Positions 1 through 44,780 of a stretch of DNA of 44,780 bases are shown piece after piece. This DNA is from Flammeovirgaceae bacterium BBD 1991-12 (GTDB lineage Bacteria; Bacteroidota; Bacteroidia; Cytophagales; Cyclobacteriaceae): assembly GCA_001657315.1 (NCBI GenBank), contig LYSV01000042.1:1-44780 (forward strand), written 5' to 3'. The notes under the pieces are model-generated. The model was not told where the DNA came from. It ran no database searches and saw nothing but the letters and a program-made list of their open reading frames with translations. The first letter of the stretch is position 1, and every line of letters begins with the position of its first letter. Position numbers and translations under genes: made by a program.

Positions 1-1
1 T

Positions 2-226
2 GAAAAAGGTAATGAGTTTCTTGATTTAGAGAAGTTTAACTTTAAAATAAATGGTATAGTGATCGGTGCATTAAATGACCTCAATCATGAAAAAATTGAA
101 AATGCGTTACCAGTTGGTAAAAGCTTGAGGGTGGTAAAGGCCAGGACTGCTTTTAGATCTTTCAAAATAGCTAAGAATCTTAGAAAATCACCTTCTACAA
201 GGTTAAAAGGGAAGTATATGGGTTAA
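2..226 (+). CDS. 3' end of an unrecognised gene (partial)
   Basis: An open frame enters from the left edge and runs 74 codons to a TAA at 224-226. The visible C-terminus is lysine- and arginine-rich over its last 35 residues (for example SFKIAKNLRKSP) and ends in KGKYMG. I do not recognise the family. It has no membrane segment or cysteine motif in the visible part. Reality as a coding tail is supported only by the uninterrupted frame and by Lys/Leu/Asn-rich composition typical of the genome, so the start and full length are unknown. Confidence 0.5.
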   Translation, partial: EKGNEFLDLEKFNFKINGIVIGALNDLNHEKIENALPVGKSLRVVKARTAFRSFKIAKNLRKSPSTRLKGKYMG

Positions 227-738
227 GAAACACTGCATCCCAAGTCTTTCACACACATTTGCCATTCCCGCCAATCAACCCACAATCCAAAATGTCAAAA
301 GAGTGTTCCAGAACCCTCCCTCCTGCTCGTATAATTTTCCTTCCCTTCAGAAAACTGTTAGCCAGCCCATTCAACCGAAGCTAAGTAACATAACACAATG
401 ACATTATATAACATTTATCCTTGTGATAAGCAAGGCTGTTACATAATGATATTATCGCGGTTTTTTTAAAACGTGAATTTATGTAGAAGATAACTAAGAA
501 TGTCGTGCGGATATTTAAAGATGTCTTTGTTACGGTCAAGAAATTGGATTAAATGAATGAACTTATTGAATGTAATAAAGATCTGAGGAAAATCAGCCTC
601 GAATTGCTCATTGGACGTTTCTCGCATAGATTTAAACATTTTTCGCACAGTCCATTCGTCCCCTCCTTCGCTAATTTTGTATTATTAGTAGAGTGAATAC
701 ATGTCTAGTACTTTTTTATAGAGAGCCACTTTATCTGA
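227..738. other. Gene-poor stretch with repeat copy 1
   Basis: This 0.5 kb holds the first copy of a non-coding repeat (296-406). A minus-strand open frame at 466-648 (60 codons, GTG start) encodes a product I do not recognise, ending in LLHKFTF. It could be a small gene or a remnant of a larger one, and I give it little weight. No RNA gene or insertion-sequence ends were seen. Confidence 0.5.
296..406 (+). repeat. Dispersed non-coding repeat, copy 1 (deleted form)
   Basis: The last 63 bases (344-406) match 2085-2147 with one mismatch, and the first 16 bases (296-311, CAAAAGAGTGTTCCAG) match 2004-2019. Between these blocks this copy is about 33 bases shorter and lacks the hairpin present in copy 2. 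Both copies are in the same orientation and flank the lipoprotein gene at 739-1944. No open frame spans the element. Confidence 0.85.
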
Positions 739-1944
739 ATGTCCATGAAAAAGATCTTCCATACCTGCTCCCTGGTTTTTTTCGCCATTTTTCTATCCTG
801 TAGCCCGGATGATGAGGATAATGCCCCCAAGATCTTATCCTTTGAACCCAGTCAAGGGATATCGGGGGATACCATAAATATCACGGTCGCCAATCTTGAT
901 CCCGGTACCATACAAGAAGTCAGTTTTGATTATAAAATAGCCAAATCCTTCGAGATAAACGGAAACATCGTTTCCGCCGTGGTTCCAGATGGAATCCGGG
1001 ACCTTAGTGGCCCGATACGGATAGTGGTGGGAGGCCAGGCAATCAGTTCGGAAAGCTCCTTTAACATTCCCAATATAGTTTTGGGAGCCATGAACAAACG
1101 ATATACCTATAGGGGAGATACTATTGCAGTGGCGATCAAGAACCATGATTTGAGGGAAGAGTATTTTGGGGTTCTTTTCTATGAAGGCAATTCGAATTAT
1201 TCGAATTATTTAGTACTGGAGAGTGTCCAGGTTTCTAAGGACAGTATCGAATTTGTGGTTGGTCCAACCATCGATTACTACAAGGAATTTCGTCTTATAA
1301 TTGGCTATGGCGAATCTAATGGAATAGCTCCCGTGGAAAGCACCAATACGATCATCTACACTGGTTCTTACGAAATCAACACGGCATGGAATGCCAATTC
1401 CTATGCTCCTGGAAGTATGCTGACCTTGAATATTTATGGTCCAAGTCCCATTGATTATTCGATTTCAATAGGAAACGAAGCGGTGACTTCACGGTCAAGC
1501 TGGCCAGAGGCCTCTTTTAGGGAATACTCCTTTGATGTTCCCGAGACAACCCAAAATGGGGAAACCCTTAAGCTTAATGTTCTGGCTCCGAATACTTCGG
1601 GTATACCATTGGTTCCCAGAAATAATAAAAGCAGGACCATAGACATCGAAGAGGGCAAGTTTGATTTTACGGTTCTGGGAAAAGATGGTAGCAATCTGGA
1701 GCTGAAGTTCGATATCAGCCATTATTATTTCAACAGTTTCTTGGATTTTACATTTACGGACGTTACCGATGGCCGAGAAACCGTGGTAAGCCGCACTAAT
1801 TACGATGTCACCGTAGAGCCGAATAAAGTAGAACTGTACTTTTCAGTATCCTTGGAAAATGGAACATATTTGATTGAATGTGCAAAACGCGGGGGTAGCT
1901 ATGCCCTTGAACCCCTAAATGGAAATCAACTTGTTGTAGAGTAG
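739..1944 (+). CDS. Surface lipoprotein with IPT/TIG-like domains
   Basis: The 401-residue product starts with a type II signal peptide ending in the lipobox FLSC, with Cys21 as the lipidation site. The following SPDDED resembles the acidic lipoprotein export signal of Bacteroidota, so a cell-surface location is likely. Residues about 30-110 read as an immunoglobulin-like TIG domain (ILSFEPSQG, then GDTINITV). Further beta-rich segments of the same style follow to the C-terminus, with no catalytic motif visible. TIG lipoproteins are often glycan-binding or adhesive, but the ligand here is unknown. The gene stands alone between two repeat copies and is not in an operon with the PUL. A second ATG two codons downstream could equally be the start. 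Confidence 0.75.
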   Translation: MSMKKIFHTCSLVFFAIFLSCSPDDEDNAPKILSFEPSQGISGDTINITVANLDPGTIQEVSFDYKIAKSFEINGNIVSAVVPDGIRDLSGPIRIVVGGQAISSESSFNIPNIVLGAMNKRYTYRGDTIAVAIKNHDLREEYFGVLFYEGNSNYSNYLVLESVQVSKDSIEFVVGPTIDYYKEFRLIIGYGESNGIAPVESTNTIIYTGSYEINTAWNANSYAPGSMLTLNIYGPSPIDYSISIGNEAVTSRSSWPEASFREYSFDVPETTQNGETLKLNVLAPNTSGIPLVPRNNKSRTIDIEEGKFDFTVLGKDGSNLELKFDISHYYFNSFLDFTFTDVTDGRETVVSRTNYDVTVEPNKVELYFSVSLENGTYLIECAKRGGSYALEPLNGNQLVVE

Positions 1945-1966
1945 CCTTACCCTAAAAGGGTAAGGC
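1944..1966 (+). terminator. Hairpin after the TIG lipoprotein gene
   Basis: A perfect 10-base inverted repeat, GCCTTACCCT / AGGGTAAGGC with loop AAA, begins at the last base of the stop codon of the lipoprotein gene. Position suggests a terminator, but no T-run follows, so it may act as a weak terminator or mRNA-end stabiliser. Confidence 0.55.
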
Positions 1967-2003
1967 TTCAGCGGCATGGTAATTCCTCGCTCGGCAGAAG
2001 TGG

Positions 2004-2147
2004 CAAAAGAGTGTTCCAGCCTTACCCTGCATCCTGGCTGCTCGCTAAAAATGTCCACTGGACATTTTCTTCACGCTCAGCCCTCCTTCAGAAAACTGTT
2101 AGCCAGCCTATTCAACCGAAGCTAAGTAACATAACACAATGACATTA
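2004..2147 (+). repeat. Dispersed non-coding repeat, copy 2 (with hairpin)
   Basis: This is the longer copy of the element at 296-406. It shares the first 16 bases and the last 63 bases (2085-2147, one mismatch). The extra central part carries a perfect 9-base inverted repeat, AAAATGTCC (2048-2056) and GGACATTTT (2060-2068), with loop ACT. A compact hairpin inside a repeated intergenic unit resembles REP-type elements. No associated transposase is visible in the window. Confidence 0.8.
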
Positions 2148-2536
2148 CCAAACAAAAGAACTGCTGGGAAAAACAGTCTTCGAAAGAGTGCTGTTCCCCC
2201 CTTGAGGGCAAGCGAAATAAATCAGAGATAACAGACCTGAGAGCTGAAGAAAGTAGATGATATGGATCTTTAGATCGGCAGGCAAACCGAATAGCAACAA
2301 TACCTATTACCAGTTTTGTCAACAGGATAATCAACCGATTCAATTGTCTACCAATGAAATGACGGATCAAACTGGAGGCTTCAGTCAAAGACCGAAGCCG
2401 GGGTAGGGATAAAAACTACGATCACAACACTGAAACCAGCCTGGTCCATGGGCGTTGGCAACACAGGCAACCTGACGATACCGTAGTAGCGTAAGGTAAT
2501 CTGACGGCAGGTCATTTCAGACGATATACTTCCCTC

Positions 2537-2558
2537 CTGTTTTTGCCGGGAAAAACAG
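2537..2558 (+). other. Inverted repeat upstream of the decarboxylase-like gene
   Basis: CTGTTTTT (2537-2544) pairs perfectly with AAAAACAG (2551-2558) across a 6-base loop, 31 bases before the ATG at 2590. It could be a 5'-leader hairpin or the end of an upstream transcript. Evidence is structural only. Confidence 0.35.
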
Positions 2559-2589
2559 AAACGACCTCATCAACCTTGAAATCAACACT

Positions 2590-3867
2590 ATGAAAAAGGT
2601 AATCACGTTTTTGGTCTTTTTGGGATTATTATCTGTCCTTTTTTTGCTGCACGCCTGTGAGGACTCCGGTAAGACCGGTGAATACGGATCAGCCACGCTG
2701 GAATTGATCGGGATGGTTGAGAACGATCCCCAAATAAGATCCTTGCTGGTAGCTTCCATAAAGCAGGCTAAACAGATCAATCCTGACAGGGAAACCAATC
2801 CCGTACAGACGCTGGAAGAATACTATGACTTTGTATCATGGGCGGAAAGGTCCATGCCGTGGACCCTGCTGAAAAGCAACAACTCTCCAAAGCTCTATGA
2901 GAACATCATTCAGAGTCTGTGCTACTTCAATTTCCTGAACAACCAGCCGCTGCCGGAGCTGGAGGGCAAGGGATACCTGAATAACTCCCTGCAATACGTG
3001 GAACCCTACAGCACCTGGTTGACAAGCTTTAACAAGGCATGGGGCAAACACCTGGATTCTGAGGATTCATGGAATGAAAGCTACCATCAATTGGCGCTGC
3101 AGGATGACCGGTTCGGGCTGGGAAAGGGCTGGTATGAAGATCCGTCACACTGGAAAACCTTCAATCAATTCTTTATGAGGCACCTTGCCTCACCGGATCA
3201 ACGGCCTATAGCCTCTCCGGATGATCCCACTGTCGTAGTCTCTCCGGCGGACGCTGTGCCACAGGGAGTCTGGAGAATTGACAGCAATTCCAATATCATT
3301 ACAGAGCATGGAGTGACCGTTAAGTCCGCTACCTTGACTTCCATTGAGCAACTGATCGGAGAAGGCAGTGCGTTCGGGTTGGAATTTGCCAACGGCACCT
3401 TCACCCATTCCTTTCTGAATGTCACTGACTACCATCGGTATCATTTTCCACTTGACGGCGTAGTACGCGAGGTTCGGATCATTCCTGCTCATGGCGCTGT
3501 AGGGGCTATCATTCAGTGGGATGCTAAGAACAACCGGTATGCCTTCGATCCTTCACGGATCGGCTGGCAGTCCCTTGAAACCAGAGGCTGTGTCATCCTT
3601 GAGACGGAGCAATACGGGCTGGTGGCACTACTGCCTGTTGGCATGGCTCAGGTGGGCTCTGTGAATTTTGAAGATTATATCAAAGAAGGAATACAGGTGA
3701 AAAAGGGAGATATGCTGGGGTACTTTCTTTTCGGAGGTTCGGACTTTATTATGCTCTTTCAGGAGAAAGCCGGATTTGTACTGGACGCTCCCAAAAGTAT
3801 GGATCAATCCTATAAGCATCTTCTCATGGGAGAGCGGATCGGTTATCTGGAAGGGAATGAAGAATAA
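2590..3867 (+). CDS. Exported phosphatidylserine decarboxylase-like lipoprotein
   Basis: The 425-residue protein has a signal peptide with lipobox LHAC (Cys23). An unrecognised helical region of about 150 residues follows, then a domain resembling pyruvoyl-dependent phosphatidylserine decarboxylase. Visible family motifs are FNQFFMRHL (about 191-199), SPAD with Asp221, YHRYHFPLDG with His282 and His285, VGSVNF, and the self-cleavage region FGGSD with Ser384. The canonical cleavage motif is LGST; here Gly-Ser is kept but the following Thr is Asp. In true enzymes a Ser in this motif becomes the pyruvoyl group. Decarboxylases of this family normally act at the inner membrane in phospholipid synthesis, so an N-terminal lipobox points to a different role in the envelope or outside. 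The N-terminal extension may be the family-associated domain. No operon partner is present, and it converges on the fucosidase gene. Confidence 0.75.
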   Translation: MKKVITFLVFLGLLSVLFLLHACEDSGKTGEYGSATLELIGMVENDPQIRSLLVASIKQAKQINPDRETNPVQTLEEYYDFVSWAERSMPWTLLKSNNSPKLYENIIQSLCYFNFLNNQPLPELEGKGYLNNSLQYVEPYSTWLTSFNKAWGKHLDSEDSWNESYHQLALQDDRFGLGKGWYEDPSHWKTFNQFFMRHLASPDQRPIASPDDPTVVVSPADAVPQGVWRIDSNSNIITEHGVTVKSATLTSIEQLIGEGSAFGLEFANGTFTHSFLNVTDYHRYHFPLDGVVREVRIIPAHGAVGAIIQWDAKNNRYAFDPSRIGWQSLETRGCVILETEQYGLVALLPVGMAQVGSVNFEDYIKEGIQVKKGDMLGYFLFGGSDFIMLFQEKAGFVLDAPKSMDQSYKHLLMGERIGYLEGNEE

Positions 3868-3914
3868 TGGTTAGTTGTAGATCGATGACAGATCAATTAC
3901 AATTATTTCGGATA

Positions 3915-5426
3915 CTACAATTTACCCTGTGGGGTGATCTTAAAAACCCATGCATGCTCCAATGCAACATCTTCAGGAAACTTTATAGATAACTTCTCTC
4001 CAGTCTGAGCGAATTGGATCGTGCCTTCGTGACCTAAAAGTTCTATCGACTTAATATTAATATGTAAGGTGTTCAAATAGTTGATATCTATATCTTTAGT
4101 TGGCGTAGCCAGCGTTGTGGCGTATAGTATGTTACCTTTTGTAGTGAATCGAATATCCTCTTCCGTGAAATTCTTGTTCTTACTTTCCGAAAGATGCCCG
4201 GTATTGGTTTTTGTAGGTCCTTCTCCGTATACCTCCCAATACGATGAGCCATAAATGGCCTCACCGTTTATCTCCAACCATTTTCCAATATCCAACAGTG
4301 TCTTTTGCTGATCATCAGGTATAATTCCGTCTTTTCCCGGGCCTGTATTCAATAACAAACAACCGTTTTTGCTCACAATGTCCACCAAATCAGCCACCAG
4401 CTCCCCCGCAGACTTTGGGATCCAATTCTCAGAATAATACCATGAGTTTTTGCCAATGGAAGTATCGGTTTGCCAATATTCCTTACGTAAGGAATCCATT
4501 TTACTTCGCTCCAGGTCCAGCATATGGGTGCCCTGTGGATACGATTCATAATTGTGATTTTTAGTTTGAAGGACCAACTCCTTGCCCCTCTTGAGTCCGG
4601 AATTGTAATAATAGGCAGCCAATTTCCGGTGATATGGTGCGAATTCAGGTCTGTCCAGATAAAAATCAAACCACAGGATATCAGGCTGATACTTATCGAT
4701 AATTTCTTTGGTCCGTGGCCACCACGTATTGGCCAGCCACTCTTTACTGGCAGGTTCGCCCATTTTATGAGGCGGAGCATACAGATCTGCGTACTGAGGG
4801 TCTCCCGTATCAAAATGATCCTTTTGATTGTAGTAATTCCAGTTAAAGGCCAGATGAGAGCTTGCTCCATATATCAATCCCTGCCTCTTTACTTCATCGA
4901 CAAGTTCCTTAAAAACATCTCGCTTCGGACCCATTTCCACTGCATTGTAAGGCGTAATACCTGACTCATACAATGCATAACCATCGTGATGCTCAGCTAC
5001 GGGTATTATGTATTGCGCGCCTGCTTTTCTGAATAGATCGACCCATTCTTGTGCATTAAAATTTTCCATAGTGAACATTGGAATGAGGTCCTTGTATCCA
5101 AAATCCTTCTGGTCGCCAAATTTCTGTCTGTGATAAGCCACGGCCGGATGCGGTTCATCGGTAACCCTTTGGCCTGTTTGGACATCATAATTACCTGAAT
5201 CGAGGTACATCCAACGAGGATACCAATCCGTGTACTGTTCAGCCACGGAATTAGGCCCCCAATGAATAAAAATACCAAACCTGGCATCCTTCATCCATTG
5301 TGGAATTTCGTAGTGACTCAGGCTTTCCCAGCTCTCTTCATATAATTCAGGGGGCGAACTTTTCTTGTCTTCAGAGGCACATGCCACCAAAACTCCAATT
5401 AAAAACAAACCTGTCGATCTTTTCAT
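3915..5426 (-). CDS. GH29 alpha-L-fucosidase (copy A), lipoprotein
   Basis: The product removes terminal alpha-L-fucose from glycans with retention of configuration, probably in the periplasm or at the outer membrane. It has a short signal peptide with lipobox LVAC (Cys16). The GH29 barrel is marked by RFGIFIHWGP (49-58), EHHDG (145-149; the histidine pair corresponds to fucose-binding residues in the family) and LWFDF with the expected nucleophile Asp254. The family-typical LLLNTGPGKDG and GEAIYG segments and a C-terminal beta-sandwich follow. At 503 residues the length is normal. Its ATG overlaps the stop of the MaoC-type gene by one base, so the two are translationally coupled. It is the last gene of the cluster. 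It shares overall organisation with the second GH29 at 6103-7644, indicating an old duplication. Substrate linkage cannot be read from sequence. Confidence 0.93.
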   Translation of the reverse strand: MKRSTGLFLIGVLVACASEDKKSSPPELYEESWESLSHYEIPQWMKDARFGIFIHWGPNSVAEQYTDWYPRWMYLDSGNYDVQTGQRVTDEPHPAVAYHRQKFGDQKDFGYKDLIPMFTMENFNAQEWVDLFRKAGAQYIIPVAEHHDGYALYESGITPYNAVEMGPKRDVFKELVDEVKRQGLIYGASSHLAFNWNYYNQKDHFDTGDPQYADLYAPPHKMGEPASKEWLANTWWPRTKEIIDKYQPDILWFDFYLDRPEFAPYHRKLAAYYYNSGLKRGKELVLQTKNHNYESYPQGTHMLDLERSKMDSLRKEYWQTDTSIGKNSWYYSENWIPKSAGELVADLVDIVSKNGCLLLNTGPGKDGIIPDDQQKTLLDIGKWLEINGEAIYGSSYWEVYGEGPTKTNTGHLSESKNKNFTEEDIRFTTKGNILYATTLATPTKDIDINYLNTLHINIKSIELLGHEGTIQFAQTGEKLSIKFPEDVALEHAWVFKITPQGKL

Positions 5427-5938
5427 TATTTTGCCTCCCTGTTAATATTTTCCGGGTCACGGTATTTCACTGTTTGCAGGTGTTCACAGTATAAAACCAA
5501 TTCTCCGGGCTTTTTGTAAACCTCATAACTAACCGTAACCAATCCCATTTCATCGTATTTAGGTGTTTTGTTCAAGTGGGTACGTACAGTATAGATCGTA
5601 TCTCCAATAAAAACCGGTTTGATAAAGCGTAACTTATCGTATCCGTAGCTGAAAGTGTTGACATTGTTATTGGCCATCAAACCCAGCCCCAGGCTAAAGA
5701 CCATGGCGCCCGCCACCAGCCTTTTTCCAAACAGACCTTCTTTTTCAGCAAAATGCTGGTCTGCTACATAGGGGTGCATGTCAAGTACCAGCCCATTAAA
5801 CAGCATGGCTTCACCTTCGGAAATTGTCCGGCTAATGGATCTGTCTTTTTGACCAGGCTTAAAATCTTCATACATCCATGTTTCTGTATTGTATAATGGA
5901 ATGTCTTTATGTTGTGATAATGGAGTATTCTCTGGCAT
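5426..5938 (-). CDS. MaoC-type hydratase/dehydratase
   Basis: This 170-residue soluble protein has a single hot-dog fold. The hydratase-2 signature region reads [14 protein letters not shown] (about residues 51-64), with the Asp and His expected for catalysis in MaoC-like enoyl-CoA hydratases. [13 protein letters not shown] follows, and then the family-typical [11 protein letters not shown]. There is no signal peptide, so it is cytoplasmic. Known relatives hydrate enoyl-CoA or mesaconyl-CoA type substrates. Its place between two fucosidase genes, coupled by a one-base overlap to the downstream one, is not explained by fatty-acid metabolism. It may act on an acid intermediate of deoxysugar breakdown, but that is inference. 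A 164-base gap separates it from the upstream GH29, so it could have its own promoter. Confidence 0.85.
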
Positions 5939-6102
5939 CTTTCCTATTGTTTTAATCCAACTGTCATTGGTGTGATCTGTTCTTTGTTAAAACATCTTCA
6001 AACTTATCTGCTCCCCGGATTTTGAAAGTTAGTAGTCGTTATTACTCATTCATATTGTGAGGTTTCAATTCTCAAACCACAAAACATACCGATCATGTTC
6101 GA
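5939..6102. promoter_or_regulatory. 164-base gap within the minus-strand cluster
   Basis: This is the only gap above 100 bases between the enolase gene and the last fucosidase gene. It includes a small imperfect inverted repeat, GGTTT (6061-6065) and AAACC (6074-6078). A secondary promoter for the MaoC/GH29A pair is plausible, but no clear promoter elements could be assigned. Confidence 0.3.
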
Positions 6103-7644
6103 CTACTTTGTTTCAAGGATATCAGAAGGTGGAGCCGCTAACTGAATTTTAAAACAAACGGCATTTTTTACGGGATTGGAATCCGGAAGCTCGATTTCCA
6201 ATTCCCGTTTTGTCTGAGTCCACTTGATATCCAAATCACTTCCCAGTATAGAAACGTCAACAATGCTGTCATTAATAATTCTTAAGTCGCTGCCCAGTGC
6301 ATACAGACTGATGTGATCACTTTTTTCAGGCCATTTGAGCAAAAACGCATAAACCGTATTGTCCTTCCTAGTATATCGAATGTCCTCTTCAGTATAACCT
6401 TTATCCTTCATATTGCCATGCAAGACCATTTTTGCGTTCGTCGGTCCCTGCCCGAATACGTCGAAGGGTCTGGTTGAATAAATGGCCTCTCCATTTACTT
6501 TTAGCCATTCACCAATTTCCTTTAAAATAGCTTGCTGGTCATCAGGAATGACACCATGCCTGTTGGGAGCTACATTGAGCAACAGGCAACCGTTTTTGCT
6601 CACTATATCGATCAGATCATTTATATAGGCACCGGCTTTGCGCATTTGGTAATCATTGGTATATCCCCAACGCCATCCACCCAGTGACATATCCGTCTGC
6701 CATACTTCTTTTCTAATGCGGTCCAGTTTACCGCTTTCTATATCCAATACCGCCACACCATCCGGGACAGGACGCCATTTGATGTTTTTGTAATTCAATA
6801 CCACTTCCTGATTGATTTCCTGTCCCTGGTTGTAAAAGTTGGCAATGAATTTTTTAAGGGCTTCTTGATATTCAGGTTCACAAATACCAAGGTCAAACCA
6901 AAACAGATCCGGCTTGTATTGCGTCATCATGTCCATTGAACGATTGTACCAGTGATCAACATATTCTTCGGAAGCAGGCTCCCAACGTTCGTGCTTCGTC
7001 CAGTAAAAATCTTTCAACTCAGGGTCCGTCGTTTCATATTTATCCTTGTATGTCCACCAGTGCCAACCATATGCAAAATGAGAAGAAACACCTACTTTTA
7101 ATCCACGGGAACGGGCTTCCTTAAATATTTCGCCAACAATATCCTTTTTAGGCCCCATATTCACAGAATTCCATCGGGTAATGGTGGAGTTGTACATGGC
7201 AAAGCCATCACAATGCTCTCCAACAGGGACTACATACCGGGCGCCGGCTTCTATGAACAGATCGACCCATTCTTTGGCATCAAATTCTTCAGCCTTGAAC
7301 ATGGGTATGAATTTGGTGTAACCGAAATCTTCAGGTTTTCCAAAATTTCTGACATGGTATTCATAGGAATCCGAAGGTTCCGTGGCCGGATTCCCAAGGG
7401 CATCTGGTTCACCCTCATTCCACATGTTGAATCCATACCATTCCGAAGCACCATAGGCAGGTACCGTGGTCGGTCCCCAATGAATAAAAATCCCGAACTT
7501 CGCATCCTTCAGCCATTGTGGGATTTCGTACTGCATCAGGCTTTCCCAATCTGGCTTATATAATTTCTGTGGCTGCCTCTCCGGTTTTTCCGGTGTACAT
7601 GACACCAAAAACCCGATTATGGACAGGTAAAGCAAAGTTTTCAT
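6103..7644 (-). CDS. GH29 alpha-L-fucosidase (copy B), lipoprotein
   Basis: This second GH29 enzyme is 513 residues long from the ATG at 7644. That start gives a clean signal peptide with lipobox LVSC (Cys16) and lies two bases after the mutarotase stop; an in-frame start 9 codons upstream would spoil the signal. Barrel motifs are KFGIFIHWGP (49-58), EHCDG (143-147), FWFDLG with the expected nucleophile Asp251, then LLLNVAPNRHG and GEAIYS, followed by a C-terminal beta-sandwich. Copy A has His147 where this copy has Cys145, a position that contacts the fucose in characterised GH29 enzymes, so specificity may differ. An insert around residues 66-96 (rich in Gly, Pro, Glu) also differs between copies. 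Expected role: release of fucose outside the cytoplasm for the symporter encoded just upstream. Confidence 0.92.
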   Translation of the reverse strand: MKTLLYLSIIGFLVSCTPEKPERQPQKLYKPDWESLMQYEIPQWLKDAKFGIFIHWGPTTVPAYGASEWYGFNMWNEGEPDALGNPATEPSDSYEYHVRNFGKPEDFGYTKFIPMFKAEEFDAKEWVDLFIEAGARYVVPVGEHCDGFAMYNSTITRWNSVNMGPKKDIVGEIFKEARSRGLKVGVSSHFAYGWHWWTYKDKYETTDPELKDFYWTKHERWEPASEEYVDHWYNRSMDMMTQYKPDLFWFDLGICEPEYQEALKKFIANFYNQGQEINQEVVLNYKNIKWRPVPDGVAVLDIESGKLDRIRKEVWQTDMSLGGWRWGYTNDYQMRKAGAYINDLIDIVSKNGCLLLNVAPNRHGVIPDDQQAILKEIGEWLKVNGEAIYSTRPFDVFGQGPTNAKMVLHGNMKDKGYTEEDIRYTRKDNTVYAFLLKWPEKSDHISLYALGSDLRIINDSIVDVSILGSDLDIKWTQTKRELEIELPDSNPVKNAVCFKIQLAAPPSDILETK

Positions 7645-7646
7645 AA

Positions 7647-8456
7647 TTAACAGGGTTTCATGGTCTTCCATTTCTCCTGAATAGAGCTCTCAGGATCGGT
7701 ACGCTGGAATTTTGCAACATACTCCTGCCATTCCTTTTCTCGTGGAAGTTGCTGCCATTCAGGACCAGCTTCTTCCAAATCAAAATCCGGCCTGGTATCC
7801 ATGATCAAAATGGCCTGATTCTGATGTAGATATATTTCCATATCCTTGACTCCGATAGTTTTCATGTTGTTGGTGATCTCAGGCCAGGCCATCCCAATGC
7901 CATGCACACGCTTGTATTCAGCCATTAATTCAGCTTCTTCTTCCAGCAGTAAAGTCCATACAAATCTTTTGTAATCCCCGATCCTGGTTTTCAGTTGCCC
8001 ATCGGAAGGGTCGTATTCCACTTTTTGTTCAAGCTTGTAAATTCTCTCAAGTGCAGCATCATGGGCAGGAACCTGAACGTTATTGATCTCCAGGGCTCTC
8101 ATAAGTGCTACGAATACCGATTCATTTGCCAGCTCCTCAAAGAGAGAAGCGCTGTGTAATTCGGGGTCCGCATCAATCAGCAGAAAGTAATCCTGTTCTT
8201 TGTTGTAAACTTTTAGATCAAGGATCTTGTCGGAAGTAAGTTTTTCCCTGTCCTCTTTCCATTTTCCGGACTGAAAAAATGCCTTGAGTTCAGACGATCC
8301 CGATTGAAAGAAGTAGGTAAACCGGCGGAATTGATCTGCTGTGTATGTAACTTTTTCCTGAACCGGGGAACCTGATTCCTGATTCTTACGCTGACGTTGA
8401 CCACATGCACTTAACAGAATAAATGCAACAAGAAAGTATGGTAATTTTCGTCTCAT
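7647..8456 (-). CDS. Lipoprotein with two L-rhamnose/L-fucose mutarotase-like domains
   Basis: The 269-residue product starts at the ATG at 8456, two bases past the symporter stop, and has a signal peptide with lipobox LSAC (Cys18). The C-terminal half (about 163-255) is a clear RhaM/DUF718-type mutarotase: YKRFVWTL, EYKRVHGIG with the expected active-site His185, WPEI, IYLHQNQAILIMD, and a closing EWQEYVAKF. The N-terminal half (about 43-122) repeats the same pattern in degenerate form: RRFTYFFQSG, an ELKAFF helix, ILDLKVYNKEQDYFLLIDAD, then VFVALMRAL. It has lost the histidine. Characterised mutarotases are single-domain cytoplasmic proteins that interconvert alpha and beta anomers. This exported double-domain form would act in the periplasm, plausibly preparing the anomer taken by the adjacent symporter. 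Confidence 0.85.
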   Translation of the reverse strand: MRRKLPYFLVAFILLSACGQRQRKNQESGSPVQEKVTYTADQFRRFTYFFQSGSSELKAFFQSGKWKEDREKLTSDKILDLKVYNKEQDYFLLIDADPELHSASLFEELANESVFVALMRALEINNVQVPAHDAALERIYKLEQKVEYDPSDGQLKTRIGDYKRFVWTLLLEEEAELMAEYKRVHGIGMAWPEITNNMKTIGVKDMEIYLHQNQAILIMDTRPDFDLEEAGPEWQQLPREKEWQEYVAKFQRTDPESSIQEKWKTMKPC

Positions 8457-8457
8457 A

Positions 8458-10086
8458 TTACGCAATAACTTCGATGATCGTCCATAAAACAATAAGCAAT
8501 ACCATCACCGCAATACCAATGATCCGGTAATCGAATAAGCTCCTGACTTTCGAGAAATAGTCCGAAGATGTGAAAGTGTAGCTTTGCTGTTTTTCGTCGG
8601 GCTCAGGTGTAAGCAGGCTTATCACAACAAATACCACTGAACAAATAACGAACGCCCACCAGGCTTGCATCATAAATATGATCCCCCACTTGTCCGTGAT
8701 TATCTTTACACCATTTTCATCGGCAAAATCAAGCCAGAACATGAGAACGCCGAGGATCAATCCTACCAGGAAGGTGAATTTAGCAGCTTCTTTTGTGCCT
8801 CTTTTCCAGAAGTACCCAAGTATAAAAACTGCTGAAATGGATGGCGCTATACTGGAACCTATGGAGTTGACAATGGTGATGATCGATCCGCCTTTGGCAC
8901 CAGCCACCATTGAAAATATGATGGCTATGATCATCACAATGAAAGCTGTAACACGACCGATCCAAACCAGTTTTTTGTCCGGAGTATCAGGATTAAGTCT
9001 TTGGATAATGTCTATAGAGACCAGTGTGGAGGAACTATTGAGCGCCGCTGCCACTGAACTCATGAGGGCTGCCAGTAACGACGCAATCACCATTCCTATC
9101 AATCCCATTGGTAATAATTCACCAACGAGTATGGAATAGGTCTGTCCTGTTCCTGCGGCTTCAATCTGGTCTTTAAACAGAATATATCCAAACAACCCCG
9201 GAAGGATCATAAAGAAGACGGGGGCAAGCTTCAGTACCGCCGTGAACATCGGCCCGATTCTGGCGTCATTTTCTGATTTAGCGCCAAGGGCCCGTTGCAC
9301 AATGGTCTGGTCAGTAAACCAATACCAAATTCCAAGTACCGGGTACCCCAGGAGCACTGCATACCAGGGAATACCACCGGTTCTGGCCACCTCCGCATCT
9401 GTTCTCAACATAGAGATACTCCCCTCTTTGATGTTGGCCTTGAATGAGGCCAGATCTGTTACACCAGCTTCCGGCAACATCTGCAAACCGGAAATTGTAA
9501 TAAGAATACATCCACCCAGTAACATGACAGACTGGACCGTTTCGGTGACTGCAACAGCTCTCAACCCCCCAAGGATGGTGTAAACAGCGGTCAGCATGGA
9601 GATGATCAACACACCCCATAACTGATCGAGCCCGAAGAACTCCTTCATGATCGTTGCCCCGGCATACAGGCTGATTCCTATATGGATCAGCAAGGCTGTA
9701 AGAATGGCCAAAATGACCATAAAGGTTCGTGAAGCTCCATCGAACCTGTTCTCAAAGTATTCCGGTATAGTGGCTACTCTTTTGCGGAAATAGAATGGGG
9801 AAATGAAAATGCCCAGAAACACCAGGCAAGGAAGTGCCATCCATTCGAAAATACCATCTGACAGGCCTGATGTGAATCCTGACTCGGCAAATCCCACAAT
9901 GTGAATAGTAGAAATATTGGAGGCGAAAAGCGACGCACCCACAAGGCCCCAGCCCAGGGAGTGGCCGGCCAGGAAATACTTTTCAGAGGTCTGCTTTTTA
10001 AGGCCCCCTCCGGCCCATACCCCGATGATCACAATTCCGATCAGGTAGAGAATAATAATGATAATATCTATTGCAGAGATGTTCAT
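8458..10086 (-). CDS. Sodium/solute symporter (SSS family), probable deoxysugar importer
   Basis: A 542-residue polytopic inner-membrane protein of the SGLT-like SSS family. It begins with a transmembrane helix at the N-terminus, followed by GGLKKQTSEKYFLAGHSLGW, the usual family opening after helix 1. About 13-14 hydrophobic segments are visible. ASLFASNISTIH, the loop with TIPEYFENRF, and ALMSSVAAALNSSSTL in the later helices are typical of sodium-coupled sugar transporters. It lies between the dehydrogenase and mutarotase genes with gaps of 11 and 1 bases, so it is in the same operon. Neighbouring fucosidases and mutarotase point to L-fucose or another 6-deoxysugar as substrate, which is inference. 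The cluster contains no FucP-type permease. Confidence 0.9.
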   Translation of the reverse strand: MNISAIDIIIIILYLIGIVIIGVWAGGGLKKQTSEKYFLAGHSLGWGLVGASLFASNISTIHIVGFAESGFTSGLSDGIFEWMALPCLVFLGIFISPFYFRKRVATIPEYFENRFDGASRTFMVILAILTALLIHIGISLYAGATIMKEFFGLDQLWGVLIISMLTAVYTILGGLRAVAVTETVQSVMLLGGCILITISGLQMLPEAGVTDLASFKANIKEGSISMLRTDAEVARTGGIPWYAVLLGYPVLGIWYWFTDQTIVQRALGAKSENDARIGPMFTAVLKLAPVFFMILPGLFGYILFKDQIEAAGTGQTYSILVGELLPMGLIGMVIASLLAALMSSVAAALNSSSTLVSIDIIQRLNPDTPDKKLVWIGRVTAFIVMIIAIIFSMVAGAKGGSIITIVNSIGSSIAPSISAVFILGYFWKRGTKEAAKFTFLVGLILGVLMFWLDFADENGVKIITDKWGIIFMMQAWWAFVICSVVFVVISLLTPEPDEKQQSYTFTSSDYFSKVRSLFDYRIIGIAVMVLLIVLWTIIEVIA

Positions 10087-10097
10087 TCCGGTTTTTG

Positions 10098-11114
10098 TTA
10101 CAGATCAATAACGGCTTTAATAAGTTCTGAACCATGATCATAAAGCTTCTGGAAGTCAGTTATTACCTGGTTAAAATCCAGACGATGTGTGATATATGCT
10201 GCAGGGTCGATCTTACCTTCTTCTGCCAGTTGTATGATCCTGGAAAAGTCCGTACTCATTGCTGCTCTGCTGGCCATCAGGGTTAGTTCTTTTTTATGGA
10301 ACAAGGGATCGTGAAAAACCACGTCGCCTATGAATAACCCAATGAAAACAATGGTCCCTCCTGCTGCTGCATAGTTGAATGTGCCCATCATCGATTTGGG
10401 ATTGCCTGTTGCGTCCAAAATAATGGTAGGCAAGTCGCCGTCGAGCATTTCCTTAAGCTTTTCTACTACATCACCATCAGCGGTCAGCGTATCCCGTATA
10501 CCCGTGATCTGCCGGCATTTCCGGAGCTTGCCTTCGTCAATGTCCATGGCCATGACCCGGGCACCGGTGATCCGGGCAAATTGAATGGTGCCCAAACCGA
10601 TTGGTCCGGCACCGATAACAAGTACAATATCAGCCGCTGAGATCCGGGCCCGATCCACGGCATGACAACCAATAGCCAATGGCTCGATCAAGGCGAGTTG
10701 ATCATTGTTCAATGCAGAAGAAGAGTGTAGAAATCCGGCCGGGTAGCTAATGTATTCGCACATGCCGCCGTCAACATGCACACCCAGTACCTTTAGATGT
10801 TCACCGCAGTTGGTCTTTCCCCGGCGAACAGCCTGTCCAATAATATCATTGTAATAAGGCTCAACGGCGCATCGGTCTCCAACCTTCACATTGGTTACCA
10901 GACGGCCCACAGCGACCACTTCAACGGCCAGTTCATGACCCAGGATCCTCGGATAGCTAAAAAAAGGCTGTGTGCCCCTGAAAGCATGCAAATCCGTACC
11001 ACATACCCCTATCCTGTTCACTTTTAACAAAGCGTGATCATCAGATAGCTCATTCGGGTCGGGTATGTTGATAGCTTCCCAATTACCCGGACTATTTAGT
11101 CGGATTGCTTTCAT
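10098..11114 (-). CDS. Zinc-family medium-chain dehydrogenase, probable sugar or sugar-acid oxidation
   Basis: A cytoplasmic NAD(P)-dependent dehydrogenase of 338 residues, starting at the ATG at 11114; a GTG five codons upstream is less likely because the family opens with MKAI. Catalytic-zinc residues are present: Cys38 in GVCGTD and His60-Glu61 in GHE. The Rossmann motif is VIGAGPIGLG. The loop that normally holds the structural zinc by four cysteines (after VEP) keeps only one Cys, so the structural zinc is probably absent. The gene follows the SDR gene and precedes the symporter gene. By context it may oxidise L-fucose to its lactone or a later keto acid. The family also includes galactonate, idonate and threonine dehydrogenases, so the substrate is not fixed by sequence. 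Confidence 0.85.
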   Translation of the reverse strand: MKAIRLNSPGNWEAINIPDPNELSDDHALLKVNRIGVCGTDLHAFRGTQPFFSYPRILGHELAVEVVAVGRLVTNVKVGDRCAVEPYYNDIIGQAVRRGKTNCGEHLKVLGVHVDGGMCEYISYPAGFLHSSSALNNDQLALIEPLAIGCHAVDRARISAADIVLVIGAGPIGLGTIQFARITGARVMAMDIDEGKLRKCRQITGIRDTLTADGDVVEKLKEMLDGDLPTIILDATGNPKSMMGTFNYAAAGGTIVFIGLFIGDVVFHDPLFHKKELTLMASRAAMSTDFSRIIQLAEEGKIDPAAYITHRLDFNQVITDFQKLYDHGSELIKAVIDL

Positions 11115-11118
11115 CCAA

Positions 11119-11132
11119 TTAGTGTCCACTAA
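11119..11132. promoter_or_regulatory. 14-base palindrome upstream of the dehydrogenase gene
   Basis: TTAGTG and CACTAA are perfect inverted arms separated by TC, located 5-18 bases upstream of the dehydrogenase ATG. It could be a protein-binding site or a small RNA hairpin near the ribosome binding site. No second copy was noticed. Confidence 0.3.
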
Positions 11133-11167
11133 AATTTGAGTACATAAAGATTACTTTATGGATCATA

Positions 11168-11932
11168 TCAGAAATTCACATTAGCCCCTCCATCTACCGG
11201 AAGTACAACTCCCGTGATATATTTGGCAGCATCAGAGCTTAGAAAAACTGCGGCATTACCTATATCCTCAGCCCGACCGAAATGATCCATAGCAATTCTA
11301 TTGATGATCTTTTGTTTTCGGGCGGGGTCGTTGTTGATGGCATTGAGAAACATGTTGGACTCAATCCACCCTGGCGCAATGGCATTCACACGAACGTTAT
11401 CCTTTGAATATTCAGTAACCAAAGAATTGACCAGTCCTGTAAGAGCGGTTTTGGATGCACTGTAAGCCACTACTTTGTCAATGCCAAAAAGTCCGGCCAT
11501 TGAGCTGATCATGATGACAGACCCGCGCTTACGTTTTAGCATATATTTGGCGCATTCTCTTGTCAGACTAAAAACGCTCAACAGATTAGTTTGAATAACC
11601 CTTTCAAAGTCATCATCACTCGTATCCTGTGCAAAGGCCTTGTGGTGAATGCCTGCATTATTGACCAGGATATCAATGGCTCCAACATTGGATTCGATAC
11701 CTTCTACCAGGCTGCGAAGCGAACTTTTATCCGTAATATCATTAACCTCATATCGGGCCTTCGAGCCTAACCCGGCTACTGCTTCCTTTAGCTTCTCTTC
11801 TCTTCTCCCTGTTATCACTACCCTGGCTCCGGCTGTCACAAATGCCTTTGCAATGCCCAATCCGATACCGGTACCGCCGCCTGTAACAAGAGCTAATTTC
11901 CCCTCCAGTGAAAAAACATTGTCCCTGCTCAT
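11168..11932 (-). CDS. Short-chain dehydrogenase/reductase, probable keto-deoxy-sugar-acid dehydrogenase
   Basis: A classical SDR of 254 residues. The cofactor motif TGGGTGIG is at 17-24, NNAG at 91-94, the catalytic Ser143 or Ser144 in MISS, and Tyr157/Lys161 in YSASK. The C-terminal PVDGG segment is typical of gluconate 5-dehydrogenase-like members. The ATG overlaps the enolase-superfamily stop by four bases (ATGA), showing tight coupling. In oxidative L-fucose breakdown an SDR oxidises 2-keto-3-deoxy-L-fuconate, and other SDRs oxidise L-fucose itself. Either would suit this operon. Substrate assignment is inference; the family call is firm. Confidence 0.88.
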   Translation of the reverse strand: MSRDNVFSLEGKLALVTGGGTGIGLGIAKAFVTAGARVVITGRREEKLKEAVAGLGSKARYEVNDITDKSSLRSLVEGIESNVGAIDILVNNAGIHHKAFAQDTSDDDFERVIQTNLLSVFSLTRECAKYMLKRKRGSVIMISSMAGLFGIDKVVAYSASKTALTGLVNSLVTEYSKDNVRVNAIAPGWIESNMFLNAINNDPARKQKIINRIAMDHFGRAEDIGNAAVFLSSDAAKYITGVVLPVDGGANVNF

Positions 11933-13023
11933 TTGATCTCAGTTAGTTGGTCATCCAAAAAGTTAAACCCCCAGCCGGGCAGGTCATGAGGTTTGGCATA
12001 GCCATCCTGCACAACCAATGGATTATCAATCAATGGATCGATCCAGTCGAACGACTCTGCTCCGATGCCATTGGAAACAGTACACAGCAGGGGTACATCA
12101 TAATCCTTATAATAATGAGGTAATACCGGAAGATGAAAGCTTTTAGCCAAAGCAGCACTTTCCCTCCATGCTTCCACACCTCCAATTCGCAGAATATCAG
12201 GTTGCCAGATGTCCAGTGCATTACGTGTCGCCAGTTCCCGAAGAGGAAGTGTATCATACTCCCGCTCCCCCATGGCCAGGGAAATACCCGTTTGATTTTT
12301 AAGAATTTCATAGGCCTGAAAATCCTGATGATGCACAGGTTCTTCAAACCAGTGTATATTGAGATCTTTAGCTCCATGAGAGAGTCGGATCGCAGATGGG
12401 AGATCCATACCCTGATTGGCATCCATCATGATGTCCACCTCATCGCCCACGGCTTCCCGGACGAGCCTTAATCTTTCCAGGTCAGCCCCTGGTTTTGGAG
12501 ATCCAACCTTGATCTTAACAGCCTTAAAACCACGGTTGGCGTAGCCGGTCACTTCTTCAATAAGTTCATCAATGGTATACGAAATCCAACCTCCACTACC
12601 ATAAATACTCACTTTTTCCTGTTGGGTTCCCAGTATCCTGTGAACCGGCTGCCCGAGATATTTGCCCCAGGCATCCCACATGGCTATATTCACAGCGGCC
12701 TGTGACCATCGCAGGACTCCCTGATTACCAAAATACTCCGCCAATCCGTCCAGTTGTTGAAATACCAGCCCGGTTTCATTGGCTTTGAAACCCCTGATCA
12801 CCGGAATCACATCCTTTAAAGCTCCAATTATTGCATTCGGTGAATATTGAAATGACAGTAAATAAGACGCTCCTAAAATCCCATTTTCCAATTGAATTCT
12901 AAACACAATAAATGATATCTCCGAAAGCGTATGGGTCGCATCTGAAATTGGTTTTGCCAATTTTGAGGAGGCCTTATAAAGTTTTACACTTTTTATTTTC
13001 AGTTCATGGCACACGATCAACAA
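11929..13023 (-). CDS. Enolase-superfamily acid-sugar dehydratase (mandelate racemase subgroup)
   Basis: About 364 residues if the TTG at 13023 is used. GTG three codons later, or a start nearer KIKSVKLY, is also possible because no ATG is available. Motifs of the mandelate racemase subgroup are all present: the KIKVG pair (Lys170, Lys172), metal ligands Asp201 (MMDANQG), Glu227 (WFEEP) and Glu253 (MGERE), Asp276 (WQPD) and the catalytic base His303 (PHYYK). Such enzymes dehydrate sugar acids to 2-keto-3-deoxy acids. With two dehydrogenases and two fucosidases in the same operon, L-fuconate or L-galactonate is a reasonable substrate. At this length it is shorter than the characterised fuconate dehydratases of about 430-440 residues. 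First gene of the operon; the AraC-type regulator gene diverges from it. Confidence 0.87.
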   Translation of the reverse strand: MLIVCHELKIKSVKLYKASSKLAKPISDATHTLSEISFIVFRIQLENGILGASYLLSFQYSPNAIIGALKDVIPVIRGFKANETGLVFQQLDGLAEYFGNQGVLRWSQAAVNIAMWDAWGKYLGQPVHRILGTQQEKVSIYGSGGWISYTIDELIEEVTGYANRGFKAVKIKVGSPKPGADLERLRLVREAVGDEVDIMMDANQGMDLPSAIRLSHGAKDLNIHWFEEPVHHQDFQAYEILKNQTGISLAMGEREYDTLPLRELATRNALDIWQPDILRIGGVEAWRESAALAKSFHLPVLPHYYKDYDVPLLCTVSNGIGAESFDWIDPLIDNPLVVQDGYAKPHDLPGWGFNFLDDQLTEIK

Positions 13024-13126
13024 AACTAACCATTGGCTGCACCGTTTTTGTCCATGATCATGCCCCTTTTATGCACAATATTGACTTAATTTGTTATTAA
13101 CGCTTAAAATTCTGTCAATTCAATGT
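13024..13126. promoter_or_regulatory. Divergent control region between dehydratase operon and AraC-type gene
   Basis: This 103-base gap must hold promoters for both directions. It contains the 10-base palindrome CATGATCATG at 13053-13062. On the minus strand TAGTTTTG, matching the Bacteroidota -7 consensus TAnnTTTG, lies at the very start of the dehydratase frame without a clear -33 partner. An AraC-family activator encoded next door is the natural candidate to bind here. Confidence 0.45.
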
Positions 13127-13978
13127 ATGAAACCTGAGTTCCGAACCGGTCTTCCTTCTCTTGATTCATCATTTCAGGTAAAAAGAATTGAATGCCCTGA
13201 ATTCGATGTTGCATGGCACTACCATCCACACTTTGAACTGACATTCATGCTACAGAGCACTGGTATTCGTTATGTAGGCGATTCCATGGTCCCTTTTGAC
13301 CGGGGTGATCTGGTATTGGTAGGTACAAACCTTCCTCATTGCTGGAAAACTGTTGAAAGCAATAAGGATGTGAGGTGCATAGTGGTGCACTGGGAAGAAT
13401 CCCTTCTGAGTAACTGGTACAACAAGCCAGAGTTTGCTGAGATCAGAGATCTACTGAATCGATCGGAAAGAGGTATCAGTTTTGATTTGGAAACTGCCCT
13501 TGAATTGGAGCCTTATTTTTTAAGGCTCACAATGGAATATCCGTTTGAACGACTCTTGACGCTCTTGTTTATTCTGAACAGGTTAGCAAAATCGCCAAAA
13601 CAACAATATCTGGCGGGATTAGGGTTCAATGGCACCCTATCCGATAAAGCCAGCGATCGCGTGAGCATGATCAATAATTACCTGAAGGATAATATTCATA
13701 ATGACATCTCACTTACGGCTATTGCCGCACAGCTAGCCATGAGTAAAGAAGCATTTTGCCGATTCTTTAAAAAGACCTTTGGCAAGCCATTTACAGCCCA
13801 TGTAAACGAATTTAAAATCAACCTCGCCAGTAAAATGCTGATCCAAACGGATCTATCAGTATCAGAAATTGGCTATAGAACAGGTTTCAACAACCTCACT
13901 TTCTTTCATCGACAGTTCAATAAATATATGCAAATGTCCCCTAAGAAATTCCGCCAGCAGTATCAGGAATTATCATGA
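13127..13978 (+). CDS. AraC-family transcriptional regulator
   Basis: A 283-residue regulator starting at the ATG at 13127; an in-frame TTG 12 codons earlier is less likely. The N-terminal half is a cupin sensor domain with WHYHPHFELTFML (about 30-42) and GDLVLVGTNLPHCW (60-73). The C-terminal 100 residues contain two helix-turn-helix motifs: ISLTAIAAQLAMSKEAFCRFFKK and VSEIGYRTGFNNLTFFHRQF, ending in SPKKFRQQY. It diverges from the acid-sugar operon and converges on the GH78 gene with an 18-base gap. It most likely activates the 3915-13023 operon in response to a free sugar or a breakdown product. Confidence 0.92.
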   Translation: MKPEFRTGLPSLDSSFQVKRIECPEFDVAWHYHPHFELTFMLQSTGIRYVGDSMVPFDRGDLVLVGTNLPHCWKTVESNKDVRCIVVHWEESLLSNWYNKPEFAEIRDLLNRSERGISFDLETALELEPYFLRLTMEYPFERLLTLLFILNRLAKSPKQQYLAGLGFNGTLSDKASDRVSMINNYLKDNIHNDISLTAIAAQLAMSKEAFCRFFKKTFGKPFTAHVNEFKINLASKMLIQTDLSVSEIGYRTGFNNLTFFHRQFNKYMQMSPKKFRQQYQELS

Positions 13979-13996
13979 TCATAACGGATGGTAGTA

Positions 13997-16765
13997 TCAA
14001 AGCTCGATCTTCAGCCTGTGACGGCCGGAGGATAGGGGAAAACTTCCATCCACACGTCGAAGTTCCCTACCTTCTGAAGTGACCCGGGTATCACCGGTTG
14101 GAAGGAATAACCGGGCGTTATTGTTGACAGGGATCTCAACATAGTATTCCACGACAGTTCCCTGTCTTTTCCAGTTGCTTACGATCCTTCCATTCAGGGA
14201 ATGACACGAGGCGTTAACCCATTCCAGATCGGATGTAATGCCCGGGCGAAGAATGATATTTGCAGTGCTGGTTTCGTCTATTGTTATCCCTCCAGGGTAT
14301 TCGTACAGCCAGAATCCAATAACTGTAGCAAACGGGTGATGACCGGTGCCGTATCCTTCGGCGTTCAGATTCTCTCCCAATGTGCTTTTTTCATCCTTCA
14401 CAAAATGTAGCCATCCGGGGCTTCGCTCCTGTGTTACCATTCGATACACTTTATTCAGATGCCCGTTTTCAGAAAGATATTTCAACAGCGGTTTCACCCC
14501 GATAAATCCCACACTGGTATGATGATCATTGTCTTCAACAGCTTGTATGAGATTTTCGAGCACCTGCTCCTTCCTTTCTTCAGGGACCATGCCCAGGAAT
14601 AAAGGCAAGGCCTGCGCCGTCTGGCTGTTTTGACTGTACCAGCCTTCATCATCCAGAAAAGTTCTGTTGAACACACTTCGAATGTCATCAGCCCGGGTGC
14701 CATAGGTTATCTCATCTTCAGCATTGCCAAGTATACCAGCAAATTTTGATACACGATCATGAAAATAATAACTGGCAGCCGTGCTGGTTTGAACGATCGG
14801 CGTGAGCCCGGGTCCCCAGCCGTTGGCGCCATGCTTCAGGTCCAGCCAGTCGCCCAGCGACCAATGGACAAGGTGATCCTGCGCTGTAGACGCCACAAAG
14901 TCAGTGTAGGCCTTTACAGGCCTGTAAGCCTTCTGCAGAATGGAAGTATCACCTGTAGCCCGGAACAGTTCATCGGTCACATATACAATGGTACCTCCCC
15001 ACCATGGATCATCAAACCTGATGGTAGTGTCCCGCCCGTCCTTGGTCTTTTCAAGAAAACCCCATCCATTCGTGGGGACGATGGAGGGAACATGACCATT
15101 GGGCTCCTGTGCATCAATGAGGTCCTGCAAATACTTTTTATAAGTGGTGACTGCATCAAAATTATAGAGATATGACTCCATGGTGACCATGCCTGCATCA
15201 AATGTCCAGCCCATCTTTTCGCGTGTTGCCTCCTCACCCGGCATGCTGTGAACCGCGTTCAGCAAGGTTCTCACCGTGGCGGCCTGAAGCTGATTAAGCC
15301 GTTCATTGGAGCATTCAAAACTTCCGGTGGTTTTAAGATCCGTATTTACGGCATGAGCAGTGATCTTCCCGATGGATGTCTTGTCACTTACCCCTGAGAT
15401 CTGTATATAACGGAAACCATGATAGGTAAACCGTGGCTCAAAACGGTCTTCTTCCGCACCGCTGAGTATCATCTCCCCTTGCTGAAAGCGTCCCCAGGTA
15501 TGGCCGGCACTATGTCTGACATTCAGGGTACTATCGGTGTTGAGCACCTCATTAAAACCAATAGTCACCCTTTGACCGGCCCTTCCCTTCATCAGGACAT
15601 CAGCGTATCCCGTCAGGTTCTCTCCAAAATCAAATACATGAACCCCGTTCCGGGGGCTCCATGAGGCTATGGGTGCAAATGACTTCACTTCGCGCATCGG
15701 TGGCATGTACTGAAACGACATCTTACCTACCGGAGCGGGCACTTCCATCACTTGCCGCCATTGTTCATCGTTAAACTGAGGCGCCTTCCAGCCATCTATG
15801 TTGATACGGGCATCAATGGTTTCCCCGCCCCGGATGCTGTTGTACACAAGTGGACCAAACGACCATTTCCAGTCTGCATCGGTCAGGATCTCCTCCGTTT
15901 CTCCCCCTTCATAGGTAAGCATCAGTTTTAGCAGTAGTTTTTTGGGTGTTTTCCAGTTGGCTTTTTCCATCTGGAACAGATCTCTTTCCGCCAGATTGTA
16001 AAAACCATTGCCTAAAATCACACCCACGGCATTTTCCCCGGTGTTGAGGTATTCCGTGACATCATAGGCGGCATACTTCACTCGTTTTTGATAGTCGGTA
16101 AAGACAGGATCCATGATTCTGTTCCCCACCTTCCGGCCGTTGAGGTAAAGCTCGTAATATCCTAATCCGGAGATGTACGCCGTTGCTTCCACGATCCGGT
16201 CAGCAGTAGTAAACTCCCGTCTCGTATAGACTGCCATCGAGTCGCTGGCATAGAAGGTGCGTGAGTCATCATACTGACTAAATGGTTCTCTTTTTTCGCT
16301 TACTTCGGCATATTTATGAGAGATCCATTTGGCATGCCACTCCTCTTCCTGTAAAATACCCATCCGCCAAAAAGCCGGTTCACTCCAGGCACTCTCAGAA
16401 CCGGTTGCATCCCATACTTTTACTTTCCAATAGTATTTTCGGGTGGATTCCAGTGGCTGACCCTGGTATTTTATATTCAGGTTTTGACCTGAGGTGATCT
16501 TTCCTGTGTCCCAGAGGTCGCCCTGATCGTTCTGCAAACGTTCAGTAGAGGACGCTACCAGTATCCGGCAGGTCGTTTGACGCTGGCCATTTTTATCCGA
16601 TACCAGCTGCCAGCTCAGGATCGGATCGGGCTTGTCTATACCGAGTGGATTTTGCAGATATTCACAGGTGATCCTTTGAACCTTAAATGTATTGTCAGGT
16701 GCTTCACATGCCGAAAAACCAACGGCCAGAAAAAGGAAAATGCAGGTAACTGATCTCAGAGACAT
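13997..16765 (-). CDS. GH78 alpha-L-rhamnosidase (copy A), lipoprotein
   Basis: This 922-residue enzyme starts at the ATG at 16765, preceded by AGAAGA. A GTG ten codons upstream overlaps the upstream stop and spoils the signal peptide. The lipobox is FSAC (Cys20). Domain order is the standard large GH78 layout. An N-terminal Ig-like domain (PLGIDKPDPILSWQL) comes first, then lectin-like beta domains containing YISGLGYYELYLNG and VFDFGENLTGY. The (alpha/alpha)6 barrel follows, with PGEEATREKMGWTFDAG (about 509-525) as the catalytic acid region, and then a later TLGEN...GHHPF segment carrying the expected second Glu. A beta-sandwich closes the protein. It hydrolyses terminal alpha-L-rhamnosides by inversion. 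Its relative lack of similarity to copy B suggests that the two cleave different linkages. Confidence 0.93.
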   Translation of the reverse strand: MSLRSVTCIFLFLAVGFSACEAPDNTFKVQRITCEYLQNPLGIDKPDPILSWQLVSDKNGQRQTTCRILVASSTERLQNDQGDLWDTGKITSGQNLNIKYQGQPLESTRKYYWKVKVWDATGSESAWSEPAFWRMGILQEEEWHAKWISHKYAEVSEKREPFSQYDDSRTFYASDSMAVYTRREFTTADRIVEATAYISGLGYYELYLNGRKVGNRIMDPVFTDYQKRVKYAAYDVTEYLNTGENAVGVILGNGFYNLAERDLFQMEKANWKTPKKLLLKLMLTYEGGETEEILTDADWKWSFGPLVYNSIRGGETIDARINIDGWKAPQFNDEQWRQVMEVPAPVGKMSFQYMPPMREVKSFAPIASWSPRNGVHVFDFGENLTGYADVLMKGRAGQRVTIGFNEVLNTDSTLNVRHSAGHTWGRFQQGEMILSGAEEDRFEPRFTYHGFRYIQISGVSDKTSIGKITAHAVNTDLKTTGSFECSNERLNQLQAATVRTLLNAVHSMPGEEATREKMGWTFDAGMVTMESYLYNFDAVTTYKKYLQDLIDAQEPNGHVPSIVPTNGWGFLEKTKDGRDTTIRFDDPWWGGTIVYVTDELFRATGDTSILQKAYRPVKAYTDFVASTAQDHLVHWSLGDWLDLKHGANGWGPGLTPIVQTSTAASYYFHDRVSKFAGILGNAEDEITYGTRADDIRSVFNRTFLDDEGWYSQNSQTAQALPLFLGMVPEERKEQVLENLIQAVEDNDHHTSVGFIGVKPLLKYLSENGHLNKVYRMVTQERSPGWLHFVKDEKSTLGENLNAEGYGTGHHPFATVIGFWLYEYPGGITIDETSTANIILRPGITSDLEWVNASCHSLNGRIVSNWKRQGTVVEYYVEIPVNNNARLFLPTGDTRVTSEGRELRRVDGSFPLSSGRHRLKIEL

Positions 16766-16791
16766 TATAGTATATCTTCTGCCTGTACGGC

Positions 16792-19098
16792 TCACTGCGC
16801 TTCAAAAATATACCTACCCGGAGTCATTTCAAATATCCTGAACCCCTCTTCTTCCCTGTGGTCCATATGTTTGTTGTTAACAGTTACAGCCTGATAAATG
16901 GCTGGGATATGTACGTAGGCCGTGGCCTCTTCAGGTACCTGCACTTCCAGGGTGTATATCTCTTCATTTTTTATTTCAACCTGAATGATACCCTTAATAC
17001 TGGGTATGGAAGCCTTGACATATTTCAGAGCTCCTGGTTGCGGCCTCACCCGGAAGGTTGTATATCCCGGTGAGACCGGGGACACCCCTGCCACATACTG
17101 AGAAAGCAGCGTTAGTCCACCACCACTCCATGCATGATTGGTAGTACCTCCGCCGAAACCCTCCGCTCCTATGCCCCAGCCTTCCCAGAGCGTGGTAATG
17201 GTGGGATGTGTGACCATTTTATCAAAGCGCTCTTTCATGCGCCGTAATGCAAAATCTTCATATCCCATTTGGAACAGGGCCTCCAATATATACTTTTCCA
17301 TATACGGGCTGGCATGTCTCTCCTTGTTCAGGACGTTATAAATGGCTTTGTATTTATCTTCACCCACCAGGCCAGCTACCACTGCCAGCCCCTGTGACCT
17401 GTCATCCGTTGCACCTTTATAATTAGGAGAGCGGTAATGATCGTCGGTCCAGAACACTTCATTGAATGCAACCCTGAAAGCCTCCATCCTGCTTCTCACC
17501 TGACCGGCTTCTTCCGGCCTGTCCAGTGCTTCTGCCATATTGGCAAGGCTTTTCAGCGCCAGGTAGTACTGGGTATTCATCAGCAGAGGCACGTCCCTGT
17601 TTTCACCCCAGTCTCCCCAGGTCCATCCTCCCTGCCGGACCTTTACTGTTCCGTCCTCCTTCAGCCCCCAGACGTCAAGGTATCGTTTTACAGGTCCATA
17701 AACCTGTCTTATGGTTTCCAGGTCACCGGTATGCAGATAGTAATTCCAGAAGCCATAATAGCCTACACTGGCCAGCATCTGCCCGGGCAGCTCCTTATTC
17801 CAGTTGCCGGCAGGTATCGGTGAGAAAATGGTACCATCTTGTCGTTGCCAATTCATTAGCTCCAACATGCCTTTTCTCATGAGAGCATCTGCCTGGCGAT
17901 CGAGTGCATAAAAGGCCTCTCCGCTTTCCAACACCACATCCCCCCACCACTGAGCACGCTCCCTGTCCGGGCAGTCCATATAGTTATCACGCATGGTAAT
18001 GTACAGGGTGCGGCGCGCCTTCTTCCATAACAGATTGTAAAAAGGATTATCGCATTCAAAATTTCCGGCGAATTCAGTATCATAGCCTGTCTCACGGTAC
18101 TTCAGGTCCAGTACCCTCACGCCGTCGGGAATAATATAGTACATCGTGTGCCCGTTGATCCAGCCTGGGGATTCATAATGCTGCTCCCCGTTCTTTGTGA
18201 TATATTCAGCGCGCATGTTGTATTCGGATCCCCCTTTGTAGTGATCTGTCAACATAACAATTCTTTTACCTTCTTCCGCTTCCACACTAAGGAAGGGGGT
18301 TACCTGTGCATTGTAGGGCAGTCGGCATCTGACCGTATCACCGTTACTGACAAAGGGAAGGTCCGGAGCCTGGGCATAGGACTTTAAACCAAAATCCTTC
18401 CAGAAGGGAACAGGTCTTTCCACCAGCTCACCCCATGGTGCAGCAGTGCCCTGCCCTATCACTTTGGCAGCCGGCCATTTACTATCGTCAAAGCCAGGGG
18501 ATGTCCAGTCGGTGATATCCCTGCGTGCATCAAATACTATGTTGGATTCCGGAAGCCGCCAGTTCGGTTGCGGATCGGAACTTTCAGCGATAAAAGAAGG
18601 GTGAGGCATGGCCTTCCATGATCCATCCGACATCAATAGCATCTCTTTATCGTGGTGGAGCTCAGCGATCATACCTGCTTTACCACTGGATTTATGGGTC
18701 ATGCCTTCCTTGCCAAAATACCAGACCAGCACTGCTATGCTGTTTTCTCCTTTCTTCAACAGATCACGGACCGGGACCTCATCGTAGTAGGTATCTTTGG
18801 GAGCAGGTCCACGTTTCAGGCCACCTTCCATCACCACCAGCCGGCCGTTGATCCATAACCAGTATTTGGAATCCACTGCTATGCGAAATGAAGCCAGCGA
18901 AAGATCGTCCTCCAGCTCTACAGAGCTGCGAAAAGCCAGCCAGGCATTCTTTTTAGGATGATCGTCAGCCGTGGTGATCCAGTGGCCCTGCCAATCTGCC
19001 TCTGTTAAGGCATAAGATGTTTTAGGCTGGTCCTCATTTTTACTTTTACCACAGGCTGCAGTACATAATATGAGAAAGGAGAATAAAAACCATTTCAT
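16792..19098 (-). CDS. GH78-type alpha-L-rhamnosidase (copy B), lipoprotein
   Basis: The product is 768 residues from the ATG at 19098, which gives the signal MKWFLFSFLI with lipobox TAAC (Cys16). The frame is open for 81 codons upstream, but that part overlaps the previous gene and has no signal. A lectin-like region (about 35-190; WLAFRSSVELEDD, WLWINGRLVV) precedes beta domains and the (alpha/alpha)6 barrel. The catalytic stretch MDCPDRERAQWWGD lies at 374-387 and TTLWEGWG about 250 residues later, as in other alpha-L-rhamnosidases. Its stop is 26 bases from the GH78A start. It is probably periplasmic or surface-anchored and acts on rhamnose-containing oligosaccharides. Confidence 0.88.
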   Translation of the reverse strand: MKWFLFSFLILCTAACGKSKNEDQPKTSYALTEADWQGHWITTADDHPKKNAWLAFRSSVELEDDLSLASFRIAVDSKYWLWINGRLVVMEGGLKRGPAPKDTYYDEVPVRDLLKKGENSIAVLVWYFGKEGMTHKSSGKAGMIAELHHDKEMLLMSDGSWKAMPHPSFIAESSDPQPNWRLPESNIVFDARRDITDWTSPGFDDSKWPAAKVIGQGTAAPWGELVERPVPFWKDFGLKSYAQAPDLPFVSNGDTVRCRLPYNAQVTPFLSVEAEEGKRIVMLTDHYKGGSEYNMRAEYITKNGEQHYESPGWINGHTMYYIIPDGVRVLDLKYRETGYDTEFAGNFECDNPFYNLLWKKARRTLYITMRDNYMDCPDRERAQWWGDVVLESGEAFYALDRQADALMRKGMLELMNWQRQDGTIFSPIPAGNWNKELPGQMLASVGYYGFWNYYLHTGDLETIRQVYGPVKRYLDVWGLKEDGTVKVRQGGWTWGDWGENRDVPLLMNTQYYLALKSLANMAEALDRPEEAGQVRSRMEAFRVAFNEVFWTDDHYRSPNYKGATDDRSQGLAVVAGLVGEDKYKAIYNVLNKERHASPYMEKYILEALFQMGYEDFALRRMKERFDKMVTHPTITTLWEGWGIGAEGFGGGTTNHAWSGGGLTLLSQYVAGVSPVSPGYTTFRVRPQPGALKYVKASIPSIKGIIQVEIKNEEIYTLEVQVPEEATAYVHIPAIYQAVTVNNKHMDHREEEGFRIFEMTPGRYIFEAQ

Positions 19099-19215
19099 AA
19101 GTTGATACTTGATATAAAGCGCTCTCAAACTCAGGACTTTCATCAATAAAGGTAAGAATAGCAGATCCTGTATGTGTACTGCAGTATCCGGTTTGGTTGC
19201 TCCATAGAGGGCCGT

Positions 19216-19248
19216 AACCTTACTAAGTCTCAAAGGCTTAGTAAGGTT
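19216..19248. other. Perfect 12-base inverted repeat in the TlpA-GH78B gap
   Basis: AACCTTACTAAG (19216-19227) and CTTAGTAAGGTT (19237-19248) are perfect complements around a 9-base loop. The stem can extend by three more pairs on the plus strand with one G-U. It sits 17 bases after the TlpA stop on the minus strand, without a T-run on that strand. It may be a partial terminator or a processing/stability element that adjusts expression of the two rhamnosidase genes downstream. Confidence 0.6.
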
Positions 19249-19264
19249 TTCAGAACTGAAAGTA

Positions 19265-20725
19265 TCAGGTGCCGGCATCTTTGAGGGTTTCATCAATGAG
19301 CTGTCTGATCTCATTGGAAGAAGGTCCGGGTGCCACAGCATCTACAATATTCCCTCTGTGATCAAGAAGGATATACCGGGGAATGCCCCATACCCTGTAG
19401 GCTTCCCAAAAAGGTATCCGGCCGTCCTTCATAGTGGCCAGAACATGCCGGCCCGATATGTACTTATTACTTTCCAGAAATGTTCTCCATTTTGACGCAT
19501 CCTGATCAACAGAAACATTGAGAAAAACCACACGTTCCTCATCGCCGTAGAGCTCATGCAATAGTTTAGCTCCCGGAAACTCTGCAATGCAGGGTTTACA
19601 CCAGGTAGCCCATACATCCACATAGATCACCTTACCCTTAAGCCTGTGTGTAGACACCGTATCCCCTGCAACTGTAATTCCCGAGATTTCGGGCGCAGGC
19701 CTGCCAGGTTTGAGGGTCAACCACTTCTCATATACTTTTCCGAGTGATCCAAGATAAGCGGAGGAACCGTATTCTTCTTTAAATGAACCATACAGTGTAT
19801 CCAGGTCCGAAGTAATCCCCACATGACCCAACATACGGTAAATATTGTTGGCAAACAGGTACTCTTTAACCCCGGGTGGATAGTCTTCCTTCCTTATATG
19901 ATCAGCCGTTCTTTGACCGAACACATCTTCAGATAATGCTTTTTCCGCTTTGTTTTCCTCCATTAGACCAGATTGTACATTCATCAGATATGCATTCAGA
20001 ACCATAGCATATTCCAACAGTCCCTTTTTCAACATATCGTCATCCCATGGAATGCCTACTGCAGGATCAAGGTAAAGATCAGGGACCTCCAGACTTTTGT
20101 CTTTTTTAAGAGCATCCCGGTTGACCAATACATAATTCTGTCTTTTGAATGTCAGTTGCAACCGATACCGGTTCTGCAGCAATTGAGCAAGATCTTGTGA
20201 AATGTTCAGACTGTCAATAAAAGTATTATGGTATGCATTAAGGTCGGATCCAAGCTTTTCAAGCCACCTTTCAAAAGCAGTACGCTCCAGTGTCCAGAAC
20301 ATTTTATATCTTTCGGATGAGGCGCTGTCAATAATTGCCCTGGCACCCTGCCAATACTGATTCGGTGCAGCGCCCGTCCCTTCGAATTTCTTTACTTTTT
20401 TGGGTTTTTTATCATCAAGCCACATCTCAAGTTTGGTTTCAGGAGTAAGATATAATGGTATAGCATCGCCATCGATATTCATCGAGCAGAAAATGGCAGA
20501 ATCCAATTCCAGCATCATCTGTGCTGTACCGGTCGAATCCACAACCGTTTCGGCTATATTGTAAGGTTGCATGTTTAACAGGTCGTATGCATTGATCCTA
20601 ACCATCATGCCTTTCCCATCGTGCAGTCTTACGGTCACAGTGGTATGGCGGGCTGTTTCCTGTTTATTGCAACTACTATTCAATAAAAACGAAGTAAAAA
20701 CAAGCAAATAAAATCTGGCTTTCAT
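19265..20725 (-). CDS. TlpA-type thioredoxin-fold lipoprotein
   Basis: The product is 486 residues from the ATG at 20725, chosen because it gives the signal MKARFYLLVF with lipobox SSC (Cys19). The N-terminal 100 residues form a beta-rich domain like the DUF4369 type often found before Bacteroidota thioredoxins. A helical linker follows, and then a C-terminal TlpA/ResA domain with DVWATWCKPC (CKPC at about 376-379) and the cis-proline loop GIPRYILLD. It is an envelope thiol-disulfide protein. Placement between the GH43-like and GH78 genes suggests it maintains cysteines of exported PUL enzymes. It could instead support formylglycine sulfatase folding; neither role is proven by sequence. Confidence 0.88.
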   Translation of the reverse strand: MKARFYLLVFTSFLLNSSCNKQETARHTTVTVRLHDGKGMMVRINAYDLLNMQPYNIAETVVDSTGTAQMMLELDSAIFCSMNIDGDAIPLYLTPETKLEMWLDDKKPKKVKKFEGTGAAPNQYWQGARAIIDSASSERYKMFWTLERTAFERWLEKLGSDLNAYHNTFIDSLNISQDLAQLLQNRYRLQLTFKRQNYVLVNRDALKKDKSLEVPDLYLDPAVGIPWDDDMLKKGLLEYAMVLNAYLMNVQSGLMEENKAEKALSEDVFGQRTADHIRKEDYPPGVKEYLFANNIYRMLGHVGITSDLDTLYGSFKEEYGSSAYLGSLGKVYEKWLTLKPGRPAPEISGITVAGDTVSTHRLKGKVIYVDVWATWCKPCIAEFPGAKLLHELYGDEERVVFLNVSVDQDASKWRTFLESNKYISGRHVLATMKDGRIPFWEAYRVWGIPRYILLDHRGNIVDAVAPGPSSNEIRQLIDETLKDAGT

Positions 20726-20780
20726 GGGGAGTAGGTTTGCTATGATCATTTTCCTGCCATTTTAACGGAAAATGAGCATT

Positions 20781-22262
20781 TTATTTTATGATTTCCAGCT
20801 CCCATTGGTCCACCCATTTCAAAGGCTCGATCCACCCTTGTTCATTAAACCTTAGCGGTGCACTCCAGTACTGGTAATCATGTCCTTTAATATTGTCAGA
20901 GGCCGAGCCCCACAGATCTCCCATCCAAATGAACTCGGGACCCTCAGGAGTTTTCAGTTCCATAACATAGGTTTGTTGCGCCGGGATGATTGGCCTTTCT
21001 GGTACAGAAGGGCCGACAACATAGGCTCTGGCTCTACTGATTACTTCATTTTCATTTTGCAGGCTAACTTCATAAACGAAAAGCCTGTCATGATCGCGTG
21101 TTTTGGGCTGTATGGTCACCTTACTGGTACGAATGGGTTCCGTTTTAATAATTATGACTTCCCCTAATGCCTTTTTCTCTACCAACAGATTGAGAACTTT
21201 TGGGGACTTCCACTGCCCCTCATTCCAGGTCATTAATTCAAATTCGGGGGTAACGATGGGCGGATGTACGCGTGGATTGTTCACGTCCCCGCAGTTTTCC
21301 GGCCGGTTGCCTGTGAACAATGATATTTCAAGTCTGTTTACATCTTCCTTTTCAGAGAACTCTATCCGGATCCCCTGCCATTGATTTTCCAGTCGCTGCA
21401 GTTCTCCATAAACATTGCCAGTTTCGAGGCCATCTGTCAAAGCGGCTTCCGGCTTCCCCGGATAGCGGTTAATGTTGCCTGTATACCGGTAGTCTTTGAG
21501 TGGATTATCGGCCATGTATACCCGGGCACCGGAGCCATAATTGCAAAAACAACAGGTATAGTCCGTTAGCAGGTAATACTTGTTGTTCCTTTTGAACATA
21601 GAACCTGCCTCCATATGTTTGGAGATCATGCCACCGTTTTGAAGTGTCGAAGAGGTATAGTTCTCATCCAGTTTTTCTACAGATACCTGATGATCATGAA
21701 TGGTATTGTAGCTGACGTAGGCTGTTCCATCGTCATCAACAAACAGGCCCAGGTCCCCTAGCCCGAGATGGCTGTTGGCCATGGGCACATTGTCATTCAG
21801 GATCACAAAAGGTCCCTCTGGGTTGTCACTGGTGGCCACGGCAAACTGACCCTTCCAAAGGGTGGGATACCAGTTGTACCAAAGCACATATTTTCGTGTT
21901 TTTTTATTGTAGATCACATGGGGTCTGTAATAAACACCTTCCGGCTGATGAGGGAGCAGTGCCCCTTCCTTTTGCCAATTCATCAGGTCTGCAGAGCTGT
22001 AGCATACATAACGGTTCGCCGTTGTGAATCCGTTTGTATTCCCATACCGGGTACCGTACCAGTAGAATTTGCCTTCAAACTGAATAACTCTGCCGTCATG
22101 TGCATCTATGATCTCACCCTGATCGTCCAGCCTTGGCTTGATGTTATTGACGGTTATTGTTTGCTGGCAGTACAGGTTGAAAGCCGGTAAAACGAAAGTA
22201 AGGAGCAGCAGAGCATTGAATCTTTCGGAGAGTTGCCTGCTCTTTTTGTCAATCTCCTTCAT
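20781..22262 (-). CDS. GH43-like five-bladed beta-propeller glycosidase
   Basis: The product is 493 residues if the ATG at 22262 is used, which overlaps the upstream sulfatase stop by 14 bases; a longer frame overlaps it more. An N-terminal hydrophobic stretch (LLLLTFVLPAF) is a signal peptide without a lipobox. The propeller has IIDAHDGRVI (51-60) with the candidate base Asp56, FYWYGTRYG, a YYRPHVIYN segment, DLGLFVDDDGTAYV (about 170-183) with the pKa-adjusting Asp, and KHMEAGSMFKRN with the candidate acid Glu218. The IYN/KYVLWYNW context resembles subfamily 24 exo-beta-1,3-galactanases more than arabinofuranosidases. The last 200 residues are a beta-rich region of unknown role. The substrate is uncertain, perhaps galactan or arabinogalactan side chains. 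Confidence 0.75.
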   Translation of the reverse strand: MKEIDKKSRQLSERFNALLLLTFVLPAFNLYCQQTITVNNIKPRLDDQGEIIDAHDGRVIQFEGKFYWYGTRYGNTNGFTTANRYVCYSSADLMNWQKEGALLPHQPEGVYYRPHVIYNKKTRKYVLWYNWYPTLWKGQFAVATSDNPEGPFVILNDNVPMANSHLGLGDLGLFVDDDGTAYVSYNTIHDHQVSVEKLDENYTSSTLQNGGMISKHMEAGSMFKRNNKYYLLTDYTCCFCNYGSGARVYMADNPLKDYRYTGNINRYPGKPEAALTDGLETGNVYGELQRLENQWQGIRIEFSEKEDVNRLEISLFTGNRPENCGDVNNPRVHPPIVTPEFELMTWNEGQWKSPKVLNLLVEKKALGEVIIIKTEPIRTSKVTIQPKTRDHDRLFVYEVSLQNENEVISRARAYVVGPSVPERPIIPAQQTYVMELKTPEGPEFIWMGDLWGSASDNIKGHDYQYWSAPLRFNEQGWIEPLKWVDQWELEIIK

Positions 22263-23658
22263 AATCGGGGTTGGGTACCGGTTCCTGTGCATTGTATCTT
22301 GACTTCCAGGCATTAAGCTCTTTCAGCAATTGATCTGTCACTATCGGTTGTGATCCGCTGAGATCATAGGTCTCTGAAGGATCATTTTCAAGATCATACA
22401 GCTCCACCCGCTCATCTTCATAGAAAAAAAGTAATTTATATTTTCCCTTTCTTATGGCAGAGGCCGGTTTGCCCCGTTGTGGTGAGTAGTGAGGCACATG
22501 CCACACAATAGCACGTTCTCCGGCAGAGCCATCAATGGCGTGCAGCAGACTTCTTCCACCCGAGGTTCTGTCTGACTTACCCAGAATATCACTGAAAGTA
22601 GCATAAAGGTCAGTCCCAACTACCGGATAATCTATCACCTGGCTTATCAGTTTTTGCGGCCAGTGAACGATCATCGGGACCCTGATCCCTCCCTCATACA
22701 GATAGCCCTTTCCTTTTGCCAGAGGGCCATTGTCCGTAGGTGGAGTATGCTTGGCAAAGGCAGGGACTTCCCTGACAGATAGTCCTCCATTATCGGAGGT
22801 AAACACAATAAGGGTATTGTCAAATTTATCCTGTACTTTCAGCTCACTGACCAAACGGCCTATGTTCCTGTCAATGGATTCTACCATGGCGGCATAATGA
22901 GGGTCTGGCAGGCCTGTTTCCCCACCGCGTTTAGCCACGTACTTGTCCACCAGGTCCGCAGGACCCTCGATGGGCACATGAGGAGAATAAAAGGAAAGCA
23001 TCATAAAAAAGGTGTCCTTCTGAGCGATACGGGCAATAGCACGATCGGTCAACTTGTCGGTAAGATAGTCCCCCTCTTCCGAATCAGACTTAATATCCTC
23101 CATGGCATGATTAAAAAAAGGATAAAAGAACGAGTTGGGTAGCCCGTGGTAGTTGGCAGCATAGGCAAAGTCAAACCCCTGGGTTTTGGGCCCGGCAGAA
23201 CCTCCTCCCAGGTGCCATTTGCCGATATAGTCTGTGTGATAACCTTCCCTTTTCATCATTTCCCCAACGGTATAGAACTCTGATCGAAGCGCCTGGTCAA
23301 TATCCGGTGTGATCAGGGGAATAGCGGGTGAGGGACGGAAAGGACCATGTATATGCTCCGTAATGTTCACCTCCACCGGGTGCAGCCCGGTGAGTATGCT
23401 GGCCCGTGAAGGACTACACAATGAAGCGGGAGCGTAGGCATTGGTAAACCGTACTCCTCCTTCAGCCAAAGCGTCAAGATTGGGAGTTTCAATAAAATCA
23501 CTGCCGTAGCTGCCCAGATCGTACCATCCCATATCATCTGCTATAATAAGGATGACGTTGGGTTTAACCTGTGAAGCTTCTTCATTGCCATGGGAACATG
23601 CCAGCAGGCCTATCGCCAAAACAGTCAGCAGCAGAAATTGTACAATGGTGTTTTTCAT
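22249..23658 (-). CDS. Family S1 sulfatase (canonical formylglycine motif)
   Basis: A 469-residue lipoprotein with lipobox LLAC (Cys21). NVILIIADDMGW carries the calcium-binding Asp pair, and the active-site motif is CSPSRASILTG with Cys81 converted to formylglycine by an anaerobic or aerobic maturase encoded elsewhere. Further family signatures are GKWHLGG, VFTSDNGG and the ending VELYDLENDPSET. It removes a sulfate ester from a glycan outside the cytoplasm. It lies 17 bases after the second sulfatase and overlaps the GH43-like gene, so all are in one transcript. The sequence does not reveal which sulfate position is attacked. No maturase is encoded in the window. Confidence 0.93.
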   Translation of the reverse strand: MKNTIVQFLLLTVLAIGLLACSHGNEEASQVKPNVILIIADDMGWYDLGSYGSDFIETPNLDALAEGGVRFTNAYAPASLCSPSRASILTGLHPVEVNITEHIHGPFRPSPAIPLITPDIDQALRSEFYTVGEMMKREGYHTDYIGKWHLGGGSAGPKTQGFDFAYAANYHGLPNSFFYPFFNHAMEDIKSDSEEGDYLTDKLTDRAIARIAQKDTFFMMLSFYSPHVPIEGPADLVDKYVAKRGGETGLPDPHYAAMVESIDRNIGRLVSELKVQDKFDNTLIVFTSDNGGLSVREVPAFAKHTPPTDNGPLAKGKGYLYEGGIRVPMIVHWPQKLISQVIDYPVVGTDLYATFSDILGKSDRTSGGRSLLHAIDGSAGERAIVWHVPHYSPQRGKPASAIRKGKYKLLFFYEDERVELYDLENDPSETYDLSGSQPIVTDQLLKELNAWKSRYNAQEPVPNPDYEGD

Positions 23659-23675
23659 AGTCAGCGATCTGGTTA

Positions 23676-25154
23676 CTATCTTACTTCTTCCCTCATCACG
23701 GCCAGCTTTTGCTTTAGTTCGTTGAGCTGTGATGCATATTTGGGATCATCGATGTGGTTTTCCGTCTCCTCCCGGTCACTCCCACGGTGGTACAGTTCCT
23801 CAAACATCACCTCATCAAAATTCCTGTTGAGAAAATACTTCATGTATTTATACTCCTGCGTGACAACTCCTTCCGTGCTGGGAATGTAGTAAGCATTGGA
23901 AGAGGGCCACAGATGTTCATAAAGGAATTCCGTTCGCCAGTCAGTTGCCTTTCCGGTTATCAGCCGGGTCAGATCCTCTCCCTGCATGACTTCCGGCACT
24001 TCCACTCCTGCCAGAGACAGTAAGGTGGGCGCCACATCAATGTTCAGTGCCATTTGATCAACAGTCAGTTCCTTTACCGCGCCTGGCCTGGGATCGAACA
24101 GGATCATAGGTACTCTGACAGAAGGCTCACTGCCGTACCATTTTCCTGCAAATCCATATTCCCCGAGGTAAAAACCGTTGTCACTGGTAAACACGATCAC
24201 AGTGTTATCAGTAAAGTTCAGTGATTCCAGTTTTTCAAGTATCCGGCCTATGACCACATCTACTCCATGGATCAGCTGATAATACTTTTTTACATTTTCC
24301 TGATACTTTTCCGGTGTTGAAAACCGGTCATTCCAGCGCTTGCGTGCAACGTTCAGCGCACCATTTTGGTTTTTAATAAAACTCTCCGGAAAATAATCAA
24401 AATATTCATCCGACGCAGCCGTGGGTGGTTCAATTCGGGTAGCCTGATACAGGTGGGTATAGGCTTCATCGGGCAGGAAATATCCCGGATCACCTTCCAC
24501 ATGCGGTGCCTTAAAGCTCATCGATAGCAGGAAGGGACGGTCTGCATCCTTTTGCTGATCCAGAAACTCCAGTGCCTGGTTACCCATCTTCTCTGTGAGA
24601 TGGACCGGCTCCCCGTCATAACTGGCCCGGTAAGTGCCCTGGCCATTAAAACCACCCCAGTAGTCGAAATACTGGTTGATAGTTCCCTGCTGTATGTTAC
24701 CTACACCAAACTTACCGATAAACCCGGTAGTATATCCGGCCTTTTTTAACAGAGCCGGATAGGTATTGTCATACTGCTCAGGTGAAAGGCTTTCTCCAAA
24801 ATCCCAGATATCGTGCCTGCGGGCATATTGTCCCGTGAAGATGCTGGCCCGGCTCATGGCGCAAATGGAAGTGGTCACAAAGGCATTGGCAAAGTAAACA
24901 CCGTTTTCGGCCAGTTTGTCCATATTCGGAGTTTGTATGACGGGATTACCCGCAAAACCCAGTGCATCAAAACGCTGATCGTCGGTAAGGAGAAAGATGA
25001 TATTGGGAGGACCCGGATCGTCATCAGGGCTCCCATCATCCACCGGTTGGTCCAAATGGTTCGTTTTACCGGAGTCATCATCATGGCCACAGCCATGACC
25101 CAACAGGCTAAAAAGAATAAAACTGTATATCAGATACCTCAACCCTTTTGTCAT
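23676..25154 (-). CDS. Family S1 sulfatase with unusual CAMSR motif
   Basis: The product is 492 residues. It has an N-terminal signal with a weak lipobox (GHGC, Cys22), then an acidic Asp/Gly/Pro linker of about 25 residues before the catalytic domain NIIFLLTDDQRFDALG. The formylglycine motif reads CAMSR (Cys98-Arg102), with Met where Pro or Ala is normal; the rest of the signature, ASIFTGQY, is intact. Other family motifs include GYTTGFIGKFG, VIVFTSDNGFYLGEYGF and a C-terminal EELYHRGSDREETENH. Transcription order places it between the repeat protein and the canonical sulfatase. Activity depends on whether the maturase accepts this motif. Otherwise it is full length and undamaged. Confidence 0.9.
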   Translation of the reverse strand: MTKGLRYLIYSFILFSLLGHGCGHDDDSGKTNHLDQPVDDGSPDDDPGPPNIIFLLTDDQRFDALGFAGNPVIQTPNMDKLAENGVYFANAFVTTSICAMSRASIFTGQYARRHDIWDFGESLSPEQYDNTYPALLKKAGYTTGFIGKFGVGNIQQGTINQYFDYWGGFNGQGTYRASYDGEPVHLTEKMGNQALEFLDQQKDADRPFLLSMSFKAPHVEGDPGYFLPDEAYTHLYQATRIEPPTAASDEYFDYFPESFIKNQNGALNVARKRWNDRFSTPEKYQENVKKYYQLIHGVDVVIGRILEKLESLNFTDNTVIVFTSDNGFYLGEYGFAGKWYGSEPSVRVPMILFDPRPGAVKELTVDQMALNIDVAPTLLSLAGVEVPEVMQGEDLTRLITGKATDWRTEFLYEHLWPSSNAYYIPSTEGVVTQEYKYMKYFLNRNFDEVMFEELYHRGSDREETENHIDDPKYASQLNELKQKLAVMREEVR

Positions 25155-25276
25155 TACCAGGTCATTTGTAAAAGTGTGTTGATATGTTCAAACGGCAACT
25201 TCAACAGATCTCTATTACAATGATGCCAGCCTGTTGACCTTGCCACAAGAGAACAATACATTCCCGACCTATCCAT

Positions 25277-28200
25277 TTATTTCAGCAGAACCAGCCGTTT
25301 GGTTACACTCGCTCCACCCTGACTTAGCCGGTACAGATAAACGCCGTTCTTTAAACGGTTCCCTTTTCCGTCCTCACCATCCCACGTGACTGTATATGAG
25401 CCCGGCAGGGCATATTCATGATCAAGGTTTAAAACTACCCGGCCCGTCATATCGAGTACGGCCAGTCTGGTTGCCCCCGGTTTATCCAACGTGTAGGAAA
25501 TGGTAGTCGTGTGATCAAATGGATTCGGATAATTGTGGAGTTTAAATGTATTGCCCGGCAAATCCTCAATACCCGTCACTTCACCACCATCACCGGTGGG
25601 CGCTACTGACTCATAGGTCGTACCGAATCTTATCTCATCAATGGCAAGGAGTGTCTCCACTACCGGATTTGCACTTTCATTCTTTATCATGAAGCCCTGG
25701 AAACCCTGATTGAGTGCAGTGGTCAGCAATACAATATCTGCATCACCCTTGTCAGGCTCAACTTCCGGGTTATGATCAATCCACAGGTAAACCGTATCGG
25801 GCTCTTCATCCCCGGTAAATTCCAGCTTACTGAGTAGCCATTTGGTACCTCCGGACATTGGCACGGTAGAGTTGGCCCCGTCCCCTGACCTGTTAAAAAT
25901 ACCGATCTGATCCACGCCAAAGTTCTTCCCAAGGCCGATCCTCTGGGCGTTGTTGCCCGAAAAATCGCGATAGTTAGTCAAAAACAGGAAAGTAACGTTA
26001 CTTTGGCCGTCGGATGAAAAATCTGCAAAAAAACTCAGCCAGTAATCCGATCCGTCATCCTCTACAAAAGTAGCCAGGTCACGTTCCGGCCTTACTTTGG
26101 TAGCCGTATTATGATTCAGCAGTACATGGTTGCCGTCTGTCTGAAGGCTCGAGCCATTGCTCAGGCTCCCCTCCTGAATCAGGGATTCTCCGCCACCATC
26201 AAAACCAGTCCTCCATGGCCCTTTCCACTGTGAACCTTCAGGTCCCTGTCCGGCCAAGGGATCACCTACACCATATTTGAACTGGTCCCTTGCGATAGTA
26301 TTCTCCGGAACCTCTTCCTCTATTTTTGAGATGTCTGCATAGGTAAACCCAATTCTGAACTCGTCAACGGACATGGCGAAAGGCGCACTGCCTACAGCCT
26401 TTATACGTATTCCGGTAAAACCGTCATTGATGGTCAGTCTTTTTTCAGAGTCTGGCGTGGTAAATACAGATGCCTGGTTCAGGACCGGTTGAAATTCAGG
26501 AATAGGATCTACCCACATATAAATGGACTCTGCCTCATCATCACCTGACATATCCAACCTGACCACGATCCAGTGCCTGCCTTCTGACGGGGTATCGGAT
26601 ATGAATTCAAACACCTCAGGGTCCCACGTGAACCCGATCCGGTTAAATCCGCTGGTACGCCCAAAGCCGATCACCTCTTCGGTACCGTCCATCAAGACCA
26701 GCTGGCCCTCTGTACTTATTTTCTCCAATTGCTCAAAATCCATGAGCCAGCTCATCCAGAGGGTTTGGCCCTGATCTTCAAAGCGTGCCTTGAAAGGCCG
26801 GTCATACCTTACCTCTTCACTGGTATATGCTATGGAAGCCCTGTTACCTTCAAACACGGCAAATTCAGTCTCGATACTTCCTTCATTGATTACCGCAAGG
26901 TCACCTGAGGTTCTGGACCATGATCCACCCCAGCCTTCTCCTGAGGTCCCCTGACCTTCAAGCTGACTATCAAAGGTGTAGCTGAAGGGTTCATGAGCCA
27001 CCTCCGGCAGGTTCAGAGGAACAAGATCAGTAAGATCATCCGGGACAATGTCATTGTAGCTGTTCCCGATATACAGGTTGTCCACCACTGCTCTCAACGT
27101 GGATGCAGGCCCGGATACTTTCATAATAATACTATTCCATCCGTCATTGAGTACAGTAGTGCCCATTTTGGCAAGCGCCATTTCGTTGGCAGGCTCCGTT
27201 AATGGATCAGGGTCCATAAAGATCCTTATGGTATCGGCAGCGTCATCTCCGCTCATCTCAATTTTCATGACAGCCCAACGGGTAGTATCACCTTCCACAC
27301 CTGCATCGATCGTTTGAGGACCGGTGAACACCTTGAAGTTTTTGCTGTCGAAGTTAATACCTGCCCTTATGGGCTGACCTGCCGGGCCGCTGGCCCCAAA
27401 GGTGGCAGAATCACCCAATATCACCTGAAACACCTCTCCGGTTGAGGCCAGATCGGCCTTGTACCAAAATCCAAGCCAATAGGTACGACCGTTATCCAGA
27501 TAGGCTGTTTCCAGTCCCCGCACCAACCTTACATCGTCAGCAGTATTGATGTGATCAAGCTCCAGCGCATTACCGCCGGTAGATCTGATATTGTAGAAAT
27601 TCTGAATGCTGTCGTTCACTACTGAAGCCGTACCAATGGTACTCTTCCAGGGGCCATTCCAGCCGTCCTGCTTGCCACCCAGCGAAGTGGTTTCATTGAC
27701 CACCTCACCAGCTGTATAATCGAACCGGTCAAATGCCGGCTTTGGCGGAAGATTCGCGAACACCAGATCATCCGGGGTCACTTCATCAAAACTATTACCG
27801 ACGTACAGATTGTCCAGTACAGCCCACAGCGTATTGGTAGGGCCTTCATTTTTGATAATGATCCCGTTAAAACCATCATTCAGGGCTGTAGTCCCCATTT
27901 TGGTAGCAGCCTGATCGTCAGCAGGTTCCATACCCGGTACAGGGTCAACAAATACCCTGATGGTGTCGGCTTCAGCGTTTCCGGTGGTTTCCACTTTCAA
28001 TACTACCCAATGGGTGGTGTCCCCGGGAACACCGGCATCCACGGTCTGCGCAGCAGTGAAAAGCCTCAGATTACGACTGTCAAAGTTGATTCCGGCCCTG
28101 ACAAGCTGCCCTCCGGCACCCGTGGCTGCAAGCTGATTCACATCGCCCAGCATCACCTGGAACACCTCGCCCTGAGTGCCCAGTACTGCCTTGTACCAAA

Positions 28201-29998
28201 ACCCCATCCAATAGGTACGTCCATTGTCCAGATAGGGTGTTTCAAATTCTCTCGATAGCCGGATATTTCCGGTGTTGGCTACAATGTGATCCAGTTCCAT
28301 GGCATTGCCGGTGGTAGAGCGCACATTGTAGAAATTTTCAATACTGTCAGTTTCGATGGTCGCTGTGCCCGCTACACTCGTCCAGGGGCCAGCCCAGCCG
28401 TTTTCCGCAGCACCTAACGGATTACCCGGATCAAGCACTGTGCCCGATGAATAGGAAAATTTGTCAAAAGCCGGAGTAGGTGCGGTGGGTAAAACGGCAA
28501 GATCATCTGGAACCACCTCAAGGTAGGACAATCCCAGGTAGATATCATCAACAAGCGCTTCCAGCGTGGTGGGACTTCCTGACGCTTTCATACCTATGGC
28601 TTTCCAGCCACCATTGAGTTTATCTGCATCAAACTTCAGTATTTCCTCTCCTACCTGCGGCTCCACATTCGGATCCGGATTCAGGAAAAGCCTTACCGTA
28701 TCCTTATCTGCTGTGCCGTTGGTTTCTATTCTGGCCACATACCAGTTGGCCTGATTAGCCAGTCCCGGGACCGTATTGAAGGTACAGCACGGTTTTCCAA
28801 GGCCGATATCTTCGTTATCAAACATTTTACCAAACAATACGAATTGCCCGGCTGCGCCACCGGCCCCCATTGTTTCCGTGTCATTATTCACCAAACCAAC
28901 GTTCATAACGTTCCCGTTGGAAGCACCGCTGATGTCAGCAAAAAAGCTGAACCAATAGGTAAGCCCGTTGTCTTCATAAGTCTCGGCCAGATCGCGTTTA
29001 ATACGCGTTTCTCCTGACAGGGTCATCAGAAAAGCGTTTGGAGATGTACTTCGCACTATGGCATCACTCGAGATACTGTCGTTTACTACATTCAGGGGTC
29101 CGGGGCTGGTAACGAATTCCCATGCTCCGCCCCAGCCATCTGTGGCCGTTCCCTGTCCCTCCAGATTGGTACTGGCAGCATAATCGAATTTTTCAGCTAC
29201 AGGCCTGTATTTCGGTACGGTATTGGTACCTGTAGGGACAACATCTGCATAATTATTCCCCAGTATCAGGTTGTCATAGACCGTCCTGATCCCGGCGGAG
29301 CCTTCATTTTTTATAAATATCCCATCAAACCCACTATTCAGGGCATTGGTTGTGAAGGATGCATCGGCCATGGTGTTTGCCGGCTCGCTGGCAGGATCAG
29401 GATTGATGAATAAATAAACAGTGTCATCACTACCATCACCCGAAAATTCAACCTTAGCCACTACCCAGTGTGTACCCTCGGCCTTCAGTCCCGCTGAGCG
29501 GTTGTTTCCGCTATTAAGCCCTACACCAAAACTCATACCATCGCCTTGTGCCACCTTGCCAAAGATGATCAGCTGACCGCCTGGTCCCGTAGGAGCTGTA
29601 GCCGCTGTATTGGCAAACGCCACTACACTGGCATTCCCTCCCCCAGGCCCCTCATAAAAGGCGTCAAAGGCCAGCCAGTAGGTATTCCCGTCATCAGTGA
29701 CAGGAGTAGCCAGTTGTCTGTCCATTCTGACATCATCACCAGCCGTAAGGTAGTCAACATCCAGAGCGGTACCTGTGGCAATTCCTGTTCTGTAATTTTT
29801 GATGGAATCGGCCACGATCATCTTATCATCACCAACGATGATCTCCCAGCCGGCAGCCCAGCCGGTACCCCCCATTCCTCCACCTATGGTATTTCCTGCA
29901 GGATAACTATCGAAATTCTCTGAAGCGATCACCTGTGCCTGCATTTGTGACATTGAAAAACAGGTGAGCAGTAGATATAGTAAAATTCTAGTGAGCAT
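25277..29998 (-). CDS. Secreted six-repeat jelly-roll-like protein with type IX sorting domain
   Basis: The product is 1573 residues with a cleavable signal peptide ending near MQAQ. Six tandem repeats of about 225-240 residues follow (about 23-256, 268-500, 510-745, 755-990, 1001-1226, 1237-1468). Each opens with an F(D/S)Y...GWxGxW block. It then has a TYWLxFxxx strand, an HWxVxKxExxGxxxxDTxxxFxxPxPxxEP segment, and ends in IxxKxxG...DNLxxGxSYxxVxPDDL. The pattern suggests concanavalin/LamG-like beta-sandwich domains. Residues about 1486-1573 form a Por/type IX C-terminal domain (HNYPNPF, then GVYLYRL and KRLVLLK), so the protein is exported to the surface or medium. There is no catalytic signature. 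It directly follows SusD, the usual slot for a surface glycan-binding protein, so a multivalent glycan-binding role is likely but not demonstrated. Confidence 0.85.
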   Translation of the reverse strand: MLTRILLYLLLTCFSMSQMQAQVIASENFDSYPAGNTIGGGMGGTGWAAGWEIIVGDDKMIVADSIKNYRTGIATGTALDVDYLTAGDDVRMDRQLATPVTDDGNTYWLAFDAFYEGPGGGNASVVAFANTAATAPTGPGGQLIIFGKVAQGDGMSFGVGLNSGNNRSAGLKAEGTHWVVAKVEFSGDGSDDTVYLFINPDPASEPANTMADASFTTNALNSGFDGIFIKNEGSAGIRTVYDNLILGNNYADVVPTGTNTVPKYRPVAEKFDYAASTNLEGQGTATDGWGGAWEFVTSPGPLNVVNDSISSDAIVRSTSPNAFLMTLSGETRIKRDLAETYEDNGLTYWFSFFADISGASNGNVMNVGLVNNDTETMGAGGAAGQFVLFGKMFDNEDIGLGKPCCTFNTVPGLANQANWYVARIETNGTADKDTVRLFLNPDPNVEPQVGEEILKFDADKLNGGWKAIGMKASGSPTTLEALVDDIYLGLSYLEVVPDDLAVLPTAPTPAFDKFSYSSGTVLDPGNPLGAAENGWAGPWTSVAGTATIETDSIENFYNVRSTTGNAMELDHIVANTGNIRLSREFETPYLDNGRTYWMGFWYKAVLGTQGEVFQVMLGDVNQLAATGAGGQLVRAGINFDSRNLRLFTAAQTVDAGVPGDTTHWVVLKVETTGNAEADTIRVFVDPVPGMEPADDQAATKMGTTALNDGFNGIIIKNEGPTNTLWAVLDNLYVGNSFDEVTPDDLVFANLPPKPAFDRFDYTAGEVVNETTSLGGKQDGWNGPWKSTIGTASVVNDSIQNFYNIRSTGGNALELDHINTADDVRLVRGLETAYLDNGRTYWLGFWYKADLASTGEVFQVILGDSATFGASGPAGQPIRAGINFDSKNFKVFTGPQTIDAGVEGDTTRWAVMKIEMSGDDAADTIRIFMDPDPLTEPANEMALAKMGTTVLNDGWNSIIMKVSGPASTLRAVVDNLYIGNSYNDIVPDDLTDLVPLNLPEVAHEPFSYTFDSQLEGQGTSGEGWGGSWSRTSGDLAVINEGSIETEFAVFEGNRASIAYTSEEVRYDRPFKARFEDQGQTLWMSWLMDFEQLEKISTEGQLVLMDGTEEVIGFGRTSGFNRIGFTWDPEVFEFISDTPSEGRHWIVVRLDMSGDDEAESIYMWVDPIPEFQPVLNQASVFTTPDSEKRLTINDGFTGIRIKAVGSAPFAMSVDEFRIGFTYADISKIEEEVPENTIARDQFKYGVGDPLAGQGPEGSQWKGPWRTGFDGGGESLIQEGSLSNGSSLQTDGNHVLLNHNTATKVRPERDLATFVEDDGSDYWLSFFADFSSDGQSNVTFLFLTNYRDFSGNNAQRIGLGKNFGVDQIGIFNRSGDGANSTVPMSGGTKWLLSKLEFTGDEEPDTVYLWIDHNPEVEPDKGDADIVLLTTALNQGFQGFMIKNESANPVVETLLAIDEIRFGTTYESVAPTGDGGEVTGIEDLPGNTFKLHNYPNPFDHTTTISYTLDKPGATRLAVLDMTGRVVLNLDHEYALPGSYTVTWDGEDGKGNRLKNGVYLYRLSQGGASVTKRLVLLK

Positions 29999-30022
29999 AA
30001 TTCTTCTTTTCTTGCCTTACAA

Positions 30023-31534
30023 TTATTTCCAGGGATCGGACTGTTCTGTTCCAAACTGAATGACCTGACTTGAGGGAACAGGAAGGACCGTTCGTATATC
30101 CAGGTAGGCCTCTTCCAGAACCGTTTCCTTTTCGTCCTTCTGCCGGATACCATGTGCTGTCATCACCTGTGCAACCCTGCCGGTTCTGAGCAGGTCGAAC
30201 CATCTGTGGTTCTCGAAGGCCAGTTCCAGTCGCCTTTCCCTGTAGATGGCTTCACGCAATTCATCCTGTGTGGAAACCACAAGATCGGGGTCAGTACTTA
30301 CATCGGATAAAGGGGGGATGCCTGCTCTAAGCCGGATCACGTTGACAATTCCTATGGCATTCTGATCCAGAGGATTTACCTCGTTGTAGGACTCTGCCAA
30401 CATGAGCAGAGCGTCTGCATAACGGAACATAGGCCAGTTGACATCCTGGGCACCAATATCTTCAAACTCATAGGCATATTTGCCCAGATAAGGTATGGTG
30501 TCATTGTCACTATCATCCGCCTCGTTGTTGAGTACTACATAGTTGGCAATGCTTACGTCTTTTCGCACGTCACCTTCCCGGTACAGCGACATGATGTCGG
30601 TGGTCGGCTGGTTAAGCCCGGCCCGGGAGTTGGCATTCTGTCCCAACCCGAGAATATCCGTGCCACTGTTCCAGGGAACAAAACTGGAAAGGAAGTTGGA
30701 GGACTGGTTCAGCTCAAAAGAGTACTGGATCTCAAAGACTGATTCCCGGTGATTTTTGTTGTCAGGATTGAATATCGCTTCATAGTCATCAAGCAGTTCA
30801 TAGCCCAGTGTAGTAACCTCTTCCAAAAGAGGTATGGCCGCCGCAAAGTTCTGTTCCGCCATGTACATTTTCGCCCTCAACATCAGTGCGGCTCCTTTGG
30901 AGGCCCTGCCTACATCGGAAGGCCCCCACTGAGGTAAGATATCAATGGCCTTTTCCATATCGGAATGAATACTGTCATAGATCACGGAGCCGGATATCTT
31001 TTCGGTAAAGGTGCTTGTATAACCCTCATCGGCCGTAGTGATGATAGCATTGGACAGAGGTACATCACCCCACAGCTGGACGAGAATAAAATAGAACCAC
31101 GAGCGGAAAAACAAGGCCTCCGCCCTTCTTATCTCTTTCGTTTCATTGCTGACAAAATCGATACCGTCTATCTGAAGCAGGACATAATTACATCTGGAAA
31201 TACCGCTATACAGAGCATTCCAGAATTCAGAAACCCGGCCATTACTTGGGTCCATCAAAAACAGGTCTATCGCTTCAGTGTTGAAACCTCCACGATCTCC
31301 CGGATTAAAGAAAAACGAAGTGTTGTCTGACCTCATCTCGCCAAACTGCCACATCAGACTGTTGAACAGAGATCTGTTCCTATTGTAAATAGCCGCTACT
31401 GAACGGTCAATATCATCTTCACTGTTGTAGAAATCAGTGGGTGTAATGAATGTTTCCGGGGTCACCTCCAGAAAGTCCTCACAACCAACAATGCCTATAC
31501 CGAGTATGAGTAGTGTTATACTTATTTTTTTCAT
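30023..31534 (-). CDS. SusD/RagB-family surface glycan-binding lipoprotein
   Basis: The 503-residue protein has lipobox IVGC (Cys18) followed by EDFLEVTPET, the usual SusD opening. The TPR-like helical body contains LFFRSWFYFILVQLWGDVPL and, later, YADALLMLAESYNEV and YRERRLELAFENHRWFDLLRTG, all hallmark SusD segments. The C-terminus LPVPSSQVIQF is also typical. It caps the SusC transporter at the outer membrane and binds the incoming oligosaccharide. The gap to SusC is 10 bases and to the downstream repeat-protein gene 24 bases, so all three are co-transcribed. The ligand is not deducible from sequence. Confidence 0.95.
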   Translation of the reverse strand: MKKISITLLILGIGIVGCEDFLEVTPETFITPTDFYNSEDDIDRSVAAIYNRNRSLFNSLMWQFGEMRSDNTSFFFNPGDRGGFNTEAIDLFLMDPSNGRVSEFWNALYSGISRCNYVLLQIDGIDFVSNETKEIRRAEALFFRSWFYFILVQLWGDVPLSNAIITTADEGYTSTFTEKISGSVIYDSIHSDMEKAIDILPQWGPSDVGRASKGAALMLRAKMYMAEQNFAAAIPLLEEVTTLGYELLDDYEAIFNPDNKNHRESVFEIQYSFELNQSSNFLSSFVPWNSGTDILGLGQNANSRAGLNQPTTDIMSLYREGDVRKDVSIANYVVLNNEADDSDNDTIPYLGKYAYEFEDIGAQDVNWPMFRYADALLMLAESYNEVNPLDQNAIGIVNVIRLRAGIPPLSDVSTDPDLVVSTQDELREAIYRERRLELAFENHRWFDLLRTGRVAQVMTAHGIRQKDEKETVLEEAYLDIRTVLPVPSSQVIQFGTEQSDPWK

Positions 31535-31544
31535 GGCTCTTAGA

Positions 31545-34500
31545 TTAAAAAGTTACATTAAAACCAAGTGTATACACCCGGGATATGGGATACTGTCCGT
31601 TGTTCACATTTCTTACCAGCGCATTATCACCTACACGGCCTATTTCCGGGTTACCCCGGTCATATTCGCTGAACACTACCGGGTTCTGGACACTGGCATA
31701 GATCCTGGCGGATGTCAGGAAATTGCCGAACTGGCCCCTGGGCAGATTATAGCCCAGTGTTATGTTCCTCACAAACAGGTAGCTGGCATCAAAGACACTG
31801 CTGGAGCTGGGTATACGCCAGCGATTGGTCTGTCCTACCGTGGTGGGGATCCGTTTTGTTGTGGGGTCATCTCCAGGCCGGTACCGGTCCTTTACTTCGG
31901 AATGTAAATTGAAAACACCATCAAAATTACTCATCACTTCCCGTCTCAGCTCAAAGATCTGCTGTCCCAACGCTCCTGACATGACTATTCTCAGATCGAA
32001 GTTGTCATACCGGAAGTTATGGGTCATGCCAAACAGCAGGTCCGGCAGCGGGTCACCGATGACATCATAATCCTCAAACTGTTCCAGCCGGCCATCGCCA
32101 TCAACGTCCAGATATTTGATGGAACCTACCTGTGCGCCGGCGTATTTCGGTACGTCAGGATCATTGATCTCTTCCTCGGTAAATAGTCCGGTCACTACAA
32201 GTCCGTAGAACTGTCCTACCGGCTCACCTTCCTGAGTGATGGTAAATTGAGTACCGTTACCGGCAGCGCCCCGGAATAAGGTGTTGTCAATTTCCACTAC
32301 CTCGTTAATGTTCCGTGTAAAGTTCATGTTCACGTCATAGGTGAACTTTCCTGATCTCACGAGGTCAGTAGTACCGATCTCTACCTCTATGCCCTTGTTG
32401 ATGATGGTTCCGGAATTGTCGAGGATGGAGGCAAAGCCGGTAGTCCTTGGTAGCGGCAGGCTGGTCAGAAAATCTCTTGACTCCGTTCGGTAGAGGTCGA
32501 TCCCAATATTGAACTTATTGGTAAAAAGGCCTACATCCAGGCCAATGTCCAACTGCTCGGATACCTCCCAGGTGGTTTCAGAAGCCGGTACGGAAGAAAC
32601 AAAATTGCCCAGAACCTGCTCACCCCCAATGACATAATCGGCGCGATCCACTCTTCCCTGTGCCTGGAAATTGCCTATCCCATTGTTACCGGTCAGTCCA
32701 TAGCCTACTTCAAGCTTCAGTTCACTGATCACGTTGTACAGGCCAGAATTCTGGAAAAACCCTTCAGAGGAGATACGCCATGCCGCTGAGGCTGCCGGGA
32801 AGTTGGCAAATCTAACATCCTCACCAAATCTGGAAGACCCGTCTCTGCGATAGGCTACGGTGAAATAGTACTTGTCTCTGAAGGAATAATTCAGTCTGGA
32901 AATAAATGAAAGCAGAGCATTGCCTTCGAACCCTCCTCCTCCTGTAAAATTGGCTACATTGTCCTGTGCAGTATTTCCTGAAGCAGGAATGATCAGGCTC
33001 TCATCCAGTATATTGCGTGATGAAACTGTAGTGCTTTCAGACTGCCTGTCTTCAAATGTCACCCCTACGAGCCCGGTAATACTGTGATCTTCCCGGATCG
33101 TTCTTTCATAAGTCAGTGTATTCTCATTGATAAAGTTAAAGTTGGCCAAGTCAGTTATTCCTGCTGTAGCCACTCCACTGCCGTTCACATTAGGTGTAAG
33201 ATTCTGGCCCGGCAGAAATGAAGGCCTGAAAGATCTGGTCCTTCGGTCAGTATAGAATACATTCAGCGTACTTTTGGCCGTTAGGCCGGGTATGAATTCA
33301 ACCTGCAGGAAATTACTCAGCAGTACCTGATTTGTCCGGGCTTTACCAAAGGTCTGCGTCAACTGCGCCACAGGGGAGGCGGTATAAAAGGGAAGCAGCT
33401 CACCCAGGGTGGTGTTGGCAAGAGTGCCATCCGGGTTTTTAACAGTGGCGGAAGGGTCTGCCCAGTAGCTGGAAGCCAGAGCACTGTAAACACTAAACTG
33501 CCCGGTCCCTGAGATTGCGCCGGAAATATTCCTGATCGCATGCGAGGGAGCTATACTTATTCCGTACCGTATTTTATCATTGATCTTTACATTAACGTTT
33601 GCCCTGAAATTATACCGCTTAAAGTCGGTATTGATGAGTGTGCCCTCCTGATCCAGATAACTGGCCGTGACAGCGTACTGAACGTTATCATTACCACCTG
33701 TGATGCTGATATTGTAGTTCTGCTGTGCTGCGGTACGTGTAATTTCGTCAAACCAGTTAGTACCCTCGCCGTATTTTTCGGGATTCCGGAATTGTTCAGG
33801 TATATCTTCTTCCGTGGGCTCTCTCCCTTCCAGCACACGGATGTTATCAATGATCCTCTCCTGCTGAAATTGTGCCAGCTCAGTGGCATTTAAAACATCC
33901 GGCTTTTCGTAATCGGGTATTTCCTGAATACCCACGTAACTATTGAAAGCAATCTTCGGCCTCCCCTTTTTACCTTGTTTGGTTTTAATGATGATCACAC
34001 CACCTGCTGCACGGGAGCCATATATGGCTTTTGACGTAGCGTCTTTCAATACACTGATGGACTCGATCTCATCCGGTGAAATGGAACCCAGCACAAAATT
34101 GTCTGACTTGTTATCGGCATTTCCCAAAGGAAACCCGTCAACAACAAAAAGAGGAGCATTACTGGTGCCGATGGAGCCTATCCCTCTGATCAGAACCTCA
34201 GGCCCGCCGCCGGGTAAACCTGTCTGCCGTATTTGCAAGCCGGAGATCTGACCGGAAAGTGCCTGTTCGAATGTTGTAATGGGCAGCTCTTCTATTTGGC
34301 GGGATTCTATCTGCGATACTGCCCCTACCAGATCCTTTTTTTGCTCCTCTCCATAGCCGATCACCACTACCTCAGTAAGTGTGGTTATATCGGGATAAAG
34401 AGTCGTGTTAATGATGGACTGACCGCTGATCTCAATCTCCTCCGTAGTATAACCAATAAACGAGAAAACAAGAACGGTCGCATCATCCGGGATAGACAGT

Positions 34501-35096
34501 GTGTAATTCCCGTCAACATCCGAGACCGTGCCTATGGACGTGTCTTTGACCAGTACATTGGCCCCGGGCTGTGGCTCTCCGTTCTCATCAAGTACCTTTC
34601 CGGTAATGATCCTTTCCTGCAAACGTTTACGACCTGCAGTAAAAAATTTTTCCGCACTTTCAACTGGTAATACAAGCCTGCCGCGGTTAACTGATCCGCC
34701 TTCCAGAGTTAACTGTTTACGGGGAATTTTGCTGAGCTCATCTGAAGGAACGGCTAAAGGTTTCACTATATATTCCTTCTCACCTACACGCGTATAGGCA
34801 AGCCCGTGAGGACTTAACAGCTTTTCGAGTGTTGCATCTATACCCTGCCCTTCAATAAACTCTGCCTTTACCGTCTTGTCCTTTGCTATCTTGCTTTGAA
34901 AAATGATGTTGACGTCGAACCTGCGCTCGATATCGTTCAGTGCTTTCTTAAGTGAAAGATACCGCGATACCGGCCTATGCTGTGTTTCCAGTACGTCGAC
35001 CGCATTGGAAACGACCTGCGAACCCGCATCTATGGAAAGCAGTAGAAATACTGCCATCCAAAGGATTGTAAAATGCTGTGGTAAAACTTTTATCAT
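31545..35096 (-). CDS. SusC/RagA-family TonB-dependent transporter with STN domain
   Basis: An outer-membrane importer of 1183 residues for oligosaccharides. After a signal peptide there is a secretin/TonB N-terminal (STN) domain (about 45-112; LKKALNDIERRFDVNIIF), the domain that relays substrate signal to a FecR anti-sigma factor. A CarboxypepD-regulatory-like domain (about 162-232; VLDENGEPQPGANVLV) follows, then the plug (EVVVIGYGEEQKKDLVGAV) and a long beta-barrel ending in the aromatic YTLGFNVTF. The STN domain fits with the FecR and ECF sigma genes immediately upstream (28 bases to FecR), so import is probably self-inducing. Confidence 0.96.
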   Translation of the reverse strand: MIKVLPQHFTILWMAVFLLLSIDAGSQVVSNAVDVLETQHRPVSRYLSLKKALNDIERRFDVNIIFQSKIAKDKTVKAEFIEGQGIDATLEKLLSPHGLAYTRVGEKEYIVKPLAVPSDELSKIPRKQLTLEGGSVNRGRLVLPVESAEKFFTAGRKRLQERIITGKVLDENGEPQPGANVLVKDTSIGTVSDVDGNYTLSIPDDATVLVFSFIGYTTEEIEISGQSIINTTLYPDITTLTEVVVIGYGEEQKKDLVGAVSQIESRQIEELPITTFEQALSGQISGLQIRQTGLPGGGPEVLIRGIGSIGTSNAPLFVVDGFPLGNADNKSDNFVLGSISPDEIESISVLKDATSKAIYGSRAAGGVIIIKTKQGKKGRPKIAFNSYVGIQEIPDYEKPDVLNATELAQFQQERIIDNIRVLEGREPTEEDIPEQFRNPEKYGEGTNWFDEITRTAAQQNYNISITGGNDNVQYAVTASYLDQEGTLINTDFKRYNFRANVNVKINDKIRYGISIAPSHAIRNISGAISGTGQFSVYSALASSYWADPSATVKNPDGTLANTTLGELLPFYTASPVAQLTQTFGKARTNQVLLSNFLQVEFIPGLTAKSTLNVFYTDRRTRSFRPSFLPGQNLTPNVNGSGVATAGITDLANFNFINENTLTYERTIREDHSITGLVGVTFEDRQSESTTVSSRNILDESLIIPASGNTAQDNVANFTGGGGFEGNALLSFISRLNYSFRDKYYFTVAYRRDGSSRFGEDVRFANFPAASAAWRISSEGFFQNSGLYNVISELKLEVGYGLTGNNGIGNFQAQGRVDRADYVIGGEQVLGNFVSSVPASETTWEVSEQLDIGLDVGLFTNKFNIGIDLYRTESRDFLTSLPLPRTTGFASILDNSGTIINKGIEVEIGTTDLVRSGKFTYDVNMNFTRNINEVVEIDNTLFRGAAGNGTQFTITQEGEPVGQFYGLVVTGLFTEEEINDPDVPKYAGAQVGSIKYLDVDGDGRLEQFEDYDVIGDPLPDLLFGMTHNFRYDNFDLRIVMSGALGQQIFELRREVMSNFDGVFNLHSEVKDRYRPGDDPTTKRIPTTVGQTNRWRIPSSSSVFDASYLFVRNITLGYNLPRGQFGNFLTSARIYASVQNPVVFSEYDRGNPEIGRVGDNALVRNVNNGQYPISRVYTLGFNVTF

Positions 35097-35124
35097 ATTC
35101 CTTATGCTTTTTATGGTTAACTCG

Positions 35125-36159
35125 TTAATTCTTTATGATGATATGTCCGTCTTTGGTCTCTATCGTCTTGTCAATGGACTCGGAAATCACGGCCAGAAAA
35201 GTGTCCAGGCTTTCTGTTGAGACTGTACCGGTTAGTCTTATATTCCGCATTTTGCGGCTTTCAAAAATCACCTTCAGGCCATAGTTCTCTTCAATGATCT
35301 CCGCCACCTCGGTGAGGGTGGTCTCTTCAAAATAAAGCCTGTGATCTTTCCAGGAGGTAAACCGGGCCGGGTCTACTTTTTTTCTGACCAGCTCACTGTT
35401 TGATGAGGTGTACCGGATCAGATCTCCTGGCTGCATGATCATTTTAGCGGTATCCCTTTCATTCGGGATCTGTAGGGAGATCGTTCCGGTAGCCAGTACT
35501 ACTTCAGGAATTTCCCTGCGGTTACTTACATTAAAGCTGGTACCCAGGACCTCTATATTGACAGCACCAGAGTGTACGAGAAATCTCTTGAAAGCCATAG
35601 AATCGTCACGGACACGATGTTTGGCTTTCTTTACATCAAAAAAACCTTCTCCGCGCAGCCAGACTTCCCGGATTGGTGTATTGTCCCAGTTGCTGCTATG
35701 TTCCAATGAAGAATTCGCATTGAGGGTAACAACGGAATGGTCCGGCAGGACTACTGATCTGGTCTCACCAAAACCAGTGGTATAAGTGACCATATGAGGA
35801 GTGGACCACTCCTTATAAAGCAGGAACGTAGCCATCATAAGGATGATCATAGCCGCCACACTCATCCATTTTTTCCACATCCCTGCTGAATTTTTGGAAG
35901 TCTCCGTACCTGAGCCTATTTCCGCATCAATTCTTGTCTTGACATCCCGAAATTCCTTTGGTGAGGGCCTGAGTGAGTTGAAGTCCAGGGCTCTGACCAA
36001 TTGGCGGGCTTCTTCTATCACCTCTTTTTTCTCAGGATGCTTTTCTATCCAATCCTGCCAGAAGGTGTTCGATTCTGTTGTTGGTGACTGTACCCACTGG
36101 ATGAAATAGTCATCCAGTGCGAAATCGTGTGCCGTGAAAAACCGATAATGCTTACTCAT
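35125..36159 (-). CDS. FecR-family anti-sigma factor
   Basis: The product is 344 residues from the ATG at 36159; 16 further codons upstream remain in frame but lack features. A cytoplasmic N-terminal part (FALDDYFIQWV..., HPEKKEVIEEARQLV) contacts the sigma factor. A single membrane helix lies at about 95-112 (MSVAAMIILMMATFLLY). The periplasmic FecR domain contains YTTGFGETRSVVLPDHSVVTLNANSSLEHS and VWLRGEGFFDVKK. A C-terminal STN-like domain (FEETTLTEVAEIIEENYGLKV) contacts the transporter. It should hold back the adjacent ECF sigma until SusC imports its ligand. Confidence 0.95.
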   Translation of the reverse strand: MSKHYRFFTAHDFALDDYFIQWVQSPTTESNTFWQDWIEKHPEKKEVIEEARQLVRALDFNSLRPSPKEFRDVKTRIDAEIGSGTETSKNSAGMWKKWMSVAAMIILMMATFLLYKEWSTPHMVTYTTGFGETRSVVLPDHSVVTLNANSSLEHSSNWDNTPIREVWLRGEGFFDVKKAKHRVRDDSMAFKRFLVHSGAVNIEVLGTSFNVSNRREIPEVVLATGTISLQIPNERDTAKMIMQPGDLIRYTSSNSELVRKKVDPARFTSWKDHRLYFEETTLTEVAEIIEENYGLKVIFESRKMRNIRLTGTVSTESLDTFLAVISESIDKTIETKDGHIIIKN

Positions 36160-36495
36160 TACTTTCCTGTTTTTCGTGAGGGTATTTTTCCGGAGATGAT
36201 CCAGCATCTCCCTTACTCAAGACCACTGTGACCAATTGATACACTGTGATCAGCGTCTTTCTACTGCTATAGTGGAAGCGTAGTATTTAAATGCCCTCAA
36301 CTTTTTTTGATTTTTTTAAATAGGTAATGAACCTACTTTATAAAAAGGGATTGAAGATGGTAATGGATTCCTGCCGGAATATTGCTTTGATGATGCGATG
36401 TCCTGTGATTTCGCCCGAAACATCGTACATCACTGATAGCCGCGTGTTCAGACATGGAATACATGAAATAATACCTGATGTGAACCGAATAGTGT
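36160..36495. promoter_or_regulatory. Leader region between ECF sigma and FecR
   Basis: This 336-base gap carries the probable promoter for the fecR-susCD operon. Two direct copies of CACTGTGA, at 36224-36231 and 36242-36249 with an 18-base period, lie 65-90 bases upstream of the FecR start. AT-rich runs at 36301-36325 and a small inverted repeat TAGGT/ACCTA near 36321-36335 are also seen. No gene is supported here. Confidence 0.4.
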
Positions 36496-37167
36496 TCAGA
36501 AGCAAAACCCCGGCAAGGCAAGCATTGAGGTAAGGGCAGTGGCTGTAGCCACCGGGTTAGAATAGACATGCTTTTTGCCAAGGCTTGTTTTTAGCACATC
36601 TATAGCTCTGTACAAAAGCGTTCTGGCTGATTTTATCTTTTGAAGAGACATTACCGACGCTATTTCCTGATAGGACAGTCCACCATAGTATTTTAAAACT
36701 ACTGCCTCTTTCTGTCTGGCGGACAGATCTTCAAAGGCTTTGGCCAAAAGGTCTTTCTGCCGTTGATGGGACTGTTCCTTTATAAGTGACCATTCACGGG
36801 AATATGTGATGTACATGGACTCATTCATTACTTCCTTCTGGTCGGTAGCCCGTACCTTTTTGAGCTGTTTGAGTAGCTTTCGGCGAATGGATTTGTACAA
36901 ATAGGCCTTGACATACTTCACATTGGCAAGCCGGGAGCGGTACTTCCAAAGCTCAATGAACAACTCCTGAAGGGTATCCTTTATCAGGTCGGAATCGACT
37001 GTCAGATGCCGGCAATAAACATATAGTCTGTCAAAGTATCGGTTATAGATCTCGTCAAATGCGATTTCACTGCCTTCCACAAGGCTTTCCCACAACTTTT
37101 CGTCATCAAGGTCCACCCTGTTGATGGCCCGTTCAGTAGCGTTTTCTACATACTTGTGTTTTAGCAT
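36496..37167 (-). CDS. ECF sigma factor (RNA polymerase sigma-70 family)
   Basis: The product is 223 residues from the ATG at 37167; a TTG ten codons upstream is less likely. Region 2 is at about 36-105 (FDEIYNRYFDRLYVYCRHL, DTLQELFIELWKYR, YVKAYLYKSIRRKLL). Region 4 is at about 140-195 (LSARQKEAVVLKYYGGLSYQEIASVM, then SARTLLYRAIDVLK). This size and layout match Bacteroidota ECF sigmas paired with FecR for PUL control. It transcribes toward fecR-susC-susD and is the likely activator of the 13997-36159 genes. Confidence 0.95.
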   Translation of the reverse strand: MLKHKYVENATERAINRVDLDDEKLWESLVEGSEIAFDEIYNRYFDRLYVYCRHLTVDSDLIKDTLQELFIELWKYRSRLANVKYVKAYLYKSIRRKLLKQLKKVRATDQKEVMNESMYITYSREWSLIKEQSHQRQKDLLAKAFEDLSARQKEAVVLKYYGGLSYQEIASVMSLQKIKSARTLLYRAIDVLKTSLGKKHVYSNPVATATALTSMLALPGFCF

Positions 37168-37537
37168 CCAACTATATGTTTTACATATTCCGTCCAATGA
37201 ACCTAGAGGAAAAAGGTCAGACCACTATCCTGTAGTGTGCCGGGCTACATTGTTTGCAGAACAGTTGGCGTTGGAAAATCAGGGTGAATTACCTGTCGGG
37301 AAAGACAAAGATCAAAAAGAGAAAAGTCAGATTAAATCCGTACTAATACGTATTTGGCTATAGGTAAATTTGCCTGGAGAACTGTCCAGGCCATGGCAGG
37401 AGGAACGGTCTTTCATCGTCAGAATGAAAAGCACACAGAATGGAGGTTAACGAGGTCTTGAAAACGGATCAGGTAGGAAAAATTGAAGATTTAAGACAAA
37501 GAAAGCAACAGATTGCACTACTTATAAATCCCAGCTC
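37168..37537. other. Gene-free stretch upstream of the sigma gene
   Basis: No supported gene lies here on either strand. It should contain the sigma-gene promoter. A hairpin at 37372-37391 is the only clear structure. No toxin gene follows the antitoxin remnant on the minus strand. Confidence 0.5.
37372..37391. other. Inverted repeat, GCCTGGA / TCCAGGC
   Basis: The arms GCCTGGA (37372-37378) and TCCAGGC (37385-37391) are perfect complements with a 6-base loop. It lies between the antitoxin remnant and the sigma gene. It may end transcripts arriving from the minus-strand genes above 37538, but it lacks a T-run. Confidence 0.4.
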
Positions 37538-37788
37538 TCAAACTTTCGGATCGATTTTATCAAGATCGTTGATGTGTGTCCTGAACTGTTTCTCGTCTTC
37601 AATGGTCCACACCCCAAAAAGATCTGCAAATTCAGCCCTTTTATCATTGGCGGAAGTCACTTTGATCCCAAGAGCCTTTTTCAAAAGAAATTTAATCGTT
37701 TTGTTGAGGCTTAGCCCTTCCTGTCTGCTTCCTGGCGGATCAGTTCAGCCGTTCTGTCGTCAAGATTATGAATAGTAATGGACTTCAT
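37538..37788 (-). pseudogene. Frameshifted VapB-type ribbon-helix-helix antitoxin remnant
   Basis: Reading from the ATG at 37788 gives MKSITIHNLDDRTAELIRQEAD and then a stop after 25 codons. One base out of frame, the sequence continues as GLSLNKTIKFLLKKALGI, an acidic linker with FADLFGVW, and ends at KIDPKV (stop 37538-37540). Joined, the two parts match the standard VapB-like antitoxin layout: an N-terminal IHNLD ribbon, an A..GLSLNKTIK..L helix pair and a C-terminal toxin-binding F..GVW...ID segment. The total of 251 bases is not a multiple of three, consistent with loss of one base around 37715-37722. No VapC-type toxin gene lies directly downstream, so it is an orphan. Confidence 0.75.
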
Positions 37789-37942
37789 TCTTACAATAGG
37801 TTAATTCAAATGTAAGGTTAAACCATAAAGTAAGCAAAATGAACCATTTAATAGTTCTACCATAACATATGACAGAGAGCCTAACGGGTTTTGACACACG
37901 GATAGTTCAGAAGCGTTGTTGACTGCATCCGGACTTCCAAAT

Positions 37943-38632
37943 TCAGACCCCGATCCTGAATTCAGCCAACCGCCGGGTGGTTGATCTCCTTTGATACCAG
38001 TCATTGAACACCAGTTCCAGCCGATCAACTTTCATCTTACCAAAATCATAATGCCTGTATTCCTGAAGCAGGTTGAGAAAAGCATCGGGATTCAATAGCT
38101 CATCCCGGAAGCGGACCACAGTCATATGCGCTGTTTGGATGCGGTACCTTGAATCGATGGTAGCCATCAGTTCCGAGCTTCGAAAAGAGTCCCTCAGGAC
38201 CTCTCTCAAAACCTCAAGGGTGCTATCGGTTGGAAATCCCTGGATAAGCACTGCCGAAGGCGAAGCAGTCACTCCACAAAAGTGAATTTCAAAAGAACCA
38301 ATATTCTCCAGTGAACGCTGAATGACTTTCTGATAGGCCGTCGGATCGACCTGTCTCAAATGAAATCCATCAAAACAGGAGATCACCGATAATACGGTCA
38401 TGTGCAGGTCACTGTTCGGGTAATAGTACTGTCGGGGCTCAATGTCACAGAGCTTTTCAAGAAAAATGCTGATTTTCTGTCTGACCATTACATCGGGCCT
38501 GGTCAGTAGTGTAATGCCATACCGCTTGTCTTCTGGGGAATCAATATAATGATCTGTTTCTACGGAACCAGTTTTCAACCGGCTGTAAGACTCATCCCAA
38601 AGCTTGTCGTAAATCCCGGCTCTCCCCTCCAT
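37943..38632 (-). CDS. 2H phosphoesterase superfamily protein
   Basis: The soluble 229-residue protein carries two H-x-T/S motifs, LHMTV with His77/Thr79 and AHMTV with His169/Thr171, in the spacing and strand context of the 2'-5' RNA ligase/cyclic phosphodiesterase (2H) superfamily. There is no signal peptide. Such enzymes open cyclic phosphates on RNA ends or small nucleotides. The gene lies 33 bases after the GntR-type regulator gene and is likely co-transcribed with it. A role in rhamnose metabolism is not evident, and it may be a passenger. The family call is firm and the substrate unknown. Confidence 0.82.
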   Translation of the reverse strand: MEGRAGIYDKLWDESYSRLKTGSVETDHYIDSPEDKRYGITLLTRPDVMVRQKISIFLEKLCDIEPRQYYYPNSDLHMTVLSVISCFDGFHLRQVDPTAYQKVIQRSLENIGSFEIHFCGVTASPSAVLIQGFPTDSTLEVLREVLRDSFRSSELMATIDSRYRIQTAHMTVVRFRDELLNPDAFLNLLQEYRHYDFGKMKVDRLELVFNDWYQRRSTTRRLAEFRIGV

Positions 38633-38665
38633 GCTCTATGCGCTTTGCACCATGCTTTTCATCGG

Positions 38666-39715
38666 CTAAAGAGACTTCCGTTTGATCAGTGAGAAAGGGT
38701 TCTCCACCTGTCTGAAATCCTGATCCATGATCATTCGGGCAGCCTGCTCTCCCATTTTTTCAAAATCGGTAGAGATGACGGTGATCCCTTCTGCCAGCAC
38801 CTCCTTCAATGGGGTGTCATTGTAGGATACGATACCTACATCCTTCCCAATGGTCCAGCGGTTCGACCGGACCCTTTTCACAAGATTCACCAGATCCGTA
38901 TCTTCAATGACGATAAAAGCTTCTCCTTTCTGTTCTATCTCCCGGTCAGGTGAGAATTCATCAATGATGTCAAATTCAAATTTATGCGCTACACAGAAGG
39001 TGCGGAATCCCTGTTCAATCTCCCTTGGATAAGGATACATATCATCAATGGGGAAGACCAGCACCAACTTCTTATATTTTTTCAATGAGTCCAGACCAGC
39101 CTCCAGTGCATTGTAAATGTCACTTTTGAAATTCTGATACACACTACCATAATCACCTTCCAGTCCGGGGGCTTTCCTGTCCATGATGATGAGCTGATCA
39201 TCTGGTATGGACCGGATCATCTTCAGCATCTCATCATCCATTTTCTGGAAATGTGGCATGATCGCATAGTAATTGTACTGGCCGATCTTTTTCCTGAGAA
39301 TACTCTTGAATAGTTCATTATCGCAATGATGTACATACAGGTCTACCGAAGCGTTGGTGTCAAGCGTACGGATGATAGCATTGAAAATGATCTTTTTGTA
39401 CGCACTGAGCTTATTGAAGATAAGACATACGTTCACCTTGGAGACAAGGTCGGCATTGGAAACAAAATAACCCTTGCCCTTGACGCTGACAATGATATTC
39501 CTGTCTTTGAGAAAACTATAGGCTTTTTCTACAGTATCCCTCGACAAATAAAACTCCTCGCTGGTTTCATTGATAGAGGGTATCCTGTCTCCCTCAACCA
39601 ACTTTCCTTTCTCTATCTGATTGATAATGAAGTTGATAACCTGCTTGTACTTGGGAGTCCTGGACTCACTGTTGATCTCCAGTCCCCTCAGGATATTTGC
39701 TGTTCCTGCCTTCAT
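38666..39715 (-). CDS. GntR-type regulator with LacI-like sugar-binding domain
   Basis: The 349-residue regulator has a winged helix at about 20-88 (YKQVINFIINQIEKG, GDRIPSINETSEEFYLSRDTVEKAYSFLKDRNII, GKGYFV). A periplasmic-binding-protein-like effector domain follows (VNVCLIFNKLS, IGQYNYYAIMPHF, DQLIIMDRK, IGKDVGIVSYNDTPLKEVLAEGITVISTDFEKMGEQAARMI). This fusion of a GntR-type DNA-binding domain and a LacI-type sensor is common in Bacteroidota sugar regulators. It diverges from the rhamnose genes starting at 39876, with a 160-base gap, so it most likely represses or activates them in response to rhamnose or rhamnulose. The operator was not identified. Confidence 0.9.
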   Translation of the reverse strand: MKAGTANILRGLEINSESRTPKYKQVINFIINQIEKGKLVEGDRIPSINETSEEFYLSRDTVEKAYSFLKDRNIIVSVKGKGYFVSNADLVSKVNVCLIFNKLSAYKKIIFNAIIRTLDTNASVDLYVHHCDNELFKSILRKKIGQYNYYAIMPHFQKMDDEMLKMIRSIPDDQLIIMDRKAPGLEGDYGSVYQNFKSDIYNALEAGLDSLKKYKKLVLVFPIDDMYPYPREIEQGFRTFCVAHKFEFDIIDEFSPDREIEQKGEAFIVIEDTDLVNLVKRVRSNRWTIGKDVGIVSYNDTPLKEVLAEGITVISTDFEKMGEQAARMIMDQDFRQVENPFSLIKRKSL

Positions 39716-39875
39716 ACCCGTTTACCTTTTTCGCGCTAAAGTAATGAGATTTTTAATCAAAAAAAGAAATTTCCATTTATTGGTGCTATATTAAATTTTA
39801 CGGGTCCACAGCATAGTACAGGATAGACCTGGCATACGGGGTAGATACTTTTGGTTAAGTTCAAAATTGTATAAA
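39716..39875. promoter_or_regulatory. Divergent promoter region of the rhamnose genes
   Basis: This 160-base gap separates the regulator and aldolase genes. It contains ATATTAAATTT (39788-39798). Its reverse complement occurs at 42014-42024 before the isomerase gene, and both sites are followed within about 30 bases by TACAGGA. A short inverted repeat CAGG/CCTG (39819-39831) is also present. Any of these could be operator elements, but AT-rich matches of this length can arise by chance. Confidence 0.4.
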
Positions 39876-41981
39876 ATGAGTACACTTGAGAAGTCTTTTA
39901 ACCATGTAAAAGACCTTTGGGATAAGAAAAAAGAAGCTGAACTCAACGGCGATGAAATAGGGCTGCTTCTGTACCGGTCAAACTTGCTGGGCAGTGACCT
40001 GCGTATCACCAACTACGGCGGGGGCAACACGAGCTGCAAGACCGTAGAGACTGACCCTGTTAACCAGGAAAAAACACAGGTAATGTGGGTCAAGGGATCC
40101 GGTGGTGATATAGGCACGCTCACACGGAGTGGCCTGGCCGGACTTTATCTCGACCGGCTGCATCATCTGAAGAAAATATACCGGGGGTTGGAATATGAAG
40201 ATGAAATGGTGGAGCTTTTCAATCATTGCATTTTCGATCTGAATTCAAAGGCACCTTCCATCGATACACCGCTGCACGCCTTTCTCCCTCAACAACACAT
40301 TGACCACCTCCATCCGGACTCCGTCATAGCCATTGCCGCATCCAGAGAAGGCGAGCAGATCACACAGGAACTTTATCAGGGCAAGGTAGCCTGGATCCCC
40401 TGGCAGCGTCCGGGTTTTGATCTCGCGCTAAAGCTTGAAAAGTGCATGGAGGAAAATCCTGGAATAGAAGGCATAATACTGGGGGGACATGGGCTGTTCA
40501 CCTGGGGCGATACGGCGTATGAATGCTATCTGAACAGCCTGGATAAGATCGACAAGGCAGCGTCGTGGCTGGAAAAGAACTATGGTAAGAAAAGGCCGGT
40601 GTTCGGAGGACAAACAATAAGGTCTCTGAACGAAGAGAAAAGAAAAGAACAAGCGGCAAAGCTAGCCCCTGTGCTAAGAGGGTTGTGTTCGAGTGAAAAA
40701 ACCATGGTCGGCCACTTTACTGACGACGAACGTGTATTGGAGTTTATCAACAGTGAGGACCTTGCCCGACTTGCACCCCTGGGTACGAGCTGTCCGGATC
40801 ATTTCCTCCGAACCAAGATACGACCACTCGTGCTACCCATACCAGCTGACGAGCCCATCGACTATAATACGATCAAAGAGAAGCTATCCCCTGAATTCCG
40901 GTCCTACCGCGAGTATTACGCTCAATACTACGAAAATCACAAACATGCCAACAGTCCGGCGATGCGGGATCCCAATCCTGTGATCATACTATGGCCGGGG
41001 GTAGGCATGTTCTCCTTCTCAAAGGACAAACAAACCGCCAGGGTCGCTGCCGAGTTCTACATCAATGCCATTAATGTGATGAAGGGTGCGGAAGCTGTGT
41101 CGGAATATGTATCGTTGCCCCTGCAGGAAGCTTTTGATATTGAATACTGGCTGCTGGAAGAGGCTAAGCTACAGCGGATGCCCGCAGAAAAAGCCTTGTC
41201 CCGCAGAATAGCCCTCATCACCGGAGGTTCAGGAGGGATAGGCGCGGCTATTGCTGATAAATTTATTCAGGAAGGCGCCTGTGTCATGCTCACAGACATC
41301 GATGAGCAGGCACTGGCGTCCGTAGCTGCCGGATACAGTAAAGACAAAATGAGCTATGCAGCCATGGATGTAACTCATCAGGAGCAGATAGCGCAGGCCT
41401 GCTCACTGGCCTGTCTCGACTTTGGCGGTTTGGATATTGTCGTCAACTGCGCAGGGCTTGCCATCTCCAAACCCGTGAAGGAAACCAGCCGGCAGGACTG
41501 GCAGGTGCTTCAGGACGTGATCGTCACAGGCCAGTTCAACGTTAGCAAACAGGGGGTGGAGATCATGGACGCTCAGGAGTTGGGAGGTGACATCATCAAT
41601 ATCGCGAGTAAGAACGGACTGGTATCCGGCCCGAACAACGTGGGCTATGGCACAGCCAAGGGAGCACAGATACACATGTCGCGCCTGATGGCTGCTGAAT
41701 TCGGACCCCGCAGGATCAGAGTGAATGTAGTAAATCCAGATGCCGTGATCAGCGGCAGCAAGATCTGGGAGGGCGAATGGGCTGAGGGCCGTGCCAAAGC
41801 CTATGGCATCACGCCAGAGGAACTCCCACAGCATTACGCAAAACGGACGCTCCTCAATGAGATAATAGAAATAGAGGATATAGCCAATGCCGCTTTCGCT
41901 TTCGTCGGTGGTCTGCTCTCAAAAAGTACGGGAAATATTATTAATGTGGATGGTGGGATTACAGCGGCCTTTCCAAGATGA
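39876..41981 (+). CDS. rhaEW: Bifunctional L-rhamnulose-1-phosphate aldolase / L-lactaldehyde dehydrogenase
   Basis: The product is 701 residues from the ATG at 39876. Residues 1 to about 420 are a class II aldolase-type domain with GGGNTSCK, VKGSGGDIGT, TPLHAFLPQ, HLHPDSVIA and GGHGLFTWG, giving the metal-binding histidines. Residues about 430-701 are a short-chain dehydrogenase with ITGGSGGIGAAIA, NCAG and GYGTAKGAQIHMSRL, ending IINVDGGITAAF. This fused architecture matches the RhaEW type, which cleaves rhamnulose-1-phosphate to DHAP and L-lactaldehyde and oxidises the latter to lactate. It is the first gene of the plus-strand rhamnose operon. The SDR active-site Tyr and Lys are visible in GYGTAK. 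Confidence 0.92.
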   Translation: MSTLEKSFNHVKDLWDKKKEAELNGDEIGLLLYRSNLLGSDLRITNYGGGNTSCKTVETDPVNQEKTQVMWVKGSGGDIGTLTRSGLAGLYLDRLHHLKKIYRGLEYEDEMVELFNHCIFDLNSKAPSIDTPLHAFLPQQHIDHLHPDSVIAIAASREGEQITQELYQGKVAWIPWQRPGFDLALKLEKCMEENPGIEGIILGGHGLFTWGDTAYECYLNSLDKIDKAASWLEKNYGKKRPVFGGQTIRSLNEEKRKEQAAKLAPVLRGLCSSEKTMVGHFTDDERVLEFINSEDLARLAPLGTSCPDHFLRTKIRPLVLPIPADEPIDYNTIKEKLSPEFRSYREYYAQYYENHKHANSPAMRDPNPVIILWPGVGMFSFSKDKQTARVAAEFYINAINVMKGAEAVSEYVSLPLQEAFDIEYWLLEEAKLQRMPAEKALSRRIALITGGSGGIGAAIADKFIQEGACVMLTDIDEQALASVAAGYSKDKMSYAAMDVTHQEQIAQACSLACLDFGGLDIVVNCAGLAISKPVKETSRQDWQVLQDVIVTGQFNVSKQGVEIMDAQELGGDIINIASKNGLVSGPNNVGYGTAKGAQIHMSRLMAAEFGPRRIRVNVVNPDAVISGSKIWEGEWAEGRAKAYGITPEELPQHYAKRTLLNEIIEIEDIANAAFAFVGGLLSKSTGNIINVDGGITAAFPR

Positions 41982-42082
41982 GCAAGGTGCCGGATGGCTA
42001 ATATATCATAGTTAAATTTAATATACAGGAAGCTGACCATTACTCCTTAATAACCAATAACTTAATACACTCAATAACTACA

Positions 42083-43366
42083 TTGAAGATAGACAAGGAC
42101 CAGATAGCTGACATTAACAAAAAGGACATTGACGGGCACAGGGCTTCTTTTGATTTCCTCAATCGGCACCTGGACAAACGTGGAATAGATACCGACCGGC
42201 TGCTGAACAGTCTGATGACCTTTCAGGTAGCAATACCAAGCTGGGCATTGGGCACGGGGGGAACACGGTTTGGGCGGTTTCCCGGAGGCGGGGAGCCACG
42301 GAGTCTCAAGGAGAAAATAGAGGATATCGGGCTGTTGCATGCCTTGAATGGTTCCAGCGGAAGGATCAGCCTGCATATTCCATGGGATATTCCTGAAGAT
42401 GTTCAGACTACCAGTGAGTTGGCTTCTTCGTTGGGTATTGCCTTTGATGCTGTTAATTCCAATACGTTTCAGGATCAACCGGAGCAGGAACATTCCTATA
42501 AGTTCGGTTCCCTCTGTCATGTAAGGAAAGACGTACGCGATCAGGCTGTCGCACATAATAAGACAGTGATAGACTACGGCAAGCAACTTGGTTCCCGCTC
42601 GCTGACGGTATGGCTTGCTGATGGATCGGGATTTCCGGGGCAGCATCACTTCAAAACTGCATTGAGCAACACCCTGGCATCCCTGCAGGAGATCTATGCC
42701 TACCTGCCCCGGGATTGGAGCATATTCATAGAATACAAACCCTATGAGCCCAATTTCTATTCCATGGTCATCCCGGACTGGGGTACGTCACACCTCCTGG
42801 CCAGTAAGCTTGGGGAAAAGGCCTCTTGCCTGGTAGATCTTGGACATCACCTGCCCAATACCAATATAGAACAAATCGTGGCCACTCTGTTGATGGAAGG
42901 CAGGCTGGGAGGCTTCCACTTCAATGATTCCAAATACGGCGATGACGACCTGACCGTGGGTAGCCTGAAACCCTATCAGCTATTTCTCATTTTCAATGAG
43001 CTGGTGGATGGCATGGAAAACAACACTTCCAACAATCCAGCGCCGGCCTGGATGATTGACGCCAGTCACAACCTCAAAGATCCACTGGAAGATCTGCTGC
43101 AATCCACAGAAGCTATCCTGATCGCTTACGCTCAGGCTCTGCTGATAGATCGCGAAAAACTGGCTTCTGCCCGGTCTGAAAGTGATGTAACCATTGCCCA
43201 GGAGGTGTTGCAGGAGGCCTTCAGAACGGATGTAAGGCCCCTGCTGAAGGAAGCACGTTCGAGAAAGGAGGTAGCCCTTGAGCCGCTCGCGGTTTATCGT
43301 GCACTACAAATGCGTAAAACACTCATTCGGGAGCGGGGCAGTAATACCATAAGCACGGGTCTGTAG
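42083..43366 (+). CDS. rhaI: L-rhamnose isomerase (RhaI type)
   Basis: The 427-residue enzyme converts L-rhamnose to L-rhamnulose. Motifs of the xylose-isomerase-like RhaI family are present: IPSWALGTGGTRFGRFPGGGEPR near the N-terminus, SLTVWLADGSGFPGQ, FIEYKPYEPNFY with a metal-binding Glu, CLVDLGHHLPNTNIE with the next ligands, and GGFHFNDSKYGDDDL. It differs from E. coli RhaA. The start is TTG at 42083. No ATG is available in frame before residue 45, and the N-terminus looks complete from there. It lies 101 bases after the aldolase and 2 bases before the kinase gene. No metal-ligand losses were noticed. Confidence 0.93.
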   Translation: MKIDKDQIADINKKDIDGHRASFDFLNRHLDKRGIDTDRLLNSLMTFQVAIPSWALGTGGTRFGRFPGGGEPRSLKEKIEDIGLLHALNGSSGRISLHIPWDIPEDVQTTSELASSLGIAFDAVNSNTFQDQPEQEHSYKFGSLCHVRKDVRDQAVAHNKTVIDYGKQLGSRSLTVWLADGSGFPGQHHFKTALSNTLASLQEIYAYLPRDWSIFIEYKPYEPNFYSMVIPDWGTSHLLASKLGEKASCLVDLGHHLPNTNIEQIVATLLMEGRLGGFHFNDSKYGDDDLTVGSLKPYQLFLIFNELVDGMENNTSNNPAPAWMIDASHNLKDPLEDLLQSTEAILIAYAQALLIDREKLASARSESDVTIAQEVLQEAFRTDVRPLLKEARSRKEVALEPLAVYRALQMRKTLIRERGSNTISTGL

Positions 43367-43368
43367 CT

Positions 43369-44766
43369 ATGTCTGCCGGAGTGTATGCCATATTTGACAT
43401 TGGGAAAACACATAAAAAGTTTCTCCTGTTCGATCACCAGTATCGGGTAATTTCAGAAGAAACGCAGGCCTTTCCGGAGACAACAGATGAGGATGGTTTT
43501 CCCTGTGATGATCTGAATGCCATTGTGAGCTGGATATATGCATCACTTAAAGCAGCCTCCGCTGAGTTTAACATTACAAAACTGAACTTCAGCACCTATG
43601 GCGCAAGTATGGTTCATCTGAACCGGAACGGCGAACCTCTGACCTCTCTCTATAATTATTTAAAACCTATGCCGAAGGAGGTAGAAAAAGAGTTTTATTC
43701 AAAATATGGTCCAAAAAGTGATTTTGAAAGGATCACTGCCTCCCCTGCCCTTGGCATGCTCAATTCCGGTTTACAGCTCTACTGGTTAAAAAAGACCCGA
43801 CCCGATGTTTTTAATAAAATTGATCAGACCCTGCATTTTCCAAACTACCTGAGCTATCTGTTCACACGAAAAGCAGTTGCTGAAAAGACAAGCCTCGGCT
43901 GCCATACCGCCATGTGGGATTTTGACAGAAATCAGTATCATGCGTGGGTCAGTAAGGAAGGTCTCACAGGCAGACTACCGTCCATACAGGCAGGTACCGA
44001 AATGATCACCGCAAAGATACATGACAGGGAGACAGACTGTGGAACCGGGCTGCACGATAGCTCTGCCGCATTGGTTCCGTATCAGCTGTATACTGATGAT
44101 CCCTTTGTACTGCTGTCCACAGGTACGTGGAACATTGCGTTGAACCCCTTTTGTTCCGGGCGGCCACTCACACAGGATGAATTGGATAATGACACCCTGT
44201 ATTTCATGAATTATAAAGGGGATCCTGTGAAGGCCAACCGTCTTTTTCTGGGAAATGAACATGACCGGCAAAACCAAATACTATGTACGCACTTTCACAG
44301 ATCCCGGAAGTATCACCGGGGAATCGTTCCTGACCACCACCTGTTGACCCAACTGGGCTTTGATGGTGATCTTAAACAGCACCTCGCAGGTAGCGACACC
44401 AGCCTCAGCCCGCTGGGTGGCGACATGGACCCAACAAAATATGATTCTTACGAGCTGGCCTACCATGCATTAAATCTGAAACTCTCCGCTTCCCAGGCGT
44501 TATCCATTGAGCGTGTATTGGAGGAAGCAGACATTTCTTCCATATATGTCAGCGGAGGTTTTATAAAAAACGAAATATTTCTGACCTTGCTCGCCACTCA
44601 TTTTGATACCCGAAATATTTACATCACCTCACTCCAGAGGGCCAGCGCGCTTGGGGCCTGTATGGTCATGTGTTCTGAACTCCACGAGAAAAGGCTCATA
44701 AGGGATCATCTAAAGGTCAGTAAAGTTCCAGGTATGGCTATTTCAAGGCAAACCCACAACACCTGA
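43369..44766 (+). CDS. rhaB: Rhamnulokinase (FGGY family carbohydrate kinase)
   Basis: The 465-residue FGGY kinase phosphorylates L-rhamnulose at C1, feeding the aldolase. The N-terminal ATP-binding start YAIFDIGKTHKKFLLFD, the sugar-site region FSTYGASMVHL, and the C-terminal LSTGTWNIALNPF and IYVSGGFIKNEIFL are family hallmarks. It is only two bases after the isomerase stop, in the same operon. Its stop at 44764-44766 lies 14 bases from the window end, so downstream partners such as a rhamnose transporter are out of view. Assignment to rhamnulose rather than another ketose rests on its operon with RhaI and RhaEW. Confidence 0.9.
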   Translation: MSAGVYAIFDIGKTHKKFLLFDHQYRVISEETQAFPETTDEDGFPCDDLNAIVSWIYASLKAASAEFNITKLNFSTYGASMVHLNRNGEPLTSLYNYLKPMPKEVEKEFYSKYGPKSDFERITASPALGMLNSGLQLYWLKKTRPDVFNKIDQTLHFPNYLSYLFTRKAVAEKTSLGCHTAMWDFDRNQYHAWVSKEGLTGRLPSIQAGTEMITAKIHDRETDCGTGLHDSSAALVPYQLYTDDPFVLLSTGTWNIALNPFCSGRPLTQDELDNDTLYFMNYKGDPVKANRLFLGNEHDRQNQILCTHFHRSRKYHRGIVPDHHLLTQLGFDGDLKQHLAGSDTSLSPLGGDMDPTKYDSYELAYHALNLKLSASQALSIERVLEEADISSIYVSGGFIKNEIFLTLLATHFDTRNIYITSLQRASALGACMVMCSELHEKRLIRDHLKVSKVPGMAISRQTHNT

Positions 44767-44780
44767 GCATCTTCTCGGGT

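What the first reader, a model, noticed from the sequence alone, without database searches (positions are those of the whole stretch)
25277..29998. Six-repeat type IX-secreted protein in the position of a surface glycan-binding protein
A 1573-residue protein made almost only of six jelly-roll-like repeats plus a type IX sorting domain directly follows SusD. Repeats 3 and 4 (510-745 and 755-990) are clearly the most alike, indicating recent duplication, while 5 and 6 are more divergent. No hydrolase signature is seen. It could be a new class of multivalent glycan-binding or adhesion protein tied to a PUL, released or anchored by the Por system rather than as a lipoprotein like SusE/F.
Basis: partly seen in the sequence, partly recalled or inferred. 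Interest (0 to 1): 0.75.

Follow-up and report, generated by a model that had tools for sequence, protein, structure and literature searches.

The report
Six-domain secreted glycan-catcher beside SusCD
A large bacterial surface protein built from six copies of an unnamed domain with a sugar-binding-type fold sits in the gene slot for polysaccharide-catching proteins, and probably holds sulfated rhamnose-rich polysaccharide at the cell surface for import.

Summary
ORF 25277-29998 is on the minus strand and encodes 1573 aa: a likely Sec signal peptide, six homologous domains of about 240 aa, and a type A T9SS sorting domain. It starts 24 nt after susD. No Pfam or NCBIfam family matches the domains above cut-off.

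Two predicted domains have the concanavalin-A-like jelly-roll fold of L-type lectins, X122 domains and PL20 lyases. I found no conserved catalytic signature.

Seven such proteins (3-6 domains, five genomes) were found. All seven lie directly after susC-susD and carry the T9SS tail. The window and the four relative clusters examined have sulfatases and GH78-type rhamnosidases. In one, a related domain is fused to a T9SS sulfatase. In the own genome, a remote copy sits in a lipoprotein-like protein behind a SusD fragment and a sulfatase.

Best reading: a multivalent surface glycan-binding protein (SGBP-B role) for a sulfated, rhamnose-rich glycan, exported by T9SS instead of lipid-anchored. No binding was measured. 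New variant of a known kind. Corrections: the R3/R4 duplication is lineage-specific but not recent; remote single copies occur outside PULs and in another phylum; three other T9SS-tailed genes follow SusD in this genome, so the export route is not unique.

The parts
25277..29998 (-). six-repeat T9SS protein, 1573 aa (candidate SGBP-B)
29933..29998 (-). likely Sec signal peptide, residues 1-22, no lipobox
   Evidence: read by eye; lipobox pattern absent; no signal-peptide predictor was available
29207..29929 (-). repeat R1 (first-position class)
28478..29206 (-). repeat R2 (middle class)
27743..28477 (-). repeat R3 (middle class, pair with R4); modelled, ConA-like fold
27005..27742 (-). repeat R4 (middle class, pair with R3)
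26300..27004 (-). repeat R5 (penultimate class); modelled, ConA-like fold at lower confidence
25559..26299 (-). repeat R6 (last class)
25289..25531 (-). type A T9SS C-terminal sorting domain
   Evidence: TIGR04183 37.4 bits, cut-off 23
30023..31534 (-). SusD-like protein
   Evidence: PF07980 5.8e-33, PF14322 1.5e-23
31545..35096 (-). SusC-like TonB-dependent transporter with FecR_C-like (and weakly STN-like) N-terminal extension
   Evidence: TIGR04056 804.9 bits; PF16344 1.1e-6, PF07660 0.012 below cut-off
35125..36207 (-). FecR-like anti-sigma factor
   Evidence: PF04773, PF16344
36496..37197 (-). ECF-type sigma factor
   Evidence: PF08281, PF04542
23676..25154 (-). sulfatase
   Evidence: PF00884 5.7e-55
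22249..23658 (-). sulfatase
   Evidence: PF00884 3.9e-55
20781..22313 (-). GH43-like protein
   Evidence: PF04616 5.2e-12; 66% identical homologue in the G012 cluster
16792..19341 (-). GH78-type alpha-L-rhamnosidase
   Evidence: PF17389 2.4e-37
13997..16795 (-). GH78-type alpha-L-rhamnosidase
   Evidence: PF17389 6.2e-71, PF08531 4.1e-53
3915..5426 (-). alpha-L-fucosidase (GH29-type)
   Evidence: PF01120 5.3e-93
6103..7671 (-). alpha-L-fucosidase (GH29-type)
   Evidence: PF01120 1.6e-97
7647..8492 (-). L-rhamnose mutarotase-like protein
   Evidence: PF05336 1.8e-18
39867..44766 (+). three sugar-catabolism genes: class II aldolase/SDR fusion, xylose-isomerase-like barrel (below Pfam cut-off), FGGY kinase; reads as L-rhamnose catabolism
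   Evidence: the L-rhamnose assignment is by recall

Best explanation
It is a multivalent surface glycan-binding protein filling the SGBP-B (SusE-like) role of a PUL for a sulfated, rhamnose-rich polysaccharide. Six tandem ConA-like domains, carried through the outer membrane by the type IX system and kept at the surface by its sortase, bind many points on one polymer chain. This concentrates the chain next to SusC-SusD and the PUL's surface enzymes, so that sulfatases, rhamnosidases and the transporter can work on it. Shown here by sequence: the domain array, the T9SS tail, the place after SusCD in seven of seven homologues found, the shared gene content. Supported by prediction: the fold. 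Inferred: glycan binding, the substrate, surface retention rather than release, and avidity as the reason for the repeats.
For: Seven of seven multi-repeat proteins found (window; G013 two; G012 two; G071; G379) are the same-strand gene directly after susC-susD, with 17-37 nt between genes in six and about 156 nt in one when the likely ATG is taken (worked out from the coordinates and the sequence starts). All seven have TIGR04183 above the cut-off of 23 bits. The genome has two PorU-type sortases above the curated cut-off. R3 model: pLDDT 79.9, pTM 0.82; its best PDB matches are PL20 TrGL, TtX122B and many L-type lectins. R5, pLDDT 63.3 and pTM 0.70, gives calreticulin and TtX122B. In G379 a domain that groups with its R6 is fused to a T9SS-tailed sulfatase, about 12 kb from the six-repeat gene, the layout of a CBM. 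In the own genome a remote copy makes up the C-terminal part of a 400-aa lipoprotein-like protein next to a sulfatase and a SusD fragment. Sulfatase and GH78-type genes follow the repeat gene in four relative clusters examined: second G013 gene, three-repeat G012 gene, G071, G379, as in the window.
Against: No binding datum exists. Domains of similar fold (TtX122A and TtX122B) showed neither clear enzyme activity nor significant binding to plant cell walls (PMC10916295, passages and section 2.6 read). Gene position does not prove a binding-only role: two SusE-like proteins were reported with galactosidase activity (PMC8211771, abstract read). None of 18 fetched neighbourhoods of remote single-domain relatives held a SusD by my profile, so the domain is not intrinsically a PUL part. 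The two other relative clusters (first G013 gene, five-repeat G012 gene) were not scanned for sulfatase or GH78 genes. The SusD-fragment association of the own-genome remote copy rests on one contig end.
Confidence: 0.66

Rival explanations
1. The repeats are enzymes (an uncharacterised lyase or hydrolase of the jelly-roll superfamily) arrayed six times, as PL20, PL7 or GH16 domains share the fold.
For: Top Foldseek match of R3 is PL20 glucuronan lyase. SusE-like proteins with reported activity exist (PMC8211771, abstract). No polysaccharide lyase was recognised among the 27 window proteins scanned with Pfam, so an endo-acting enzyme could be missing.
Against: Among columns where one residue reaches 75% of the 38 domains compared there is no His or Gln. 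Two of the three conserved acid positions (5 and 222 of R3) are as conserved in 26 remote single domains, so look structural; only D84 is specific to the group. No GH16-type motif in 7 of 7. No enzyme match above a cut-off.
Confidence: 0.1
2. It is a T9SS surface adhesin or scaffold (for algal or bacterial surfaces, biofilm, or protein partners), co-transcribed with the PUL but not part of glycan capture for import.
For: Large repetitive T9SS proteins often act as adhesins (recalled). Three other SusD-following T9SS proteins of the genome carry CBM96/CBM35/fn3, Big_7/LamG and F5/8C/fn3 modules, which would also suit adhesins.
Against: Seven of seven found are tied to susCD; a related domain is fused to a sulfatase. 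Adhesins would not be expected to follow susD each time.
Confidence: 0.14
3. It is a fully released, soluble glycan-binding protein that works away from the cell (like soluble ChiA of F. johnsoniae, but non-catalytic).
For: T9SS cargo can be released: ChiA is secreted in soluble form (PMC5127042, passages read).
Against: A soluble catcher would not concentrate substrate at SusCD (inference); type A tails are generally sortase substrates attached to the surface (recalled).
Confidence: 0.1

Closest known systems
SGBP-B / SusE-like surface glycan-binding proteins (e.g. SGBPlev Bt1761, SusE/SusF)
   Same: gene after susC-susD, predicted export to the surface, several beta-rich domains, no enzyme signature, glycan-linked operon
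   Different: SGBPlev is N-terminally lipidated with three domains (PMC7618045, passages); this one has no lipobox, a T9SS tail, and six copies of one ConA-like domain
CHU_1279 of Cytophaga hutchinsonii (SGBP-B-like, two CBM-like domains)
   Same: tandem beta-sandwich protein of a Bacteroidota PUL-like cluster (PMC12016534, abstract and passages read)
   Different: two domains, cellulose, cluster without a SusD homologue; no sequence comparison made here
X122 domains (TtX122A/B) and Cip1
   Same: TtX122B has a similar fold to the R3 and R5 models, about 230-240 aa, function unnamed, near carbohydrate metabolism (PMC10916295, PMC3764139, passages)
   Different: no sequence match to these PDB chains; the conserved His residues described for X122 and Cip1 have no counterpart among the conserved columns of the repeats
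T9SS-secreted multimodular PUL enzymes (ChiA; Chitinophaga pinensis fungal-cell-wall PUL)
   Same: T9SS tail on a PUL-encoded extracellular multidomain protein (PMC5127042, PMC10449523, passages read)
   Different: those are catalytic; here no catalytic domain was recognised

Membership tests
SGBP-B / SusE-like surface glycan-binding protein | encoded directly downstream of a susC-susD pair | tested here: met
   7 of 7 multi-repeat proteins found
SGBP-B / SusE-like surface glycan-binding protein | exported to the outer surface | tested here: inconclusive
   T9SS type A tail in 7 of 7 and sortases in the own genome; location not measured
SGBP-B / SusE-like surface glycan-binding protein | N-terminal lipid anchor (usual in described members, not a functional requirement) | tested here: not met
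   no lipobox in 6 of 7, including the window protein; a weak ITAC motif inside the signal peptide of G379. Hence filed as working like an SGBP-B, not as a canonical member
SGBP-B / SusE-like surface glycan-binding protein | binds the PUL's glycan | not testable with these tools
   needs protein
Concanavalin-A-like lectin/glucanase fold | beta-sandwich jelly-roll of this topology | tested here: met
   R3 and R5 models, Foldseek hits to L-type lectins, calreticulin, PL20, GH16; TM by query length 0.28-0.56 in the two lists of 50, so a fold-level match only
Laminin_G / LamG Pfam families | profile match above the gathering score | tested here: not met
   no LamG hit for the whole protein, nor among the families listed for 25 and 39 domains scanned singly
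PL20 / jelly-roll lyases | conserved catalytic residues in the cleft | tested here: inconclusive
   no conserved His or Gln among columns at 75% or more; Arg76 is conserved but also in most remote relatives. Which residues PL20 needs is recalled, and no residue-level superposition was available
T9SS type A cargo | C-terminal sorting domain | tested here: met
   TIGR04183 above cut-off, 7 of 7

The most novel reading that the evidence does not exclude
The domain is a new carbohydrate-binding family. Bacteroidota build an accordion-like multivalent SGBP from it: fixed first, penultimate and last domains with a freely amplified middle. They deliver it by T9SS rather than as a lipoprotein, part of a wider and little-noticed use of T9SS proteins in the SusE slot. 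In one lineage a related domain is fused to a sulfatase near the same PUL.
Probability: 0.45. Interest if true: 0.68.

Novelty: new variant of a known kind. Interest (0 to 1): 0.52.

Why it matters
SGBPs are usually described as lipoproteins. A T9SS-exported, six-domain protein repeatedly found in the SusE slot would show a second way to build and anchor glycan catchers, suited to very long sulfated polymers. It also gives an unnamed domain, with a clear test substrate class, for a possible new carbohydrate-binding family.

Tried and rejected
Rejected: the genome-contig hit L037 (Phycisphaerae) as a relative. The match lies in a lipoprotein-like ORF without the domain; a profile search of that whole genome finds nothing at E up to 10. 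L037 was not in the file scanned; it was scanned and gave no hit.

Rejected: 'recent duplication' of R3/R4. Rejected: a sequence-level link to a solved structure; the best match of the broad profile is the C-terminal part of GH98 enzymes at E 0.012, and of the narrow profile a CRISPR protein at 0.21, both treated as unproven.

Rejected: any meaning in the botulinum/tetanus neurotoxin binding-domain (and NTNH) hits of Foldseek.

Led nowhere: promoter/terminator scan (14 promoter-like sites against 15.5 expected, 14 terminator-like against 10.3); paper search on PEP-CTERM, LamG, Planctomycetes and jellyroll (none).

Weaknesses: my SusD profile for neighbourhoods was built from five close SusDs and missed the SusD fragment at the end of contig C75 that PF07980 finds, so '0 of 18 near SusD' may be too low. 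18 of the 26 divergent-copy genomes were fetched; several stretches were cut by contig ends, and one (L129) gave no domain hit in my rescan. In G012 contig C49 a divergent copy lies about 3 kb from a SusCD pair on the other strand. The genome searches score only the first 7-9 candidates per genome and draw samples, so their counts are lower bounds; the order and class samples did not report the known positives G012, G013 and G071. For the remote set I used 26 of the 36 remote domains listed; 10 (partial, short or near-duplicate) were dropped. Residue numbers printed are 6 too high for R3. The branch of G379 R5 is long (2.08) and its place unsure.

Full report
What is there. The ORF at 25277-29998 is on the minus strand, 1573 aa. 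By eye residues 1-22 are a Sec signal peptide; no lipobox is present. Six domains of about 240 aa fill residues 24-1480, and residues 1490-1570 match the T9SS type A sorting domain TIGR04183 at 37.4 bits against a cut-off of 23. In leave-one-out tests each domain is found by a profile of the other five at E between 1e-41 and 1e-88, far beyond 200 shuffles of each. R3 and R4 are 59% identical, other pairs 26-39%. Third codon positions of R3/R4 agree in only 45% of 243 codons, so that duplication is not recent.

Setting. On the same strand, upstream to downstream: ECF-type sigma factor, FecR, SusC (with an N-terminal FecR_C-like extension), SusD, the six-repeat gene, two sulfatases, a GH43-like protein, a thioredoxin-like protein, two GH78-type rhamnosidases; further on dehydrogenases, a symporter, a rhamnose mutarotase-like protein and two GH29-type fucosidases. 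Genes on the plus strand to the right include an aldolase/SDR fusion, a xylose-isomerase-like protein and an FGGY kinase. The gap SusD to repeat gene is 24 nt. I read the cluster as a PUL for a sulfated rhamnose-rich polysaccharide; that is inference, and no polysaccharide lyase was recognised among the 27 window proteins scanned.

Relatives. A sequence search of 58 related genomes found full-length relatives only in two same-genus genomes, G012 and G013; the other listed matches (the list was cut) lie in about the C-terminal 200 residues, nearly all in the T9SS tail. A 25-domain profile (A1) matched 4 of 295 genomes of the family (E up to 1e-3). At E up to 1e-15 it matched 1 of 291 of the order and 2 of 395 of the class. 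At E up to 1e-3 it matched 28 of 395 of the phylum. Each of these counts includes the window's own genome. In the phylum of the Phycisphaerae genome G701 it matched 18 of 294. Samples overlap between calls, and only 7-9 candidates per genome were scored, so these are lower bounds. Strong, multi-domain matches occur in five genomes: own (6), G013 (6 and 5), G012 (5 and 3), G071 (6), G379 (6). All seven are the same-strand gene directly after susC-susD. SusC and SusD were checked by Pfam for the window and the G012 and G013 pairs; for G071 SusC by Pfam and SusD by my profile; for G379 both by my profile only. All seven bear TIGR04183 over the cut-off. The other matches are weak, mostly single domains in proteins of other architecture. 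In 18 fetched neighbourhoods of such proteins (of 26 genomes) none had a SusD by my profile (limits under Tried and rejected).

Evolution of the array. In a maximum-likelihood tree of 38 domains, domains group mostly by position rather than by protein: first domains (5 rows, 98/96), middle ones (13 rows, 96/95), penultimate ones (7 rows, 99/98) and last ones (6 rows, 99/98). The three-repeat G012 protein has a first, a penultimate-class and a last-class domain; its first domain's place is open in the tree. Middle domains were multiplied separately: R3/R4 of the window pair (96/83) and group with R3 of the G013 five-repeat protein (100/99), and the first four domains of G379 form their own group (100/100), against the positional pattern. 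Domain number thus changes mainly in the middle. The last domain of G379 groups (98/91) with a domain fused to a T9SS-tailed sulfatase about 12 kb away.

Gene content of the relatives. Sulfatase and GH78-type genes follow the repeat gene in the G071 and G379 clusters, the second G013 cluster and the three-repeat G012 cluster, four of four examined; GH2-type genes occur in G071 and G012. G379 also has an FGGY kinase and an isomerase-like gene close to the sulfatase fusion. The five-repeat G012 cluster has a homologue of the window's GH43-like protein, 66% identical. G013 and G071 share a 559-563-aa protein right after the six-repeat gene, 55% identical, without a Pfam match at the thresholds used; the G013 one resembles a glucuronoarabinoxylan endoxylanase chain in the PDB at 4.4e-6.

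Fold and site. With only the six window repeats as alignment, R3 gives pLDDT 79.9, pTM 0.82 and R5 gives 63.3, 0.70. Foldseek against the PDB: R3 best matches PL20 glucuronan lyase 2zzj (E 7.5e-7, TM 0.56), with TtX122B and L-type lectins among the top hits; R5 matches calreticulin, TtX122B and lectins. So the fold is ConA-like; TM by query length of 0.28-0.56 in the two lists says fold, not family. Among columns where one residue reaches 75% of 38 domains there is no His or Gln. D/E5, Y9, W32 and D222 (R3 numbering) are about equally conserved in 26 remote domains and look structural. R73 (30 of 38), D84 (36), Y89 (31), W157 (38) and N200 (35) are found in 4-12% of the remote ones and so mark the multi-repeat and sulfatase-linked group. 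These are candidates for a site; no model coordinates were available to see whether they cluster.

Is T9SS in the SusE slot unusual? The own genome has 61 PF07980 hits. For 60 a next gene could be read, two of them cut by contig ends; 50 lie within 200 nt. Among the 60, TIGR04183 is found in three at E up to 1e-5 (which names only the window protein; my own tail profile and Pfam point to the other two), and a fourth has the CHU_C tail. The three besides the window gene carry CBM96/CBM35/fn3 (2373 aa), Big_7/LamG (1072 aa) and F5/8C/fn3 (892 aa), with no catalytic-domain match above a cut-off. Of the 50 close followers a rough rule of the 46 without a T9SS tail lipoproteins, and one of the four tailed ones too, probably falsely. 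So T9SS export in this slot is a minority arrangement, 4 of 50, not unique. In the same genome a remote copy of the domain forms the C-terminal part of a 400-aa protein with a lipobox-like start, behind a sulfatase and a SusD fragment at a contig end.

Literature. Searches. Among the titles and abstract starts listed I saw none describing a T9SS-exported, non-catalytic protein in the SusE slot; this covers only the held open-access library and those terms. Seen: PMC10916295 (passages; section 2.6 whole), PMC12016534 (outline, abstract, passages), PMC12611786, PMC5127042, PMC3764139, PMC10449523 and PMC7618045 (passages only), PMC8211771 (outline and abstract). Two points count against easy certainty: TtX122 domains of similar fold showed neither clear activity nor plant cell-wall binding, and some SusE-like proteins are reported as enzymes.

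Verdict. It is a new variant of a known kind (SGBP-B-like role with an unnamed domain, unusual copy number and T9SS export), not a new category.

Noticed in passing
L170 (G000:C160:2196-10549): A 2373-aa T9SS-tailed protein with CBM96, CBM35, fn3 and CARDB matches follows another SusD 91 nt downstream.
   Followed up: partly
L187 (G000:C33:6778-15125) and L154 (G000:C152:2587-11465): Two more SusD followers carry T9SS tails: Big_7 plus Laminin_G_3 (1072 aa) and F5/8C plus fn3 with CHU_C (892 aa).
   Followed up: partly
L074:9783-10985 (G000:C75): 400-aa lipoprotein-like protein whose C-terminal part is a remote copy of the repeat, between a sulfatase and a T9SS-tailed Glyco_hydro_cc protein, behind a SusD fragment at the contig end.
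   Followed up: yes
L126:9723-12707 (G379): T9SS-tailed sulfatase with a domain of this family at residues 664-908; a second match before it is not significant (E 10).
   Followed up: partly
L038-L040 (G013) and L041-L043 (G012): Each genome holds two susC-susD-repeat-gene sets within about 23 kb; in G013 a FecR-type protein precedes the second SusC.
   Followed up: partly
L039:8815-10506 and L076:9360-11039: A pair of 55% identical 559-563-aa proteins after the repeat gene, no Pfam match at the thresholds used; the first is distantly like an endoxylanase of the PDB: possible endo-acting enzyme.
   Followed up: partly
L110, L114, L119, L123 (genomes of the phylum of G701): The domain sits at the C-terminal end of proteins that by eye look like FecR-type or other membrane-anchored regulators.
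   Followed up: no
L109, L112 (phylum of G701): Single-domain proteins ending in what reads by eye as a PEP-CTERM tail, so the domain may also occur with another sorting signal.
   Followed up: no
L146, L147 (G000:C276, C50): Two PorU-type sortases above the curated cut-off in one genome.
   Followed up: no
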